From Rhodopseudomonas julia (GTDB lineage Bacteria; Pseudomonadota; Alphaproteobacteria; Rhizobiales; Afifellaceae): 64,000 nucleotides of DNA. Position 1 is the first letter of the stretch. The number at the start of each line of letters is the position of its first letter. A program made the translations under genes and the position numbers. A model generated the notes under the pieces. That model was not told where the DNA came from. It saw only the letters and a program-made list of their open reading frames with translations, and did no database searches. This document shows positions 1-64,000 of the stretch, piece after piece. Location of the stretch: assembly GCF_030813515.1 (NCBI RefSeq), contig NZ_JAUSUK010000002.1, positions 1,054,001-1,118,000 on the forward strand, in the 5' to 3' direction.

Positions 1-275
1 GCCGCTACGAGCAGTTCCGCTTCATCATCGCGCCGCAGGCTCTGAAGATCTCGCTGCCGGCGACGGTCGGCTTCCTCGTCCAGCTCATCAAGGGCACATC
101 GCTTGCGGCGGTCGTCGGCTTCGTGGAGCTGACGCGGGCCGGCCAGATCGCCGCTGCGGCGACGTTCCAGCAGATCCTCGTCTACTCCATCGTCGCGGCG
201 GTCTATTTCGCGATCTGCTTCCCGCTCACCACCTGGTCCCGTTCACTCGAGGCGCGTCTCAATGGCACTGGTTGA
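1..275 (+). CDS. Amino-acid ABC transporter permease, C-terminal part (5' truncated)
   Basis: The window opens inside this gene. The reading frame starts at base 3 and gives about 90 residues up to the TGA at 273-275. The product is an inner-membrane permease of the polar amino-acid (HisM/GlnP) type. It keeps the end of the cytoplasmic EAA-like loop (IAPQALKISLPATVG), which docks with the ATPase, followed by a segment resembling LIKGTSLAAVVGFVELTRAG, well conserved in this family, and a last hydrophobic helix. The next gene, the ATPase, begins at 262 inside this frame, so the two overlap by 14 bases and are probably translationally coupled. The substrate cannot be read from this fragment. Confidence 0.9.
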   Translation, partial: RYEQFRFIIAPQALKISLPATVGFLVQLIKGTSLAAVVGFVELTRAGQIAAAATFQQILVYSIVAAVYFAICFPLTTWSRSLEARLNGTG

Positions 276-993
276 AATCAAGAACGTCCGCAAATCCTTC
301 GGAGATCTGGAGGTACTGAAGGACGTCTCGCTCAATATCGAGGAAGGCGAGATCGTCACGATCATCGGGCGCAGTGGCTCGGGCAAGAGCACCCTCTTGC
401 GTTGCATTAACGCGCTCGAAGCCATTCAGGCCGGCGAGATCCAGGTCGAGGGGCAGAGCGTCTTTCCGAAGATGAATGGCCTCCGCGAACTGCGCCAGAA
501 GGTTGGCATCGTTTTCCAGGCCTTCAATCTGTTTCCGCATCTGACGGTAGAGCGCAATATCACGCTGGCGCCGGTCCGCACGAAAAGGGTCGACAAGGCG
601 GGGGCGCGCGCGCTTGCCGAGAAGGTGCTCACGCAAGTCGGGCTAGCGGAGAAGATCGACGCCTACCCCGAACAGCTTTCGGGCGGCCAGCAGCAGCGCG
701 TGGCGATTGCGCGCTGTCTCGCCATGTCGCCCAATCTCATGCTCTTCGATGAGGTCACGTCGGCGCTCGATCCCGAACTCGTCGGGGAAGTTCTCAAGGT
801 CATGGAGGACATGGCCAGGAGGGGCATGACGATGATCCTGGTCACCCACGAAATGGGCTTTGCCCGCAACGTGGCGACCAAGCTCGTCTTCATGCATCAG
901 GGCAAGGTCTGGGAAGAAGGACCACCCGCGGAATTGTTCGCAAATCCCAAGACGCCGGAGCTCCAGAGCTTCATAGGCTCACACCGTCACTAG
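262..993 (+). CDS. Amino-acid ABC transporter ATP-binding protein (GlnQ/HisP type)
   Basis: This 243-residue ATPase energises the permease encoded just upstream. It shows Walker A GRSGSGKST near residues 37-45, a Q-loop in VFQAFNLFPH, the ABC signature [16 protein letters not shown], Walker B LMLFDEVTSALD and the H-loop VTHEMGFA. The EVTSALD form has V where most relatives have P, which is unusual but not disabling. Length and motifs fit the polar amino-acid subfamily. It overlaps the permease by 14 bases and is followed after 12 bases by the binding-protein gene, so one operon is likely. Confidence 0.95.
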   Translation: MALVEIKNVRKSFGDLEVLKDVSLNIEEGEIVTIIGRSGSGKSTLLRCINALEAIQAGEIQVEGQSVFPKMNGLRELRQKVGIVFQAFNLFPHLTVERNITLAPVRTKRVDKAGARALAEKVLTQVGLAEKIDAYPEQLSGGQQQRVAIARCLAMSPNLMLFDEVTSALDPELVGEVLKVMEDMARRGMTMILVTHEMGFARNVATKLVFMHQGKVWEEGPPAELFANPKTPELQSFIGSHRH

Positions 994-1005
994 AGGAAGA
1001 CAGCC

Positions 1006-1791
1006 ATGTTCAAGCTTAAAGCGTTTGCGATCGCCGTCGGCATCGCGATTGCTTCAACCATCCCCGCCAAGGCCGACAAGCTTCAGGACATCCTGTCCGC
1101 TGGCGAAATCCGCGTTGGCGTGCTGCTCGATGTCGCCCCCTGGGGCTTCAAGGACGAAAACGGCGACCCCGCCGGGCTCGACGTCGATGTTGCCAATCTC
1201 CTGGCGGACGATCTCGGCGTTGACCTAAAGCTCGTTCAGGTGACCGGCCCCAACCGCATTCCGAGCCTGCTCGCCGACAAGGTCGACGTTCTCGTGGCGG
1301 CGCTCGGTGCCACGCCGGAACGCGCCCAGCAGGTTGCCTTCTCGCAGCCCTATGCCGCCGTCCAGCTTGGTGTCTACGGCCCGGCCGATATGGAAAAGGC
1401 CGAAACGCCCGACCAGCTCGCCGGCCAGAGCATCGCCGTTGCCAAGGGCACGACGCTCGATCTGTGGCTGAGCGATAATGCGCCGGACGCCAATCTCATC
1501 CGCTTCGAAGACGTTCCCTCGGTGCTCTCCGCCTATATGGCCGGTCAGGCAAGCTCGTTTGCCGAAAACAGCGCCATCGTCGCCGAAGCGGCCAAGAACA
1601 ATCCGGACGTAGAGATGGACCTCAAGTTCCTCATCCGCCAGTCGCCGGCGCATATCGGCATCCGTCATGGCGAGCCGGACTTGCTGCGCTGGCTGGACAC
1701 CTTCCTTTTCTCCAATCGCATGAACGGCAAGCTGCCGGAGCTGCAGGAGAAGTGGTTCAACGTGAAGCAGGATAACCTGCCTCACATCTGA
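1006..1791 (+). CDS. Periplasmic amino-acid-type substrate-binding protein (SBP family 3)
   Basis: The 261-residue product has a Sec signal peptide (MFKLKAFAIAVGIAIASTIPAKA), cleaved around residue 23. The mature part is a family 3 solute-binding fold: it begins DKLQDILSAGEIRVGVLLD and contains the typical GLDVDVANLLADDLG segment. It should capture the substrate for the upstream permease and ATPase. The start has a GGAAGA ribosome site a few bases upstream. The following RidA-like and deacylase genes suggest a nitrogen-containing ligand such as an N-acylated amino acid or opine-like compound, but that is inference from context only. Confidence 0.9.
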   Translation: MFKLKAFAIAVGIAIASTIPAKADKLQDILSAGEIRVGVLLDVAPWGFKDENGDPAGLDVDVANLLADDLGVDLKLVQVTGPNRIPSLLADKVDVLVAALGATPERAQQVAFSQPYAAVQLGVYGPADMEKAETPDQLAGQSIAVAKGTTLDLWLSDNAPDANLIRFEDVPSVLSAYMAGQASSFAENSAIVAEAAKNNPDVEMDLKFLIRQSPAHIGIRHGEPDLLRWLDTFLFSNRMNGKLPELQEKWFNVKQDNLPHI

Positions 1792-1818
1792 TCGAAAAAA
1801 GAGAGTAGACGGAAAGAC

Positions 1819-2166
1819 ATGACCATCACGCGTTACGAAAGCGGTCCGCGCATGAGCCAGGCCGTTGCGGCCAACGGCTTCGTCCATGTCGCCGGCCAGG
1901 TGGCCGACAACCGCAAGGCTTCCATCGAGCAACAGACGGAGGAAGTCCTTGCAAAAATCCTGGCCCTCGTCGAGGGCGCTGGATCAGACAAGTCGAAGAT
2001 CGTGGCGGTCAATGTGTTCCTGCCGCACATCATCGATTTCGACGCGATGAACAGCGTTTACGACAAATGGATCGACCCTGCCAATCCGCCTGCGCGCGCC
2101 TGTGTCGAGGCCCGCCTGGCAGATCCCGATCTGCGTGTGGAGATGACGGCGGTCGCGGCTCTCTGA
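1819..2166 (+). CDS. RidA/YjgF family protein
   Basis: This 115-residue protein belongs to the Rid family, small trimeric enzymes that hydrolyse reactive enamine/imine intermediates formed by PLP enzymes or amine oxidases. The family's functional arginine is visible in PARACVEARLADPDLRVEM near the C terminus, as is the FVHVAGQVADN core near residues 21-31. A ribosome site (AAAGAGAG) lies just upstream. It sits between a substrate-binding protein and a zinc deacylase, so it probably detoxifies an intermediate of the imported compound's breakdown. It is one of the divergent Rid subgroups often found in catabolic operons rather than a clear housekeeping RidA. Confidence 0.88.
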   Translation: MTITRYESGPRMSQAVAANGFVHVAGQVADNRKASIEQQTEEVLAKILALVEGAGSDKSKIVAVNVFLPHIIDFDAMNSVYDKWIDPANPPARACVEARLADPDLRVEMTAVAAL

Positions 2167-2227
2167 GCCCTTGAGAACAGGGCGGGGCCAGTTGCGGTCC
2201 CGTCCGATAACATTCGGAAAAACTCAC

Positions 2228-3235
2228 GTGCACACCGGTATTCTGACGGATCTCGACCTCGATGCCGACGGTCGCTCCTCGACCTATCTCAGCATTCCTT
2301 ATTCCATCGACCGCTCGCCTTATTTTCAGGTCAAGATTCCAATCTACCGCTTCAAAAATGGCGACGGCCCGCGGCTCCTATTGATGGCCGGAAACCATGG
2401 TGACGAGTATGAAGGTGTCTTCGCACTCGGCCATCTCCTGCATACGCTCGACCCCGAACGCATCCACGGCACCGTCACCGTCCTGCCGATGAGCAACGTT
2501 CTCGCCGTCATGGCCGGGCGCCGCCGATCTCCCCTCGACAACGGCAATCTGAACCGTGCTTTCCCCGGCAACCCGACCGGCACGCCAACGGAGCGTCTGG
2601 CGTACTATCTTGAACACCAGCTGTTTCCTCAGCATGACGTGGTTTTCGACATCCATTCCGGCGGCACGTCGATGGAGCATCTGACCACGGCGCTGATCGA
2701 ACGGCAGCCGACGCCGGAAATGATGGCAAAGGCGCGCGATCTCTTGGAGCATCTCGGCCAAGACTACGCTTTTGTCGCGCAAAATGGCTACGATTCCCCG
2801 ACCTCAATGGGTGCTGTCGCCCGCGCCGGCGCGATCGGTGTCAGCGGCGAATTTGGTGGTGGCGCCACCGTCACGCCAAAGACCATGCAGAACACCAAGC
2901 GCGCGATCGACAATCTGCTTCTGCGGCTTGGCATCACCGAAACCCCGCTGATCAGCGAGGCTAGGGCGCCGTCGGCGACGACCGTGCTGGCACTGGAAAG
3001 CCATGAACAGGCGATTTACGCCACGCGCCGCGGCTGGTTCGAGCCGGTCGTCATCCTCGGGCAATCCGTCGAAGCCCGCGATGTCGCTGGCTATTATCAC
3101 GACCTGGAGCGCCTTGATCGCGCCCCGGAAATCCTGCGGTTCCGCCGTGGCGGGATCGTCATCTCGCGACGCTTGCACGCCGATTGCCAGGCTGGCGATT
3201 GCCTTGTGCAGGCGGCTGCCGAAATCGAAGGCTAG
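2228..3235 (+). CDS. DoeB-like zinc-dependent deacylase (succinylglutamate desuccinylase/aspartoacylase family)
   Basis: The predicted 335-residue enzyme is an M14-type metalloamidase of the AstE/AspA family. Closest by memory is DoeB/EutE, which deacetylates N-acetyl-diaminobutyrate in ectoine breakdown. The zinc motif HGDE lies in AGNHGDEYEG, NLNRAFPG follows, and the third ligand is in FDIHSGG. The C-terminal barrel-like region is also present. I chose the GTG at 2228 because homology begins there; an upstream TTG at 2171 would add 19 residues. The substrate is probably an N-acyl amino acid delivered by the upstream importer. No doeA, doeC or doeD partner is visible, so an ectoine role is not established. 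Confidence 0.8.
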   Translation: MHTGILTDLDLDADGRSSTYLSIPYSIDRSPYFQVKIPIYRFKNGDGPRLLLMAGNHGDEYEGVFALGHLLHTLDPERIHGTVTVLPMSNVLAVMAGRRRSPLDNGNLNRAFPGNPTGTPTERLAYYLEHQLFPQHDVVFDIHSGGTSMEHLTTALIERQPTPEMMAKARDLLEHLGQDYAFVAQNGYDSPTSMGAVARAGAIGVSGEFGGGATVTPKTMQNTKRAIDNLLLRLGITETPLISEARAPSATTVLALESHEQAIYATRRGWFEPVVILGQSVEARDVAGYYHDLERLDRAPEILRFRRGGIVISRRLHADCQAGDCLVQAAAEIEG

Positions 3236-3265
3236 GTGCATGCTGACGGGCCGGAACAGGAAGCG

Positions 3266-4336
3266 ATGAGCGACGCGACATTCGACGATGTCTTGAGGAT
3301 CGCTTCCCCCGAGGCAGACAGCCAGGCCGAACACGGGCCGGTCCGCATCGAGGAGGTGGCGCGCCTCGCCCAGGTCTCTCCGATTACGGTGTCGCGTGCT
3401 CTGCGTCGGCCGCAGATGGTGTCTGCAGTGCGCCGCGAACGCATCATGAAGGCGGTGGAGGAGACCGGATATTCCTCCAATCCCCACGCCAAGGCGCTGA
3501 AGAGTGGCCGGTCCGACATCGTCGCCGCCTTTGTCTCCAATATCCTGAGCGAGCAATTCAGCCTCGCCATCGAAGGCCTGTCCGACGTCTTGGAGGCGGC
3601 CGGTTTTCAGGTCGCGCTCGGCCGCACCTCCTACTCTTACGGACGAGAGACGACGTTGATCCGTTCGCTCACAGCGATCCGCCCGGCTGCCGTCTTCATC
3701 ACCGGCGTGATGGAGCTGGAATCAAACCGCACCTTCCTCCGCAACATGGGCATTCCCATCGTCGAGAGTTGGGCGTTGGCACGCGATCCGATCGATATGC
3801 TGGTCGGGTTCTCCAACGCCGATGGTGCGCGCATGGTGGCGGAGCACTTCGCCGCCAAAGGCTATCGTAAGGTCGCCTTCATTGGCCGGAGCGGCGGGCG
3901 TGGCATGCTCCGTCTCAACAGCTTCACGAAAAGCTGTGAGCAGCTCGGCCTTAAGCTTTGTCGACGCATCAGCCGCGACACGGTTTCCGGCATTCCCGAA
4001 GGGCGTCAGGCCATGCAGGATCTGATCGGCGAAGGCTCCGACGTCGATGCCGTCTTCTGCGCCAGCGATCTCCTCGCGATCGGCGCCCTGCTCGAGGCCC
4101 GCGGGAGAGGTCTGGACGTCCCTGGTGACATCGCCATTGCCGGTTTCGGCGATTCGACGTTGGCGGAAGAAATCATGCCCGGCCTGACGACCATCGCCGC
4201 GGATACGCGGAAGCTCGGCGCGGTGGCCGGGCAGATGCTTCTCGACCGGCTGCAGGAAACGCAGCCGGAGGAAACGCAGGCAGGACATGCGATCCGGAAT
4301 ATCCCGCTGCGTCTGATCGAGCGCGGGTCGACGTGA
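3266..4336 (+). CDS. LacI family transcriptional regulator
   Basis: The product has 356 residues with an N-terminal helix-turn-helix (VRIEEVARLAQVSPITVSRAL) after an unusual leader of about 28 residues, then a periplasmic-binding-protein-like sensor domain. The hinge helix region reads SNPHAKALKSGRS. The effector domain keeps the usual CASDLLAIGALLEARGRGLDVPGDIAIAGFGD layout. The ATG at 3266 has an AGGAAG ribosome site; a GTG at 3236 directly abutting the deacylase stop is the alternative. It probably represses the transporter, RidA-like and deacylase genes upstream in response to the imported compound. It ends 24 bases before a convergent gene. Confidence 0.9.
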   Translation: MSDATFDDVLRIASPEADSQAEHGPVRIEEVARLAQVSPITVSRALRRPQMVSAVRRERIMKAVEETGYSSNPHAKALKSGRSDIVAAFVSNILSEQFSLAIEGLSDVLEAAGFQVALGRTSYSYGRETTLIRSLTAIRPAAVFITGVMELESNRTFLRNMGIPIVESWALARDPIDMLVGFSNADGARMVAEHFAAKGYRKVAFIGRSGGRGMLRLNSFTKSCEQLGLKLCRRISRDTVSGIPEGRQAMQDLIGEGSDVDAVFCASDLLAIGALLEARGRGLDVPGDIAIAGFGDSTLAEEIMPGLTTIAADTRKLGAVAGQMLLDRLQETQPEETQAGHAIRNIPLRLIERGST

Positions 4337-4360
4337 GGCGCAGGGGCGCGTGAAGCTGCG

Positions 4361-5668
4361 TCAGGGATGTTGGTGGAGGTTCGATCCTTCGACGCCGGTG
4401 ACGATGAGGTCGATGTCGTCCGACGGGTGTGGTCTTCCCAGATATTTCGGGCCTGACGATTGGTAACCCACGATTCTGATCATATTGCCGCCGGCGTCAT
4501 TCGAGAAGTCGATGGAGCCGCCATTGTTGCTCTCCTGCTGGAGAGAAATCATGTTATTGCTGACATTCTCTCCACGCGTATGGTCACCGAGCTGAATGCC
4601 GACGCTGCTCGGCAACGTTCCCGGATCGTTGTTCATCGCGGATCCGCATATGTAGTTCGACGGGCCTCTGATAAGAATGAGAGGGCCGGGTGAAAATCTG
4701 TTGTAATAGGCATTGTCACAAGCAAACTGGTTTATGGATGCGCCCGTGCCCACCAGGACGGGTGGTCCGAAACTTCCTTCGAAATTGGATGAGGTGAACG
4801 TCGACCCCCATCCTTCGACATGCAGCGCGTTGCGGACCCTGTTTGTTGCCGTCGACGTATGCCAAGCGTGAAATCCCTTGGCGCGGACGTTGGTATGTCT
4901 GCCGAGATACATTCCGGCATAGGTGTCGTGGGCGCCCTGTCCGGCATCGACGATGATGACATTGTCGAAGTTGGAATCGTGCGGGCCGTTATTGAATATG
5001 CCGGTAGCGTTCACGGTATCTACGAGAAGGTTGTTCACGTACGATTCCATCGGGCCGCGCGTGGCATTACCTCCTTCTGTGTGCCAGCCATTGCGCCCGC
5101 ACTCAGTCAATTCGACTTGATCAACTGTAAATCGATATCCGTAGGTGCCGAGGCAATCGACATGGCTGTGCGACAGGTTTCCTTTGATCGTGATGTCTTT
5201 CAACGCCCAATCAAAGATCCCGGCTGAAGCCTTTGTTTTGAAGAGTGAATAAGCATTCGACGGGCCGTAAACGATGGCGTCGGCCGAATGGCACGAGCTG
5301 CCGTCCAATATTGTGACGTTTCGGCCAGCGCCCGTTATGTGGATTTTCGATGTGAGGATCAGGCCGCAGACCGGATAGGTGCCCGGTGGTATGTAAAGTG
5401 TGCCGCCGCCCTTTGACGAGAGGGCCTCGATGGCATTCTGCGCCGCGGACGTGTTCTGCGCCTGGGTGCCGCCGGTTGATGCGCCGAAGTCCGTCAGGGT
5501 CACAAACTGACCGGCGTTTGCTGCCTGTGCCCGGCTGGTCGGCGCTCCCGTTCCGATCTGTGCGGGTGAGGACGTGTCGAAAGGAATGACGTCGGCGGCT
5601 CTCGCGGCGGACATAAAGCCTGTGCAAACAAGGAGAATTGTACCGAGATATCTGCGGATGTTGCGCAT
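4361..5668 (-). CDS. Secreted right-handed beta-helix protein (pectate-lyase-3-like fold)
   Basis: The product has 435 residues with a signal peptide (MRNIRRYLGTILLVCTGFMS, then AARA) cleaved near residue 24. The mature N-terminal part reads TLTDFGASTGG and then AAQNAIEALSSKGGGTLYIPPGTYPV, the classic opening of Pectate_lyase_3/GH28-like parallel beta-helix proteins and phage tailspikes. The rest is Asn/Gly-rich with repeated short strands and several Cys. I cannot see a convincing catalytic set, so substrate and activity are unknown. The ATG at 5668 is chosen because the signal peptide begins there; upstream frame sequence to 5827 lacks signal character. Codon use is more AT-rich than neighbouring genes, which suggests acquisition by transfer. 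It is transcribed alone, divergent from the LysR gene. Confidence 0.8.
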   Translation of the reverse strand: MRNIRRYLGTILLVCTGFMSAARAADVIPFDTSSPAQIGTGAPTSRAQAANAGQFVTLTDFGASTGGTQAQNTSAAQNAIEALSSKGGGTLYIPPGTYPVCGLILTSKIHITGAGRNVTILDGSSCHSADAIVYGPSNAYSLFKTKASAGIFDWALKDITIKGNLSHSHVDCLGTYGYRFTVDQVELTECGRNGWHTEGGNATRGPMESYVNNLLVDTVNATGIFNNGPHDSNFDNVIIVDAGQGAHDTYAGMYLGRHTNVRAKGFHAWHTSTATNRVRNALHVEGWGSTFTSSNFEGSFGPPVLVGTGASINQFACDNAYYNRFSPGPLILIRGPSNYICGSAMNNDPGTLPSSVGIQLGDHTRGENVSNNMISLQQESNNGGSIDFSNDAGGNMIRIVGYQSSGPKYLGRPHPSDDIDLIVTGVEGSNLHQHP

Positions 5669-5906
5669 TTTGATCCGTCCATGGCGAGCTCGCCATCCCG
5701 ATCGGGGGAGGGCGTCATCTCCGAGGTGAGCGTTCCCCGAGTTTTCTAGGAGCTGACCGGCTTTGCTGTCAGCGGCCGCAAATCGGCGGAAGACGTCACG
5801 GTCTTCAGGAATGGCGGCGGCGCCCATCTCGCTTTTGCCGCGCCTCGCTTTCGTTTCGCGAATTGCGCTAGTCTTCTATCCCCGCCTTCGAGCATGGCAA
5901 ACTCGC

Positions 5907-6833
5907 ATGAACATCACGCTGAAGCAGGTGCGCTATTTCATAGCCGTCGCCAGCAGCCAGTCGGTGTCGCTTGCGGCGCGCGATCTGCATATCTCACAAT
6001 CGGCCATCACCGTCGCATTGAAGCAGCTGGAGCAGGAAGTGGGGGCGGCGCTCTTCCTGCGCACCCCGCGGGGCATGGTGCTGACCCAGGAGGGTCACCA
6101 ATTCCTGCGCCACTCGGAGCGCATCATGGCGGTCGTGGCCGATGCCGGGCGCGCGCTCAAGGTTCGCGAGCCAACCGGCGGCGGAACCTTGACGATCGGC
6201 GTGACGGCGCTCGTCGCAGGCTATTATCTCGCCGACCTTCTGGCGCGCTATCAGCGCGTTTATCCGGAGGTCGACGTCAAGGTCGTGGAAGACCAGCAGC
6301 GCTTCCTCGAGCATCTCTTGATCGGCGGCGAAATCGATGTCGGCCTTCTCATCTCCTCGGCGCTTGCAAATCGGGACGCTCTTGCCAGCGACACCTTGCT
6401 GCGGTCGCCCTATCTTGTCTGGCTGCCGGCCAATCATCGGCTGTTGGCGCTCGACGAGCCGTCGCTCAGCGATCTCGCGGACCAGCCGCTGGTGCAGCTC
6501 ACCACCGACGACATGCACGCGATCACGCAGCGGCATTGGCGCGAGGCCGGCATCAAGCCGCGGACCGTCCTGCGAACGAGTTCGGTGGAGGCGATCCGCT
6601 CGCTCGTCGGAACCGGCATCGGCCTCGCAGTTCTCCCCGACATGACCTACCGCCCGTGGTCGCTCGAGGGCGATCGCGTCGAGGTTCGCCCCTTGAAAGA
6701 GGTTTTTCCGACGATCGATATCGGCCTCACCTGGCGGAAGGGAAGCCTTCTCCCGGAGCCGGCGCGGGCCTTCATCGAGCTTGCCCGTGAGCAGGCGAAG
6801 CTGCGCGCCCGCCAGTCGCGGCCGGGCCGATAA
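5907..6833 (+). CDS. LysR family transcriptional regulator
   Basis: The 308-residue protein opens MNITLKQVRYFIAVASSQSV and has a LysR helix-turn-helix (SLAARDLHISQSAITVALKQLEQEVGA...), then a type 2 periplasmic-binding effector domain. The ATG at 5907 is chosen because the conserved LysR N terminus starts there; in-frame sequence further upstream is not homologous. It is followed by a 165-base gap with an inverted repeat and then the ydcS-like operon on the same strand, so it is the likely activator of putrescine or related polyamine uptake and oxidation. E. coli ydcSTUV has a different type of local regulator, so the pairing here is inferred from position. Confidence 0.9.
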   Translation: MNITLKQVRYFIAVASSQSVSLAARDLHISQSAITVALKQLEQEVGAALFLRTPRGMVLTQEGHQFLRHSERIMAVVADAGRALKVREPTGGGTLTIGVTALVAGYYLADLLARYQRVYPEVDVKVVEDQQRFLEHLLIGGEIDVGLLISSALANRDALASDTLLRSPYLVWLPANHRLLALDEPSLSDLADQPLVQLTTDDMHAITQRHWREAGIKPRTVLRTSSVEAIRSLVGTGIGLAVLPDMTYRPWSLEGDRVEVRPLKEVFPTIDIGLTWRKGSLLPEPARAFIELAREQAKLRARQSRPGR

Positions 6834-6851
6834 GACCTCGGTCGCACTGCC

Positions 6852-6920
6852 TGAAAAATAAGCGCGATGCGCATATCGACAGGCCGTTCGATTTTTTTCA
6901 TAGGCGCGCTTAGTTTTTCA
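6852..6920. promoter_or_regulatory. Long interrupted inverted repeat before the ydcS-like operon
   Basis: TGAAAAATAAGCGCG at 6852-6866 is the inverted counterpart, with one extra base, of CGCGCTTAGTTTTTCA at 6905-6920. A related TTTTTTCATA copy lies at 6893-6902, so two TTTTTCAT-type half-sites stand about 21 bases (two helical turns) apart. The arrangement lies between the LysR gene and ydcS, 80-150 bases before the ydcS start. It is a plausible binding region for the adjacent LysR protein; I infer this from layout only. Confidence 0.5.
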
Positions 6921-6998
6921 TATTTCTCACCGCGAAAGATTTCCGATTAGCTTCCTCTCGCCGATTGCGGCGCGGCTCAAAGAGGGGAGAGCAACGTC

Positions 6999-8162
6999 AT
7001 GCGCGAGAAGAGAATCCGCCGGGTGGTGGCAGCAACCACCGCACTTGTTCTGGCCGCAGGTCCGGCCCTTGCCGAACCACTTCAAAAGCTCGGTGAGGCA
7101 GAGGGCGAGGTCGATATCGTCGCCTGGCCGGGCTACATTGAGCGTGGCGAAAGCGATGCCGCCTATGACTGGGTGACCGCCTTCGAGAAGGAGACGGGCT
7201 GCAAGGTCAACCTGAAGACTGCCGGCACCTCCGATGAAATGGTGGCGCTGATGAACGAGGGCGGCTTCGACCTCGTCACCGCCTCGGGCGATGCCTCGCT
7301 TCGCCTGATCGCCGGTGGGCGCGTCCAGGAGATCAACACCGCACTCATTCCCTCCTGGGACAGCCTCGACGATCGGCTGAAGGACGCACCCTGGCACACC
7401 GTCGACGGCAAGCATTACGGGGTGCCCTATCAATGGGGTCCGAACGTGCTCGCCTACAACACGGATGTCTTCAAGGATTCACCGCCCGATTCCTGGAATG
7501 TCGTCTTCGATGAGCAGGACCTGCCGGACGGCAAAACCAACAAGGGGCGCGTCCAGGCATTCGACGGGCCGATCTATATCGCCGATGCCGCGCTCTATCT
7601 GATGAGCGCCAAGCCCGACCTCGGCATCAAGGACCCGTACGAGCTCAACGAGGACCAGTACAAGGCGGCGCTCGAGCTTCTGCGCGAGCAGCGCAAGCTG
7701 GTGAACCGCTACTGGCACGACGCCTTCGTGCAAATCGACGATTTCACCAATGAAGGCGTGGCCGCGTCCAGTTCCTGGCCGTTCCAGGTCAACCTCTTGA
7801 AGTCGGAGAACCAGCCGATCGAGAGTGTCATCCCGAAAGAGGGGGCGACCGGCTGGGCCGATACGACGATGATGCATTCGGAGGCCGCGCATCCGACCTG
7901 CGCCTATAAGTGGATGGAGCATTCCATCGATAAGAAGGTGCAGGGGGACGTCTCCGCCTGGTTCGGCGCCAACCCTTCCGTTCCCGCGGCCTGTGAGGGC
8001 AACGAGCTCCTCGGCGACGAAGGCTGCGAGACGAACGGTTTCGGCAAGTTCGACGAGATCCATTTCTGGCGGACTCCCAGGGCCGAATGCGACAGCCAGG
8101 AGAGCTGCGTTCCCTATTATCGTTGGGTCTCCGATTACATTGCCGTTCTCGGCGGCCGTTGA
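6999..8162 (+). CDS. ydcS: YdcS-like periplasmic polyamine-type binding protein
   Basis: The 387-residue protein has a signal peptide (MREKRIRRVVAATTALVLAA, then GPALA). The mature region is very close to E. coli YdcS as I remember it: VDIVAWPGYIERG, YDWVTAFEKETGC, LVTASGDASLRLI, YQWGPN, GRVQAFDGPIYIADAALY and the C-terminal YIAVLGGR are all recognisable. It binds the ligand, probably putrescine or a related compound, for the permeases downstream. AGGGGAGAG is a strong ribosome site just before the ATG. It heads an operon with the same order as E. coli ydcSTUV-patD. Confidence 0.93.
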   Translation: MREKRIRRVVAATTALVLAAGPALAEPLQKLGEAEGEVDIVAWPGYIERGESDAAYDWVTAFEKETGCKVNLKTAGTSDEMVALMNEGGFDLVTASGDASLRLIAGGRVQEINTALIPSWDSLDDRLKDAPWHTVDGKHYGVPYQWGPNVLAYNTDVFKDSPPDSWNVVFDEQDLPDGKTNKGRVQAFDGPIYIADAALYLMSAKPDLGIKDPYELNEDQYKAALELLREQRKLVNRYWHDAFVQIDDFTNEGVAASSSWPFQVNLLKSENQPIESVIPKEGATGWADTTMMHSEAAHPTCAYKWMEHSIDKKVQGDVSAWFGANPSVPAACEGNELLGDEGCETNGFGKFDEIHFWRTPRAECDSQESCVPYYRWVSDYIAVLGGR

Positions 8163-8245
8163 ACGACCCGCATCGCCGGCGCGCCGCTCCGCCCATTGAG
8201 GCGGCGCGCCAGTCGTCCTCCGTCATTTCGCGCCAGGGATAGAAG

Positions 8246-9247
8246 ATGCAAGCCGAGGTGCGCTTCGATCACGTGACCTGCATGTTCGGCTCCGTGATAG
8301 CCGTCGACGACGTGACCTTCGACATTGCCGAGGGAGAGTTCTTCACTCTTCTGGGGCCGTCCGGCTCCGGCAAGACGACCTGCCTCAGGATGGTCGCCGG
8401 CTTTCAATATCCGACGTCGGGTCACGTTTACATTCATGGGAAGGACGACACCCGGTTGCCGCCGTTCGAGCGCGACGTCAACACGGTGTTTCAGGACTAT
8501 GCCCTGTTCCCGCATATGAGCGTCTCCGACAACGTCGCCTATGGGCTGATGGTGCGTGGCGTCGGCAAGAAAGTGCGGCGCAAACAGGCGGAAGAGATGC
8601 TCGAACTCGTCCGCCTCGGAGGCTACGGGCACCGCCGTCCGATCGAACTTTCAGGCGGCCAGCGCCAGCGTGTGGCGCTCGCCCGCGCCCTCATCAACCG
8701 TCCGCGTGTTCTGCTTCTCGATGAGCCTCTCGGTGCGCTTGACCAGAAACTGCGCGAAGAGATGCAGGTGGAATTGAAGGAGCTGCAGCGCGAGGTCGGC
8801 ATCACCTTCGTCTTCGTCACGCACGACCAGACGGAGGCGCTGTCGATGTCGGATCGTCTCGCCGTCTTCAACAAGGGCCGCGTGGAGCAGATCGGAACTC
8901 CGCAGGAGGTCTATGACCGACCGCTGACCCGCTTCGTCGCCTCGTTTGTCGGTGCGTCCAACATCGTCGAAGGGCGTCTCGCCGAGCGGCTTTTCGGCAG
9001 TTCTGAGCCAGTTTCGATCCGTCCGGAAAAGATCGTTCTGTCGCGCGACGGGGAGGGCGTTCCCGCCACCATTCGAGAGGTCAACTTCATCGGAGCCGCT
9101 ACGCGCTACCGCATCGCCGTCGAAGGTGTGGAGGAGGCCGCGCTTCTCGTCACCTCGCCCAATGTTCTCACCGGAGACAACGCCTTTGCTGTCGGCACGC
9201 CAGTCCGCCTCGCCTGGGCGGAGGGCACGACGCAGGCGCTGAAATGA
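8246..9247 (+). CDS. ydcT: Polyamine-type ABC transporter ATP-binding protein (PotA/YdcT family)
   Basis: This 333-residue ATPase shows Walker A GPSGSGKTT near residue 36, Q-loop VFQDYALFPH, signature LSGGQRQRVALARAL, Walker B VLLLDEPLGALD and H-loop VTHDQTEA. A C-terminal TOBE-like regulatory region (PVSIRPEKIVL) follows, as in PotA and YdcT. It powers the two permeases encoded next. Its TGA overlaps the following ATG by four bases, so the genes are translationally coupled. Confidence 0.93.
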   Translation: MQAEVRFDHVTCMFGSVIAVDDVTFDIAEGEFFTLLGPSGSGKTTCLRMVAGFQYPTSGHVYIHGKDDTRLPPFERDVNTVFQDYALFPHMSVSDNVAYGLMVRGVGKKVRRKQAEEMLELVRLGGYGHRRPIELSGGQRQRVALARALINRPRVLLLDEPLGALDQKLREEMQVELKELQREVGITFVFVTHDQTEALSMSDRLAVFNKGRVEQIGTPQEVYDRPLTRFVASFVGASNIVEGRLAERLFGSSEPVSIRPEKIVLSRDGEGVPATIREVNFIGAATRYRIAVEGVEEAALLVTSPNVLTGDNAFAVGTPVRLAWAEGTTQALK

Positions 9248-10224
9248 CCGGCCCGTCCGTCTCTCCGGCTGAGACGCTGACGCCACCGTCCGGTGATGCC
9301 GGCGGGTCCGCTCCTGGGATCGGCCGTCGCATCTCACGCTGGTTCTACGGCCGCCCGGGCGTCTTTCTTCTGCTTCTCCTGCTGCCGCCGCTTCTCTGGC
9401 TCGGTATCGTCTATGTCGGCTCGCTGTTTGCTCTTCTGCTGAACTCTTTCTTCGCCGTCGACCCGTTCACCGGGATGGTGAAATACGAGCTGACCCTGGC
9501 GACCTGGAAGCAGCTCTTCACCCTCGCCAATCTCGACATCATCATGCGCACGGTGACGATGGCCGCCTGCGTGACGATTGGCGCGGCGATCATCGGCTTT
9601 CCGCTGGCGCATTACATGGCGCGCTATGCCGGCCCCCGCATCAAGGGGCTTCTCTATCTCGCGGTGATGCTGCCGCTGTGGTCGAGCTATCTCGTCCGCC
9701 TCTATGCCTGGAAGCTGATCCTCGCCAAGGAAGGCATCATCAGCTGGATCGCGGCCCATACCGGCCTGAGCTGGCTTCTTGACGCTCTCCTGGCGCTGCC
9801 GGTCATCGGCGGTCCGAGCCTCTCCGTCAGCTATATCGGCATGTTCCTGGTGTTTCTCTACATCTGGCTGCCGTTCATGATCCTGCCGATCGAGGCGGCG
9901 CTCGAACGTGTGCCGCGCACGGTGACGGATGCCTCGGCCGATCTCGGGGCGCACCCCGGGATGACCTTTCGCAAGGTGGTTCTGCCGCTCGCCTTCCCGG
10001 GCGTCGTTGCAGGCTCGATCTTCACCTTCTCGCTGACGCTTGGCGATTACATCATCCCGGGCGTCGTCGGCTCGTCGCGGCTTTTCATCGGCCAGGCGGT
10101 CTATCTGCATCAGGGAACGGCCGGCAACCTGCCTCTGGCGGCGGCTTTCTCCACCGTGCCGATCGTCATCATGGCGGCCTATCTGATGATCGCCAAACGT
10201 CTGGGGGCTTTCAATGCGCTCTAG
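9244..10224 (+). CDS. ydcU: Polyamine-type ABC transporter permease (PotB/YdcU family)
   Basis: The 326-residue inner-membrane protein has a hydrophilic N-terminal tail of about 30 residues and then roughly six membrane helices. The first is very rich in Leu ([15 protein letters not shown]). The cytoplasmic EAA-type loop is seen in [20 protein letters not shown] followed by [10 protein letters not shown]. It forms the first half of the translocation pore with the next gene. Four-base overlap upstream and eleven-base overlap downstream mark a compact operon. Confidence 0.92.
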
Positions 10225-11041
10225 ACATCGTGCCAGCGCAAGGCCGCGGGCAAGCCTCCTGTTGAAGCTCGGGACTGTCTTCTGCGTCCTGTTCCTGCAT
10301 GTGCCGATGGCCTTTATCATCCTCTACGCCTTCACGACGGAGGACAAATCCTATGTCTTTCCGCCGCCGGGCCTGACGCTCAAATGGTTTGCCGTCGCCT
10401 GGGAACGGCAGGATGTGTGGGATGCGCTGACGCTGTCCGTCCAGGTCGCGCTGACCGCGACGGCGATGGCGCTCATTCTGGGGACGCTCGCGGCAGCCGC
10501 GGTCAGTCGGGCCCGTTTCTTCGGCCGCGAGGCGGTGAGCCTTCTCGTCATTTTGCCGATTGCTCTGCCGGGTGTCGTCACCGGTATCGCCTTGCGCTCC
10601 GCTTTCGGTCTCGCCGACATACCCTTCTCGTTCTGGACGATCGTTGTCGGCCACGCGACCTTCTGCGTCGTCGTTGTCTACAACAACGCCGTCGCCCGCC
10701 TGCGGCGCACCTCAGGCAGCCTCATCGAAGTGTCGATGGACCTTGGTGCCAACGGTTTTCAGACGTTCCGCTATGTCGTTCTGCCGAACCTCGCGACGGC
10801 GCTTCTTGCTGGTGGCATGCTCGCCTTCGCGCTGTCCTTCGACGAGGTCATCGTCACCACCTTCACCGCCGGCCAACAAACGACCCTGCCGATCTGGATG
10901 CTGTCGGAGCTCGTGCGGCCGCGTCAGCGCCCCGTCACCAATGTCGTCGCCGTTTTCGTCATTGCCGTCACTTTCATTCCGATCCTGACCGCGTATTGGG
11001 CGACGCGCTCAAGCGCCTTTGCGGAAGGGGGAGGCAAGTGA
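10214..11041 (+). CDS. ydcV: Polyamine-type ABC transporter permease (PotC/YdcV family)
   Basis: The 275-residue inner-membrane protein has about six hydrophobic segments and the EAA-type loop in [20 protein letters not shown]. It is the second permease of the importer, following the PotC/YdcV pattern, and starts inside the preceding permease gene. The first 17 residues are Arg-rich and cytoplasmic. The aldehyde dehydrogenase gene begins 28 bases after its stop, matching E. coli order. Confidence 0.92.
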
Positions 11042-11069
11042 GTTTGCATTCCAAGGGAGGAGTGAGACC

Positions 11070-12512
11070 ATGAAGTTACCGTCGAGACTGCCTGCGAAGC
11101 TCCTCATTGGGGGTGAGTTCGTTGCCGGCGCGGGCGCCGATGAGACGATCCTCAACCCAGCCACCGGCGAGGCGATCTGTGTCATCCCGGAAGCTTCCGC
11201 CGAACAGGTCGATGCTGCGGTCGCCGCGGCCGAAGAAGCCTTCCCGGCCTGGTCGCGTACGACGCCGGCCGAGCGTTCGGCTCTCCTTTTGGAATTGGCG
11301 AACCGGATCGAGAAGGAGGCAGAGGCGATCGCGAGCCTTGAAAGCCTCAATTGCGGCAAGCCCTATGCCTCGGCGCTTGCTGACGAAGTGCCGGCGATCG
11401 TCGATTGCTTCCGCTTTTTTGCCGGTGCGGCACGCTGCCTGCCGGGCATGGCAGCCGGCGAATACCTGCCGGGCTACACCAGCATGATCCGCCGCGACCC
11501 TGTCGGCGTCGTGGGCTCAATCGCGCCCTGGAACTATCCTCTGATGATGGCGGCCTGGAAGCTCGCCCCGGCGCTCGCGGCCGGTAACACCGCTGTTTTG
11601 AAGCCATCGGAGCAGACGCCTCTGACGACGTTGTTCCTTGCCGAGCTCGTCGCCGACCTCTTCCCGAAAGGTGTCCTCAACATTGTCACCGGACGGGGAG
11701 AGACGGTGGGTGCGCCGCTCGTCGAACATCCGCGGGTGCGGATGGTGTCTTTGACGGGCGATGTGGCAACCGGCCAGAAGGTGCTGCAGGCGGCAAGCCG
11801 GGCCATGAAGCGCACACATCTGGAGCTCGGCGGCAAGGCGCCGGTCATCGTCTTCGACGATGCCGATCTCGAAGCAGTGATCGAAGGCATACGAACCTTC
11901 GGCTATTTCAACGCCGGCCAGGATTGCACGGCGGCATGCCGCGTCTACGCCGGTGCGAAGATCCATGACCGGCTCGTGGCCGATCTCGCCGATGCGGTTT
12001 CGACCCTCAAATTCGGCGCTCCGGAAGATGAGGGCGTCGAAATCGGCCCGCTGATTTCCGAAAGGCAGCGTTCGCGTGTGGCGAGTTTCGTCGAAAGAGC
12101 ATTGTCGCACGGGCATATGGAGGCGGTCACCGGCGGCAGCGCAGCCGAAGGGCCGGGGTTCTTCTACAGGCCGACGGTGATCGCCGGCGCCTTGCAGACG
12201 GACGAGATCGTGCAGCGCGAGGTCTTTGGTCCGGTCGTTTCCGTGACGCGTTTCTCGGAGGTCGATGAGGCGGTCGCCTGGGCCAACGACAGCGAATACG
12301 GTCTGGCATCCTCCGTCTGGACGAAGGATGTCGGCCGCGCCATGGCGGCGGCTGCGCAGCTTCAATATGGCTGCACCTGGATCAACACGCATTTCATGCT
12401 GTGTAATGAAATGCCCCATGGCGGCATGAAGAGCTCCGGCTACGGCAAGGATATGAGCCTTTATGCGCTCGAAGATTACACGGTCGTCCGCCACGTCATG
12501 GCGAAGTGGTAG
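11070..12512 (+). CDS. patD: Gamma-aminobutyraldehyde dehydrogenase (PatD/YdcW type)
   Basis: The 480-residue enzyme should oxidise 4-aminobutyraldehyde, the aldehyde formed from putrescine, to GABA with NAD+. The catalytic pair is visible: Glu in LELGGKAPV and Cys in [11 protein letters not shown]. The cofactor region [20 protein letters not shown] is present. Long stretches agree with my memory of E. coli PatD, such as [19 protein letters not shown], and [19 protein letters not shown] near the C terminus. The ATG at 11070 has GGGAGG as ribosome site; a longer start overlapping ydcV is less likely. With ydcSTUV it forms an import-and-oxidation unit. Related betaine aldehyde dehydrogenases are the main alternative. 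Confidence 0.92.
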
Positions 12513-12536
12513 GTATCTCCGATAAGTACAGGGCCG

Positions 12537-12761
12537 GTGTCGCTTGAAGCGGCGCCCGTCCTCACGCCGGGACAAATTTACCTCCGCGCAACGCGCTGCC
12601 CAATGAGGTGGCCGGCGTTTCCATGCACGTCATCGTCGCGCCAGCTCACGGGAGAGACCGGCGACATACAGCTTGCTGGTCCGGATCTAGACCTCTGCTT
12701 CGATATGGGCGGCGGCACCGTCGTACGTTACGTTTCGATCGTCGAGCCCCTGGAGGTCTGA
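12537..12761 (+). other. Gap with a doubtful short reading frame
   Basis: Between patD and the ligase gene are 252 bases. A frame from GTG 12537 to 12761 gives 74 residues ending FDMGGGTVVRYVSIVEPLEV and stops three bases before the ligase ATG. The last 35 codons look coding by third-base pattern, while the front half does not. An alternative frame over 12608-12670 (AGVSMHVIVAPAHG) looks protein-like too, so this may be a frameshifted remnant. I recognise no family and no promoter. Confidence 0.25.
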
Positions 12762-12764
12762 TCC

Positions 12765-14282
12765 ATGAATCTCGCGGACTGGCTTCTTCGCATGGCGCGA
12801 AGGATGCCCGAGGCACCGGCGCTTATGCGTGGCGATGACCTCGTCGCAACCTACGAAGAATTTGCCGTGCGGGCCGCACGGCTCGGGCGTGCGCTCAAAG
12901 AGGTGCACGGCGTTTCGCCCGGAGACCGGGTCGCGATCTTCATGGCCAATTCGACCGAGTATCTGGAGATCATGTATGGGATCTGGTGGGCCGGCGCGGT
13001 CGCCGTGCCGATCAACCACAAGCTCCATCCGCGCGAGGCGGCCTACATCGTCAAAGATTCGGGAGCGGGTCTCGTTTTCATTTCTGAGGGAGACGAGGTG
13101 CTGGCGCAGCGACTCGATGAGGGCGTGCGTCTGATCACGGCGCCGGGCGAGGCGTACCAGGAGCTTCTTGCCGCCGAACCGCTTGCCGCGCCACATGCGA
13201 TGTCGTCGGATGCGCTCGCCTGGCTTTTCTACACCTCCGGCACGACCGGCAATCCGAAAGGCGTCATGCTCTCGGTCGCCAATCTACAGGCGATGAGCTT
13301 TGCCTATTTTGTCGATGTCGACGAGGTGCACACCGAGAATGCCGCGCTCTATGCCGCGCCGATGTCGCATGGGGCGGGGCTCTACAACTTCATGCATGTT
13401 CTTCGAGGTTCCCGCCATGTCGTTCCAAAATCGGGCGGATTCGACGTAGCTGAAATCGTGTCGCTCGCCGGTTCTCTCGGCAGTCTGTCGTTCTTCGCTG
13501 CGCCGACCATGGTCCGCCGCCTTGTGAAGCATGCGAAAGCGACCGGCTACGACGGGGAGGGAATTCGCACCATCGTCTACGGTGGTGGCCCGATGTATGT
13601 GGCGGATATCGAGGAAGCCGTTTCCCTCTTCGGACCGCGCTTCGTTCAGATCTACGGTCAGGGCGAAAGCCCGATGACGATCACGGCGCTCTCTCGTGAG
13701 CTCGTCGCAGATAGAAGCCATCCGCGCTGGCGCGAAAGGCTCGGCTCCGTCGGCACGGCGCAGTCATGCGTCGATGTGCGGGTGGCGGACGGCGATGGTC
13801 ATACGCTCGCCCCGGGCGAGAGCGGTGAGATTCTGGTGCGCGGTCCGAGCGTCATGGCCGGCTATTGGCGAAACGAGAAGGCGAGTGCCGAATCTCTGCG
13901 CCACGGCTGGCTCTGGACCGGTGATATCGGCGCCATGGACGAGGATGGCTTCCTGACGCTGATGGATCGCTCCAAGGACGTCATCATCTCGGGCGGCACC
14001 AACATCTATCCGCGCGAGGTGGAGGAGGTCCTCTTGCGCCATCCCGCCGTTCAGGAGGTGTCTGTCGTCGGCCGGCCGAGCCCCGAATGGGGTGAGGACG
14101 TCGTCGCCTTCGTCGTCGCGCCGGAGAACACGCCGAATGTCGAAGAACTCGATGCGCTCTGCCGCGAGGAGATCGCCCGCTTCAAGCGCCCGAAGGACTA
14201 TGTCTTTCTGGATGAGCTTCCGAAGAACAATTACGGCAAGGTGCTCAAAATCGAGCTTCGCCGGCTGCTCAGCCAAGCATAA
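12765..14282 (+). CDS. AMP-dependent acyl-CoA synthetase/ligase
   Basis: The 505-residue enzyme belongs to the adenylate-forming superfamily, which activates a carboxylic acid with ATP and then forms a CoA thioester. The P-loop motif LFYTSGTTGNPKGVML is near residues 155-170, IYGQGESPM is the aromatic/Gly motif, WTGDIGAMDEDG carries the ribose-binding Asp and RSKDVIISGGTNIYPREVE is the hinge. The C-terminal catalytic Lys is in NNYGKVLK. The substrate cannot be read from sequence. Its place after patD suggests an acid formed by that pathway, but this is weak evidence since a 252-base gap separates them. Confidence 0.88.
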   Translation: MNLADWLLRMARRMPEAPALMRGDDLVATYEEFAVRAARLGRALKEVHGVSPGDRVAIFMANSTEYLEIMYGIWWAGAVAVPINHKLHPREAAYIVKDSGAGLVFISEGDEVLAQRLDEGVRLITAPGEAYQELLAAEPLAAPHAMSSDALAWLFYTSGTTGNPKGVMLSVANLQAMSFAYFVDVDEVHTENAALYAAPMSHGAGLYNFMHVLRGSRHVVPKSGGFDVAEIVSLAGSLGSLSFFAAPTMVRRLVKHAKATGYDGEGIRTIVYGGGPMYVADIEEAVSLFGPRFVQIYGQGESPMTITALSRELVADRSHPRWRERLGSVGTAQSCVDVRVADGDGHTLAPGESGEILVRGPSVMAGYWRNEKASAESLRHGWLWTGDIGAMDEDGFLTLMDRSKDVIISGGTNIYPREVEEVLLRHPAVQEVSVVGRPSPEWGEDVVAFVVAPENTPNVEELDALCREEIARFKRPKDYVFLDELPKNNYGKVLKIELRRLLSQA

Positions 14283-14461
14283 GCGAATCGGACGGGGCCG
14301 CGAACGCGGTGCGTTTGGCTCCACATGACCGAAGTCCGACGTATGCGTGTCTGAAAGATCGCGGGCGTGGCGCGCCGACTTGTTTGTGCCTGCGCAACCG
14401 GGACGGAATGTGGCGCGCATCCGGCTTGACACTTCGACACCATCCAGCCTTTATCGCTGTC

Positions 14462-14665
14462 GATGGTTTCCAGCGAAACGAAGACTTCGCTGGATGAAAA
14501 GGGAATACGGTGCGGTGTAGCCAGTAGGCGCCAAATCCGTGACTGCCCCCGCAATTGTGAGCGGAGAGCGACCCCGAACGATGCCACTGGGCGTATGACG
14601 GACACCGTCTGGCGCCTGGGAAGGCTCGGGGAAGCAGAGACCCGCAAGTCAAGAGACCTGCCATC
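14462..14665 (+). ncRNA. Cobalamin riboswitch
   Basis: The conserved aptamer elements occur in order: AAAAGGGAAT at 14497-14506, AAATCCGTGACTGCCCCCGC near 14535-14555, GCCACTG at about 14583, GGGAAG near 14620, and the B12 box AGACCCGCAAGTCAAGAGAC with CTGCC around 14638-14662. P1 can close by GATGG at 14462-14466 with CCATC at 14661-14665. About 145 bases of expression platform follow before the binding-protein gene at 14810. Cobalamin should switch off the downstream importer operon. Confidence 0.95.
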
Positions 14666-14809
14666 ATCATGCAACCAGACCCGGCGGGGATGTCGGGGGA
14701 AGGATCGAGATGACATTCCTGTCGTCGACGACAATGCGCGAGTCTCTTTTCGGGCAATCCATTCCGCCTGCCCCCGCGGTTCTCTCTCGGAACCAGGATA
14801 GCAGACACA

Positions 14810-15817
14810 ATGCACCGAAACGTCGCGATCGGCCTCGCAGCACTGGCCAGTCTTTCGCTCATTGATGCCGCGCATGCGAACGAAACCAACTACCCGCTGA
14901 GCATCGACAATTGCGGACAAACGATCACCTTCGAGGCAGCGCCTGAACGCGATGTCACGGTCGGCCAGTCTGCGACTGAGATTCTCTATTCTCTCGGCCT
15001 TGGCGATAAGGTCGTCGGGACCTCTGTTTGGTTCAGCGATGTGCTGCCTGAATTTGCCGAGCTCAACAGCTCGGTTGAAAGGCTTGCAGACAACGATCCG
15101 AGCTTCGAAAGCGTCGTCGCCAAGAAGCCCGGCCTCGTCTCGGTCTCTTACGAATGGCATATCGGGCCGCAGGGCATCGTCGGAACCCGCGAGCAATTCC
15201 ACGATGTCGGCATCCCGACTTACATTCTTCAGACCGACTGCGTGAAAGACAATTCCACCGGCGTCGATGGGACCCGGCTGGAGATGTACAGCACCGACGC
15301 CCTCTATCGTGCGATCCGTGAGCTTGCCGAGATCCACGACGTGAAGGAGGCCGGCGAGGCGCTTGTCGCCGATCTTTCGAGGCGCGAGGCAGCTGCGGTG
15401 GAGAAGGCGAAAGAGGCCAATGCGGGTGACGTATCGGCCGTCTTCTGGTTTTCCTCCGCCGAAATGGACGTCGATCCCTATGTCGCCGGGCGCAAAGGCG
15501 TTCCCGGCTGGATGATGGAGAAGCTCGGCGTCCGCAACGTCGTGGAAAGCGACGAAGAATGGCCGATTGTCGGCTGGGAAACCATCGCCAAGGCCAATCC
15601 GGACATCATCGTCGTCGCTGAGATGACGCGCCGCCGCTTTCCTGCCGACGATGTCGAAAAGAAGCTGGAATTTCTGAAGACGGATCCGGTCGCCAAAGAG
15701 ATGGACGCCGTCAAGTCGGGGCGGATTGTCATCATGGATGCCCATTCCATGGATCCCTCCATCCGCAACATCTCAGCGCTCGAGGTGCTTGCCGATGAAC
15801 TTCCCAAGCTGAAATAG
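14810..15817 (+). CDS. FecB/BtuF-type periplasmic binding protein under cobalamin control
   Basis: The 335-residue protein has a signal peptide (MHRNVAIGLAALASLSLIDA, then AHA) and then a class III (helical backbone) binding fold: TITFEAAPERDVTVGQSATEI, ILYSLGLGDKVVG, then the C-terminal half with WPIVGWETIAKANPDIIVVAE. Such proteins bind siderophores, haem, vitamin B12 or metal chelates. The riboswitch upstream makes a corrinoid, or a cobalt or other metal chelate used for its synthesis, the likely ligand. It heads an operon with a permease, an ATPase and a pseudoazurin. No lipobox is present, so it is soluble in the periplasm. Confidence 0.88.
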   Translation: MHRNVAIGLAALASLSLIDAAHANETNYPLSIDNCGQTITFEAAPERDVTVGQSATEILYSLGLGDKVVGTSVWFSDVLPEFAELNSSVERLADNDPSFESVVAKKPGLVSVSYEWHIGPQGIVGTREQFHDVGIPTYILQTDCVKDNSTGVDGTRLEMYSTDALYRAIRELAEIHDVKEAGEALVADLSRREAAAVEKAKEANAGDVSAVFWFSSAEMDVDPYVAGRKGVPGWMMEKLGVRNVVESDEEWPIVGWETIAKANPDIIVVAEMTRRRFPADDVEKKLEFLKTDPVAKEMDAVKSGRIVIMDAHSMDPSIRNISALEVLADELPKLK

Positions 15818-15829
15818 CAGAGCCCGATT

Positions 15830-16879
15830 ATGGCCACTTACCGACCCGGCCGCTGGCCGGGTCTTCTGACGTCGATCTCGTCCAAACTCGCAATTCTGGC
15901 CGCAGCTCTGATCCTCGGGGCTGCGATCGGAGAGACGCGCATCCCACCGGAGACGGTCGGTCAGGTGCTTGCGATGAAGATGTTCGGGGGGAGCTATCCT
16001 GTCGATCCGATCGATCAGGGGATTATCTGGAATTATCGCTTCAGCCGGGCAATCGTGGCGGCCTCCTGTGGTGCTGGCCTCGCCGTGTCTGGGCTGGTGC
16101 TCCAGACCCTGCTGCGCAATGTGCTCGCCGATCCTTATATCCTGGGTATCTCGGCAGGCGCGTCGACAGGAGCTGTGGCTGTCACAATCGCCGGGATCGG
16201 CGGCGGCCTCGTGTCTCTTTCGGCCGGCGCTTTCGTCGGCGCCCTCGTGGCGTTTGCTCTCGTCATCGCCCTGGCGCGGGCCGCGGGGGGATTTGCGGCA
16301 ACGTCGACCGGTCAGGTCATCCTTGCGGGTGTTGCCGGAGCCCAGCTTTTCAATGCGCTCACCTCACTCATCATCGCGCATTCGGCGAACGCCGAACAGG
16401 CGCGCGGCATCATCTTCTGGCTGCTCGGCAACCTGTCGGGCGTGCGCTGGCCAGATGTGTGGCTCGCCGCCCCCGTCGCGATCCTCGTGCTCGTGATCAT
16501 CGTCGTGCATGCGCGGGCGCTCGACGCGTTCGCCTTCGGATCGGATGCGGCTGCCTCCCTCGGCATCAATGTCTTGAAGACGCAGGCGATCCTGATCGGG
16601 GCTGCCGCCTTGGTAACTGCCGTTATGGTCAGCATCGTCGGCGCAATCGGTTTTGTCGGACTTGTCGTCCCGCATGCAGCAAGGCTTCTGGTCGGTCCGC
16701 GTCACGGCCGGCTCATTCCGATGACAGCAATCACGGGTGCGGTTTTTCTGATCTTTGCCGACATCGTGTCGCGAATCATCATTCCCGGACAGGTTCTGCC
16801 GATCGGCGTTGTGACGGCTCTCGTCGGCGCGCCCGCCTTCGCGTTGATCCTGGTGCGCGGTCGCGGAGGGGCGCGATGA
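15830..16879 (+). CDS. FecCD/BtuC-type ABC permease
   Basis: The 349-residue inner-membrane protein has the usual 9-10 helices of the FecCD family. Recognisable segments are GIIWNYRFSRAIVAASCGAG, LVLQTLLRNVLADPYILGIS, GASTGAVAV and GAIGFVGLVVPHAARLLVG before the last helices. The binding-protein gene ends 12 bases upstream and the ATPase start overlaps the stop by four bases. It forms the pore of the cobalamin-regulated importer. Confidence 0.92.
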   Translation: MATYRPGRWPGLLTSISSKLAILAAALILGAAIGETRIPPETVGQVLAMKMFGGSYPVDPIDQGIIWNYRFSRAIVAASCGAGLAVSGLVLQTLLRNVLADPYILGISAGASTGAVAVTIAGIGGGLVSLSAGAFVGALVAFALVIALARAAGGFAATSTGQVILAGVAGAQLFNALTSLIIAHSANAEQARGIIFWLLGNLSGVRWPDVWLAAPVAILVLVIIVVHARALDAFAFGSDAAASLGINVLKTQAILIGAAALVTAVMVSIVGAIGFVGLVVPHAARLLVGPRHGRLIPMTAITGAVFLIFADIVSRIIIPGQVLPIGVVTALVGAPAFALILVRGRGGAR

Positions 16880-17661
16880 CGCTTGCAGCGCATGCTCTCG
16901 GTTGGTCCGCCGGCCGTACACCCATCGTGGCGGACGTCGATCTCAAGATTGAGCCCGGCGAGCTCTTCGGTCTTGTCGGACCGAACGGCTCCGGCAAGTC
17001 GACGTTGTTGCTGCTGCTTTCGGGATTGCGGCGACCTTCGTGCGGCCGGGTAACGGTCGGCGACGTCGATATCCAAAAAATCAAACGCTGCGAGGTCGCT
17101 CGGCGGATCGCCATCGTCGCCCAACAACTCGACACCTCCGACCGGCTCAGCGTCCGCGAGACGGTCGAGCTCGGGCGCACGCCATGGCTGGGACCGCTCA
17201 CGCCCTTTGGAGCCGCCGATGAGGAGATCGTGGAAAAGGCTCTCGCCGAGACCGGCATTTCGCATCTCGCCGAGCGCCGATGGCAGACGCTCTCAGGCGG
17301 TGAACGCCAACGCGCGCATATCGCCCGCGCTCTGGCCCAAAAAGCCGAGATCCTGATCCTGGATGAGCCCACGAACCATCTCGATATTCACCACCAGCTT
17401 TCGATCCTCGCGCTTGTTCGCCGTCTGTCGATCACCGTCGTCGTCGCTCTGCACGATCTCAATCAGGCGATGGTCTGCGACCGGCTGGGGTTGATGTCCC
17501 ACGGGCGGCTGGAGGCGGTCGGAGCCCCGAAAGAGATCCTGACGGCGGCTCGGATCGAACGGGTTTTCGACGTCTGCTCGCGCTCAATCGGCGACCCGGC
17601 AAACGGCGAACCCATCCTGCGCTTTGTACTATCAGAAGAAAAGAAGCCTGTAGGAGATTGA
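16876..17661 (+). CDS. FecE/BtuD-type ABC transporter ATP-binding protein
   Basis: The 261-residue ATPase begins MTLAAHALGWSAGRTPIVAD. Walker A is GPNGSGKST near residue 37, the Q-loop is in IVAQQLDTSDRLSV, the signature is LSGGERQRAHIARALAQ, Walker B is ILILDEPTNHLD and the H-loop is VALHDLNQAM. I place the start at the ATG overlapping the permease stop (ATGA); in-frame sequence upstream of it lies inside the permease gene and is not homologous. Two bases separate its stop from the pseudoazurin ATG, so the cupredoxin belongs to the same operon. Confidence 0.92.
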   Translation: MTLAAHALGWSAGRTPIVADVDLKIEPGELFGLVGPNGSGKSTLLLLLSGLRRPSCGRVTVGDVDIQKIKRCEVARRIAIVAQQLDTSDRLSVRETVELGRTPWLGPLTPFGAADEEIVEKALAETGISHLAERRWQTLSGGERQRAHIARALAQKAEILILDEPTNHLDIHHQLSILALVRRLSITVVVALHDLNQAMVCDRLGLMSHGRLEAVGAPKEILTAARIERVFDVCSRSIGDPANGEPILRFVLSEEKKPVGD

Positions 17662-17663
17662 TT

Positions 17664-18092
17664 ATGAGGGAGTTTCTGGCTTTGGCGTTTGTTCTGGCGA
17701 GCGGCATCGCGCATGCTGAGACCTTCGAGGTGCAGATGCTGAACCGGGGAGAGAAGGGCTCGATGGTCTATGACCCGGATTTCTTGCGCGTCGCGCCGGG
17801 CGACACGATCCGCTTCGTCGCGACGACGCCGGGCCATAACGCTCGGACTATCGCCGGAATGGCGCCCGAAGGTGCGGAGGAAATCAAGACTCCTCTCGGC
17901 GAAACGGCGGATGTGGTTGCCGAAACGCCTGGCATTTATGGCCTCAAATGCAGCCCTCACTATGCCATGGGCATGGTGATGATGGTTGCGGTCGGAGAAG
18001 AGGCCGACCCGGGGGCGTTTGAGCTTCCAGAGGGCTTGCCCTCGCGGGCTCGCAAAAGGTTGGAAGAGATCATCGCCGAGAATAGCAAGTGA
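17664..18092 (+). CDS. Pseudoazurin (type 1 blue copper protein)
   Basis: The 142-residue protein has a signal peptide (MREFLALAFVLASGIAHA) and a cupredoxin fold. All type 1 copper ligands are visible: His58 in TPGHNA, then Cys96, His99 and Met104 in LKCSPHYAMGM. Pseudoazurins carry electrons in the periplasm, classically to nitrite or nitrous-oxide reductases. The TAGGAG ribosome site at 17651-17656 overlaps the end of the ATPase gene, so it is co-translated with a cobalamin-regulated importer, an unexpected setting. No denitrification gene is in the window. The C-terminal tail from about residue 112 is typical of the family. Confidence 0.93.
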   Translation: MREFLALAFVLASGIAHAETFEVQMLNRGEKGSMVYDPDFLRVAPGDTIRFVATTPGHNARTIAGMAPEGAEEIKTPLGETADVVAETPGIYGLKCSPHYAMGMVMMVAVGEEADPGAFELPEGLPSRARKRLEEIIAENSK

Positions 18093-18242
18093 GGCTGATC
18101 GCGGCCACGCGTGTCCGCGGAGGAACAAGGTTTCCGCGGGCTCGCCACTTTTTGATGGTGAAGCATTGCCGATCCGGGCGCAGGGATCGTTGTCCAACCC
18201 TCGGGCGTTTTCTCCGATTGCGGCGGCCAGAGATTGTTCATT

Positions 18243-18989
18243 ATGCCTGCGAGCCTCGTTACGCTCAGTTTCTTCCGCTACCCGCGCAGGCAGGCGTGGG
18301 GGGCTTTTCTGCGCATGGGATTTCCGGGGGTGATCGACGGCCCGACACAGCGTTCCGGCCAATTGCGCTTGTTGGGTTGCGGAAGCGGCAGCGGCTTTTC
18401 AATTCTCCCGGACTTCACGCGCTACTGTCTCATGGGCGTTCCAGAGCGGCAGGAGGATTTGGCGGGGCTGCGCCACACCAAGCTTTACCGTAGCGTCGCT
18501 GGCCCGAGCATCGAACAGCTTCATTTTACCGTCCGTCCTGCGAGCGGACATGGCAGTTGGGACGGAGAGACGCTCTTCGATTATTCAGGACACGAGGTCG
18601 GGGAAGATCCGTTTGCGGTTCTGACCCTGGCGAGCGTCGCGCCGAAGCGTGTCCGATCCTTCTGGCGACAGGTTCCGCAGGTCGACCGTTCGCTCAGTCA
18701 GGCGGAGGGGTGCCTATGGCACGCCGGTTTCGGCTCCCATCCCTTGTTGCAGCTCGCGACCTTCAGCATATGGGAAAATATGGATGCCATGCGTGCCTTC
18801 GCCTATCGCGAAGGTCAGCATCCGAAGGCGATCAAGAAAGCGCGCGGCGAAGATTGGCTGCCGGAATCGCTTTTCGCCCGTTTCGAGATCGAGGCGATCG
18901 AAGGTGACGTGGATCGATATCCGGGGCTTGCGACGCTTGCCTCTTCAGATCGGATCCGGCAGCCCCAATCGCTCCCCATCGCATCCTAG
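18243..18989 (+). CDS. CrtA-like protein (spheroidene monooxygenase family)
   Basis: The 248-residue protein resembles CrtA, the oxygen-dependent enzyme that adds keto groups to acyclic carotenoids in purple bacteria. Matching features are VTLSFFRYPRRQAWGAFLRM at the N terminus, LLGCGSGSGFSILPDF, FWRQVPQVD and the C-terminal HAGFGSHPLLQLATFSIWEN with RARGEDW-like sequence (KKARGEDWLPESLFARFEIE). No other carotenoid or photosynthesis gene is in the window, so its true substrate is open; distant relatives are found in non-phototrophs. The start is uncertain: ATG 18243 is used, and no good ribosome site is visible. Confidence 0.72.
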   Translation: MPASLVTLSFFRYPRRQAWGAFLRMGFPGVIDGPTQRSGQLRLLGCGSGSGFSILPDFTRYCLMGVPERQEDLAGLRHTKLYRSVAGPSIEQLHFTVRPASGHGSWDGETLFDYSGHEVGEDPFAVLTLASVAPKRVRSFWRQVPQVDRSLSQAEGCLWHAGFGSHPLLQLATFSIWENMDAMRAFAYREGQHPKAIKKARGEDWLPESLFARFEIEAIEGDVDRYPGLATLASSDRIRQPQSLPIAS

Positions 18990-19134
18990 GCGTCGCCTCT
19001 GGGAAGCGTCGCCTCTGACAGGCGTTGCCGCGGCCATGCCTTTGCAAGTGGTTGCGCTGGCCCATCTATCGTCTCGAAGCAATTGGCTCCGCTTCGCTCA
19101 ACTTTGCGACGGAGCCCAGCACAGGAGCACTGAC

Positions 19135-19566
19135 ATGGCGATCACCAAACACGGTTCAGCAGTCTGGAAGGGCGGGATCAAGGACGGAAGCGGCACCATC
19201 TCCACGGAGACCGGGGCGCTTGATGCACATCCTTACGGGTTTGCGAGCCGCTTTGAAGGCGGCAAAGGCAGCAACCCCGAGGAGCTCATCGCGGCCGCGC
19301 ATGCTGCCTGCTTCTCCATGGCGCTTTCGCTGATGCTGACCCAGGAAGGGATGGCGCCGGAAGAGCTCGATACCTCCGCAGCCGTCACCATCGAGCAGCA
19401 GGGCGAGGGCTTCGCCATCACCTCCAGCCGTCTGACATTGAAGGCAAAAGTGCCTGGGATCGATGAGGCGAAATTCCAGGAGATTGCCGGCAAGGCCAAA
19501 GAGGGCTGCCCGGTATCAAAGCTCTTGAATGCCGAAGTCTCGCTTGAGGCTAGTCTCGTTGGTTGA
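19135..19566 (+). CDS. osmC: OsmC-type peroxiredoxin
   Basis: The 143-residue protein reduces organic hydroperoxides using two reactive cysteines. Both are present: Cys59 in AAAHAACFSMAL and Cys125 in KEGCPVSKLL. The opening MAITKHGSAVWKGGIKDGSG and SNPEELIAAAHAA match the OsmC subfamily rather than Ohr. The ATG at 19135 follows ACAGGAG. The gene stands alone, 145 bases after the CrtA-like gene and convergent with the next one. Confidence 0.95.
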   Translation: MAITKHGSAVWKGGIKDGSGTISTETGALDAHPYGFASRFEGGKGSNPEELIAAAHAACFSMALSLMLTQEGMAPEELDTSAAVTIEQQGEGFAITSSRLTLKAKVPGIDEAKFQEIAGKAKEGCPVSKLLNAEVSLEASLVG

Positions 19567-19638
19567 CCCGGGCGGATTGACCCTGGAGATCTGACGACGC
19601 CGCAGCCTCCGCCCCGAGGCAATGGCTGCGGCGCGTGC

Positions 19639-21279
19639 CTAAAAGCCGACCGCTTGACCGTCCTTGCGGTGGTCGCTGCCGGCCACATAGCCGTCGGCGA
19701 GGCGATGAATGAGCTGCGCACCGCCGAAGCTGAAATCCGCATCCGGCGCGACACGCTCGATCTGATGGCCCATTTTCTTTAGCTCTGCCGCGACCTCGGC
19801 GGAGATGCCCGTTTCGAGGGCGACACGACGCCCGGCGATAAAGCGCCAGCGCGGCGCGTCACTCGCCGCTTGCGGGTTCTGTCGCCAAAGCTGCGTGCGT
19901 AGGACCATCTGAAGGTGGCCCTGCGCCTGCATCGCGCCGCCCATAACGCCAAAGCTCATGAGAGGGCCTCCTCCTCGCATGAGGAAACCCGGAATGATCG
20001 TATGGAAGGGGCGCTTGCCGCCTGCAACCTCGTTCGGGTGACCCGGGGCGAGGACGAAGCCGGAGCCCCGGTTTTGCAGATGGATGCCAGTCTCCGGCAC
20101 CACTATGCCGGAACCGAAGCCCGCGTAATTTGACTGAATGAAGGAAACCATCCGACCGGCAGCATCGGCGGCGGTGACATAGACCGTTCCGCCCCGCCTC
20201 GGTGCGCCGGCGATTGCGTCGGCGGCCCGATCGCGATCGACCAGTGCGGCGCGGGAATCGAGGTAATCGCCGTTGAGAAGAATGTCGGGCGAGATCTCCA
20301 TATTGGCAGGGTCGCCGACGAAACGATGCGCGTCGGCGAGCGCGAGCTTCATCGCCTCGATTTCAAGATGGAGGGTCTCGGCACTATCGGGATCGAGATT
20401 TTCAAGCTTGAGCCGATCCAGAATGCCGAGCGCGATCAGCGCGGCGATGCCTTGTCCGTTTGGCGGGATCTCGTGGAGTTCGGTCCCGCGGAACGGCTGG
20501 CTGATCGTCCCGCACCAATCGCAGGCATGGGCGGCGAGATCCTCTTCGTCGAGAACGGCATCATGTTGTCGAGCGAAATCCGCGATCTTGCGGGCGAGCT
20601 CGCCGCGATAGAAATCTTCGCCACGACTGTCGGCGATTTTTCTGAGCGATCGGGCGAGGTGCGGATTGCGATAGATTTCGCCGGACCTGGGAACTCGGTC
20701 TTCGATGAGGAAGTGGGGAGCGAAGCCGGGTTCGTGACGCAATCTGTCGGCGCCTCGCGACCATTGCAGCGCAATCGACGGCGATACCGCAAACCCCTCT
20801 TCGGCATAGGCGATCGCGGGCTCGAAGAGGGCCGTAAAGGGAAGGGCGCCAAAGCGCTCCGACAGAGCGGCCCAGCCCGAGATCGCCCCTGGAACGGTGA
20901 CGCTTTCCCAACCTTGCTGCGGCATTTCGGAAAGTCCGCGGAAGCGCTCCGACGACCAGGCGCGTGGCGAGCGCCCGGAGGCGTTGAGGCCATGGAGCTC
21001 GTTCCCGTCCCAGACGATGGCAAAAGCGTCGGAGCCGAGACCGTTGCCCGTCGGTTCGACCACCGTCAATGTGATCGCTGCCGCAAGTGCTGCATCGATC
21101 GCGTTTCCGCCGGCAAGGAGCATACGCAGGCCGGCCTGCGCGGCCAGTGGCTGCGAGGTCGAGACAATGTTGCGCGCCATAATCGGGGTGCGCACGCTGA
21201 CATAGGGATTGTCGTAAGAAAGGGCCGAGATGGTCGTTCTCCACGGCAGGGAAGCGGCGGGCGCTCGCAAAACTGACAA
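19639..21279 (-). CDS. Gamma-glutamyltransferase-family Ntn-hydrolase (YwrD/HpxW type)
   Basis: This is a proenzyme of about 546 residues that cuts itself before a catalytic Thr. The likely nucleophile is Thr365 in RRGGTVYVTAADAAG. Downstream are SFIQSNYAGFGSGIV, GGKRPFHTIIPG and MSFGVMGGAMQAQGH. The N-terminal SYDNPYVSVRTPIMARNIV and VEPTGNGLGSDAF match YwrD/HpxW-like proteins, some of which are oxamate amidohydrolases rather than true glutathione hydrolases. No signal peptide is seen, so it is probably cytoplasmic. The start is unclear because no ATG exists before the homology; TTG 21279 is chosen since AGGAAG stands nine bases before it, with TTG 21315 as alternative. Confidence 0.85.
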   Translation of the reverse strand: MSVLRAPAASLPWRTTISALSYDNPYVSVRTPIMARNIVSTSQPLAAQAGLRMLLAGGNAIDAALAAAITLTVVEPTGNGLGSDAFAIVWDGNELHGLNASGRSPRAWSSERFRGLSEMPQQGWESVTVPGAISGWAALSERFGALPFTALFEPAIAYAEEGFAVSPSIALQWSRGADRLRHEPGFAPHFLIEDRVPRSGEIYRNPHLARSLRKIADSRGEDFYRGELARKIADFARQHDAVLDEEDLAAHACDWCGTISQPFRGTELHEIPPNGQGIAALIALGILDRLKLENLDPDSAETLHLEIEAMKLALADAHRFVGDPANMEISPDILLNGDYLDSRAALVDRDRAADAIAGAPRRGGTVYVTAADAAGRMVSFIQSNYAGFGSGIVVPETGIHLQNRGSGFVLAPGHPNEVAGGKRPFHTIIPGFLMRGGGPLMSFGVMGGAMQAQGHLQMVLRTQLWRQNPQAASDAPRWRFIAGRRVALETGISAEVAAELKKMGHQIERVAPDADFSFGGAQLIHRLADGYVAGSDHRKDGQAVGF

Positions 21280-21557
21280 TCTCGCGAGCTTCCTACAGCG
21301 ACCACGGATCGGCAAGTCGGCCCCCGAGATTCTCGCTTTGCTGTCGGTATCCGAGATGGTGGACAGGAAACTCCATGCTCTGAGGAAGCGTTTGCTGGCA
21401 GACGGGACTTTTCGCGGCCCCGCCCAGATCCTATAGAGACGGGAACTGATCCTGCCGCGATGGCATGGAATTCGTCGGTATTCCTGCTAGTCTTCCCTCG
21501 AAGCGAGGCTGGAATCGGTGCGGAAGGTTTCGGCAAGGCAAAGGACGGCAGAGACGT

Positions 21558-21863
21558 ATGCAGGCGCGCATCTACAAACCGGCTCGCACGGCGATGAGTT
21601 CGGGCCAGGCCAAGACGCACGAATGGATCTTGGAATTCGAGCCGGAAACACCGCGCTCGATCGAGCCCTTGATGGGCTATACCGCCTCAAGTGACATGCG
21701 CTCGCAGGTGCGTTTGCGTTTCCCCTCCAAGGAGGAGGCCGTGGCCTATGCGCAGCGCAACAAAATCGTCTACCGCGTCTATGAGCCGAAGGAAAAGAAG
21801 CGGGCGACGATCTCCTATTCCGACAATTTCAAATTCAATCGGCAGGTGCCGTGGACCCATTAG
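21558..21863 (+). CDS. NDUFS4-type NADH dehydrogenase accessory subunit
   Basis: The 101-residue protein is an ETC complex I subunit of the conserved-region family, homologous to mitochondrial NDUFS4 (18 kDa subunit). It begins MQARIYKPARTAMSSGQAK and shows WILEFEPETPRSIEPLMGYT, then SKEEAVAYAQRNKIVYRVYE and the ending FNRQVPWTH. This accessory subunit helps assemble the NADH-oxidising module and is typical of alphaproteobacteria. It stands alone, immediately upstream of tRNA-Arg, a common neighbourhood in this class. Confidence 0.93.
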   Translation: MQARIYKPARTAMSSGQAKTHEWILEFEPETPRSIEPLMGYTASSDMRSQVRLRFPSKEEAVAYAQRNKIVYRVYEPKEKKRATISYSDNFKFNRQVPWTH

Positions 21864-21882
21864 GCGCGGTTTTGCGCCTTCC

Positions 21883-21958
21883 GGCCCCGTAGCTCAGTGG
21901 ATAGAGCACCGGCCTTCTAAGCCGATGGTCGCAGGTTCGAATCCTGCCGGGGTCGCCA
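21883..21958 (+). tRNA. tRNA-Arg (TCT anticodon)
   Basis: The 76-base sequence folds as a standard cloverleaf. The acceptor GGCCCCG pairs with CGGGGTC with one G-T pair, the D-loop region is TAGCTCAGTGGATAGAGCA, the anticodon loop CTTCTAA gives TCT, and the T-arm is GCAGGTTCGAATCCTGC. CCA is encoded in the DNA. It decodes AGA codons, which are rare in such a GC-rich genome. Confidence 0.97.
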
Positions 21959-22029
21959 TTGATATTTTAGATCACGAAATGTCTCTAACCTGCTGATGTG
22001 GCGTAGTTATCGATCTCGTCAGCGCGAGG

Positions 22030-23304
22030 CTATAGAGCAAGAATCGCCCGGAAATCGTTGACGTTCGTCAGCGTCGGGCCGCTGATGACGAGATCGCCGA
22101 GGGCTTCGAAGAAGCCGTAGGCGTCGTTGCGCGCCAGGGCGGCGTGCGGGTCGAGGCCCAGGTTTCTGGCACGTGCCAGCGTATCAGGCGCACAAAGCGC
22201 ACCGGCATTGTCTTCGGAACCATCGATCCCGTCCGTGTCGCAGGCGAGCGCATAGATCCCCTCTGCGGAATCGAGCGCGATCGCGAGCCCCAAAAGGTAT
22301 TCCACATTGCGGCCGCCGCGCCCGTCGCCGCGCAGGGTGACGGTCGTCTCTCCACCCGAAAGAAGCACGAAGGGCCGCTCCAACTCGCCCCTGGCAAGCT
22401 TGATGCGGGCGAGGCGACCATGCTCGGCGCCGAGTTGCCGGGCTTCGCCTTCAAGGTCGTCTCCAAGAATGAGTGGCGTAACGCCACAATCGCGGGCGAT
22501 CTTTGCCGCCTCCTCCAAGGAACGTTGCGGCGCTGCGACGAGGCGGAAGGCGCTACGGGAAAGACGCAGGGCACCCGGTTTTGGCGTTTCGGCCTGCGGG
22601 CGTGCAAGCCACGCCTCGGCCGCGGCGGGGAGCTCGATGCGGAAACGGGCAAGGACATTGCGTGCATCGGCGAGCGATGTCGGATCGGCGACCGTCGGTC
22701 CAGAAGCAATTGCCGCGGGGTCGTCGCCGGGAACATCCGAGATGGCGAGGGTCAAAACCGGAGCGGGCCAGGCCGCGGCCCCCAGGCGACCGCCTTTGAC
22801 GGCGGAGAGATGCTTGCGCACGCAGTTCATGGCGCCGATCGGGGCACCGGAGGTGAGGAGTGCCCGATTGATCGCCTGCTTGTCGGCAAGGGTCAGGCCG
22901 TCCGCCGGAGCACTCAACAAGGCCGAACCGCCTCCCGAGATCAGGGCGATGACGAGATCGTCCTCGGTGAGATCACGGAGAAGATCGAGCATGCGTTTTG
23001 CAGCGTTTTCACCTGCGGCGTCCGGGACCGGATGGGCGGCTTCCACGATCTCGATCGATCGGCACGGCACCGCATGGCCGTAGCGTGTCACCACCAGGCC
23101 TTCGAGAGGCCCGTCCCAATTGTCTTCCAGGGCTTGCGCCATGGCCGCCGAAGCCTTTCCGGCCCCGATGACGATGGTGCGGCCGGTAGGCGGCGAGGGC
23201 AGGTGGGGCGGCAGGCAGGTCACCGGGTCGGCAGCCCGAACTGCCGCGGCAAAAAGCATTCGCAGGAAAGCCTTTGGCTGGGAAAGATTGGGAGCGCTCA
23301 ACAT
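22030..23304 (-). CDS. ttuD: Glycerate 2-kinase (TtuD/GckA type, MOFRL domain)
   Basis: The 424-residue enzyme phosphorylates D-glycerate to 2-phosphoglycerate; older annotations call it hydroxypyruvate reductase. Motifs are IVIGAGKASAAMA near residue 45, SGGGSALL, the conserved MNCVRKHLSAVKGGRL, SDVPGDDP and the C-terminal MOFRL domain with LSGGETTV, GRGGRNVEY and DTDGIDGSEDNAGA. The ATG at 23304 is used; a GTG at 23340 would add 12 residues, and neither has a clear ribosome site. It stands alone between tRNA-Arg and the divergent envelope operon. Confidence 0.93.
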   Translation of the reverse strand: MLSAPNLSQPKAFLRMLFAAAVRAADPVTCLPPHLPSPPTGRTIVIGAGKASAAMAQALEDNWDGPLEGLVVTRYGHAVPCRSIEIVEAAHPVPDAAGENAAKRMLDLLRDLTEDDLVIALISGGGSALLSAPADGLTLADKQAINRALLTSGAPIGAMNCVRKHLSAVKGGRLGAAAWPAPVLTLAISDVPGDDPAAIASGPTVADPTSLADARNVLARFRIELPAAAEAWLARPQAETPKPGALRLSRSAFRLVAAPQRSLEEAAKIARDCGVTPLILGDDLEGEARQLGAEHGRLARIKLARGELERPFVLLSGGETTVTLRGDGRGGRNVEYLLGLAIALDSAEGIYALACDTDGIDGSEDNAGALCAPDTLARARNLGLDPHAALARNDAYGFFEALGDLVISGPTLTNVNDFRAILAL

Positions 23305-23415
23305 CGAGATCGCATCGTCGCTGGCCCTTGTCTTTAGCACTGCCGCGCGCGGCGCTTGCGTGCCGGCTCTTGCCGGCTTAGCACCAGCCGCGAATGTTCA
23401 AAAGGCGAGACTTCG

Positions 23416-25140
23416 ATGTCTGAGGCTCCGTTGGATGCGCGACGCTCGCGGCTTATCGGCTGGCCAAGCCGCTTTGCGCCCCTTGCGGGACTGATCACGA
23501 TCCTCGTCGCGATCATCCTGTTCTTGCCCGGCCTGACGGCGCTGCCACCGATCGATCGGGACGAGGCGCGGTTCGTCCAGGCGACGAAGCAGATGCATGA
23601 AAGCGGCGATTTCGTCGACATCCATTTCCAGTCGGAACCGCGCTACAAGAAGCCGGTCGGCATCTATTGGCTGCAGGCGGCTGCAACCGCGCCTTTCGGT
23701 GGAGCCGAGGCGCCGATCTGGGCCTACAGGATTCCGTCGGCTGTCGGCGCCGTGCTCGCCGTTCTTGCCACCTATCTTGCCGGGCTGTCGTTGTTCGGCC
23801 GGCGCGCGGCCTTCATCGGCTCGCTGCTCATGTCCGCCACGATCCTTCTTGGTGTCGAGGCGCGGCTCGCCAAGACCGATGCGGTGCTGCTGGCGCTCAC
23901 CGTTGTCGCGCAGGCGATCATGGCGCGTGCCTGGATGGGCGGGCGCGGCGAGACAGAAGAAAGTGTCGGACTATCGGCTCCGCCTTCGCGCGAGCCACTT
24001 TCCTGGCCGCTCGCGCTCGGATTCTGGATTGCGCTTGGCGTCGGGATCCTGGTCAAGGGCCCGGTCATCGTCATGGTTTGCGGCCTGACGCTGATTTCGT
24101 TGATGATCGGCTCGCGCTCGTTCGTCCCGCTCTTGCGGCTGAGGCCATTGCCCGGGCTCGTCGCGATGCTCATCGTGACGCTCCCCTGGTTCGTGGCGAT
24201 TACGCTCCTCTCCGACGGCGCCTTTTTCGGGGATTCGCTGGGGCATGATTTGATGGCCAAGGTGGCAAGCGGGCAGGAGAGCCACGGCGCGCCTCCGGGA
24301 ACCTATCTCGGACTTTTCTTCGCGACTGCCTGGCCTCTCACCCCCTTCGCGCTGCTTGCTCTGCCCATGATGATCCGGCAGTGGCGTCACCCTGACATCT
24401 TCTTCTGCCTGGTCTGGATCGTGCCGGCGTGGCTCGTCTTCGAGGCCGTGCCGACCAAGCTTCCCCACTACGTCTTGCCGCTTTATCCCGCTTTCGCGCT
24501 CCTTGCCGGTGCCGCGATCGCCCGGGGGGCGGTGCTCAGCCGGACCTCGCTGCGGATCATCATCGGGCTGTTGGCAGCGGCCGTTCCGGTCTTCGTCGCC
24601 ATCGGCATCGTGGTCCTGCCGCTCTATCTGGAGAAACGCCTTCCCGCCGGGGCGGATGTCGCCGCAGTGGCTGCTGCAGTCATGGGGCTTCTCGCCGCGC
24701 GAGCGTTGATGAGGGGGCACGACGAGAGGGCCGTGGCCGCCTCGATCCTCTCCGCTGCACTCCTTTATGTCGGTGCTTTCCAGCTTGCCTTTCCGGGTCT
24801 CGATGCAATTCGCGTCTCGGAACGAGCCGTCGCTGAAGCCGACGACGTTTCTTCCTGCCCCGATCCGGAGCTGGCGGCTACGGGCTACACCGAACCGAGC
24901 CTCGTCTTCTTTGGGGGCACGGATGTCGTTCTCGGCTCCCCGGAAGAGGTTGCGGCATTCCTGCAGAAACCCGGATGTCGCATCGGTCTGGTGGAGGCGC
25001 GGCGGGACGCTGAGTTTCACGCATCGGCCGCCGAGACCGGGCTGAAGGTCGTGCGCCGTGGCGAGGTTTCCGGCTACAATTATTCGCGCGGGCGGCCCGT
25101 GACGGTCGGCATCTACGAGACGGCTCCGGCTGCCCAATGA
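23416..25140 (+). CDS. ArnT/PMT-family membrane glycosyltransferase
   Basis: The 574-residue protein has about a dozen membrane helices and the PMT_2 layout. The acidic pair after the first helix is in LPPIDRDEARFVQATKQM, and the next periplasmic loop has YKKPVGIYWLQAAA. These enzymes take a sugar from a polyprenyl-phosphate donor and attach it to lipid A or another envelope acceptor. A GT2 donor synthase follows two genes downstream, supporting that role. The sugar could be galacturonic acid as in rhizobial RgtA-D, aminoarabinose or mannose; this cannot be read directly. The ATG at 23416 begins where homology starts. It overlaps the PAP2 gene by four bases. Confidence 0.87.
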   Translation: MSEAPLDARRSRLIGWPSRFAPLAGLITILVAIILFLPGLTALPPIDRDEARFVQATKQMHESGDFVDIHFQSEPRYKKPVGIYWLQAAATAPFGGAEAPIWAYRIPSAVGAVLAVLATYLAGLSLFGRRAAFIGSLLMSATILLGVEARLAKTDAVLLALTVVAQAIMARAWMGGRGETEESVGLSAPPSREPLSWPLALGFWIALGVGILVKGPVIVMVCGLTLISLMIGSRSFVPLLRLRPLPGLVAMLIVTLPWFVAITLLSDGAFFGDSLGHDLMAKVASGQESHGAPPGTYLGLFFATAWPLTPFALLALPMMIRQWRHPDIFFCLVWIVPAWLVFEAVPTKLPHYVLPLYPAFALLAGAAIARGAVLSRTSLRIIIGLLAAAVPVFVAIGIVVLPLYLEKRLPAGADVAAVAAAVMGLLAARALMRGHDERAVAASILSAALLYVGAFQLAFPGLDAIRVSERAVAEADDVSSCPDPELAATGYTEPSLVFFGGTDVVLGSPEEVAAFLQKPGCRIGLVEARRDAEFHASAAETGLKVVRRGEVSGYNYSRGRPVTVGIYETAPAAQ

Positions 25141-25958
25141 GTGATTTCAAGGACCGCTGGAGCCATTCCGCGCGGCAGCATCTCGTGCGTGGACGCGAAC
25201 GAGCGCTCGCCTTTTCGCGTCTTCTGAACGATAGGCAGCGCGATCGCCGTCATCCGCCATATCGTCCGACCCCGATCGGTTTTCTCAACGGCTTTGTCCT
25301 GGTCGGGAGCCTGCTCGTCATTCTTTTTATTCTGGCAGACCCCTATCTGACGTTGTTTCAGGCGACGATGCAGCCAGAGGTGCGCGACGTCCTCGAATTC
25401 GTGACCGACATCGGCAAGTCCGACTGGATGCTGATCGCCACCGGCGGGTTTCTCATCTACCAGATTTTTCGGGATATCTCGGTGCATGGGATCAGGCGGC
25501 GAGCCGCTGTCGTGCGGGCGTCTGCGACGGCCACCTATCTCTTCGTCTCCGTGCTGGCGGCCGGTCTCATCGTCGTCGTCCTGAAATATGTGATCGGGCG
25601 GGCGCGGCCGAAGCTTTTCGACACGGAAGGTCTCGCCGCGTTTCATCCGTTTTCGTTCGATCCAAGCTGGGCGAGTTTCCCGTCTGGGCATGCGACGAAT
25701 GTCGCCGCACTTGGCGTCGCGCTCGCATTGCTGTTTCCGAAAGCGCGAATCGTCATCCTGACCGGAGCCTTCTGGATCGCCGTCAGCCGTCTTGCGACGC
25801 GTTCCCATTATCCGACCGATGTGGTCGCCGGGTTTCTTCTCGGTGGAGCGGTGGCCTGGCTCACCGCACGATTTTTCGCAGAACGCCGTCTCGTCTTTCG
25901 CCTGGACGAGGCTGGCCGCATTGAAAGGCGCCATGTGCACCAGAAAGGCACGTCATGA
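25137..25958 (+). CDS. PAP2-family membrane phosphatase
   Basis: The 273-residue protein has about five membrane helices and the three phosphatase motifs: KYVIGRARPKLFD, SFPSGHATN, and SRLATRSHYPTDVVAGFLLG. Members remove phosphate from lipid A (LpxE, LpxF) or from undecaprenyl pyrophosphate. Here it lies between a sugar transferase and the GT2 that probably makes its donor, with four-base overlaps at both ends. Either lipid A dephosphorylation before sugar addition or recycling of the polyprenyl carrier would fit. Confidence 0.9.
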   Translation: MSDFKDRWSHSARQHLVRGRERALAFSRLLNDRQRDRRHPPYRPTPIGFLNGFVLVGSLLVILFILADPYLTLFQATMQPEVRDVLEFVTDIGKSDWMLIATGGFLIYQIFRDISVHGIRRRAAVVRASATATYLFVSVLAAGLIVVVLKYVIGRARPKLFDTEGLAAFHPFSFDPSWASFPSGHATNVAALGVALALLFPKARIVILTGAFWIAVSRLATRSHYPTDVVAGFLLGGAVAWLTARFFAERRLVFRLDEAGRIERRHVHQKGTS

Positions 25959-26698
25959 CTTCGCCTCTCTCCCCGGAAGTCTCTGTCATCGTCCCGTGTA
26001 AGGACGAGGCGGGCAATATCGGGTTTCTGATCGACGAAATCGCAACGGCGCTTTCCGGGCGTCCTTTCGAGATCCTCGTCGTCGATGACGGGTCGCGTGA
26101 CGGGACCGGTGAAGCCGTCCGCGCAAGCGCACGCCAGCACCCGCAGGTGCGTCTGTTGCGGCATGAGACGAGCGCCGGCCAAAGCGCCGCGATCCGCAGC
26201 GCTCTCGAAGCGGCAAAAGGGGATGCCGTCGTCACCATCGACGGAGATGGGCAGAACGACCCCGCTTATATTCCGGCGCTTCTCGATGCGCTCTCAGCCG
26301 GTGGCGATCAGGTTGGCCTTGCAGCCGGGCAACGTGTCGGGCGCAAGGCAAGCTTTGCCAAACGCTACGGGTCGCGTATCGCCAACCGGGTGCGGCGGGC
26401 ATTGCTTGACGACCAGGTGCGGGATACCGGCTGCGGCCTCAAGGCCGTTCGCCGCACGCTGTTCTTGCGACTGCCTTATTTTGATGGTTGGCACCGCTTT
26501 TTGCCGGCACTGGTGAGACGCGAAGGCTACGAAATCGCACTCGTCGATGTGGCGGACAGGGAACGGCGGCACGGCACCTCCAAATATGGCATCTTCGATC
26601 GCCTCTGGGTCGGTATTGCCGATCTTTTCGGGGTGTGGTGGTTGGCCAGCCGGCGCAAGGTGCGTCCGCAGCTGAGCGAGGAGAAACTGGATGAGTGA
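25955..26698 (+). CDS. GT2 polyprenyl-phosphate sugar transferase (Dpm1/ArnC/RgtE-like)
   Basis: The 247-residue enzyme shows the family 2 glycosyltransferase pattern: VSVIVPCKDEAGNIGFLIDE, then ILVVDDGSRDGTGE, VTIDGDGQNDPA with the catalytic metal-binding DGD-like motif, and VRDTGCGLKAVRR. It lacks the long C-terminal membrane domain of GtrB-type enzymes. The probable reaction is transfer of a sugar from a nucleotide sugar to polyprenyl phosphate on the cytoplasmic face, making the donor for the ArnT-like transferase two genes upstream. The HGTSKYG motif near residue 207 is typical. It overlaps neighbours by four and eight bases. Confidence 0.9.
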   Translation: MTSPLSPEVSVIVPCKDEAGNIGFLIDEIATALSGRPFEILVVDDGSRDGTGEAVRASARQHPQVRLLRHETSAGQSAAIRSALEAAKGDAVVTIDGDGQNDPAYIPALLDALSAGGDQVGLAAGQRVGRKASFAKRYGSRIANRVRRALLDDQVRDTGCGLKAVRRTLFLRLPYFDGWHRFLPALVRREGYEIALVDVADRERRHGTSKYGIFDRLWVGIADLFGVWWLASRRKVRPQLSEEKLDE

Positions 26699-27011
26699 GG
26701 TGTGGAACTGGATCCACGAGGTCTTTGTCGAGCAGTTCAGTCTGTGGATCGCGCTCGGCTTCGTCGCCCAGTTCATGTTCATGATGCGCTTCGTCATCCA
26801 ATGGCTGGCGAGCGAAAGGGCAGGGAGGTCCGTCGTTCCCGTCGCCTTCTGGTTCTTCTCAGTCTTTGGCGGGTTCCTGCTCTTTATCTATGCGCTGCAT
26901 CGGCAAGACCCCGTCTTCATCCTCGGTCAGGGGCTCGGCCTTTTCATCTATTTCCGCAACTTGTGGCTGATTTTTCGCGAAGAGAAATCACCCATGAACA
27001 GTGCCGGCTGA
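26691..27011 (+). CDS. Small membrane protein, lipid-A-disaccharide synthase N-terminal-like (LAB_N)
   Basis: The 106-residue protein has three hydrophobic segments and the LAB_N pattern: WIALGFVAQFMFMMRFVIQW, SERAGRSVVPVAFWFFSVFG, and GQGLGLFIYFRNLWLIFR. This domain occurs alone in many alphaproteobacteria, next to genes for lipid carrier glycosylation. A role in flipping or handling polyprenyl-linked sugars has been suggested by such context but is not shown here. Its start overlaps the end of the GT2 gene by eight bases, so it is the last gene of this operon. Confidence 0.87.
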   Translation: MSEVWNWIHEVFVEQFSLWIALGFVAQFMFMMRFVIQWLASERAGRSVVPVAFWFFSVFGGFLLFIYALHRQDPVFILGQGLGLFIYFRNLWLIFREEKSPMNSAG

Positions 27012-27060
27012 GACGCTCTCAGCCGGCCTGCCATTCACTCGTTCCGTGGCCTGAGATCGA

Positions 27061-28248
27061 TCAGGCCGCGATCGCCGCAAGAGCCTGCTCAAGGTCTGCG
27101 ATCTGGTCTTCGACGGCCTCCAGGCCGATCTGAAGACGGATCACCGGGCCTGCCTGCCAGGTTGTGACGCTTCGCGTCTCCCGCAGTTCCGCCAGGGTGG
27201 CCAGGCTCTCGAACCCGCCCCAGGAGAAGCCGAGGCCGAAGAGACGCAGGGCGTTCAGGAAGGTCGCGGCTTCGTCTTCGGTGCCGGCGAGCTCAAAGGC
27301 GAAGAGCCCGCTCGAGCGACCGAAATAGCGCTTCCAATTGTCATGCCCGGGACAGCTTTCCATCGCGGGGTGGAGAAGTCGGGCGACCTTCGGTTGGTTC
27401 GCCAGCCATTTCGCAACCTCAAGGGTCTGACCTTCGTGCTGATCCATGCGCAGCTTCATCGTGCGCAGGCCGCGCATGGCGAGGTAGATCTCGTCGGGAC
27501 CCGCCTGGACGCCAAGATTGGCGTGCGTTGCGGAGAGTTTCGGCCACATCCTTTCACTGGCGCTGATCGAGCCGATGAGCACGTCGGCATGGCCGCCGAC
27601 ATATTTGGTGCCCGCCTGAATGGAGAGGTCGAAGCCTTCGGCGATCGGCTTGTAGAGAAGCGGCGTTGCCCATGTGTTGTCGATCATCGTGACCGCGCCG
27701 GCGGCTTTGGCGAGTTCGAGCGTCGCGCCGAGATCCGGAACTTCGAAGGTGAGCGAACCAGGAGCTTCGACGAAGACTGCGTTCGCTCCGCCCTCGAGAC
27801 CCGACTTCAGAGTCTCGAGATCCATCGGATCGTAATAGCTTGTCCTCATCCCCCAACGCTTCAATGTCTGGTTGCAGAAACGTCGGGTCGGCCCATAGAC
27901 GTTGTCCGGCACGAGGATCTCTTCTCCGGCCGAGAGTGCCGACAAGATCGCCACCGTGACCGCGGCGAGGCCCGAAGGGACGAGGACCGTTCCGGCGGCC
28001 TCTTCGAGTTCGGTCCAGACCTCGTTGAAGGCCTCGATCGTCGGCGTGTTCATTAGACCATAGGCGTAGCGGCTCTCGCGCCGGCCTTTCATCTCGTCCA
28101 CGTCATTGAAGAGAACGGTCGATGCCCGAACCAGAGGCGGATTGATGAAGCCGTGAAATTCCTTGGGGTGGCGGCCGCCGTGGGTGACGAGAGTTGCCGC
28201 TTTGCGGGGGGTGTTGGACATGCCTGTCCGGGCCTTGTTTTCACTCAT
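27061..28248 (-). CDS. metC: Cystathionine beta-lyase
   Basis: The 395-residue PLP enzyme splits cystathionine into homocysteine, pyruvate and ammonia. Family marks are TLVTHGGRHPKEFHGFINPP at the N terminus, SRYAYGLMNTPT near residue 60, MIDNTWATPLLYKP, and the PLP lysine in SIQAGTKYVGGHAD. C-terminal GLGFSWGGFESLA is typical of MetC rather than MetB. It stands alone; the convergent LAB_N gene ends 49 bases away. An internal ATG ten codons on (MSNTPRKAATLV) is a possible alternative start. Confidence 0.93.
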   Translation of the reverse strand: MSENKARTGMSNTPRKAATLVTHGGRHPKEFHGFINPPLVRASTVLFNDVDEMKGRRESRYAYGLMNTPTIEAFNEVWTELEEAAGTVLVPSGLAAVTVAILSALSAGEEILVPDNVYGPTRRFCNQTLKRWGMRTSYYDPMDLETLKSGLEGGANAVFVEAPGSLTFEVPDLGATLELAKAAGAVTMIDNTWATPLLYKPIAEGFDLSIQAGTKYVGGHADVLIGSISASERMWPKLSATHANLGVQAGPDEIYLAMRGLRTMKLRMDQHEGQTLEVAKWLANQPKVARLLHPAMESCPGHDNWKRYFGRSSGLFAFELAGTEDEAATFLNALRLFGLGFSWGGFESLATLAELRETRSVTTWQAGPVIRLQIGLEAVEDQIADLEQALAAIAA

Positions 28249-28476
28249 GCGGATCTCCGCGTCATTTGATCGCCTCTCGAAATTGCCTCTGTTTGCCTCA
28301 GACGACCGCAGGGTCGCAGGCTTGACCGGGGCCAGTAGATAGCTTTCGATGGCCGCATGGACGGGGTTGCGTCAAGCGGCGTCTGGCAGGGAAGAGCGAG
28401 GCGGGTCTGCTTCGCTTTGGATGCATGACTGCAAATCACCGTTCTAAGAACCAAACCGGTGAACAGGAATCGTCAT

Positions 28477-29493
28477 ATGAAGAAATCCATCGTACCGCTC
28501 GTAGCCGGAGCGGCCCTCGCTGTGACGGCCGTCTCCGCGTCTGCGGCGACGCTCGACGACGTGAAGGCCAAAGGCTCCGTGCAATGCGGCGTGAGCCAAG
28601 GTCTTCCTGGCTTTTCGAACCCCGATGCCCAGGGCAATTGGTCCGGCCTCGACGTGGACACGTGCAAGGCGATCGCCGCCGCAATTTTCGGCAATGGTGA
28701 TGCCGCGAAGTTCACGCCTCTTTCGGCGAAAGAGCGCTTTACCGCTCTTCAGTCCGGCGAAGTCGACGTTCTCACGCGCAACACCACCTGGACGATGTCG
28801 CGCGATACCGATCTCGGGCTGAATTTCACCGGGGTGAACTATTACGACGGCCAGGGCTTCATGGTGCCGAAGGATCTCGGCGTGTCATCGGCTCTGGAGC
28901 TTTCGGGCGCCAGCGTCTGCACCAACACCGGCACCACGACCGAACTCAATGTCGCGGATTATTTCCGCAGCCATGACATGGATTACGAAGTGGTCGCCTT
29001 CGAGAAGGCCGACGAGGTCGTGGCCGCCTACGATGCCGGCCGCTGCGATGTCTACACGACCGATCAGTCGGGCCTTTACGCCCAGAAGCTGAAACTCACC
29101 AATCCGGATGACCACGTCATTCTGCCGGAGATCATCTCCAAAGAGCCGCTCGGCCCGGCCGTTCGCCAGGGCGACGACCAGTGGTTCAACGTCGTCAAGT
29201 GGACGCTGTTTGCGCTCATCAACGCCGAGGAGCTCGGTGTCACGCAGGACAACGTCGACGAGATGAAGAACTCCGATAATCCCTCGATCAAGCGCCTTCT
29301 CGGGACGGAAGGTTCGTTCGGCGAGTCGATTGGTCTCGACAAAGAGTGGGCGGTGAACGCGATCAAGGCCGTGGGCAATTACGGCGAGATGTTCGACCGC
29401 AATGTCGGCCCGGATACGGAGCTTGGCATCGACCGCGGGTTGAACAAGCTCTGGAGCGACGGCGGCCTGCAGTACGCGCCGCCGGTCCGCTAA
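28477..29493 (+). CDS. aapJ: General L-amino-acid binding protein AapJ
   Basis: The 338-residue periplasmic protein has a signal peptide ending in AVTAVSASA near residue 23. The mature start TLDDVKAKGSVQCGVSQGLP with GFSNPDAQGNWSGLDVDTC is diagnostic of AapJ/YhdW-type proteins. The remaining body shows LTRNTTWTMSRDTDLGLNFT and PLGPAVRQGDDQWFNVVKW. It binds a broad range of L-amino acids for AapQMP. The ATG at 28477 has GGAAT upstream; an earlier GTG would only add six residues. Confidence 0.96.
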   Translation: MKKSIVPLVAGAALAVTAVSASAATLDDVKAKGSVQCGVSQGLPGFSNPDAQGNWSGLDVDTCKAIAAAIFGNGDAAKFTPLSAKERFTALQSGEVDVLTRNTTWTMSRDTDLGLNFTGVNYYDGQGFMVPKDLGVSSALELSGASVCTNTGTTTELNVADYFRSHDMDYEVVAFEKADEVVAAYDAGRCDVYTTDQSGLYAQKLKLTNPDDHVILPEIISKEPLGPAVRQGDDQWFNVVKWTLFALINAEELGVTQDNVDEMKNSDNPSIKRLLGTEGSFGESIGLDKEWAVNAIKAVGNYGEMFDRNVGPDTELGIDRGLNKLWSDGGLQYAPPVR

Positions 29494-29503
29494 GAATAAA
29501 CAT

Positions 29504-29531
29504 GGGCCCGGCCGAGCGATCGGCCGGGCCC
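29504..29531 (+). terminator. Perfect 12-bp hairpin between aapJ and aapQ
   Basis: GGGCCCGGCCGA (29504-29515) and TCGGCCGGGCCC (29520-29531) pair perfectly around a GCGA loop. No T-run follows, so it is more likely an mRNA-stabilising or partly terminating structure that keeps binding-protein transcript in excess over the permeases, as in many ABC operons. Confidence 0.8.
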
Positions 29532-29592
29532 CTTGCCATCAAACCGGGCGCTCACGATCCGGGGTGGCATGGAACCTGCTAGCCGAGGGGAC

Positions 29593-30804
29593 ATGGCTGT
29601 TCAGGACGTATTGCCGAGCCGCAAAGGCTCGAGTGGATTTTCTGCACTCAACGATCAGCGCGTGCGTGGGGCGATTTTTCAGGTTCTCCTGATCGTCGCC
29701 ATCGTGAGTTTCGCCTGGTGGATCATCCACAACACCGCCGCCAATTTGCGGGCACAAGGCATCGGTTTCGGCTTCGGCATCTTGCGGGATTCGGCCGGTT
29801 TCCAGATCAATCAGACATTGATCGACTATCAGGAAACCTCGTCCTACGTCCGCGTCTACTTCGTCGGGCTGCTCAACACGCTGCTTGTGTCTTTCATTGG
29901 CGTGATCCTCGCTACGATCATCGGTTTTATCGTCGGGATCTCTCGCCTTTCCAAGAACTGGGTCGTGGCGCGGGCGGCCTATGTCTACATCGAAGTGTTG
30001 CGGAACATTCCGCTGCTGTTGCAGATCTTCATCTGGTATTTCGCAGTGCTGCGGCTCTTGCCGGCCAAGCGCGATGCGATCGATCTCGGACCCTTCGGGC
30101 TTCTCAACATCGCGGGCTGGTACGCGCCCAGTCCAGTTCTTGGGCGGGGCTTCGCGCTCGTGGTGGCTGCATTGGTCATAGGCATCGTCGCGACTTTCGT
30201 TCTTCGCGCCTGGGCAAGGCGGCGGCAGATGGCGACCGGCGAGATCTTCCCGCTCTTCCGCGTGGCGCTCGCTCTCATCGTAGGGTTGCCCCTCATTGCC
30301 TATTTTGTAGCCGGCTTCACGTTCGCCAATCCGCCATTCTCTTTGGAATATCCGACCCCGGGCAATTTCGGCCCGCGTGGCGGACTGCGTGTCTTTCCCG
30401 AATTCATCGGGCTTTTGATGGCGCTCAGCTTCTATACGGCGTCCTTTATCGCGGAGATCGTGCGCGCGGGGATTCTCGCTGTGCCGAATGGCCAGACAGA
30501 GGCATCTTATTCGCTCGGATTGCGGCCCGGTCACACTTTGCGGCTGGTGGTCATCCCGCAAGCCATGCGCGTGATCATACCACCGCTGACGAGCCAGTAT
30601 CTCAATCTGACGAAGAACTCTTCGCTTGCCGTCGCGATCGCCTATCCGGATCTCGTCTCGGTTTTCGCAGGGACTGCGCTCAACCAGACGGGGCGCGCCG
30701 TGGAGTTCATTCTCATCACCATGGCGACCTATCTGACGATCTCGCTTGTGACCTCGCTCTTCATGAACTGGTACAACCGCAGCGTCGCGCTGGTGGAGCG
30801 CTGA
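29593..30804 (+). CDS. aapQ: General L-amino-acid ABC permease AapQ
   Basis: The 403-residue membrane protein matches AapQ: the N-terminal LNDQRVRGAIFQVLLIVAIV, the long periplasmic insertion typical of this pair, NTLLVSFIGVILATIIGF, YVYIEVLRNIPLLLQIFIWY, and the EAA-like ASYSLGLRPGHTLRLVVIPQ. The start is not certain. ATG 29593 gives the usual AapQ N terminus, and ATG 29569 would add eight residues; both have G-rich sequence close by. It is followed after three bases by aapM. Confidence 0.94.
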   Translation: MAVQDVLPSRKGSSGFSALNDQRVRGAIFQVLLIVAIVSFAWWIIHNTAANLRAQGIGFGFGILRDSAGFQINQTLIDYQETSSYVRVYFVGLLNTLLVSFIGVILATIIGFIVGISRLSKNWVVARAAYVYIEVLRNIPLLLQIFIWYFAVLRLLPAKRDAIDLGPFGLLNIAGWYAPSPVLGRGFALVVAALVIGIVATFVLRAWARRRQMATGEIFPLFRVALALIVGLPLIAYFVAGFTFANPPFSLEYPTPGNFGPRGGLRVFPEFIGLLMALSFYTASFIAEIVRAGILAVPNGQTEASYSLGLRPGHTLRLVVIPQAMRVIIPPLTSQYLNLTKNSSLAVAIAYPDLVSVFAGTALNQTGRAVEFILITMATYLTISLVTSLFMNWYNRSVALVER

Positions 30805-30807
30805 GCC

Positions 30808-32193
30808 ATGTCCGATATCCAATCCCAAACCGACCTCGTTTTTGTCCGCGACGAGATGCTGTCACAGGCTTCGCCGCCGCATCGCGAGAGAGGGCTCGTG
30901 GGCTGGCTGCGCAAAAATCTCTTCTCGAGCTGGTCGAACACCCTTTTGACGTTGATCGCGCTTTACGTGATCTGGATCGTCGTCCCGCCACTTGTCGATT
31001 TCGCCTTGGTTCAGGCCGTATGGTCCGGCGACAGCCGCGATGTCTGCACCACGATCAACCAGGGCGGCATCCAACCGAACGGATGGTTCGGGGCCTGCTG
31101 GCCATATGTGAAAGACTATTTTGCCCAGTTCATTTATGGGCGTTATCCGCTGGAGGAGCGTTGGCGGGTCAACATCGTCTTTGCTCTCTTCGTCATTGGC
31201 GTCGTGCCGCTCCTCATTCCGACGGCACCCTTCAAGAGCATGAACCTGATCTATATGGCCGTCGTCTTTCCAGTCGCGGCACTCCTGCTTTTGACCGGCG
31301 GCCACATGGAATTCGCGGGCATGATCGGCATCGGGCGCGAGCTTGCGCCGCTCGGCAGCGGGCTCGATTTCTGGATCGAATATGCGCTTTTGACCCTGAT
31401 CGTGCTCGGGATCGCTTATGCGTGGGCGCGAGGAACCGGAGCACCGGCTGGTGGACTTTTGAAGCTCGTCCTCACGATTATGCTCGCGCTTGCTGCGGTC
31501 ATCTTCGTGCTCAGCCTCGATCTTGGGCTTGAGTTCGTTCCGACATCCATCTGGGGCGGATTGCTCGTCACCCTGGTGATCGCCATCACGGGTATTGCCG
31601 CCTCGTTGCCGCTTGGCATCGTGCTCGCTCTCGGTCGCCGATCCGACATGCCTATCGTGCGTTTCGTCTGCGTCGTCTTTATCGAATTCTGGCGCGGCGT
31701 TCCCTTGATCACCGTCTTGTTCATGTCCTCGGTGATGTTGCCGCTGTTTCTGCCGGAGGGTGTTTCCTTCGACAAGCTCCTGCGGGCGCTGATCGGTGTG
31801 GCATTGTTCTCGGCCGCCTATATGGCCGAGGTCATCCGCGGCGGACTGCAGGCGATCCCGAAAGGGCAGTACGAGGGCGCGGACGCGGTCGGTCTTGCCT
31901 ATTGGCAAAAAATGCGGCTCATCATTCTGCCGCAGGCGCTGACGCTCGTCATCCCGGGCATCGTCAACACCTTCATCGGTCTTTTCAAGGACACGACCCT
32001 CGTCTTGATCATCGGCCTGTTCGACTTTCTCGGCCAGATCCAGTCGAGCTTTACCGACCCCAGCTGGTCGACGCCGGTTCAGGCGACGACCGCCTATTTC
32101 TTTGCGGCCTGCGTCTACTGGATTTTCTGTTTTTCCATGTCACGGTATTCGATCTTCACCGAAAACCGTCTTCGCACTGGCCATGCGCGTTAG
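30808..32193 (+). CDS. aapM: General L-amino-acid ABC permease AapM
   Basis: The 461-residue membrane protein is the second AapJQMP permease. It has the long N-terminal part with WCP-like region ([20 protein letters not shown]) and [11 protein letters not shown], and C-terminal [39 protein letters not shown] and [20 protein letters not shown]. Family length is usually about 380-400; the extra 60 residues are mostly in the middle hydrophobic part. It lies between aapQ and aapP on one transcript. Confidence 0.94.
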
Positions 32194-32204
32194 GAGCCCC
32201 TTTA

Positions 32205-33011
32205 ATGAGTGATACCGAGACAAGCGCCCCCGTCTCCGCAGAAGAGAACGGTGCGGCCGACATGATGGATGTGAATGCCGGTCCGGCTGTGGAGATGCGC
32301 GGCGTCAACAAATGGTTCGGCGAGTTCCATGTGTTGCGCGACATCAATCTGAATGTGCGCCGCGGCGAGCGCATCGTGGTCTGCGGCCCTTCGGGCTCTG
32401 GCAAGTCGACTATGATCCGCTGCATCAATCGGCTCGAAGAGCATCAGAAGGGCGACATCATCGTCGACGGCATCGAGCTCACCAACGACCTGAAGAAGAT
32501 CGACGAGATTCGTCGTGAGGTCGGCATGGTGTTCCAGCACTTCAATCTCTTCCCGCATCTCACGATCTTGGAGAATTGCACGCTGGCGCCGATCTGGGTG
32601 CGCAAGATGCCCAAGCGCGAGGCCGAAGAGGCGGCGATGCATTATCTGGAGCGGGTGAAGATCCCGGAGCAGGCCAACAAATATCCAGGACAGCTCTCAG
32701 GCGGCCAGCAGCAGCGTGTGGCGATTGCCCGCGCTTTGTGCATGAACCCGCGCATCATGCTCTTTGACGAGCCGACCTCCGCCCTTGATCCGGAGATGAT
32801 CAAAGAGGTGCTCGACGTGATGGTCGATCTCGCCAAATCCGGCATGACCATGCTCGTCGTCACGCATGAGATGGGCTTTGCGCGCCAGGTGGCGAACCGG
32901 GTCATCTTCATGGATGCCGGTCAGATCGTCGAACAGAACGAGCCCGAGCAGTTCTTCACGAATCCTCAGCACGACCGCACCAAGCTCTTCCTGTCGCAAA
33001 TCCTGCACTGA
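32205..33011 (+). CDS. aapP: General L-amino-acid ABC ATPase AapP
   Basis: The 268-residue ATPase has Walker [11 protein letters not shown]-loop [13 protein letters not shown], signature [15 protein letters not shown], Walker [13 protein letters not shown] and H-loop [14 protein letters not shown]. The N terminus carries a 25-residue acidic, Ala-rich extension before [16 protein letters not shown]. The start at 32205 is chosen by TAGGAG at 32191-32196, which overlaps the aapM stop. It completes the transporter. Confidence 0.95.
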
Positions 33012-33035
33012 TTGTCGGCAGGGGCGATTGATTAT

Positions 33036-33061
33036 CGGCCGAGCCGGCGGCGGCTCGGCCG
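33036..33061 (+). terminator. Hairpin after aapP
   Basis: CGGCCGAGCC (33036-33045) pairs perfectly with GGCTCGGCCG (33052-33061) around GGCGGC. It lies 25 bases after the aapP stop and probably ends the aap transcript, although no T-run follows. The rest of 33062-33252 shows no gene. Confidence 0.65.
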
Positions 33062-33252
33062 CGTTGCGACGTTCGGCAGACGAGCTGTTGCCTGTTCTCC
33101 GCAGTCTGCGCGGCTGCGGGCCTGGGAGGTTGGCGGCGAACCGTCGAGCACAATTTGAGGCAGCTAGGAAGTTATTCAAACTGCTGGCGATTATGGCGGA
33201 ACTGAGGAGTTCGCAGGGCGTTTGAAGCGGGTAGCAGACACCCGCCAGGCCC

Positions 33253-34446
33253 ATGACTTTAACCGATTCCGAAGCTGACGATCGTCCCTCGGAGGCGACG
33301 CCCCCACAAGCTGATGCTCCTGTCGAACCTCAGCGCCAGAGCGCGCCGTGGCCGCTGACCGGTCTGTTTCTGATCGCTCTCGTCGGTGCCTTATATCTGG
33401 CGAAGGGCTTCTTTCTGCCGGTCGTTCTGGCGTTTCTGTTCGCGCTCGTCTTGAGCCCCGTGGTGCGCTTTTTCTCTCGCCGGGGGATCGCGGAGTGGGT
33501 GACGGCAGCGCTTCTCGTCTCGTCCACTTTCATCATGCTTGTCGGCGGTTCCTACATACTGAGCGATCCGATCGGGGAATGGGTCGATCGTGCGCCCAGC
33601 ATCGCGCGGGAGATGGAGCGAAAAGTCGGGTATCTGCGTGGCTCTGTCGAGCAGCTGCAGCGTGCGTCCAAGGAGGTGGATAAGTTCACCACTGGCAAGG
33701 GGGGCGCTGCGCCCGGCGCGGCTCAGGAGGTGGTTCTGCGGGAGCCGGGGCTCTTGTCGGATGTCGCGACCAGCACGCCCGATATCCTGGCGCGCGTTCT
33801 CCTGTGCCTCGTGCTGCTCTTCTTCCTACTTGCGTATTCGGAGCTCTTCTACGTCAAGCTCGTTCGATCGATGCCGTCCCTCAGTGACAAAAAGCGGGCA
33901 TTGAGGATCGCTCACGACATCGAGCGCGAGCTCTCCCGCTATCTCTTCACCGTCACCTTCATCAATACGATGCTGGGCATTGCGATCGGCTCTGGCATGT
34001 GGGTTATCGGCATGCCCAACCCCGTGCTTTGGGGCATCTTGGCGACGTTGCTGAATTTCATCCCCTATGTCGGGTCGATGATGGGCATCGTGCTTTCCGT
34101 CGTGGTCGGCATCGTGACCTTCCCGACCCTCAGCGAGGCTTTCTACCCGCCGCTCGTCTATCTCTTCTTCACGGCAGTGGAAGGCAATTTCATTACACCG
34201 CTGGTGGTCGGTCGGCGCCTTGAGATGAACCCGGTGGCAGTGTTCCTGTCGATCGCCTTTTGGGGGTGGCTGTGGGGCTTCGTCGGCATGTTCATGGCCG
34301 TGCCGCTTCTGGTGGCGATCAAGATCTTTGCCACGAATATCCCGAGCCTTGGAGCGGTTGCAGAGTTTCTCTCCGGCGATCCGAGGCGGCCTGTCGAGGA
34401 GCCGGATGACGACGAGGGCGAAGCGAGTGCACCGAGCAGTGGATAA
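33253..34446 (+). CDS. AI-2E family transporter (PerM/TqsA-like)
   Basis: The 397-residue protein has about eight membrane helices in the AI-2E layout: a hydrophilic, Pro-rich N terminus of 30 residues, two helix pairs, a soluble stretch of about 80 residues rich in charged residues (RAPSIAREMERKVGYLRGS), then LRIAHDIERELSRYLFTVTF, GILATLLNFIPYVGSMMGIV and VEGNFITPLVVGRRLEMNPV. The family includes autoinducer-2 exporters and Na+/H+ antiporters, so the substrate is open. It is a single gene that ends four bases before the convergent MarR gene. Confidence 0.9.
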   Translation: MTLTDSEADDRPSEATPPQADAPVEPQRQSAPWPLTGLFLIALVGALYLAKGFFLPVVLAFLFALVLSPVVRFFSRRGIAEWVTAALLVSSTFIMLVGGSYILSDPIGEWVDRAPSIAREMERKVGYLRGSVEQLQRASKEVDKFTTGKGGAAPGAAQEVVLREPGLLSDVATSTPDILARVLLCLVLLFFLLAYSELFYVKLVRSMPSLSDKKRALRIAHDIERELSRYLFTVTFINTMLGIAIGSGMWVIGMPNPVLWGILATLLNFIPYVGSMMGIVLSVVVGIVTFPTLSEAFYPPLVYLFFTAVEGNFITPLVVGRRLEMNPVAVFLSIAFWGWLWGFVGMFMAVPLLVAIKIFATNIPSLGAVAEFLSGDPRRPVEEPDDDEGEASAPSSG

Positions 34447-34450
34447 CGCG

Positions 34451-34966
34451 TCACTCTTTCCGGGGCTTCGCCTTTCGCTGCCTCGCAGGCCTGGTGGGCT
34501 GCGGGGGCGGGGTGGGGTGGTCTTCCGCCAGCTCCTTGAGGGAGTCCGATAGGGCAAAGTTCACATGCGCAAGCATTTGCGCGAACTTCTCTCGGTCGGC
34601 CTGCTTCCAGGCTCCGAATAGCGTTTCGATACGTCCAAGCCGTGCAAGGCGCATCGTCTCGGCGCTCTCGGCGCCAAGCCGCGTCCGCTCGATCAGGGTG
34701 CTGCGCCCGTCGGCTGGGTTCTTGACGCGGCGGATCAGGCGCCGCCGCTGCATAGCGGCGATCTGCCTTGTGACGGTCGAATCGTCGAGATCAAGGTGGT
34801 GGGCGAGATCCGTGACGCTCGCAGGGCCCTCGCGCAATTGCAGCAGCAAAAGATAGTGGGCGCGCTCAAGGGGATAGCCGCGCTTGCGGTGGACCGCCTC
34901 CAGCCTTCGCGCAAAGAACGCCAGCTCGCGTTCCAGCTTCTCGATCACCGCTGTCGCCTCAGTCAT
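34451..34966 (-). CDS. MarR family transcriptional regulator
   Basis: The 171-residue protein carries a winged helix-turn-helix typical of MarR: RAHYLLLLQLREGPASVTDL, then DSTVTRQIAAMQRRRLIRRV and KNPADGRSTLIERTRLG, the beta-wing. The C terminus ends in a basic tail (PPPQPTRPARQRKAKPRKE). It is divergent from the MFS-Usp gene. The 112-base gap between them holds two copies of TGTATCATACA, the probable operators, so it likely represses both genes until a small molecule releases it. Confidence 0.92.
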   Translation of the reverse strand: MTEATAVIEKLERELAFFARRLEAVHRKRGYPLERAHYLLLLQLREGPASVTDLAHHLDLDDSTVTRQIAAMQRRRLIRRVKNPADGRSTLIERTRLGAESAETMRLARLGRIETLFGAWKQADREKFAQMLAHVNFALSDSLKELAEDHPTPPPQPTRPARQRKAKPRKE

Positions 34967-35000
34967 ACCAACCTCCCGCCCAGCGCGGCCTTTAAACTAT

Positions 35001-35013
35001 CTGTATCATACAG
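35001..35013. promoter_or_regulatory. MarR operator candidate 1
   Basis: CTGTATCATACAG is a perfect palindrome around a central C. It lies 35 bases before the marR start and 66 before the MFS gene. The core TGTATCATACA recurs at 35045-35055. Confidence 0.7.
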
Positions 35014-35044
35014 CTTGTTCTCGGATGCCGACCGCGCATATGCT

Positions 35045-35055
35045 TGTATCATACA
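35045..35055. promoter_or_regulatory. MarR operator candidate 2
   Basis: TGTATCATACA is the second copy, starting exactly 43 bases (about four helical turns) after the first core at 35002. It lies 23 bases before the MFS start. The identical sequence and same-face spacing suggest cooperative binding. Confidence 0.7.
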
Positions 35056-35078
35056 CCTACTTTTGACTCAGGGTTCGT

Positions 35079-36734
35079 ATGTCCGCCAATTCCGCATCCC
35101 CCCATTTTTTGGATCAGCCAAAAGCTGTATGGGCGACGGCTTTCGCATGTGTCGTCGGCTTCATGTCGATCGGCCTGGTCGATCCCATTCTCACCTCGAT
35201 CGCAGCGGGCCTCAACGCATCCCCCAGTCAGGTATCGTTGCTGTTTACCAGCTACTTTTTCGTCACCTCCGTGATGATGCTGGTCACGGGGTTCGTTTCC
35301 AGTCGGTTGGGCGGTCGCAAGACGTTGATGGTGGGGGCACTCCTCATCGTTACGTTCTCCGCTCTTGCCGGAACCTCGCAATCGGTTGGCGAGCTGGTCG
35401 CGTTCCGAGCCGGGTGGGGCCTTGGCAACGCGTTTTTCGTGGTCACCGCTCTGTCCGTCATCGTTGCCTCCTCCCGCGGCGGCACAGCGGCAGCAATTTT
35501 GATGTACGAAGCCGCGCTCGGTCTCGGTATCTCAGCCGGGCCTCTCCTCGGCGCCGCACTTGGCGGTATGTCCTGGCGTTACCCCTTCTTCGGGACGGCG
35601 ACATTGATGGCGATCGGCTTCGTCGCCGTCGCGGTGCTTCTTCCGGAACTGCCGAAGCCCAAGGAGAAGATCGCGATCACCGCGCCTCTCAAGGCGCTTC
35701 GCCAGCCGGGTCTTTTGACGACCGCGGTTGCGGCAGCTTTCTACAATTACGCCTTCTTCACGGTCCTCGCCTTCGTCCCCTTCGTTCTGCAAATGTCGGC
35801 ACATGCGGTCGGATTGATTTTTTTCGGATGGGGGCTCCTGCTTGCGGTGTTTTCAGTTCTCGTCGCGCCGCGTCTGCAGGCGCGGCTGAGCGCTCCGCTC
35901 CTGCTCGCAGCATGTCTCGTTCTCTTCGCTGTCTTGCTCATGGTCATGGCTTTCAGCTCGGTTGAGATCGTTGCCGCTTGCGTGGTGCTTTCGGGCGCCT
36001 TGATGGGGGTCTGCAACACGGTCTTCACGGAGATGGCGCTGGAAGTCTCGACGGTTCCAAGACCGGTCGCCTCGGCCGCTTACAACTTCGTGCGGTGGTT
36101 CGCGGGCGTCGTCGCGCCCTATGCCGCGCCGCTTCTGGCGGAAAGTTTTGGCGCCCACATGGCCTTTTACGTAGCCTGTGTGGCCGCGCTCATTTCACCG
36201 ATCGTGCTCTTTGCCCGGCGAAGCAGTCTCGGCCGTTATTCGGGATTGCGGGAAGGGGCCGGTGAGGCTCTTGGAGCCGTGCCGCCGATTGCGGCTCTCG
36301 CCGCGGTTGATGGAACGGACCAGGACTGGGGGGTTCTCAAGCGTGCTGCCGAGATCGCGCCGAAAGACGAGACCGTCTTCGTGCTGCATGTGCGCCCCTT
36401 CGAGGTGGTGGACGAAGACGCAGTCGATGCCGAGAGCGAGGCTGAGGCGGCGGCCGTTTTGGACCGCGCGCTCGTCTTTCTGCAAAAGCAGGGCGTGAGC
36501 GCAGAAGGAGAGGTGGTGGAGGCTGGCGCCGTTCATGTCGCACAGACCATTCTGGGCCGCGCAGAGGCAGTCGATGCCCCCATCCTGGTGATCGGGGAGC
36601 GGCACCGGGACGATATCGGAAATCTCGTCCACGGGAGCGTTGCCGACGCGATGGAACGTCAGGTTGAGCAGGGGCTGCGCCTCCTTACCGTAGCCGCGCC
36701 CGAGCTGCTCCGGGATGGTGCGACCGCCCGCTGA
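35079..36734 (+). CDS. MFS transporter with C-terminal universal stress (Usp) domain
   Basis: The 551-residue protein joins a 12-helix major facilitator (about residues 15-385) to a soluble UspA domain (about 400-540). The MFS part has motif A-like FVSSRLGGRKTLMVGALLI and LGISAGPLLGAALGGMSWRY, as in drug-efflux families. The Usp part reads ALAAVDGTDQDWGVLKRAAE, then VFVLHVRPFEV, and ends with LVIGERHRDDIGNLVHGSVA, which resembles the ATP-binding G-2X-G-9X-GS motif but is not exact. The fusion suggests efflux tuned by nucleotide or stress state; that is inference. Regulation by the divergent MarR is likely from the twin operators in its promoter. Confidence 0.88.
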   Translation: MSANSASPHFLDQPKAVWATAFACVVGFMSIGLVDPILTSIAAGLNASPSQVSLLFTSYFFVTSVMMLVTGFVSSRLGGRKTLMVGALLIVTFSALAGTSQSVGELVAFRAGWGLGNAFFVVTALSVIVASSRGGTAAAILMYEAALGLGISAGPLLGAALGGMSWRYPFFGTATLMAIGFVAVAVLLPELPKPKEKIAITAPLKALRQPGLLTTAVAAAFYNYAFFTVLAFVPFVLQMSAHAVGLIFFGWGLLLAVFSVLVAPRLQARLSAPLLLAACLVLFAVLLMVMAFSSVEIVAACVVLSGALMGVCNTVFTEMALEVSTVPRPVASAAYNFVRWFAGVVAPYAAPLLAESFGAHMAFYVACVAALISPIVLFARRSSLGRYSGLREGAGEALGAVPPIAALAAVDGTDQDWGVLKRAAEIAPKDETVFVLHVRPFEVVDEDAVDAESEAEAAAVLDRALVFLQKQGVSAEGEVVEAGAVHVAQTILGRAEAVDAPILVIGERHRDDIGNLVHGSVADAMERQVEQGLRLLTVAAPELLRDGATAR

Positions 36735-36751
36735 AAATAGGTCTCAACGAA

Positions 36752-36776
36752 AATGGGCCCGCCGTGGCGGACCCAT
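36752..36776. terminator. Bidirectional terminator between MFS-Usp and OmpA-like genes
   Basis: TGGGCCCGCC and GGCGGACCCA pair with one mismatch around a two-base GT turn. A-rich sequence flanks the left side and ATT the right, so it can serve the convergent genes from both directions. Confidence 0.75.
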
Positions 36777-36807
36777 TGGTGAGAGGCAGCGCTCGAAGAG
36801 AGGCTAC

Positions 36808-38553
36808 TTACCGACTTGTGCTTTGGATGAGCGGTGTGATGCGGCGAACGGCGACACGCCGGTTCGCCCGTTCCGCGGTCTCCGTCGGGACTTTAAGGTA
36901 TTGTTCGCCGTAGCCCTGGGTTACCAGATTTTCCGGCGGAATATCGAAATTCTCCGACAGCACGATCGCCACCGATTCCGCACGGCGGTCTGACAGTGCC
37001 AGGTTCGACACATCCGAGCCGATGGCGTCGGTATGTCCTTCCACGAGGAAGATCTCGTTGGGATTGCGCGACACCACGTCCTCGATGGCTTGGCCTATCG
37101 CGGAAAGCTGACCTATCTGGCTGCGTGAAATTGCGGCACTGCCCGTGTCGAATGTGATCGCATCCAGATCGACGCGACGGAGCTTGTCGCGCAGACGCGA
37201 GCTGTCGCGAACCTCCTCCAACGTATAGACCCGCTCCACGCTTTCGACCGGCGGCGCCATCAAGGTATCTTCGAGCTCGCCTTCAGATGCGCGCTGCATC
37301 TCGACGATGTAGCGATCTTGCGGCATCTGCAGGTCGAGGGGTGGCAGAGAGCGTTCGAAATAACCGGGCTCATATGCGCGATCGCTGTGATCGTAGCCGC
37401 GTTCGTCGATCAGCACGACCTGGTCGCCATCAGGGTACTGGCGGACGCGCCGAATGATCTCGCCATCATAATCCCGCTCCGTGATGACGCGGATTCCGTC
37501 CGAACGGGTGACGATGGTGCGCGTTCGTCCGCCCCCCAACTCGTCGACCGAGACATCCCGGGCTCGACGCAGAAGACGGTCGGTTTCGCTGTCGGACCGA
37601 ATGAGAAGCTGGCCGTTGCGGCGAACGATGACGCGGTCGCCCGAATCTTGGACCACATCGCCGGAGGCGAAGGGCAGCATGAAGCCGCCGGCACCGCGGG
37701 GGGGGCCACGCCGATCGCGCCGGTCATCTTCGCCCGACCATTCACGACCATCCTGTCCGCGACGGCGGGCGTCTTCGCGATCTGGTCTATCGGCCTGCCG
37801 CACGGCGTCGCGCCGCTGCTGATGCAGTTTCTGGCGCAGCTCGCGCACCCTCGGATCTTCCTTCTCGCCGGCAATGCCGAGCTGGGGCGTTTGGGGAGAG
37901 GGCGCTTCGCCCGGCCGCTCCGCCTCCGGCCGCTGCTGTACGTTGCGCTTCGGTGGTGCTGCGTCCGGTTTCGGCGGGATTGGTGCCTTAGCGGGTGCCT
38001 CCGCGGGCGGCTGTCGCCGTTCCTTCGCCTGCTCCTGTTGCCGACGCAGGAATTCCGCGCCCGGTCCGGCTTTCTTTCGCTGTTGCTCTGCTTCGCGAGG
38101 CTGCTCTTCGCGCCGTGGTGGCGCGGCAGCAGGTTTTTCTGGACGAGCCGGTTCTGCACGCTTTGGCGAGGGCTGAGGCGCGGATTTCTGAGGCGGCGCA
38201 ACTTGTTTCTGCGGCGCCTGTGGGGGCTGCTGTGGCCTTTCGGGCTGGGGCGTCGGCGCCGCACGCTGCTTTGGACCCGGGCCTTGGGGAGGTTTTTGGG
38301 GTGTGTTCGGTTGCGGTTGGGGAGCCTTTTGCGGAGGAGGGCCCGGTTGTCCGAGCTTTGGGCGCTCGCGGTTTTGCTCGCGCTTCTTCTCATCCTCGCC
38401 GTTGCCGCGTCTCGGACCGATATTAGGCGGCCAGTCGGGCTGTCCTGCCTGAGCAAGAACGGTGGGGTCCTCCATGCCGGCGGTGCCGGCGTAAGCGGGG
38501 TGGGCAAACGGCAGCGTGAGCGCCGTCGCCGCGAGCATAGCTGCAAATCTCAT
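36808..38553 (-). CDS. OmpA-family protein with long Pro/Gln/Arg-rich linker
   Basis: The 581-residue protein has a signal peptide (MRFAAMLAATALTLPFAHPA, then YA). From about residue 40 to 290 it is low-complexity, rich in Pro, Gln, Arg, Glu and Ala. Then comes a globular beta-rich part (VVQDSGDRVIVRRNGQLLIR) and a C-terminal OmpA peptidoglycan-binding domain with DLDAITFDTGSAAI and VEGHTDAIGSDVSNLALSDR. It should be periplasmic or outer-membrane bound, linked to the cell wall; no beta barrel is visible. The linker could span the periplasm. The ATG at 38553 is used since the signal peptide starts there. Confidence 0.88.
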   Translation of the reverse strand: MRFAAMLAATALTLPFAHPAYAGTAGMEDPTVLAQAGQPDWPPNIGPRRGNGEDEKKREQNRERPKLGQPGPPPQKAPQPQPNTPQKPPQGPGPKQRAAPTPQPERPQQPPQAPQKQVAPPQKSAPQPSPKRAEPARPEKPAAAPPRREEQPREAEQQRKKAGPGAEFLRRQQEQAKERRQPPAEAPAKAPIPPKPDAAPPKRNVQQRPEAERPGEAPSPQTPQLGIAGEKEDPRVRELRQKLHQQRRDAVRQADRPDREDARRRGQDGREWSGEDDRRDRRGPPRGAGGFMLPFASGDVVQDSGDRVIVRRNGQLLIRSDSETDRLLRRARDVSVDELGGGRTRTIVTRSDGIRVITERDYDGEIIRRVRQYPDGDQVVLIDERGYDHSDRAYEPGYFERSLPPLDLQMPQDRYIVEMQRASEGELEDTLMAPPVESVERVYTLEEVRDSSRLRDKLRRVDLDAITFDTGSAAISRSQIGQLSAIGQAIEDVVSRNPNEIFLVEGHTDAIGSDVSNLALSDRRAESVAIVLSENFDIPPENLVTQGYGEQYLKVPTETAERANRRVAVRRITPLIQSTSR

Positions 38554-38618
38554 CGACGTATCCGTGTTCCGAGCCCCCTCGGACACGGCTAAATCCGTCG
38601 ACGGCGAATTGTTCCGTC

Positions 38619-39179
38619 TTAAGGTGAATTCGCGGCCGGGACGTGGTTCGGCAGGCTGAAGCCTTCCGGGACCGGCAGCTGATGCTCTCGCCGCCCCACG
38701 GCCTCAAATCCGAGGCGCTGGTAGAGCGGCAAGGCTGCGGGATGATCCATCGTGCACGTATTGACGGTGACCGCTTCGGCGCCGCGAGAAAAGGCTTCAT
38801 TGACGGCCGTGCCGAGGAGCCAGGGTCCGATGCGGCGACCCTTCCAGTCGGGCATGAGACCGAAATAGACGAGGTCGACGGTCATAGGGTCTGAAAAATT
38901 GAGCTCGAAGAAGCCAGCCGGTGCGCCGTTCCCATAAAGTACCCAAACTTCGATGCCGTCACCATGAATGCGTTCGGCCAATGTCGTATCGTCGAGCCCA
39001 TGCCGTTCCACCCACAGATAGCTCCGACCAATCGTGGCGTAGAGATAGCGGTAGAAATGCAAGGGGCAGTTTTCGGCGCGCATCAGCGCCAGACGAATGC
39101 CGGCCGGGGGCGGGGGCAGATGCCGCGGAGGCGCAGTCATGCGCAGATCCGTAATCGTGGTCGGAACCAGACGCGTCAT
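38619..39179 (-). CDS. GNAT family N-acetyltransferase
   Basis: The 186-residue protein has the GNAT core with the acetyl-CoA loop in FGLMPDWKGRRIGPWLLGTA and the later LPLYQRLGFEAVGRRE. The substrate is unknown. Its ATG overlaps the sseA stop (ATGA), so it is the last gene of the cysK-alaX-sseA string. A short N-terminal stretch of about 30 residues is rich in Thr, Pro and Arg. Confidence 0.88.
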   Translation of the reverse strand: MTRLVPTTITDLRMTAPPRHLPPPPAGIRLALMRAENCPLHFYRYLYATIGRSYLWVERHGLDDTTLAERIHGDGIEVWVLYGNGAPAGFFELNFSDPMTVDLVYFGLMPDWKGRRIGPWLLGTAVNEAFSRGAEAVTVNTCTMDHPAALPLYQRLGFEAVGRREHQLPVPEGFSLPNHVPAANSP

Positions 39180-40024
39180 TCGCTTCCCCGTTCGATAGGT
39201 GTGTCGGTTCTGCCGCCCCATTCCGCCCATGAACCATCGTAAAGAGCGACATCCCGTTTGCCGGCAGTGGCGAGCGCGAAGCTCAAGACGGCGGCCGTCA
39301 CACCTGAGCCGCAGGATGTGATGATGGGCCTGTGCCAGTCGACGCCGGCTTGCTCGAAAAGTCGACGGATGGTGCCTGGTTCGGCCAGGCTTTTGCCATC
39401 TTCCGCGAAAAGCGCGCCGAAAGGCAGATTGAAAGAGCCTGGCATGTGGCCGCTCTTGAGACCGGGGCGCGGTTCGGCCGCTTCGCCGCTGAAACGCGGC
39501 GCGGGGCGTGCATCGACCACCTGCGCATTCTTGTTGGCGATCGCATTGCGGACCCGCTCGAGATCGGCAACCGCGTCACGGTCGAACCGGACGTTAAAGG
39601 TTGTTTTGGGAGGCGAGGGTGTCTCCGTCTCCAGCGGCAGTCCCGCCGCACGCCAGGCCGGCAGGCCGCCCTCGAGAAGCCGCACATCTGTGGCGCCGAA
39701 CGTCTTGAGCGTCCACCAGACCCGCGGAGCGGAGAAGCAACCCATTCCATCGTAGACGATGATGGTGTCCTTTTCCGAAAGGCCGAGCTTTCCCGCGGCT
39801 TCCGCAAAACCCTCATGGCTCGGCAGCATATGCGGCAGGTCTGTGTCGGGATCGGCGATCCGGTCGATGTCGAAATAGACCGCACCGGGTATATGTCCGG
39901 CCCCGTACTCCGCTTTGGCATCGCGCGCATGGGCGGGGAGGTACCAGGAGGCGTCGATTACTTTCACCTTTTCGTCCGCAAAGTGCTCGTTGAGCCACTT
40001 GGGACTGACCAGCATGGTGCCCAT
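39176..40024 (-). CDS. sseA: 3-mercaptopyruvate sulfurtransferase
   Basis: The 282-residue enzyme has two rhodanese domains. The catalytic Cys238 is in PIITSCGSGVTAAV, and the CGSGVTA loop identifies mercaptopyruvate as donor rather than thiosulfate. The N-terminal WLNEHFADEKVKVIDASWYL and YDGMGCFSAPRVWWTLKTFG are as in SseA. It transfers sulfur from 3-mercaptopyruvate to thiol acceptors or cyanide. The gene lies two bases after alaX and four bases into the GNAT gene, within a cysteine-linked operon. Confidence 0.95.
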   Translation of the reverse strand: MGTMLVSPKWLNEHFADEKVKVIDASWYLPAHARDAKAEYGAGHIPGAVYFDIDRIADPDTDLPHMLPSHEGFAEAAGKLGLSEKDTIIVYDGMGCFSAPRVWWTLKTFGATDVRLLEGGLPAWRAAGLPLETETPSPPKTTFNVRFDRDAVADLERVRNAIANKNAQVVDARPAPRFSGEAAEPRPGLKSGHMPGSFNLPFGALFAEDGKSLAEPGTIRRLFEQAGVDWHRPIITSCGSGVTAAVLSFALATAGKRDVALYDGSWAEWGGRTDTPIERGSE

Positions 40025-40026
40025 CG

Positions 40027-40758
40027 TCAGCTCGCCAGCTGCAGACGGATTCGGCGGTTCTGGCGGCCCTTCTTCTCGATCTTGCCGATCTTGAGGGCGC
40101 CGATTTCGCCGGTGGAGCGCACATGGGTGCCGCCACAGGGCTGAAGATCGACCGAACCATCGGCGCCGATCGCCACGAGCCGGACCTTGCCGGAGCCGGT
40201 CGGCGGCTTCACGCTCATGGTCCGAACGAGGTCCGGGTTGTCGGCGAGTTCTTCATCCGTAATCCAGCGTGTTGTCACGGCGTGGTCAGCTTTCACGAGT
40301 TCGTTGAGCGCATCGGTCAGCGCGTCTTTGTCGATGGCATCCGCCTCGGCGATATCGAAATCGAGCCGGCTCTCCGCCGCTCCGATCGATCCTCCGGTCA
40401 CCGGGAAGGCGATCAGCGAGCAGAGGAGATGCAGGGCGGTGTGCATGCGCATATGCGCGTGACGTCGGTCCCAGTCGAGGATGACTTTCACGTGCTCGCC
40501 AACTGAAGGGAGTTTTGTCTCGCCAGCCGGCACATGCACGATCTCGGATTTGTCGTCGCCGTAGACGGTGGCGCCGATCGCGGCCTCTCCGTCGGCGAAG
40601 AGAAGGCGTCCTGTGTCGCCAGGCTGGCCGCCGCCGGTGGCATAGAAAACGGTCTTGTCCAGGATGATGCCGCCGCGATCGTTGATGGCGATAACCTCCG
40701 CCTCGCATTCCTTCAGATAGGCATCGTTGCGAAAGAGAAGTTCAGTCGGCGCACTCAC
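40027..40758 (-). CDS. Stand-alone alanyl-tRNA editing protein (AlaX type)
   Basis: The 243-residue protein matches the editing domain of alanyl-tRNA synthetase and frees Ser- or Gly-mischarged tRNA-Ala. Zinc ligands are His106 and His110 in MRMHTALHLL and Cys208 and His212 in PCGGTHVRSTGEIG. TVFYATGGGQPGDTG is the conserved N-terminal glycine-rich motif, which points to the AlaX-M subgroup. It overlaps cysK by four bases. Co-expression with cysteine synthesis may link proofreading to serine levels, the substrate used to make cysteine; this is inference. Confidence 0.93.
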   Translation of the reverse strand: MSAPTELLFRNDAYLKECEAEVIAINDRGGIILDKTVFYATGGGQPGDTGRLLFADGEAAIGATVYGDDKSEIVHVPAGETKLPSVGEHVKVILDWDRRHAHMRMHTALHLLCSLIAFPVTGGSIGAAESRLDFDIAEADAIDKDALTDALNELVKADHAVTTRWITDEELADNPDLVRTMSVKPPTGSGKVRLVAIGADGSVDLQPCGGTHVRSTGEIGALKIGKIEKKGRQNRRIRLQLAS

Positions 40759-41804
40759 TCGGGCACCTCCTCGAATGGGATATCGATCGCCGGCGGCTGT
40801 GACAGCCAGGCCGGCACCGGCAGGTTCTTAGCGCGCAGGAAGTCGGGATTGAACAATTTCGTGGCGTAACGTGCGCCATGGTCGCACAGAATGGTCACGA
40901 TACGATGGCCTGGGCCCAGCTCGCGGGCCATGCGGATGGCTCCCGCGACATTGATCCCCGACGAACCGCCGAGACACAGCCCTTCCTTTTCGACGAGGTC
41001 GAAGAGGACGGCCATCGCTTCCGAATCGGGAATGTTGAAGGGCATATCGACGGGCGCGCCTTCAAGGTTGGCCGTGATGCGCCCCTGGCCAATGCCCTCG
41101 GTCACGGACGAGCCAGAGGATTTGAGCTCGCCATTGGCATAATAATTGTACAATGCCGCCCCGTCCGGATCGGCGAGCCCGATCTTGATCGAACTGTCCC
41201 GCTCTTTCAGGGCCATGCCGCATCCAGCGAGCGTGCCGCCCGTTCCGACCGCACAGATGAAGCCGTCGAGCTTGCCGTCCGTCTGCCGCCAGATCTCCGG
41301 ACCCGTGGTTTCTATATGGGCGTTGCGGTTCGCAGTGTTGTCGAACTGATTGGCCCAGATCGCTCCGCTGGGCTCCTCCGCGGCGAGCCTCTCTGCAAGC
41401 CGGCCCGAGACTTTGATGTAGTTGTTGGGATTGCGGTATGGCACAGCCGGAACTTCAAGGAGGCGCGCGCCATGGAGGCGAAGGGCCTGCTTCTTCTCCT
41501 CAGACTGCGTTTGCGGAATGACAATGACGGCGTGGTAGCCAAGCGCCTTGGCGACGAGGGCAAGCCCGATGCCCGTATTGCCGGCCGTACCTTCGACGAT
41601 GGTTCCGCCCGGCTGCAACAATCCACGCTTTTCCGCATCGCGGATGATGCCAAGAGCGGCTCGATCTTTGACGGACTGGCCTGGGTTGAGAAACTCGGCT
41701 TTGGCGAGGATTTCGCAGCCAGTTATCTCCGATGCGTGTCGCAGCCGCAAAAGCGGCGTGTTGCCGACCGTTTCGAGGACGGACGGGGTGATGGCAGCGG
41801 GCAT
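40755..41804 (-). CDS. cysK: Cysteine synthase A
   Basis: The 349-residue PLP enzyme joins O-acetylserine and sulfide to make cysteine. The PLP lysine is in NPGQSVKDRAALG near residue 44, VEGTAGNTGIGLA is the substrate loop, VGTGGTLAG the phosphate-binding loop, and LGGSSGINVAGA follows. Length exceeds the common 310 residues because of a longer C-terminal tail (NPDFLRAKNLPVPAWLSQP). The ATG at 41804 has GAGGAAA in front and starts where homology begins. It heads the operon cysK-alaX-sseA-GNAT. Confidence 0.94.
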   Translation of the reverse strand: MPAAITPSVLETVGNTPLLRLRHASEITGCEILAKAEFLNPGQSVKDRAALGIIRDAEKRGLLQPGGTIVEGTAGNTGIGLALVAKALGYHAVIVIPQTQSEEKKQALRLHGARLLEVPAVPYRNPNNYIKVSGRLAERLAAEEPSGAIWANQFDNTANRNAHIETTGPEIWRQTDGKLDGFICAVGTGGTLAGCGMALKERDSSIKIGLADPDGAALYNYYANGELKSSGSSVTEGIGQGRITANLEGAPVDMPFNIPDSEAMAVLFDLVEKEGLCLGGSSGINVAGAIRMARELGPGHRIVTILCDHGARYATKLFNPDFLRAKNLPVPAWLSQPPAIDIPFEEVPE

Positions 41805-42065
41805 CGGTTTTCCTCGCGTCTTGCTCCCGCGGCGGATCAGGGGTTGCGGCCGCAGAGTTATGGGGGATGGCGCAGGCGAACTCACCTTCGCTCGGGGCGT
41901 CTATCTTCACATTTATGCCCCTCGCACGCTCCGTAAAGGACAATCTCGATTGCAAGCCTGGAGCGATGTTTAGGGTTTACTGGAACCAAGCGACGCCCTA
42001 TCGAGATGCCTCTCGGCACCGGCCCGACTGCACGCCTTGGGGGGCAGCATAGCGGAAGGGTTTCG

Positions 42066-42088
42066 CGCGATAACCTTGGGTTATCGCG
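42066..42088 (+). promoter_or_regulatory. Strong hairpin in the hutP-like 5' region
   Basis: CGCGATAACC (42066-42075) pairs perfectly with GGTTATCGCG (42079-42088) around a TTG loop. It ends 34 bases before the hutP-like ATG and just ahead of its AAGGAA ribosome site. No T-run follows. It could be a site for autoregulation by the encoded RNA-binding protein or a transcript-pausing element. The rest of 41805-42065 holds no recognised gene. Confidence 0.6.
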
Positions 42089-42122
42089 GGCCGGGCATGT
42101 TCTCGCACAAGGAACTCCCCCA

Positions 42123-42539
42123 ATGGACATCAATCCTGACCGTCTGGGTAAGGTCGCGATCATTGCCGCGATCAGCTCGCGCGAGGAGGAAGAGGTCTTC
42201 AAGCAGTATATCGCGGCGAGTACGCGCTTGAAGCTCGGCATCACCTTTGTCAGCGGTATCCGCACCGATGTGACGAAGACATTCGTGAAGTCGCTCGTCG
42301 CCTGCGCTCTCCAAAGCCATATCATTCACCACCATCACAACGAGATCCACGCGGTCATCCATGCCGGGCTCGAATGCCTGAAGGGCGTCAGCTCGGATGT
42401 TGCGGCAGAATCAAGCCTGAAGCTCAAGGTGGCCATCGTTTCAGACGGGAGGTGGCTCGCGATTGCCGCACATGGCGAATCTGCTTTTCATCCCGAAACA
42501 AACCATGAGCGGATGGGCTTCGGGGTCATGCATCTCTAG
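42123..42539 (+). CDS. HutP-like RNA-binding antitermination protein
   Basis: The 138-residue protein resembles Bacillus HutP, a hexameric protein that binds L-histidine and Mg2+ and then grips leader RNA to prevent termination of the hut operon. The metal ligands of HutP (His73, His77, His138) line up here as His76 and His80 in EIHAVIHAGLECLKGV, and His128 in NHERMGFGVMHL; His137 matches His147. The distance from His128 to the C terminus is the same as in HutP. A cluster of four His (69-72) precedes. The ATG at 42123 has AAGGAA. No histidine-use gene is nearby; instead the next operon makes malonate decarboxylase, so the effector is probably different. Autoregulation is possible through the upstream hairpin. 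Confidence 0.8.
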   Translation: MDINPDRLGKVAIIAAISSREEEEVFKQYIAASTRLKLGITFVSGIRTDVTKTFVKSLVACALQSHIIHHHHNEIHAVIHAGLECLKGVSSDVAAESSLKLKVAIVSDGRWLAIAAHGESAFHPETNHERMGFGVMHL

Positions 42540-43040
42540 CGGCAGAGCCGCCGCTTTCTGAGACCGTCTCGGTCGTCGGGCGTGGCATGCCAGGTGGCCT
42601 TGTCTGTGTCACAGCTGCAATCCGGAAACATTCTCCACCTTCAGCGGTGTCACTTCGCTGGAGAGCGCGCACCGAAAAAGGCGAATTGCCTGATCGTTGG
42701 TCGTGTGAGCCTCCGGCTGTCCCGAGGGTGGAGGAGCGCATTCTCCGCCCTTGTTTCTGAACGCCACACCGATCGTCTGTGGGATCCGCCTGTCATTCCC
42801 GCCGATGCTTGTCACCCTTTTGCGTGACGGCGGATGAGGGAAGACAGCGATCGATGATCACAGGATTGTACGTGCATAACTATGAACGACTGCCTCGATC
42901 GTGTTCAATTTGGGGCTGACGAGCGGTGAAAACGTCGCGTTTTCAGATATTTGCGACGATTATTAGAAGTCGCAATTCTATGCCGCCACAACCGCATCGG
43001 AGGGCGCTCTGCGCGCCGGCGGGCTTCGGGCTTCTTCGCG
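42540..43040 (+). other. Non-coding stretch after the hutP-like gene
   Basis: No convincing reading frame occurs in these 500 bases. A GACCG-TCT-CGGTC hairpin at 42562-42574 may end the hutP-like transcript. Base composition becomes more AT-rich from about 42850 on. The listed inverted repeat and promoter for the malonate operon lie at its right side. Confidence 0.6.
42951..42975. promoter_or_regulatory. Inverted repeat TTGCGAC-N11-GTCGCAA
   Basis: TTGCGAC at 42951-42957 and GTCGCAA at 42969-42975 form a perfect 7-base dyad about 110 bases before the proposed -10 box of the malonate operon. An extra AACGTCGC copy stands at 42931-42938. The spacing fits a transcription-factor site; no candidate regulator other than the HutP-like protein is adjacent. 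Confidence 0.45.
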
Positions 43041-43047
43041 TAATTTA

Positions 43048-43091
43048 TTGAAAAACAACGATAATAATCTTTTGTGCGCCTGGCTTATAAT
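43048..43091 (+). promoter_or_regulatory. Probable promoter of the malonate decarboxylase operon
   Basis: A perfect -10 box TATAAT lies at 43086-43091 in an AT-rich island (43038-43095) within GC-rich DNA. The best -35 match at 17-base spacing (43063-43068, AATAAT) is poor, which would suit activator dependence. A TTGAAA stands at 43048. The -24/-12 type was considered and does not fit. Transcription would start near 43098. Confidence 0.5.
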
Positions 43092-43097
43092 GATGCC

Positions 43098-43600
43098 ATT
43101 TTGCCGCAACCTATGTCCGGGCAGGGGTCTGGACTCTTCGGCTTCAGAGTGAGATATACGACTTAAGTCGGGGGTACCAAAACGGGAACCCGATGGGCCC
43201 TCGGGCCACGTGATGCTCCGCCTGGCGGAGATGTACTGCTCCTTCGGGAGCTAGTGATACAGTGATCAGGGGTGACGCCAACCGCATTCGCGGAGGCGGG
43301 CGCCTATCTTGAAAGCCCCTTTGGGGCGTGTGATCTCGTGATTGGAGCAGCTTGGGCGCCCCTTCGGGGAGTTCGTCTCATCCTTTGCTCACACCCATTC
43401 CTCACCAGTGAATCAGTGTTCTCCGTGTCGGTGAACTCCTGAATCTCCTTGCGGCTTTCGGCGCTTACCGGCGTTCGAGGTCAACGGGGAATTGCGCCCT
43501 CGCGCCGCCCGCTACGAGCGACGTTCGGACGCGGCGAAATCGCCAAAGCAGGTTTTGCGCGAACTGCGACCACCGTCAAAGCGCAGCCTGGGGAGGCGAA
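43098..43600 (+). ncRNA. Long structured leader RNA with hairpin-GTGAT modules before the malonate operon
   Basis: About 500 bases lie between the promoter and the first ribosome site with no long gene. Short GC-rich hairpins occur in series: GGCC-CTCG-GGCC at 43196-43207, CTCCGC-CTG-GCGGAG at 43216-43230, GCTCC-TTCG-GGAGC at 43238-43251, GCCCC-TTT-GGGGC at 43315-43327 and CCCC-TTC-GGGG at 43359-43369. After the first, third and fourth, exactly two bases follow and then GTGAT (43210, 43254, 43330). The third and fourth have a second GTGAT after three more bases (43262, 43338). After the second hairpin the same place holds GTACT. A 12-base palindrome CGACTTAAGTCG lies at 43159-43170. The HutP-like protein encoded upstream is the obvious candidate ligand. 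Confidence 0.7.
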
Positions 43601-43681
43601 ATGAGTGCGAGATTATGCAAGCCTCTCAGCAACTTACAGAAAACAAATCCGGGCAGACGCCGGCTTTCGAGGTCGGAGTAA
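43601..43681 (+). CDS. Possible 26-codon upstream reading frame overlapping mdcB
   Basis: The strongest ribosome site here, GGGGAGG at 43590-43596, is ideally spaced for the ATG at 43601, which is out of frame with mdcB. That frame encodes 26 residues (MSARLCKPLSNLQKTNPGRR and six more) and stops at 43679-43681. The mdcB ATG at 43615 lies inside it. It may be a regulatory leader peptide; otherwise a sequencing frameshift would make 43601 the real mdcB start. Confidence 0.35.
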   Translation: MSARLCKPLSNLQKTNPGRRRLSRSE

Positions 43682-44604
43682 GCGCTATCACCTGGCGCAT
43701 CGGCTCGGCGTTCCTCGCCGGCGCATTGCTCGAGGTCGCCACGCATCCGAAGCCCGGGTTGGTGACTGCGCGCTCCAACGGTGCGCACCGCGACATGGAC
43801 ATCTCCACCTTCATGGTGTCCTCGGCTGCGATCGCTCCCTGTTTCTTCCAATGTGCCGACGCTGGCCAGCGTCATGAAGGGCCTGTGAGCAGCCTTCTGC
43901 CGAGCGTGCGCAACATCGGCTCGCATTATGAGGGCCTGCTTCTTGCCGCAACAGGCGGTGTCAACACACAACGTGGTTTCCTCTTTTCCGCCGGTATCTT
44001 GAGCGCTGCGGCTGGTCTGCTGGCGCGCGAACCGGCGCCTATCACTGCCGATGCTCTCTTCGCGACTGCTGCCTTGATGGTCGATGGGCTTTGCGCCCGC
44101 GAGCTCTGCAGTCTTGCCGGTCGCGAAGCTACGACGGCCGGCGAGTGGCTCTATCAGCGCTACGGTGTCCAGGGCATCCGCGGCGAAGTGGAGGCGGGTT
44201 TTCCGACCGTCGCCGAAGCCGGGCTGCCGGCCTTCCGAGCAGCCCGCGAAAAGGGAGCGTCTGTCCAGACGGCGCTCATCCATACGCTCATTTCTTTGAT
44301 GGCTGTCGCCGAAGACACGACGCTCTTGTGGCGCGGTGGCTTTGCCGCGCTCGACTTTGTGCGCGCGGAAGCCCGCGAAGTGCTTCGTCTCGGCGGGGCG
44401 CTGAGCGAGGTCGGCATGGCCGCGATCCGCCGTCTCGATGCGGCATGCATCACCCGAAATATCAGCCCCGGAGGTTCGGCCGATCTTCTGGCCATCACCT
44501 TCGGCGTCGATGCGCTCTTGAGCGGCCATCCTGCCCCCGGAGCCGCTTTCACCGACCGGCCCCTCACGGCGGGTCAGTCTCCTAACCCCCCGAGGATCTC
44601 ATGA
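43615..44604 (+). CDS. mdcB: Triphosphoribosyl-dephospho-CoA synthase
   Basis: The 329-residue enzyme makes 2'-(5''-triphosphoribosyl)-3'-dephospho-CoA, the precursor of the prosthetic group of malonate decarboxylase ACP. CitG/MdcB motifs are EVATHPKPGLVTARSNGAHR with DMD near residue 50, GGVNTQRGFLFSAGIL, and EDTTLLWRGG. The ATG at 43615 is the first in frame near the homology, but its ribosome site is weak; a stronger one serves an overlapping frame at 43601. Its TGA overlaps the ATG of a 37-codon gene. It is the first enzyme gene of the malonate operon. Confidence 0.93.
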   Translation: MQASQQLTENKSGQTPAFEVGVSAITWRIGSAFLAGALLEVATHPKPGLVTARSNGAHRDMDISTFMVSSAAIAPCFFQCADAGQRHEGPVSSLLPSVRNIGSHYEGLLLAATGGVNTQRGFLFSAGILSAAAGLLAREPAPITADALFATAALMVDGLCARELCSLAGREATTAGEWLYQRYGVQGIRGEVEAGFPTVAEAGLPAFRAAREKGASVQTALIHTLISLMAVAEDTTLLWRGGFAALDFVRAEAREVLRLGGALSEVGMAAIRRLDAACITRNISPGGSADLLAITFGVDALLSGHPAPGAAFTDRPLTAGQSPNPPRIS

Positions 44605-44714
44605 ACATCATTCTCTATGCCGGGATGTCCTACCTCATCACCGCAATCATCGCTTTCGGCGTGATCGGCGTGATCGTCGGCATCTCCAAATTCCTCTCAC
44701 AGCCTTCCGAATAG
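44601..44714 (+). CDS. 37-residue single-span membrane peptide upstream of madB
   Basis: ATG 44601 overlaps the mdcB stop (ATGA) and the frame runs to TAG at 44712-44714. The product begins MNIILYAGMSYLITAIIAFG and continues with VIGVIVGISKFL and SQPSE; residues 9-31 form one membrane helix. GGATCTC precedes the ATG. In oxaloacetate decarboxylase pumps the small OadG subunit has one N-terminal helix and holds the complex together. This peptide sits directly before the OadB homologue MadB and might be a minimal equivalent, but it lacks the OadG soluble domain. I know of no described counterpart in Malonomonas rubra. Confidence 0.75.
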   Translation: MNIILYAGMSYLITAIIAFGVIGVIVGISKFLSQPSE

Positions 44715-44727
44715 ACCGGCGAAAACA

Positions 44728-45936
44728 ATGTTACATCAACTTCTTAGCATCTTCCCGGGCATCGGGACGCTCTTCGTTCAGGATCCGGTTATCGCGTTCT
44801 CGCGTATCGGTCTCATCATCCTCGGCTTCACACTTGCCTATCTCGGCTTCAAGCGGACGCTCGAGCCCTTGATCATGGTTCCGATGGGTCTCGGCATGAT
44901 GGCGGTCAACGCCGGCGTCATGTTCCTGGAGGCCGGCAAGATCGGCACCCTCATCATCGCGCCGATGGTCTCCGAGACGGGCCCCTTGGTCGACATCATG
45001 CAGATCAACTTTCTGCAGCCGATCTACAACTTCACCTTCGTGAACTCGCTCGTCGCCTGCATGCTCTTCATGGGCATCGGCACGATGGCCGATATCTCCT
45101 TCATTCTGGCGCGCCCCTGGGCTTCGATCACGGTTGCGGTCTGCGCCGAGCTCGGCACCTTCGTGACGCTGGTGATCGGCTACTACTGCGGCCTGACGCC
45201 GGGGCAGGCGGCTGCGGTCGGCACGATCGGCGGCGCCGACGGCCCGATGGTTTTGTTTGCCTCGCTGATCATGGCGAAAGACCTCTTCGTCCCGATCTCC
45301 ATCATCGCTTATCTCTATCTGTCGCTGTGCTACGCCGGCTATCCGTACCTTGTGCGCTGGCTGGTGCCTGAGAAGTACCGTGGCATCGAGGTCGAGATCG
45401 ACTTCCCTGACGTCTCCCCGCAGGCGAAGTTCATCTTCACCATCGTTGCTGCGGGACTCCTCTGCCTGCTCCTGCCGGTGGCGTCTCCGTTGATCCTGTC
45501 CTTCTTCATGGGCGTTGCGATCAAGGAAGCCGAAATTGAGCCCTACCAGAAGCTCCTTGAGAACACGATCACCTATGGGTCGACCCTGTTCCTCGGCCTT
45601 GTGCTCGGCGTGCTTTGCGAGGCTTCGACACTCCTTGATCCGCGGGTCGCGATCCTGCTCGTCCTCGGCATCACGGCGCTCGCCGTCTCCGCTCTCGGGG
45701 GTATCGGTGGCGGCTGGCTGGTCTGGTTCCTGAGCAAGGGCAACTACAACCCGGCCACGGGCATCGCAGGTGTCTCCTGCATGCCGTCCACCGCCAAGAT
45801 CGCCCAACGCTGCGCCTTCGAGGCAAGCCCCTACGCCATGATTATGCCTCTGGCCATGGGTGCTTCGATCTGCGGCGTCATCGTCTCCGCCATCGCCGTC
45901 GGCGTCTTCGCTTCGACGATCGGCCTGGTCGGATGA
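44728..45936 (+). CDS. madB: Na+-translocating carboxybiotin decarboxylase subunit (MadB/OadB family)
   Basis: The 402-residue membrane protein decarboxylates carboxybiotin and exports Na+. It belongs to the OadB/GcdB/MmdB family, with about nine helices. Key residues are visible: the conserved Asp in GTIGGADGPMVLFASLIMAK, the GNYNPATGIAGVSCMPSTAK loop with its Asn and Ser, and the region SETGPLVDIMQINFLQPIYN. It follows the 37-residue peptide by 13 bases and overlaps the biotin-ligase ATG by four. Energy released by malonate decarboxylation is stored as a sodium gradient. Confidence 0.96.
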   Translation: MLHQLLSIFPGIGTLFVQDPVIAFSRIGLIILGFTLAYLGFKRTLEPLIMVPMGLGMMAVNAGVMFLEAGKIGTLIIAPMVSETGPLVDIMQINFLQPIYNFTFVNSLVACMLFMGIGTMADISFILARPWASITVAVCAELGTFVTLVIGYYCGLTPGQAAAVGTIGGADGPMVLFASLIMAKDLFVPISIIAYLYLSLCYAGYPYLVRWLVPEKYRGIEVEIDFPDVSPQAKFIFTIVAAGLLCLLLPVASPLILSFFMGVAIKEAEIEPYQKLLENTITYGSTLFLGLVLGVLCEASTLLDPRVAILLVLGITALAVSALGGIGGGWLVWFLSKGNYNPATGIAGVSCMPSTAKIAQRCAFEASPYAMIMPLAMGASICGVIVSAIAVGVFASTIGLVG

Positions 45937-46865
45937 CGGAGCGTCCGGTGTCTGCGCGCCCCCCAACCCTGCAGACACCGGACGCCAGTTTTCAAAGCAT
46001 CGAAACCCTTACTCCGGACGAAACCATGTCCACCTTCTTCGCCCTCGCTGCCACGCCCACCGACCTCGCAAGCCATTGCGGTGTCGAGCGTCGGAACGGC
46101 GGGATCGACCCAGTCTACCGTATCTCCGCCGTCGATTCGACGAACCGGCTTATCCGGGATCTCGCTGCCGAAGGGGTGGCGCCAGGTCTTGCAGTGGTGG
46201 CGGAGCATCAGACGGCGGGCCGGGGGAAGGGCAAGCGTTTCTGGTTTTCGGAGCCGGGCAAGGGTTTCGCTCTGTCACTGCTGTTGCGGCCGACACGGCC
46301 GGTTGAAGAAGTCTCCCAGCTTACCCTCGTGCTGGGTGTGGCCGTCGCTGAGGCCATCGTGCAGGCGACCGGTGTCGCAGCCGAGCTCAAATGGCCAAAC
46401 GATATCCTCGTCGACGGTCGCAAACTTTGCGGCATCCTGTGCGAGCTCGTTCTGACCCCGGAAGGGGACATGGCTCACGTGATCGCCGGTATCGGCCTCA
46501 ACGTGAACGTCGCGGCCTCCGACTTCCCCCCGGTCCTTGAAAACATCGCCACATCGCTCGCGATCGAAGCCGGTCGGGCGATCGATGCCGAAGCGGTGCT
46601 GTCGGCGGTCCTCGTCTCGGTCGAGCGGTGGATGAAGCGCTGGGAAGACGAGGGCTTCGACCCCATTCGCCAGGCCTGGATTGCGCGCTCTTGCACGATC
46701 GGGCGGGAGATCTCCTTCGATGCGGGCGAAGCGCGCTGCCGAGGCGTTGCGACCGACCTCGGCCCTGACGGCAGCTTAAGTATTCGAGACGGAAGTGGCT
46801 CTCTACACCGCTTCTACTACGGAGAAGCGTGTCATTCGCCCGCCATTGCGAGCATTGTGCGCTAA
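45933..46865 (+). CDS. Biotin-protein ligase (BirA-type, no DNA-binding domain)
   Basis: The 310-residue enzyme shows biotin ligase motifs: STNRLIRDLA, HQTAGRGKGKRFWFS (GRGRxGR-like), ELKWPNDILVDGRKLCGIL, AGIGLNVNV and a C-terminal SH3-like domain. No N-terminal winged helix is present, so it should not act as a repressor. The first 30 residues do not match the family; ATG 46026 could be the true start, but ATG 45933 overlaps the madB stop (ATGA). Its location within the mad operon suggests that it serves the biotin carrier MadF. Confidence 0.92.
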   Translation: MTERPVSARPPTLQTPDASFQSIETLTPDETMSTFFALAATPTDLASHCGVERRNGGIDPVYRISAVDSTNRLIRDLAAEGVAPGLAVVAEHQTAGRGKGKRFWFSEPGKGFALSLLLRPTRPVEEVSQLTLVLGVAVAEAIVQATGVAAELKWPNDILVDGRKLCGILCELVLTPEGDMAHVIAGIGLNVNVAASDFPPVLENIATSLAIEAGRAIDAEAVLSAVLVSVERWMKRWEDEGFDPIRQAWIARSCTIGREISFDAGEARCRGVATDLGPDGSLSIRDGSGSLHRFYYGEACHSPAIASIVR

Positions 46866-46888
46866 TAAAAGGAAACAGAGGTTGTTCC

Positions 46889-48562
46889 ATGTCCACTAAC
46901 TCTACAGAAAAGAAGTGGGACCGCCGCTCTGCAGATACTGCGGAGAGGCTGGAGGCTGCCTCCCGGTACATTGGTCCGGGAAAGCAGTTCAAGCCGGAGG
47001 ACACGGTCGCGCTGCTTGAAGCGGTGATCCGCGCCGGCGACCGGGTCAATATCGAAGGCAACAATCAGAAGCAGGCCGATTTCCTCGCCGAGTGCCTCAA
47101 CAAGGTGGACAAGTCGAGGATCCACGATCTGCACATGGTGCAGTCGGCCGTGCCGCTGCCCGTTCATCTGGACCTGTTTGAGAACGGCATCGCCAAGAAG
47201 CTCGACTTCGCGTTCGGCGGACCGCAGGCCGGCCGCGTCGCCAAGTTCATCAGCGAAGGCAAGCTCGAGCTTGGTGCCATCCATACCTATCTGGAGCTCT
47301 TCGGCCGCTACTTCCTCGACCTGACGCCAAAGGTGTCTCTCATCTGCGCCTACAAGGCGGACCGGCAGGGCAACCTCTACACCGGCTTCAACACCGAAGA
47401 CACGCCGACGATCGTCGAGGCGACGAAGTTCCGTCAGGGCATCGTGATTGCCCAGGTCAACGAGATCGTCGACAAGCTTCCGCGTGTCGACATTCCGGCT
47501 GACTGGATCGACGGCGTCGTGCAGTCGCCGAAGCCGTTCTTCATCGAGCCCTTGTTCACCCGCGACCCGGCGCTCGTCACGGAAAGCCAGATCCTCCTCG
47601 CGATGCTGTGCCTCAAGGGCATCTACGCCGAGTACGAGGTGAAGCGGATCAACCACGGCATCGGCTTCCTGACCTCAGCCATTGAGCTGCTTCTGCCCAC
47701 CTACGGCGAAGAGCTCGGCCTCAAGGGCAAAGCCTGCACGCACATGATCCTCAACCCGCATCCGACGATGATCCCGGCGATCGAATCGGGCTGGGTCGAC
47801 ACGATCCACTGCTTTGGTGGTGAGCTCGGCATGGAGAAGTACGTTGCGGCCCGCCCGGACGTCTTCTTCACGGGTCCCGACGGCACGCTGCGCTCCAACC
47901 GCGCTTACGCACAGACCGCCGGCCATTACGCCCTCGATATGTTCATCGGCGGCACGCTGCAGATCGACAAATTCGGCAATTCCTCCACGGCGACCGCATC
48001 GCGTGTCGCTGGCTTCGGTGGCGCGCCCAACATGGGTTGCGATGCCAAAGGCCGTCGCCATGCCACCGACAGCTGGTTGAAGGTCGGCAAGGAGATGCCG
48101 ACGCTTGATCGTCAGATCGGCAACATGCCGCGCGGCAAACGTCTGGTCGTGCAGGGTGTTGAAACGTTCGGCGAGGGCAGGGCGCCCGTGTTCGTGGAAC
48201 AGCTCGACGCCTGGAAGCTTGCCGAGAACGCAAATCTCGATCTGCCTCCGGTGATGATCTACGGCGACGATCTCACCCACATCGTGACCGAGGAAGGCAT
48301 CGCCTACCTCAATCGCTGCGCGGACATCGAGGCGCGCATGGCCGCCATTCGTGCCGTCGCCGGCTACACCGAGATCGGCCTCAAGGCCAATCCGGACGAA
48401 ACCCGGCAGCTGCGTGAAGCCGGCATCGTCAAGACACCGGAAGACCTGGGCGTCGACCGCTCCCGTGCCAACCGCTCGCTGCTTGCAGCCCGCAACATCC
48501 GCGACCTCGTGAGCTGGTCGGGCGGCCTCTACAACCCGCCGGCCCGGTTCCGCAACTGGTGA
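46889..48562 (+). CDS. madA: Malonate decarboxylase alpha subunit, acetyl-ACP:malonate ACP transferase
   Basis: The 557-residue protein swaps acetate for malonate on the acyl carrier protein. It matches MdcA/MadA throughout, such as GDRVNIEGNNQKQADFLAEC, HDLHMVQSAVPLPVHLDLFE, FGGPQAGRVAKFISEGKLEL, and GFGGAPNMGCDAKGRRHATD. A good ribosome site (AAAGGAAACAGAGG) stands before the ATG at 46889; the ligase gene ends 23 bases upstream. It is cytoplasmic and acts with MadE, MadC and MadD. Confidence 0.96.
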   Translation: MSTNSTEKKWDRRSADTAERLEAASRYIGPGKQFKPEDTVALLEAVIRAGDRVNIEGNNQKQADFLAECLNKVDKSRIHDLHMVQSAVPLPVHLDLFENGIAKKLDFAFGGPQAGRVAKFISEGKLELGAIHTYLELFGRYFLDLTPKVSLICAYKADRQGNLYTGFNTEDTPTIVEATKFRQGIVIAQVNEIVDKLPRVDIPADWIDGVVQSPKPFFIEPLFTRDPALVTESQILLAMLCLKGIYAEYEVKRINHGIGFLTSAIELLLPTYGEELGLKGKACTHMILNPHPTMIPAIESGWVDTIHCFGGELGMEKYVAARPDVFFTGPDGTLRSNRAYAQTAGHYALDMFIGGTLQIDKFGNSSTATASRVAGFGGAPNMGCDAKGRRHATDSWLKVGKEMPTLDRQIGNMPRGKRLVVQGVETFGEGRAPVFVEQLDAWKLAENANLDLPPVMIYGDDLTHIVTEEGIAYLNRCADIEARMAAIRAVAGYTEIGLKANPDETRQLREAGIVKTPEDLGVDRSRANRSLLAARNIRDLVSWSGGLYNPPARFRNW

Positions 48563-48579
48563 CGAAGGACCTTTGAATC

Positions 48580-48897
48580 ATGGCTTTGAATACCTTGGAA
48601 TTCGACCTCAAGCTCGATGAGGTGACGCATTCGATCGACACGCCGATCCATCTCGGCGTCGTCGGCTCGGGCGACATGGAAGTCCTGATGGAGCCCAAGG
48701 ATCTAAAGGGCGCCGTCTCGGTCCGCATCGTCACCCCCGTCGCTGGCTTCGACGATCTGTGGAAGCGCGTGGTGGAGAAGTTCGTCTCCGAAACGCTCCT
48801 CGGCGATGTCCACCTCGAGATCAACGACAACAACGCGACGCCCGCCGTCGTCCTGCTGCGCCTGCGCCAGGGCTTTGCGGAAGCGACCGGCGAGTAA
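48580..48897 (+). CDS. madE: Malonate decarboxylase acyl carrier protein (delta subunit)
   Basis: The 105-residue protein carries the phosphoribosyl-dephospho-CoA arm through which acetyl and malonyl groups are held. The attachment Ser is probably Ser30 in LGVVGSGDMEVLME, matching the VGSGD motif of MdcC. The rest resembles the family, with TPVAGFDDLWKRVVEKF and the ending RLRQGFAEATGE. The gene lies 17 bases after madA and 11 before madC. Confidence 0.95.
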   Translation: MALNTLEFDLKLDEVTHSIDTPIHLGVVGSGDMEVLMEPKDLKGAVSVRIVTPVAGFDDLWKRVVEKFVSETLLGDVHLEINDNNATPAVVLLRLRQGFAEATGE

Positions 48898-48908
48898 GGA
48901 GAGATCTG

Positions 48909-49865
48909 ATGCCGAAATGGAATGATCTTCAGGAGCAGAGCTTCCTGGAATCTGATGCACGCGCCCGGGCCGTCGGCCTGGTCGACGAGGGCACCTATAC
49001 GGAACTCGCAGGTCCGTTCGACAGGTTCTACAGCCCGCACCTGGAAGTCCTGGGCGAAGCCGTCGAATTCGACGACGGGATCGTCACCGCGGTTGGCAAG
49101 ATCGGCAAGACCCCGGTTTTCGTCATCTCGCAGGAAGGCCGGTTCATCGGCGGTTCCGTGGGCGAAGTCGGTGGCGCGAAGATGGTCAACACCATCCGTC
49201 TCGCCATCGAATTCCACGACAAGCTGGTGGCGGAGTATCCGGACATCTCCGACGAGGAGAAGCCGGTCGTCGTCATCTCTTTCGAGACCGGCGGTGTGCG
49301 CCTGCATGAATCGAATGCCGGTCTTCTCGCGCATGCCGAGGTGATGGACCAGTTGCAGAAGGCGCGCCACAAGGTGCCGGTCATCACGCTCATCGGCTCG
49401 AAGGTCGGCTGCTTCGGCGGCATGGGCTTTGTTGCGGCTGCGACGGACGCCATCGTGATGAGCGAGTTCGGACGTCTTGGCCTGACCGGCCCTGAGGTCA
49501 TCGAACAGGAGATGGGCAAGGAGGAATTCGATTCCTCTGATCGTGCGCTCGTTTTCCGCACCACGGGTGGTCGGCACAAATACATCATGGGCGACTGTAA
49601 CGTCCTCGTGCACAACACGATCGCCGCCTTCCGCGAGGCCGTCGCCAAGCTCGCCGTTCTGCCGGTTTCGGAATTCGAGAAGATGCGCCGCATCGGCTCG
49701 CCTGAGGCCGTCGAACGCCAGCTGCGTGCTGTTGCGCTTGCTGCCGAGATGCAGCCGCAGGACGCCCGTGACGTTTGGGCCAAAGCCGGCAATCCCGATC
49801 CCGTCGCTCTCACCGACATTCCGCTCGACGAGTTCATCGCCGACGTGAAGCGGCTGTCCGTCTGA
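48909..49865 (+). CDS. madC: Malonyl-ACP:biotin carboxyltransferase subunit C (beta)
   Basis: The 318-residue protein is one half of the carboxyltransferase with a crotonase-like fold. Visible elements are SFLESDARARAVGLVDEGTY, GRFIGGSVGEVGGAKMVNTI, ISFETGGVRLHESNAGLLAH, and GSKVGCFGGMGFVAAATDAI. It transfers the malonyl carboxyl to biotin on MadF together with MadD. The ATG at 48909 has AAGGAGA in front and is the start of homology. Confidence 0.95.
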   Translation: MPKWNDLQEQSFLESDARARAVGLVDEGTYTELAGPFDRFYSPHLEVLGEAVEFDDGIVTAVGKIGKTPVFVISQEGRFIGGSVGEVGGAKMVNTIRLAIEFHDKLVAEYPDISDEEKPVVVISFETGGVRLHESNAGLLAHAEVMDQLQKARHKVPVITLIGSKVGCFGGMGFVAAATDAIVMSEFGRLGLTGPEVIEQEMGKEEFDSSDRALVFRTTGGRHKYIMGDCNVLVHNTIAAFREAVAKLAVLPVSEFEKMRRIGSPEAVERQLRAVALAAEMQPQDARDVWAKAGNPDPVALTDIPLDEFIADVKRLSV

Positions 49866-49899
49866 GCCCGGTCAGAAATCCCATAATCAGGAGACAATC

Positions 49900-50793
49900 A
49901 TGGAAGCCACTGAGACCATGATGGGAAGAGGTCGGGACGCGATCGACATGATCGTCGATGCCGACAGCTTCAACGAGGGCACCGTCGGTGCCAAAACCTT
50001 CGACGATCCCGAATTCGGTCCGGGTGCTGTTGTCGGGACCGCAGCCCTCAACGGCGAGGAGGTGACGATCATCGCCTCCGATGCCAACGCCTTCAACGAG
50101 AAGTTCCCCGTCGTCTATGCCGGCATCATCGGCATGGAGGAGGGCTACAAGATGGCTCAGGCCGTCTACGCCTCCCTCGAAGCCGATAAGGACAAGCCGG
50201 CTGCGCAGAAGCGTTCGCTCGTGCTCATCGTCGACACTCCAGGAAACGGTCCTGGCAAAGTCGAAGAGATCTTCGGCATGAACAAGGCGACCGGTGCCTA
50301 TCAGCTGGCGCTCGCCGAGGCTCGGCTCGCGGGTCATCCGATCGTTGCCATGGTCATCGGCCGGGCGATCTCGGGCGCCTTCCTTTGCCACGGATTGCAG
50401 GCGGATCACATCGTGTCCCTCGACGCCAATTTTGGCACGATGATCCACGTGATGCCGCTCACCTCGGTGTCGCGCATCATCCGCAAGGATCTTGAGACGC
50501 TGCAGGAATTGTCGAAGGGCAATCCCGTCTTCGCGGCAGGACCGCGCTTCTTCTACGCCCTCGGCGGCGTCGAGGAGCTGGTCGGAACGCTCGACGGTAT
50601 GCGTCCGACGATCATCGAGCACATCAAGGCGATCCGTGCCGCCAAGGCGGCCGGGGAAGCCGAGAAGCTCGGCCCGTGGGGCCGGGGCCAGCTCGGTGCC
50701 GAACGCGATGGCCGCAAGGTCCGGCCTGAAGTCATCAAGCTGATGAACCAAGAGTTCGCAGCAGTCGCCGAGAAATACGCTCCATCTCGCTGA
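49900..50793 (+). CDS. madD: Malonyl-ACP:biotin carboxyltransferase subunit D (gamma)
   Basis: The 297-residue partner of MadC has the crotonase-like motifs VLIVDTPGNGPGKVEEIFGM, AYQLALAEARLAGHPIVAMV, and GRAISGAFLCHGLQADHIVS. Compared with MdcE of the biotin-free enzymes the overall order is the same. AGGAGAC precedes the ATG. MadC and MadD together form the soluble carboxyltransferase. Confidence 0.94.
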   Translation: MEATETMMGRGRDAIDMIVDADSFNEGTVGAKTFDDPEFGPGAVVGTAALNGEEVTIIASDANAFNEKFPVVYAGIIGMEEGYKMAQAVYASLEADKDKPAAQKRSLVLIVDTPGNGPGKVEEIFGMNKATGAYQLALAEARLAGHPIVAMVIGRAISGAFLCHGLQADHIVSLDANFGTMIHVMPLTSVSRIIRKDLETLQELSKGNPVFAAGPRFFYALGGVEELVGTLDGMRPTIIEHIKAIRAAKAAGEAEKLGPWGRGQLGAERDGRKVRPEVIKLMNQEFAAVAEKYAPSR

Positions 50794-50815
50794 CGACCCC
50801 AAAGGGACGACGATC

Positions 50816-51916
50816 ATGTCTGACGATCTGACGGTTCTCGAAGCAGCTCTGGACGCTTTCGGCACAGCTCCGACTTTGGAGGAGATGCCGCGGCGGACAT
50901 TGGCGGACAAGGGTATCGACGGTCCTACCGCCGCCCATGTCATCGAGGAGGTGCATACGCCTTTCAATCTGGCGTATCTCACCTTCACGACAGGCTCTTC
51001 GGCGTTCCAGAATATCGTCGGCGTGGTCCATGGCGAGATTTCCGGCCGCTGCGCGGTGGCCCGGACCCTGTTCGAAAGACTTGGGTCCGGGCCAGGAGCG
51101 CGGATGCTTGTCAGCTATCCGCCTCTCGTCAATGTCTTCTCCGCAGAGGCGCTGCGCCAATGCGGGGTGGAATGGAGTTTCCTCAAGCGCTCGAGCCGCG
51201 ATGCCTTCCTCGTCGCGGCCTGCCGTGAGAAACCTTCGATTATCCTTGGAGAATCCTCGTTCTTGCGGGCAAGCCTGGAGCAGGCGGGTCCGCTTGGACT
51301 GAAAGATGAATTGCCGGAGGGGGCTGTCCTCCTCACGGCCGGAACGCCGCTCGACGAAGGCCTGCTGCCGGTCGCGGAACGTTTCGGCTACACCGTCCAT
51401 GACCTTTATGGCTGCCAGGAATTCGGCTGGCTCACCCTCGACGGCGTGCCGCTGCGCGACGACATCAGCCTCGTCGCATCACCCCGCGGGCCTTCGTATC
51501 GCGAACTCGTGGTCGGCGGCCTGCCGATGGGCGACAGCTTCATCGTCTCGCAGTCCGGGCATGTGTGCGACCGCGCGGGTGAAATCATCACCTATCGCCG
51601 CGAACGCACCTATCCAGAATATGAAGTCGTCGTCACCCACACGACGGCGAAGGCTGCCGAAACGGTGGAGAAGGCGGCTCGCACGATTTTGCGGATCAAA
51701 GGTCGGGTCGTGAAGGTGGCGCCGGACGTCGTGGTGGGCGCCCCGGCGACGCGGCTCAAGCTCATTCCCGGTCTTCCGGTCGGTGATGCCGCCACACATG
51801 CCGGCGTCGAGATCGTCGGACCTGAAAAGACGCGCCTCTTCGACGTGGTGGTCGAGGCGCAGGCCAATCTGCAGAAGACCGCAAAGACGGATCCTGCGTG
51901 GATCAAGAGGCGCTGA
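50816..51916 (+). CDS. madH: Acetate-[acyl-carrier-protein] ligase
   Basis: The 366-residue protein matches MadH, which uses ATP and acetate to load the free thiol of the ACP and so start the catalytic cycle. Distinctive parts are FNLAYLTFTTGSSAFQNIVG, VHDLYGCQEFGWLTLDGVPL and SGHVCDRAGEIITYRRERTY. I rely on location and remembered resemblance; it lacks the standard AMP-binding motif set. Biotin-free Mdc clusters normally lack this gene, so it supports the Mad type. AAAGGGACGACGATC precedes the ATG. Confidence 0.82.
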   Translation: MSDDLTVLEAALDAFGTAPTLEEMPRRTLADKGIDGPTAAHVIEEVHTPFNLAYLTFTTGSSAFQNIVGVVHGEISGRCAVARTLFERLGSGPGARMLVSYPPLVNVFSAEALRQCGVEWSFLKRSSRDAFLVAACREKPSIILGESSFLRASLEQAGPLGLKDELPEGAVLLTAGTPLDEGLLPVAERFGYTVHDLYGCQEFGWLTLDGVPLRDDISLVASPRGPSYRELVVGGLPMGDSFIVSQSGHVCDRAGEIITYRRERTYPEYEVVVTHTTAKAAETVEKAARTILRIKGRVVKVAPDVVVGAPATRLKLIPGLPVGDAATHAGVEIVGPEKTRLFDVVVEAQANLQKTAKTDPAWIKRR

Positions 51917-51918
51917 TC

Positions 51919-52695
51919 ATGCTGAACCGGCGCCATTTCCTCGCTTATCTCCATCCTGAGGCTCGTCAGGCGCTCGCGCCGGCACTCGTGGAAGCGCTGC
52001 CGCACACGATGCGCGACAGCGTCACTGAAACGGCGGTGCTGCACGGGTTCCTGACGGATCGGATTCCCGGCATCGTCTGCCGTCCGACCAGGCGTTGCAC
52101 CGAAGGGCAGGGACAGCTCGGCTTTGCCTTCCCCCTTCGTGTCGGTGAAGAACGGGTGCGGAGCTCGGTTCTGGTCGAGCCGGAGCACATCGCGTCTTTC
52201 TTGTCGCCCTACGAGGTGATGGAGCGGGCGGCTCTCCGTTTTCCCCCACCGCATGCGGCTTTGCGGGTCGCGCTATCGCTCGCTCGCCGCTTCGATATCC
52301 GGCTCGGTCTCATCGGATCTGCAGCGCTCGCCGCGATGACTGGCCTTCCGTATGTGCGGCCTCAATCGGATCTCGATCTCTTGATCGATGCCGACCAAGG
52401 CGGCGACTTCCAAGCTTTTCATGCATCTCTTGCGACGATCTCGCGAGAGATAGGCGTTAAGGCCGATGTCGAACTGGAATTTAATTGTTCCGTCGGCGTC
52501 AAACTTTCCGAATATATTTCAGGAAGAGAAGTTCTTCTTGCGAAGACGATTAATGATGTGGAGCTCATAGACCGGATTGAATTGCAGAGTTGCTTGGCTG
52601 ATGGGGCGCGAATTAACGCCTCTGTTGCCGGGCGTTGGGGGGAGCATTGCAAGGTCCCCACAACCGAAACCATCGAAAACCAATGGAGTGAATGA
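51919..52695 (+). CDS. mdcG: Phosphoribosyl-dephospho-CoA transferase (ACP activation)
   Basis: The 258-residue nucleotidyltransferase attaches the prosthetic group made by MdcB to the ACP serine. The nucleotidyltransferase motif is GSAALAAMTGLPYVRPQSDL with Asp151 and Asp153 in SDLDLLID as probable metal ligands. AGAGG overlaps the madH stop, and ATG 51919 follows it by two bases. The last third (about 52440-52610) is noticeably more AT-rich than its neighbours. The stop overlaps the start of madF. Confidence 0.92.
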   Translation: MLNRRHFLAYLHPEARQALAPALVEALPHTMRDSVTETAVLHGFLTDRIPGIVCRPTRRCTEGQGQLGFAFPLRVGEERVRSSVLVEPEHIASFLSPYEVMERAALRFPPPHAALRVALSLARRFDIRLGLIGSAALAAMTGLPYVRPQSDLDLLIDADQGGDFQAFHASLATISREIGVKADVELEFNCSVGVKLSEYISGREVLLAKTINDVELIDRIELQSCLADGARINASVAGRWGEHCKVPTTETIENQWSE

Positions 52696-52904
52696 TGGAT
52701 ATCAAAGTGAAAATGCCTTCGACCGTCGTGTCGATCGAGGTCGCCGTCGGAGATGCGGTGACGAAGGGTCAGAGCCTCGCAGTGGTTGAGGCGATGAAGA
52801 TGAAGAACAACACGCCTTCGCCGGTCGACGGCACGGTCAAGTCGATTTCGGCTTCCGTCGGCGAGCGCCTGAAGCCAGGTGCCGTCCTCATGGTCGTCGA
52901 GTGA
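52692..52904 (+). CDS. madF: Biotin carrier protein of malonate decarboxylase
   Basis: The 70-residue protein is a minimal biotinyl domain. Lys36 in VVEAMKMKNNT is the biotinylation site, and PVDGTVKSISASVGERLKPG is the second half of the barrel. Two adjacent ATGs (52692, 52695) are possible starts; the first overlaps the mdcG stop by four bases. It shuttles CO2 from the MadC/MadD carboxyltransferase to MadB in the membrane. Its presence separates this system from the biotin-free Mdc enzymes. Confidence 0.95.
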   Translation: MMDIKVKMPSTVVSIEVAVGDAVTKGQSLAVVEAMKMKNNTPSPVDGTVKSISASVGERLKPGAVLMVVE

Positions 52905-52974
52905 TTGAGTGAAGTGGGGCGGCGCCTCGCGCCGCCCCCTCAAACGAAGGCTCCGATACTCTGGAGTAAGTGAA

Positions 52975-53415
52975 ATGGTGATTTACGGACTAGCCCTAAT
53001 GGGCGGATGCATGATCGTAGGTACCGGTCTCGGCTACCTGATCGGTCATCTCGTTGGCATTGACGCGAATGTGGGCGGCGTTGGCATCGCGATGCTGTTG
53101 CTCGTCGTCATCTCGCGCCAGCTTATGGACAAAGAGCAGCTTTCCAAGCTGGCCCAGGACGGCATCATGTTCTGGAGCGCGATGTACATTCCTATCGTGG
53201 TGGCCATGTGCGCCCGCCAGAACGTCATCGCGGCTTTCGATGCCGGTGCTCTGGCCTTCGTGGCTGGACTCGGTGCCGTCTTCGCCGGCTTCCTGCTGAT
53301 CCGCCCGATTGCGGCGCTCAGCCCGAAGAGTGATCCGCTTCCGCCCCTCGACGCGGATAATGCTGCTCCCGCCGCCACCGTCGCGGTGCCTGAATCCGCG
53401 AAGGAGGTCAAATAA
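52975..53415 (+). CDS. madL: Malonate transporter subunit MadL
   Basis: The 146-residue membrane protein matches MadL: MVIYGLALMGGCMIVGTGLG at the N terminus, NVGGVGIAMLLLVVISRQLM, and FWSAMYIPIVVAMCARQNVI. It has four hydrophobic segments and a Pro/Ala-rich cytoplasmic tail of about 30 residues. Together with MadM it imports malonate with Na+. The ATG at 52975 starts the conserved region. It lies 70 bases after madF and two bases before madM. Confidence 0.95.
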   Translation: MVIYGLALMGGCMIVGTGLGYLIGHLVGIDANVGGVGIAMLLLVVISRQLMDKEQLSKLAQDGIMFWSAMYIPIVVAMCARQNVIAAFDAGALAFVAGLGAVFAGFLLIRPIAALSPKSDPLPPLDADNAAPAATVAVPESAKEVK

Positions 53416-53417
53416 TC

Positions 53418-54176
53418 ATGGATATCCTGGTACAAGCAGTCTCCAAATATCCTCTGGTTACTGCCTTCGTCGTCATCGGCCTCATCATGTGGGTGTCGAG
53501 CTATATTGGCAAAATCTTCAACAACCGCATCCACGCTTCCGCGATCGCCATTGTCATTGGTCTGATCCTGGCCTTCATCGGTGGCAAATACACCGGCGGC
53601 AAGCATGGCATCTCCGACGTCGGATTGTTCGCGGGCATCGGCCTGATGGGCGGCAGCGTCTTCCGTGACTTCGCGATCGTTGCCACGGCCTTCGGCGTGA
53701 AGCTGGAAGAGCTGAAGAAGGCGGGCGTGCCCGGTGTGGTCGCTCTTGTCGTCTCGATGATCCTGTCGACGGCGATCGGTGCGGCGACGGCTTACGCGTT
53801 CGGCTACACGAACCCGGTCGACATGGCCACGATCGGCGGCGGTGCGGCGACCTTCATCGTCGGTCCGGTGACCGGTGCGGCTCTCGGCGCATCTTCGGAA
53901 GTTATCGCCCTGTCGGTTGCCGCCGGCGTGGTGAAGTCGATCTCCGTGATGATCCTGACCCCGTTCCTTGCCAAGATGGCGGGCCTCAACAACCCGGCTG
54001 CAGCGGCTGTGTATGGTGGTCTCATGGGAACGACCAGCGGAACAGCCGCAGGATTGGCTGCTACCGATCCGCGGCTGGTTCCTTATGGTGCGATGACGGC
54101 GACGTTCTACACGGGCTTTGGCTGTCTGGTCGTCCCCTCACTCGGTTACGCCGCGATCGTTGCCCTGGTTGGTTGA
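53418..54176 (+). CDS. madM: Malonate transporter subunit MadM
   Basis: The 252-residue membrane protein has about seven helices and the MadM pattern: VSSYIGKIFNNRIHASAIAI, FIGGKYTGGKHGISDVGLFA, and GLMGGSVFRDFAIVATAFGV. With MadL it forms the malonate:Na+ symporter. It is the last mad gene. A 206-base gap with a hairpin separates it from the biotin uptake genes. Confidence 0.95.
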   Translation: MDILVQAVSKYPLVTAFVVIGLIMWVSSYIGKIFNNRIHASAIAIVIGLILAFIGGKYTGGKHGISDVGLFAGIGLMGGSVFRDFAIVATAFGVKLEELKKAGVPGVVALVVSMILSTAIGAATAYAFGYTNPVDMATIGGGAATFIVGPVTGAALGASSEVIALSVAAGVVKSISVMILTPFLAKMAGLNNPAAAAVYGGLMGTTSGTAAGLAATDPRLVPYGAMTATFYTGFGCLVVPSLGYAAIVALVG

Positions 54177-54218
54177 ACCTTTTGCCGAAGGACCAGTCAG
54201 GGTTTCATCCTGCGCAAC

Positions 54219-54358
54219 ACACCTGAGAATGAGACACCTGAGACAGTGTTTCAAGCGATGGTGCTACGAATAGGGTTCTGGCGCACGAATATGTGAATGA
54301 CGTTCGTATTCCGAACCTGCAGCCGCCGGCCTGTCTCTTTTACGAGAGATGCCGGCGG
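54219..54358 (+). promoter_or_regulatory. Repeat and hairpin between madM and bioM
   Basis: ACACCTGAGA occurs twice as a direct repeat (54219-54228 and 54234-54243). Further on CCGCCGGC (54323-54330) pairs with GCCGGCGG (54351-54358), with an inner TCTC/GAGA stem, giving a strong hairpin 24 bases before bioM. No T-run follows. These may be a control site and a leader structure for separate expression of bioMNY; no BioR-type TTATNNATAA box was found. Confidence 0.45.
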
Positions 54359-54382
54359 CGCCAACGCTCCAAGGGGCAGATT

Positions 54383-55063
54383 ATGACGACGATCGAGATC
54401 CGCGCGGTTCATCAGCGCTTCGAGACCTTCGAGGCCTTGAAGGGCATCGACCTGACGCTGGACGAGAAGCGTATCGGTATCGTCGGCTCCAATGGTTCCG
54501 GCAAGAGCACGTTCGCCCGGCTCTTGAACGGACTTCTCATCCCCACCTCCGGACAGGTTCTCGTCGACGGCCTCGATACGGCCAAGTCGGGCAAGGCGGT
54601 TCGTCGCAAGGTGGGTTTTGTCTTCCAAAATCCAGACAATCAGATCGTCTTCCCGATCGTGGAAGAAGATGTCGCCTTCGGCCTCAAGGGGCTGAAGCTT
54701 CCCGCAGCCCAGCGTGGCGCCCTCGTCGAAGAGGTGCTCGACCGCTACGGGCTCGGACCTTTTCGTTCGCATCCGTCGCATACGCTTTCCGGCGGACAGA
54801 AGCAGCTTCTGGCCCTGGCGGGCGTCCTCATCACGCGGCCTGATTGCGTCGTTTTTGATGAGCCGACGACGCTCCTCGATTTGCGCAACGCCAGGCGGGT
54901 TGCCAAGGTCATCGACGAGATGGAAGAGACCGTCATCGTCGTCACGCACGACTTGCCGCTACTGGAATCATTCGACCGCGTCATCGTCTTCGACCAGGGC
55001 AGGGTGATTGCCGACGACGCGCCGAATTCGGCGCTCGCGCGCTATGTGGAGCGTATGCAATGA
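54383..55063 (+). CDS. bioM: Biotin ECF transporter ATPase BioM
   Basis: The 226-residue ATPase energises biotin uptake. Walker A is GSNGSGKST near residue 35, Q-loop [20 protein letters not shown], signature [15 protein letters not shown], Walker [13 protein letters not shown] and H-loop VVTHDLPLL. The Q-loop with FQNPDNQ is typical of energy-coupling factor ATPases. The ATG at 54383 has AAGGGGCAG in front. It overlaps bioN by four bases. Confidence 0.94.
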
Positions 55064-55758
55064 AATCCCGCGGCGAGATATCCTCATTCCTGCATGCGCT
55101 GCCGGCTGCGGCAAAGCTCCTGGTTCTGGCGGCCGCGGGCACAGGGCTGGTCCTCGTCGGCAGTCTTCCGGTTCTCGCCGGAGCGTTCCTCGGGACCCTG
55201 ATCCTTTACTGGCTTGCAGGCATTTCGCAGCAGAAGGCATTCCAGCAATTGCGCCCGCTGTTGTGGCTGTTGGTGCTTCTCTTTGTCGTCCAAGGCTTCT
55301 GGCAGTCATGGGAAATTGCGGGACTCGTCGTCCTGCGGATCTCGACGCTCATCCTTCTGGCTGCGTTTGTGACGCTGACGACACGCACGGACGCACTGAT
55401 AGCGGCTGTTGAAAGGGCGCTCACGCCGCTTCGGCGCTTCGGCGTCAATCCCGCCAAGGTCGGTCTCGCCTTTTCTCTGGCGCTCCGGTTCATTCCGGTC
55501 ATCGCGCAACAGGCGAACGATATCCGTGACGCGCAGCGGGCGAGGGGGCTTGGGGCCAATCCCGTCGCGCTCGCCTTGCCGCTTATTGTCCGGACCCTTC
55601 GAATGGCGAGCGATGTTGCCGATGCGATCGATGCGCGCTCGCCCTACAGTGATCACTCTGGCGACGAAGGCGAGCTGCCGCCGCGCTTCGTTCTCGAGCC
55701 GAATACGTCCAATGCGAGGATGTCATGCAACGACGCGGAACCACAACTAAAGACATAG
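55060..55758 (+). CDS. bioN: Biotin ECF transporter transmembrane protein BioN
   Basis: The 232-residue membrane protein is the T component that couples BioM and BioY. It has about five helices and the coupling motif [20 protein letters not shown] near residue 165, an ARG motif as in other EcfT proteins. The C terminus of about 35 residues is hydrophilic and overlaps the bioY start by 34 bases. Confidence 0.93.
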
Positions 55759-56288
55759 TCTACATCGCCCTTTTCGCCGCTTTCATGGCTGCGCTTGGGA
55801 TTTTCCCGCCGGTGATGCTGCCGCTGATCGGCGTGCCCATCACCGCTCAGTCGATGGGACCGATGCTGGCTGGAGCCATCCTGGGGGCGCGCCGGGGCGC
55901 GCTGTCGATTCTACTCTTCCTCGCGCTCGTCGCCGTCGGACTGCCGCTCCTTGCCGCCGGTCGCGGCGGTCTTGGCGTCTTCTTCGGCCCGACCGCCGGC
56001 TACCTTTTCGGTTGGGTCGCGGCCGCCTTCGCCGTCGGACTTTTGCACGAATGGGGCTGGAACCGGCTTAATGTCGTCACGTCGTTCGTCTTCTGCGCGC
56101 TCGGCGGCATCGTGGTGCTTTATGCTATCGGTATCCCGTGGACCGCGATCAATGTCGGCCTGCCGCTGACGAAGACCGCGATCGCATCGGCAGCGTTTAT
56201 CCCGGGAGATCTGGTCAAGGCCGGTCTCGCCGCCATCATCGCGGTTTCCGTAAAGCGCTCTTATCCGATCATTCAGCGGACGGCATAG
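55725..56288 (+). CDS. bioY: Biotin ECF transporter substrate-binding protein BioY
   Basis: The 187-residue membrane protein is the biotin-binding S component. The BioY pattern is clear: VMLPLIGVPITAQSMGPMLA, GAILGARRGALSILLFLALV, GRGGLGVFFGPTAGYLFGW and the ending FIPGDLVKAGLAAIIAVSVK. It lies inside the 3' end of bioN. Co-location with a biotin-dependent decarboxylase and a biotin ligase makes its role in cofactor supply for this pathway plausible. Confidence 0.96.
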   Translation: MQRRGTTTKDIVYIALFAAFMAALGIFPPVMLPLIGVPITAQSMGPMLAGAILGARRGALSILLFLALVAVGLPLLAAGRGGLGVFFGPTAGYLFGWVAAAFAVGLLHEWGWNRLNVVTSFVFCALGGIVVLYAIGIPWTAINVGLPLTKTAIASAAFIPGDLVKAGLAAIIAVSVKRSYPIIQRTA

Positions 56289-56314
56289 ATAGCGCGTTTC
56301 CGCTAACGGGGCGG

Positions 56315-56665
56315 TCAGCCGAGATAGAGGAGGCCGGCCGCCACGAAGCCCGCAAGGCCGATAAGGGTCGGCACGATGGTACCACCCTTCCACACGGCGA
56401 TCGTGAAGGCGATGACGACGCAGATGATCGCGACCGCGGACCCGAGGAGCGGCGCATCGTGAAACAGGCCCTGGCCTGAGCGCAACGCCGATGTCGCGAC
56501 GATACCGCCCAGAATGCCGTAACCTGCCCGGTCGAAGAATTCGCGGATGCGTTCACCTCCGATCGCCTCGCGCGCAAACAGCGGTACGAGTCGCAACAGC
56601 AGCGTTCCAAGGCCGGCGCCGACCGCAACCGCCCAAAGCTGCCAGTGAGAGAGAGCGTCAGGCAT
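56315..56665 (-). CDS. azlD: AzlD family branched-chain amino acid exporter subunit
   Basis: The 116-residue membrane protein has about four helices and AzlD marks: GTLLLRLVPLFA near the N terminus and REFFDRAGYGILGGIVATSA. It pairs with AzlC, whose stop it overlaps by eight bases. The pair exports branched-chain amino acids or analogues in characterised systems; here the substrate is not known. It ends 26 bases from the convergent bioY. Confidence 0.88.
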   Translation of the reverse strand: MPDALSHWQLWAVAVGAGLGTLLLRLVPLFAREAIGGERIREFFDRAGYGILGGIVATSALRSGQGLFHDAPLLGSAVAIICVVIAFTIAVWKGGTIVPTLIGLAGFVAAGLLYLG

Positions 56666-57401
56666 TCTTTTGTTTTCCTTGATCGACCAGCATGCTGAGG
56701 CCTGCCACGACGAGGGGCAGGACGAGAAGCGCGGATGCGCCCATGAAGGGCACACCGACCGGCACGAGAAGTGCGCCGAAGAGGGCGTTCACCATCAATG
56801 GTCGCAGCTTCTTTTGGCGGGCGATCAGCGTGGCGAAATAGATTGGGATCATCGCTCCCAAGGTGGCGCCAACGATAACTGGCACGGAGGCTGCGAGCTG
56901 GTGGCCAGCCACGGCGCCTATGACGGCGGAGAGCGAGCACATGCCTCCGACCATGCCGCAATAAAGAATCGGTCGTGGCGGCGGCTCCTCCATGAGGCGG
57001 GGGAGGATGACGGCGAAGGAACTCGCCGAAATCAGGCCGACACCGCCCAGGGCGCGCCAGAATGTCGTCTCCGGCAAGCGCGCCAGGACCGAGGCGACCA
57101 TGACGATGAAGCGCAGATTGACGATGATGACGGCGACGACAGCTGCGGCCCATGCGGCGGCGGTTGCGCCTTCGCTCGTCAGGATCTGCATGGCGGCAGC
57201 CTGAGCGGGCGCGGCGACCGTCAGGCTGGTCATCAACGCTGTCTGCACGGCGTTGAGACCGGCTTCGGCGCTAAGCTGGCCGACGCCCATGAACATCACG
57301 AGGAAAGTGAGAATCACGACGAGAGCGTCGCCGGCGGCAATGCGGAAAACGTGTGCTGCGGACGTCTCTTCGTCGCTGGAGAGGTCTGGGGAGTCTGTCA
57401 T
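56658..57401 (-). CDS. azlC: AzlC family branched-chain amino acid exporter subunit
   Basis: The 247-residue membrane protein matches AzlC: an acidic N terminus, AEAGLNAVQTALMTSLTVAA, PAQAAAMQILTSEGA, VIIVNLRFIVMVASVLARLP, and the central AxxxG-rich helices. It is translated first in the azlCD pair. The upstream region is AT-rich. Confidence 0.88.
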   Translation of the reverse strand: MTDSPDLSSDEETSAAHVFRIAAGDALVVILTFLVMFMGVGQLSAEAGLNAVQTALMTSLTVAAPAQAAAMQILTSEGATAAAWAAAVVAVIIVNLRFIVMVASVLARLPETTFWRALGGVGLISASSFAVILPRLMEEPPPRPILYCGMVGGMCSLSAVIGAVAGHQLAASVPVIVGATLGAMIPIYFATLIARQKKLRPLMVNALFGALLVPVGVPFMGASALLVLPLVVAGLSMLVDQGKQKNA

Positions 57402-57864
57402 CGCATCGGGGGATGTATCTCAATGTAGAATATTGGATACCCCTTTATTCCAGCTCAATTATTGTGTCCAGAAAAACTAATCGATATGAATAAACTTCAT
57501 TTCGGAAAGTATTCACGCGTCTGTGCGTGCGACTACATGAGCCGTGTTTTCTTGTTCTGCGGTTTTGACTGCGCGTGGGCCGGCGTCACGAATCTCTATG
57601 CGATCGAGAGGCTCTTCTTAAATGAGGCTTGGGTGCTCAGATCACACCATGCGGGGTTTGTGCGCACCGCGAATCGCATTGGACTCTCGCCATTGAGGAC
57701 GAAAGGCGATCGTTTCAGGTTTTTTGTGTCGATGAAGACGGGACCGAGCTTCGTGTGGCCTGGCCGCACTGCCCAAGGCGGGCAGATCCTGGCGCACATG
57801 GTTTCTGGCGCTCACCGTGCGGACACGGTTTCGACGATATCGTGGGATGAGAAGAGAAGGAAGG
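57402..57864 (+). other. Intergenic stretch, AT-rich at its left end
   Basis: These 463 bases hold no supported gene. The first 100 are clearly more AT-rich than the surroundings and should contain the azlC promoter on the minus strand. A plus-strand frame that runs on into the tRNA-Asn antisense is a known artefact and is rejected. Confidence 0.7.
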
Positions 57865-57940
57865 TGGCTCCCCGGGCCGGACTCGAACCAGCGACCCAGC
57901 GGTTAACAGCCGCTTGCTCTACCAACTGAGCTACCGGGGA
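57865..57940 (-). tRNA. tRNA-Asn (GTT anticodon)
   Basis: On the minus strand the 76 bases start TCCCCGG and fold into a cloverleaf. The D-arm is TAGCTCAGTTGGTAGAGCA, the anticodon loop CTGTTAA gives GTT, the T-arm is GCTGGTTCGAGTCCGGC, and the acceptor ends CCGGGGA-G-CCA with encoded CCA. Confidence 0.98.
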
Positions 57941-58006
57941 ATTGGGGCGCGATATACCAAACTCATCGGGCATTGCAAGCATCCTTTCGCAGCCCATTTT
58001 TGACGC

Positions 58007-58444
58007 ATGCAAAACAGGCAGGAAGCCGAAGTGGTGAATAACGACAGCAGGCGGCGCTCGCGCCTCCATCTTTTTGGCCGGCAGATGCCTCTGCCGCACA
58101 GCCCGCTTTTGCGTGTTGGTATCGGGATTTTGCTGATTCTCGGCGGTTTTTTCGCGTTCCTGCCTGTGCTCGGCGTGTGGATGCTGCCCCTCGGCCTGAT
58201 CGTGTTGTCGATCGACATTCCCGCGGTGCGGCGTTGGCGGCGACGGTTCACTGTGTGGATCTATACGCACTATCCTAGTGTGGCGCGGCGATTCGACGTC
58301 GCCGCGCCTGCGGGTAATGGCAAAGCGGCTGTCGCGGGTAAAATCGATTCGGAAACGCCCTTCGTTTCGCCGGATGAGACACGCGCGAGCGAAACGGAGC
58401 GGTCGACGGAATCGCGCTTGCGGCAGTCTTCCGATTCCGTTTAG
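58007..58444 (+). CDS. Small two-helix membrane protein of unknown function
   Basis: The 145-residue protein has a basic N terminus (about 30 residues), two close hydrophobic segments (LLRVGIGILLILGGFFAFLP and GVWMLPLGLIVLSIDIP), then a basic stretch VRRWRRRFTVWI and a hydrophilic Ser/Thr/Glu-rich tail. The GVWMLPLGLIVLSIDIP region resembles small PGPGW-type membrane proteins, in which a glycine-proline turn joins two helices. I cannot assign a function. It is a single gene between tRNA-Asn and the cobalamin riboswitch. Confidence 0.72.
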   Translation: MQNRQEAEVVNNDSRRRSRLHLFGRQMPLPHSPLLRVGIGILLILGGFFAFLPVLGVWMLPLGLIVLSIDIPAVRRWRRRFTVWIYTHYPSVARRFDVAAPAGNGKAAVAGKIDSETPFVSPDETRASETERSTESRLRQSSDSV

Positions 58445-58452
58445 TCTTTGAA

Positions 58453-58644
58453 ATGGTTCCGGTTCCCGAAAGGTGCACAGCACCAGGGGATCAAAAGGGA
58501 ATGCGACAGGGACGACCCAGATCGGGGTCCCTCATCCGCAGCTGCCCCCGCAACTGTACGCGGCGAGCCCCCTGCACAAGCCACCGGCAACGGGAAGGCG
58601 CAGAAGGGGCTGAGACCCGCAAGCCAGGAGACCTGCCGGACCAG
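58453..58644 (+). ncRNA. Cobalamin riboswitch
   Basis: All aptamer parts are present: AAAAGGGAATGCGACAGGGA near 58493-58512, GCAGCTGCCCCCGCAACTGT near 58540, GCCACCGG near 58580, GGGAAGGCG, and the B12 box AGACCCGCAAGCCAGGAGAC with CTGCC ending at 58637. P1 can form between TGGTTCCGG (58454-58462) and CCGGACCA (58636-58643). About 330 bases separate it from cobU, so the platform may be long or a small gene may lie between. It should repress cobalamin synthesis genes when the vitamin is plentiful. Confidence 0.95.
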
Positions 58645-58731
58645 GGCAACTCGAACGCCGTCGGAGGGACGGTAAAGGGGATAGCATGCAAGGTTCGGGA
58701 AAATTTCCCTCGGCAATTCTAGCCAGGACGG

Positions 58732-58980
58732 GTGCCGGGAGCGCTGCATCGACCTCGGGCGAACATCGCGCGAGCGTCGAGTTTGGTTTCGCGGGCATGC
58801 TCGTGCGGTGCCCTGCGCCTGACCTTTCAGGAAGCTCTTCCTCGCCGCACTGCCGCTGAGGCAGATATGTTTCTTCCCATTCAAGGTGTAGCCGCGGGGC
58901 AGGCGGCCCTCATGCCAACCGGCACGACGGCGAGCAGCCGGCCGCTTGAATTGCATGCCTTGTCCCTGGAATCCTCATGA
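58732..58980 (+). CDS. Doubtful short gene between riboswitch and cobU
   Basis: A GTG-started frame of 82 codons ends with TGA overlapping the cobU ATG by four bases (ATGA), as in coupled genes. The product has no recognisable domain; the last 38 residues, from ATG 58867 (MFLPIQGVAAGQAALMPTGT...), look more protein-like. Codon pattern in the first half is poor. It may be a small cobalamin-linked protein or chance. Confidence 0.25.
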   Translation: MPGALHRPRANIARASSLVSRACSCGALRLTFQEALPRRTAAEADMFLPIQGVAAGQAALMPTGTTASSRPLELHALSLESS

Positions 58981-59507
58981 TGACGACGGCACTCGTTTTG
59001 GGGGGCGCCCGCTCGGGAAAAAGCGCCTACGCGGAACGTCTCGTGGAGGAAAGCGGGCTCACCCCCGTCTATGTGGCGACCTGTCCTCCTTCGCAGAACG
59101 ACGCGGAGATGCGTGAGCGCATCGCCGCGCATCAGGCGCGACGCGGGCCGGCATGGCGCACGGTCGAAGAGCCGATCGCGCTTGCGGCAGTCATCGCCAG
59201 GGAGGCCGCGCCGGAGCACGCGCTGCTCGTCGACTGCCTGACACTCTGGCTCTCCAACATCTTGTTTGCCGAAGAGGACCTCGCGGCGCGCACGCGTGAG
59301 CTTTGTGCAGCCCTCTCCTCAGCGAAAGGGCCCGTCATCTTCGTTTCCAACGAGGTCGGCCTCGGCATCGTACCCGATAACGCCCTTGCTCGTCGCTTTC
59401 GCGATGCGCAAGGCCGTCTCAACCAGGAAATCGCCCGCTCGGCTGAGCTTGTCGTCTTCATGGCGGCCGGTCTGCCTCTGGCACTGAAAGGACAGCTTCC
59501 TTCATGA
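58977..59507 (+). CDS. cobU: Adenosylcobinamide kinase/guanylyltransferase
   Basis: The 176-residue enzyme (CobU/CobP) phosphorylates adenosylcobinamide and adds GMP to give the nucleotide-loop precursor. The P-loop GGARSGKS lies at residues 9-16, LVDCLTLWLSN and FVSNEVGLGIVP are conserved. Two adjacent ATGs (58977, 58980) can serve as start. It overlaps cobW by four bases. The riboswitch upstream should control it. Confidence 0.95.
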   Translation: MMTTALVLGGARSGKSAYAERLVEESGLTPVYVATCPPSQNDAEMRERIAAHQARRGPAWRTVEEPIALAAVIAREAAPEHALLVDCLTLWLSNILFAEEDLAARTRELCAALSSAKGPVIFVSNEVGLGIVPDNALARRFRDAQGRLNQEIARSAELVVFMAAGLPLALKGQLPS

Positions 59508-60538
59508 CAAACACTTCGGAACGCATCCCCGCGACGATCATCACCGGCTTTCTCGGAGCCGGAAAGACGACGATCATCCGCCATATCCTCGAGAACGCGA
59601 ACGGCAGAAAGATCGCGCTCATCGTCAACGAGTTCGGAGATACGGGCTTCGACGGAGGCATTCTCTCCGATTGCGGCAGTCCCGCCTGCGGCGAGGAGGA
59701 CATCGTCGAACTTTCCAACGGCTGCATCTGCTGCACGGTGGCCGATGACTTCTTGCCCGCGATGGAAGGCCTCCTCGCTCGCGGACAGGCGCCGGACCAC
59801 ATCGTCATCGAAACCTCGGGTCTCGCTTTGCCGCAGCCGCTCGTCAAAGCCTTCGCCTGGCCTGCTGTCCGCGACCGGGTGACCGTCGACGGGGTGGTGA
59901 CCGTCGTCGATGCCGAGGCCGTCGCGGCCGGGCGTATGGCGAGCGATGAAGCGAAGCTCGTCGCGCAACGTGAAGCCGACCAGTCGCTCGATCATGACGA
60001 TCCGATCGAGGAATTGTTCGAGGATCAGCTGCGCTGTGCCGATCTCATCATCCTGTCGAAGAGCGATCTCGTCGATGAAGAGGGCATGATGCGCGTGGAA
60101 AAGCGCGTCGGAGAGGACAAGCGCGTGGCCGCGTCGCTCATTCGCGCCATACATGGCATCGTGCCGCCTGAAGTGCTTCTGGGCGTCGGAGCCGGGGCGG
60201 AGGACGATAGCGAGACGCGGCTTTCGCACCATGAGATGGAAGGCGAGGAGCACGAGCACGACGATTTCGATTCCTTCAGCATCGCCGTCACCGCACCCGA
60301 CAAGGCCGAGGCCGAAGCGCGCATCGCCAAGGCACTTGCCATGCCCGGCGTCCTGCGCATCAAGGGACGTCTCGCGGTCGACGGCAAAAAGGTGCCGCTG
60401 GTCGTTCAGGCCGTGGGTCAGAGGCTGGAGAGCTGGTTCGACCGTGGCGACGGCGATTCGTCAGGCGAACCGAAGCTCGTGGTGATCGGCCTGTCCGATG
60501 TTGATCGGGCGGCCGTCACGGAGGCCCTCGGAGGCTGA
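59504..60538 (+). CDS. cobW: CobW GTPase (cobalt chaperone-like)
   Basis: The 344-residue G3E GTPase has Walker A GFLGAGKT at residues 15-22, the metal-binding motif GCICC in ELSNGCICCTVADDF, and the GTPase SKSDLVDEE. A His/Asp/Glu-rich loop (EGEEHEHDDFDSF) precedes the C-terminal domain. CobW is believed to deliver cobalt to the CobNST chelatase, encoded next. It is co-translated with cobU (ATGA overlap). Confidence 0.96.
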   Translation: MTNTSERIPATIITGFLGAGKTTIIRHILENANGRKIALIVNEFGDTGFDGGILSDCGSPACGEEDIVELSNGCICCTVADDFLPAMEGLLARGQAPDHIVIETSGLALPQPLVKAFAWPAVRDRVTVDGVVTVVDAEAVAAGRMASDEAKLVAQREADQSLDHDDPIEELFEDQLRCADLIILSKSDLVDEEGMMRVEKRVGEDKRVAASLIRAIHGIVPPEVLLGVGAGAEDDSETRLSHHEMEGEEHEHDDFDSFSIAVTAPDKAEAEARIAKALAMPGVLRIKGRLAVDGKKVPLVVQAVGQRLESWFDRGDGDSSGEPKLVVIGLSDVDRAAVTEALGG

Positions 60539-60539
60539 A

Positions 60540-63500
60540 TTGCATATCTTCAAGGGCCAGAGCCGGGGGCTCGACGCGGCCTCCGAAGCGGTCGATCTCG
60601 ATCAAAGCCCGGGCGACATCGTCATCCTTTCTGCAGCTGATACGGAGATTGCCGGCTTGGCTGCGGCGGCGAACCGGCTGCCGGGTGATTTTCCGGCGAC
60701 GCGGCTCGCCAATTGGATGGCGCTCGCGCATCCCTATTCGGTCGACCTCTATGTCGAGAAGGTGCTGGCCGAGGCGAAGCTGATCGTCGTCCGGCTTCTC
60801 GGCGGTGTCGGCTATTGGCGCTATGGCGTCGAGGAGACGCTGCGGATCGCGCGTGGCTCCGGCGCCAAAGTGGCGCTGATGCCGGGTGATACGAAATGGG
60901 ACGGCGATCTTGCCGCCGAGGGCACGCTCGGCGCCGATGAAACGCGGCTTCTCTGGTCTTATCTGGCCGAGGGCGGGGCGGAGAATTTCGCAAACGCGTT
61001 GCGCTTTTCGGGCCATCTCCTCGGGTACGACGCTGCTCCTCCGCCGCCGAAGACGGTGCCGGCTTTCGGCGTTTACGAGGCCGGCCTAAAGCCGGATGCC
61101 AAGGGACCGACTGCGGCAATCGTCTTCTACCGCGCCCTCGTGCAATCGGGTCAGACGGCGCCGGTGGAAGCGCTTTCTACGGCTCTTGCCGAACGGGGAC
61201 TGCGGCCGCTTCCGGTTTTCGTCTCAAGCCTCAAGGCGGCGGCGGACAAAGAGTTCGTAACGGGGCTGTTTCAGGAGCACGATCCTGCGCTTATCCTGAA
61301 CGCCACTGCCTTTGCTCTCGGCAAGACCGGCGATCCGTCTGCCGAGACCGTTCTTGATGGCGGAAGGCGGCCGGTTCTTCAGGTGACGTTTGCGGGCGTG
61401 TCCGAGGCGATCTGGCGGGAGCATCCGCGCGGTCTCTCACCCTCCGATCTCACCATGAACGTGGTGCTGCCGGAGGTCGACGGACGTCTCATCACGCGCG
61501 CCGTCTCTTTCAAGGAAGAGGGGGCATTCGAGCCGCGTACGCAGTGCCGGCCGATGGCGCATCGCCCGCTTGCCGACCGCATCGCCTTCGTTGCCGATCT
61601 CGCGGCGGGCTGGGCGCGGCTTTCGGCAAAGCCGAACGCGGCGAAACATGTCGGCATCGTTCTGTCGAACTATCCCAACAAGGACGGACGGCTCGCAAAC
61701 GGCGTCGGTCTCGATGCGCCCGAATCGACGGTCCGGCTCCTGTCTGCGATGGCCGAGGCCGGTTTCAACACCGAGGGCGCGCCCGGGACGGGCGAGGCCT
61801 TGATGCAGATGATTCTCGCCGGGCCGACAAACGCGATCGATGGACGCGTCGAGCGCACGGGCGGAGAACGGCTTTCGCTCGACGATTATCGAGAATTCTT
61901 CCGCACTCTGCCGGAGAACGTGCAGAGCGAGGTCGAGGCGGCGTGGGGGCGACCCGAGGATGACCCGTTCTTCGATCCTGACGAAGGTGCCTTTGCGCTC
62001 GCCCTGCATCGTTTCGGGCATATCACAATCGGCGTGCAGCCGGCGCGCGGCTACAACGTCGACCCCAAGACCTCCTATCATGACCCGGCGCTTGTGCCGC
62101 CGCATGGCTATTTCGCCTTTTACGCCTTTCTGAGGCACTCATTCGCGGCCGATGCGCTCGTCCATATGGGCAAGCACGGCAACCAGGAATGGCTGCCGGG
62201 CAAGGCGCTGGCGCTGTCACAGGATTGCTTCCCGGAAGCCACTCTCGGGCCTGTCCCGCTCATCTATCCCTTCATCGTCAACGACCCCGGCGAAGGGGCG
62301 CAGGCGAAGCGGCGCGCAGCTGCAGTCGTCATCGACCATCTGATGCCGCCGATGACGCGTGCCGAAAGCCACGGTGCGGCGGCCGAGCTTGAATATCTGA
62401 TCGACGAATATGCGGCCGCCGATCTCGTCGATCCGCGGCGCTCCAAGAACGTTGCCGAAGCGATCGTGGAGCGGGCAGAAAGCGGAGGTTTCCTGGCCGA
62501 TCTCGGTATTACCTCGGGCAAAGAATCGCGCGAGGAAATCATCCTCAAGCTCGACGAGCAGATTTGCGACCTGAAAGAGCTTCAGATCCGCGACGGGCTG
62601 CACATTCTCGGGCAGTCGCCATCCGGACGCCTGAGGACGGATACGCTTGCCGCGCTCGCACGTGTGCCGCGCGGCGGGCGCGAGGCGGGCGATGCCTCAC
62701 TTTTGCGGGCTCTCGCCGATGATTTCGGCTTGCGCTTCGATCCGCTCGATTGCGTGCTGCATGAGCGCTGGGAAGGAAAGCGGCCAAAGCTCCTGGCGGA
62801 TCTCACCAACGCCGCCTGGCGCACCAATGGCGACACGGTGGAGCGGCTGGAGATCTTTGCGGCTGCGCTCGTCGAGGCGCGGGTGCCGGAGATGCAAGAG
62901 GATGGCGCCCGCTCGGAAGCGCAAGGCGCGCTTCCAGATGTTCCTGGTCCGAAAACAATGGCCGTCCTGACTCAGTTGAGTGACGCGATCGCGCCGACGC
63001 TCGACGGGTCCGGCAGGGCTGAGATCGCGGCAACGCTCGCGGCCCTGTCGGGGCGTTTCGTGGCACCCGGCCCATCCGGTGCGCCAACGCGCGGACGCGC
63101 CGATTGCCTGCCGACAGGTCGCAATTTCTATTCCGTCGATGTCCGGGGCGTGCCGTCGCGTGCCGCCTTCGATCTCGGCTGGCGTTCGGCGCAGCTTCTG
63201 GCGGAGCGCTATTTCTCCGACGAAGGCGAATGGCCGACGGCCATGGCGCTGACCGTCTGGGGCACGTCGAACATGCGCACGGGCGGTGACGACATCGCCC
63301 AAGCACTGGCCCTTCTTGGAACACGGCCCGTATGGGAGCAGGCCTCGGGGCGTGTGACGGGTATCGATGTCGTGCCGCTCTCGGAGCTCGGTCGCCCGCG
63401 CATCGATGTGACGCTGCGGATTTCCGGCCTCTTCCGCGACGCCTTTCCACATCAGATCGATCTCTTCCATCAGGCGGTGCTTGCCGTCTCTGAGCGCGAG

Positions 63501-64000
63501 GAACCGGAGGACGCCAATCCGATCGCTGCACGTATCCGCCAGGACAGCGCCCGGTTGGGTGAGGCGGGGATGGCGGAGGACGATGCGCGCCGCGCCGCCT
63601 CCTTCCGCGTCTTCGGTTCCAAGCCCGGGGCCTATGGTGCCGGCCTGCAGGCCTTGATCGATGAAGGCATCTGGCAGGAGCGGGGCGATCTCGCCACAGC
63701 CTTTCTGGAATGGTCGTCCTATGCCTATGGCGGCGGTTCGGAGGGCGAAGGTGGCGAGCGCACACGGAAGCTCTTTGAGCGACGGCTCAAGACGACCGAT
63801 GCCATCGTGCAAAACCAGGACAATCGCGAGCACGATCTTCTCGATTCCGACGATTATTATCAGTTCGAGGGAGGGCTCTCGTCCGCCGTCGAAACGCTGA
63901 AAGGGGCGGCGCCGCGGGCCTATCACAACGATCATTCGCGTCCGGAGCGGCCGGTGATCCGTGGCCTCGACGAAGAACTCGCACGCGTCGTGCGCGGGCG
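60540..64000 (+). CDS. cobN: Cobaltochelatase subunit CobN (3' truncated)
   Basis: The frame opens at TTG 60540, one base after the cobW stop, with GGAGG at 60530-60534 as ribosome site, and stays open to the window end (1153 codons; the full protein is about 1250-1300 residues). The product starts MHIFKGQSRGLDAASEAVDL. CobN marks are HITIGVQPARGYNVDP, the HGxxExLPGK motif in ALVHMGKHGNQEWLPGKALA, and CLPTGRNFYSVDVRGVPS. CobN binds hydrogenobyrinic acid a,c-diamide, and with CobS and CobT inserts Co2+ using ATP in the aerobic pathway. The C terminus lies outside the window. Confidence 0.97.
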   Translation, partial: MHIFKGQSRGLDAASEAVDLDQSPGDIVILSAADTEIAGLAAAANRLPGDFPATRLANWMALAHPYSVDLYVEKVLAEAKLIVVRLLGGVGYWRYGVEETLRIARGSGAKVALMPGDTKWDGDLAAEGTLGADETRLLWSYLAEGGAENFANALRFSGHLLGYDAAPPPPKTVPAFGVYEAGLKPDAKGPTAAIVFYRALVQSGQTAPVEALSTALAERGLRPLPVFVSSLKAAADKEFVTGLFQEHDPALILNATAFALGKTGDPSAETVLDGGRRPVLQVTFAGVSEAIWREHPRGLSPSDLTMNVVLPEVDGRLITRAVSFKEEGAFEPRTQCRPMAHRPLADRIAFVADLAAGWARLSAKPNAAKHVGIVLSNYPNKDGRLANGVGLDAPESTVRLLSAMAEAGFNTEGAPGTGEALMQMILAGPTNAIDGRVERTGGERLSLDDYREFFRTLPENVQSEVEAAWGRPEDDPFFDPDEGAFALALHRFGHITIGVQPARGYNVDPKTSYHDPALVPPHGYFAFYAFLRHSFAADALVHMGKHGNQEWLPGKALALSQDCFPEATLGPVPLIYPFIVNDPGEGAQAKRRAAAVVIDHLMPPMTRAESHGAAAELEYLIDEYAAADLVDPRRSKNVAEAIVERAESGGFLADLGITSGKESREEIILKLDEQICDLKELQIRDGLHILGQSPSGRLRTDTLAALARVPRGGREAGDASLLRALADDFGLRFDPLDCVLHERWEGKRPKLLADLTNAAWRTNGDTVERLEIFAAALVEARVPEMQEDGARSEAQGALPDVPGPKTMAVLTQLSDAIAPTLDGSGRAEIAATLAALSGRFVAPGPSGAPTRGRADCLPTGRNFYSVDVRGVPSRAAFDLGWRSAQLLAERYFSDEGEWPTAMALTVWGTSNMRTGGDDIAQALALLGTRPVWEQASGRVTGIDVVPLSELGRPRIDVTLRISGLFRDAFPHQIDLFHQAVLAVSEREEPEDANPIAARIRQDSARLGEAGMAEDDARRAASFRVFGSKPGAYGAGLQALIDEGIWQERGDLATAFLEWSSYAYGGGSEGEGGERTRKLFERRLKTTDAIVQNQDNREHDLLDSDDYYQFEGGLSSAVETLKGAAPRAYHNDHSRPERPVIRGLDEELARVVRG

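Follow-up and report, generated by a model that had tools for sequence, protein, structure and literature searches.

A conserved set of GUG triplets and a HutP relative suggest a possible new HutP-type RNA switch in the leader of alphaproteobacterial malonate decarboxylase operons

To our knowledge, HutP has been studied mainly on the hut operon of Bacillus. According to PMC7430163, HutP recognizes NAG triplets, and its site in the leader RNA is a cluster of three triplets. The mad (malonate decarboxylase) locus of Rhodopseudomonas julia described here, part of a window of 64,000 nucleotides (the whole stretch of DNA analysed), resembles the hut/HutP system of Bacillus subtilis in the protein family, the predicted fold and the metal-site histidines, in the three-triplet cluster in the leader RNA (PMC7430163) and in the position of the regulator gene near a catabolic operon. 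In contrast to hut, the operon serves malonate and not histidine, the triplets are mostly GUG instead of NAG, and they lie in the loop of a short hairpin, with additional hairpin-anchored pairs upstream; one universal GUG cluster stands in place of HutP's two clusters of three NAG triplets. Furthermore, the window leader has no clear intrinsic terminator and the window protein lacks two arginine segments of the solved HutP. With the ANTAR and BglG/LicT antiterminators the locus would share an RNA-binding protein that reads the nascent leader, but these systems are described with other RNA-binding domains and RNA sites (PMC8934654). Among the matches listed for the open-licence literature, no publication joined HutP and malonate in this sense: the co-mentions of HutP and malonate were unrelated by title, and those of malonate decarboxylase and antitermination by title and the beginning of the abstract.

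Table 1. Features of the mad locus, in coordinates of the window
Feature	Position	Strand	Basis
HutP-type protein, 138 aa; proposed RNA-binding regulator of the mad operon	42123-42539	+	PF09021, E 2.4e-32
Candidate promoter, CTGGAC (43129-43134)-N18-GATATA (43153-43158)	43129-43158	+	By eye, from relatives
Hairpin H1, GGCC-CTCG-GGCC (43196-43207), two bases, single GTGAT at 43210	43196-43214	+	Sequence; kept in changed form in A. IM167, Breoghania and Roseospira
Hairpin H2, CTCCGCC-T-GGCGGAG	43216-43230	+	Sequence; other arms in A. IM167, hairpin still forms (by eye)
Module 3: hairpin H3 (43238-43251), two bases, GTGAT-ACA-GTGAT	43238-43266	+	Sequence, resampling; other arms in Roseospira
Imperfect hairpin H4, between both double-GTGAT modules	43271-43304	+	Sequence, by eye
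Module 5: hairpin H5 (43315-43327), two bases, GTGAT-CTC-GTGAT	43315-43342	+	Sequence, resampling; Rhodobium counterpart with other arms
Hairpin H6, CCCC-TTC-GGGG	43359-43369	+	Sequence; compensated pairs in Breoghania
T element: CACC/GGTG stem around GTG 43408, GTG 43416 and GTG 43425	43403-43433	+	Common to HutP-carrying alphaproteobacterial mad leaders
First operon gene, mdcB/citG type (ATP:dephospho-CoA triphosphoribosyl transferase)	43615-44604	+	PF01874, E 7.7e-76
Presumed rest of operon: OAD_beta, biotin protein ligase, mdcA, mdcC, mdcD, mdcE, mdcH, madL, madM, ECF/BioY-type transporter genes	44728-56288	+	

The sequence-only reading, an earlier description of this DNA, had placed a HutP homologue just upstream of the leader, and the Pfam search bears this out: the protein scores 112.3 bits against PF09021 (cut-off 25), and its gene is the only PF09021 match in the genome. 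A sequence search with the protein returned three matches, all of them HutP. The AlphaFold model (pLDDT 92.9) aligned to HutP structures with Z values of 18.1 to 19.8, the best being 1vea with an rmsd of 1.6 over 130 residues, and the next fold in the list reached 6.9; the SpoIIAB-type and hotdog-type folds listed after HutP were set aside as similarities at the level of a common arrangement. The window protein is thus predicted to have the HutP fold. H76, H80 and H128, which we take to be the metal ligands of HutP, are invariant in all 24 aligned sequences, two of which are histidine-like, and occupy the same columns in the solved HutP. Missing from the mad type are the CRG and LRSAG-like arginine segments of the solved and histidine-like HutP, which presumably bind histidine; K102 and R130 are nearly invariant in the mad-type proteins. 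The window protein is 33-38% identical to the mad type of Negativicutes versus 22-25% to the two histidine-like proteins. In a protein tree, the alphaproteobacterial HutP-type proteins form one group (100/100), which the tree does not bring closer to either the mad type of Negativicutes or the histidine-like type. The tree has 52 rows and long branches, with bootstraps that did not stabilize, and all we take from it is that the alphaproteobacterial proteins belong together; four Negativicutes rows were left out, three for the wrong strand and one for being empty, a third-type group was thinned to every fourth member and identical proteins were merged.

Within the operon, OAD_beta, biotin ligase, MdcA, MadL and MadM were assigned by Pfam, and mdcC, mdcD, mdcE, mdcH and the transporter genes were named from gene order and likeness to relatives; the mdcH frame had no Pfam match. 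OAD_beta and the biotin ligase presumably mark a biotin-dependent, sodium-type malonate decarboxylase. Among 397 genomes of the order, HutP was found in 8 and full-length MdcA, counted as rows above 800 bits, in 35. All 8 belong to these 35, giving 8/35 genomes with full-length MdcA versus 0/362 without it. Further carriers over the cut-off were found in the order of Azospirillum (4 of 82 genomes) and in that of Roseospira (3 of 150), while a class-wide draw of 385 genomes yielded a single one, the window genome itself. A scan of named genomes gave 12 HutP loci, including Breoghania, Roseospira, Rhodobium, Azospirillum, Oleispirillum and two Phascolarctobacterium. Pfam HutP matches below the cut-off were set aside (three class-wide, two in the Roseospira order, three in Negativicutes). 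All 19 alphaproteobacterial carriers that were followed contain MdcA, which in G781 is partial at a contig edge, and one genome of Afifella, the genus of the window genome, has neither hutP nor MdcA (G166).

The leaders of these carriers share an element that the sequence-only reading had overlooked and that is more widely conserved than the hairpin-GTGAT modules described there. This T element lies just downstream of the modules and has the form CACC ... GTG-N5-GTG-N5/6-GTG ... GGTG over ~31 bases; in the stretch before mdcB of the relatives it is built as CACC, 1-3 bases, GTGA, GTG, GTG and GGTG. Its triplet spacing is presumably different from that of the HutP site. A pattern written from ten leaders already inspected matched once per genome in 15 of the 19 alphaproteobacterial carriers and in none of 44 non-carriers (full MdcA is present in 27 of these); used as a control, the pattern in reverse was absent from all 63 genomes. 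Since ten of the 15 matched leaders were inspected before the pattern was drawn up, the independent part of this test is the result for the uninspected carriers, with five of six matched (G781, G1001, G1027, G1186 and G1212; G1026 was missed). Across 297 genomes of the order, the pattern found six, all carriers, and none of 290 non-carriers, the seventh carrier (G219) having an unmatched variant.

Four leaders carry variants at the same place: the stem is CGCC/GGCG in Breoghania, the spacer is shorter in G323, G219 has both a changed stem and GTA in third position, and in G1026 the second triplet reads GAG. If these variants are admitted by inspection, T is present in 19/19 carrier leaders; the correspondingly broadened expression contains the elements of G777, G219 and G1026 literally, as seen beforehand, and allows the shorter spacer of G323. 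The first triplet is GUG in all 19 leaders, the second and the third in 18 each, with one GAG and one GUA. The natural GAG falls within the NAG code (PMC7430163) and hints at a related recognition. The T stem pairs in 98.6% of the cells of an alignment of 18 of the 19 elements (G097 being identical to Rhodobium). Its one compensated pair was equalled in 57 of 500 shuffles, and covariation of the stem was dropped as support, being too weak to carry the case; as read from these alignments, the evidence for T is conservation, not covariation.

GUG triplets also accumulate upstream of T. In 14 of the 19 leaders, near copies being omitted, the 150 nt upstream of T contain 22 GUG pairs in sense orientation versus a shuffle mean of 5.4, a count reached in none of 500 shuffles; there are none in antisense and four in all in the 150 bases downstream. 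No upstream pair occurs in G779, G1027, G323 and G219.

The position of hutP varies between carriers. The gene is divergent from the mad operon in G323, lies 19 kb away in G1001 and stands at the far end of the operon in Azospirillum G779, G1027, Oleispirillum, G1026, G1186, G1212 and G219, being convergent in G779, placed after the operon in Oleispirillum and ~11 kb downstream of mdcA in G1026. Where hutP is relocated (G323, G779, Oleispirillum, G1001, G1026), T remains before mdcB. Judged by these gene orders, T stays with the operon RNA and not with the hutP gene. In all 19 carriers it is oriented along the operon and precedes its first gene, which in G780 is mdcA.

This arrangement bears on the idea that the GTGAT/GUG repeats are DNA operators for another transcription factor of the malonate operon, with hutP as a passenger. 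The direct repeats GTGATNNNGTGAT do resemble a DNA site as well, and the position of the promoter is only inferred. However, the elements lie downstream of the candidate promoter (T by ~245 bases in the window) and always point the same way with respect to the operon; they co-occur with an RNA-binding protein family, and hairpins with compensated changes flank the upstream modules. We regard such a DNA operator as very unlikely. A sigma-70 consensus scan of the window leader found no promoter; from the boxes shared by eye with relatives, a leader start near 43165 seems preferable to the ~43098 assumed earlier.

The link of T with the protein has to be read together with the operon type. The oadB gene follows mdcB in 17 of the 19 carriers; the contig of G781 ends in mdcB, and the T-led operon of G780 begins with mdcA. 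In contrast, none of the HutP-less MdcA genomes checked (24 of 27, two with shortened stretches) had oadB within ~1.5 kb of mdcA. HutP-type protein and biotin-type operon are therefore confounded, and T could go with the operon type rather than with the protein. Three carriers (G779, G1027 and G780) contain at least two MdcA loci each, but T matches only once per genome; in G779 and G1027 this match lies at the locus bearing oadB.

The modules themselves were recovered as first described: the window leader contains five GC hairpins, three of them followed after two bases by GTGAT, with two instances of GTGAT-N3-GTGAT, and the series exceeds chance. GTGAT starts at 43210, 43254, 43262, 43330 and 43338, and GTGATNNNGTGAT occurs twice in the 64 kb, both times within the mad leader, and nowhere on the other strand. 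GTGATN3GTGAT, present twice, was reached once in 1 of 10000 order-1 resamplings and twice in none. For a hairpin with a stem of at least 5 pairs followed by N2-GTGA[TC], which leaves the four-pair H1 uncounted, the real leader has two matches, a number reached in 0 of 2000 order-1 resamplings. The same scan of the rest of the 64 kb gave three lone matches (43762 and 60685 on the plus strand, 35680 on the minus strand), so the signal is the series of modules and not a single module. These lone matches, and the ease with which GC-rich sequence forms hairpins, are what a chance or repeat-derived feature without a role could appeal to; set against the leader shuffles, the conservation across orders and the single match per genome, we give this explanation next to no weight.

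The earlier description noted arms that differ from hairpin to hairpin beside a constant GTGAT. In the leaders of relatives, the GTGAT segments are retained, and the arms change with compensation. An alignment of five of the 19 leaders (Afifella and Breoghania) was used for the module structure. Here, variation falls in the hairpins, with hardly any change in the unpaired GTGAT segments; of the 105 cells in H1, H3, H5, H6 and the base of H6, 103 pair, and both exceptions occur in A. IM167. Compensated changes were found in H3 and H6, and the closing pair of H3 changes from C-G to U-A in two Afifella. For the five leaders, RNAalifold proposed that the segment behind module 3 pairs over a long distance with module 5. 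We did not use this pairing: the paired segments are mostly invariant, which leaves it without covariation support.

Beyond Afifella, the leaders of Breoghania, Roseospira and Rhodobium have retained the module, so the lack of conservation under the same gene order that would have refuted the earlier proposal was not observed. Altogether, it is present, with altered arms, in 8 of the 19 carrier leaders; isolated matches in G323 and G782 were judged to be chance. Of the earlier proposal, the part that ties a leader RNA element to the HutP-type protein and the malonate operon holds, with strict co-occurrence in the searched genomes, whereas the hairpin-GTGAT module does not hold as the core unit and is, in the relatives compared, a local elaboration. 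With modules in 8/19 leaders and T, variants included, in 19/19, the protein might act via T alone, and the modules might serve RNA stability or another factor. We consider this unlikely, given that a similar GTGA(N)3-4GTG unit is common to modules and T and that GUG pairs of another form precede T in Rhodospirillales leaders as well.

A structured leader with nearly invariant unpaired segments in front of a metabolic operon would also suit a riboswitch that works without protein, the RNA itself sensing malonate, biotin or a CoA ester. No leader matched an Rfam family above its gathering score, however; the lowest E value was 0.91, at 13.5 bits versus a required 45, and such low-score matches were dismissed as chance level. 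Moreover, repeated short identical sites with changeable hairpins fit a repeated protein site better than one binding pocket, and the tie to the HutP-type gene is strict. We hold a direct riboswitch to be highly improbable. Elsewhere in the window, two cobalamin riboswitches were found (14447-14679 and 58443-58654).

On the plus strand of the window leader no intrinsic terminator was detected, and simple HutP antitermination is therefore not visible in the window. Under looser criteria, 11 of the 19 leaders showed weak candidates, and the other eight, including all four Afifella, showed none. The candidates comprise a hairpin ending in TTATTGGG in Azospirillales and a hairpin before TTTTT in Breoghania, and some span the start codon.

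What the sequences show is a set of conserved RNA elements, the association of these elements with the protein gene and with the operon, and a predicted HutP fold; from there, we infer how binding, ligand, sign and read-out may fit together. We think it likely that the mad leader is an RNA operator for the HutP-type protein, permitting expression of the biotin-dependent sodium-type malonate decarboxylase operon. The protein would bind the leader while it is being transcribed, at GUG clusters emerging from RNA polymerase, namely the three triplets in the T loop and, in Afifella and its relatives, also the GUG pairs beside the small upstream hairpins; that it binds the leader RNA at all appears quite likely. 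It would be loaded by a small acid of the pathway, for which malonate chelating the bound metal ion is the foremost candidate, and we hold malonate as the ligand in even balance. Binding would then lead to expression of the operon, through changed transcription elongation or through access to the mdcB start. Positive control seems fairly probable, and elongation is slightly favoured over translation; in the window, the candidate read-outs are control of elongation linked to Rho or to pausing, and accessibility of the mdcB start.

Together, the conserved GUG set and the HutP relative suggest an RNA switch of the HutP type that would be new, differing from HutP in its RNA code and probably also in its signal. 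In a bolder reading, which we hold to be somewhat less likely than not, this HutP branch would have changed both halves of the system: it would read GUG in a hairpin loop instead of NAG and sense malonate via the same metal site, so that a leader RNA in Proteobacteria would respond to a dicarboxylate with no classical intrinsic terminator involved. A second branch of HutP with another RNA code, operon and probably ligand in another phylum would illustrate how both the signal and the target site of an RNA-binding regulator can change. It would also give the biotin-dependent malonate decarboxylase operon a regulator and supply a 31-base RNA element with a small protein that are directly testable.

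A related arrangement is found in Negativicutes (Phascolarctobacterium and others), which share the biotin-type mad genes. In 12 of the 22 loci read there, a HutP-type gene lies directly before mdcA; these 12 come from 11 genomes, L020 and L074 being one contig. Unlike the window, 10 of the 12 have an AG-rich stretch followed by a terminator-like hairpin between hutP and mdcA, and the T expression found no match at the Negativicutes hutP-mdcA loci. The terminator counts of Negativicutes and of the leaders above are not on one scale, as Negativicutes were scanned with a stricter T-run over 180 bases. The hutP-hairpin-mdcA loci suggest that control of malonate operons by a HutP relative may predate the alphaproteobacterial form, as ordinary antitermination.

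One mad operon of Phascolarctobacterium (L019) has two HutP-type genes (3164-3469 and 6001-6381) around oadB and bpl, each followed by a terminator-like hairpin (by eye). Loci L038 to L067 of Negativicutes contain a third kind of the HutP family, with the top Pfam HutP scores and without the HAxxHA and NHE metal-site motifs, as judged in rows read on the right strand.

Two further observations concern the start of mdcB. At 43601-43681 of the window, a 26-codon frame with a good Shine-Dalgarno sequence (GGGGAGG) overlaps the mdcB start; by eye, it is also present in A. marina and G028 and not in A. IM167 or Breoghania. In the Azospirillum order and G323 (L088, L092, L151, L162 and L163), a small hairpin with arms that vary from species to species extends with its 3' arm right up to, or into, the mdcB start codon, a possible translation gate (by eye).
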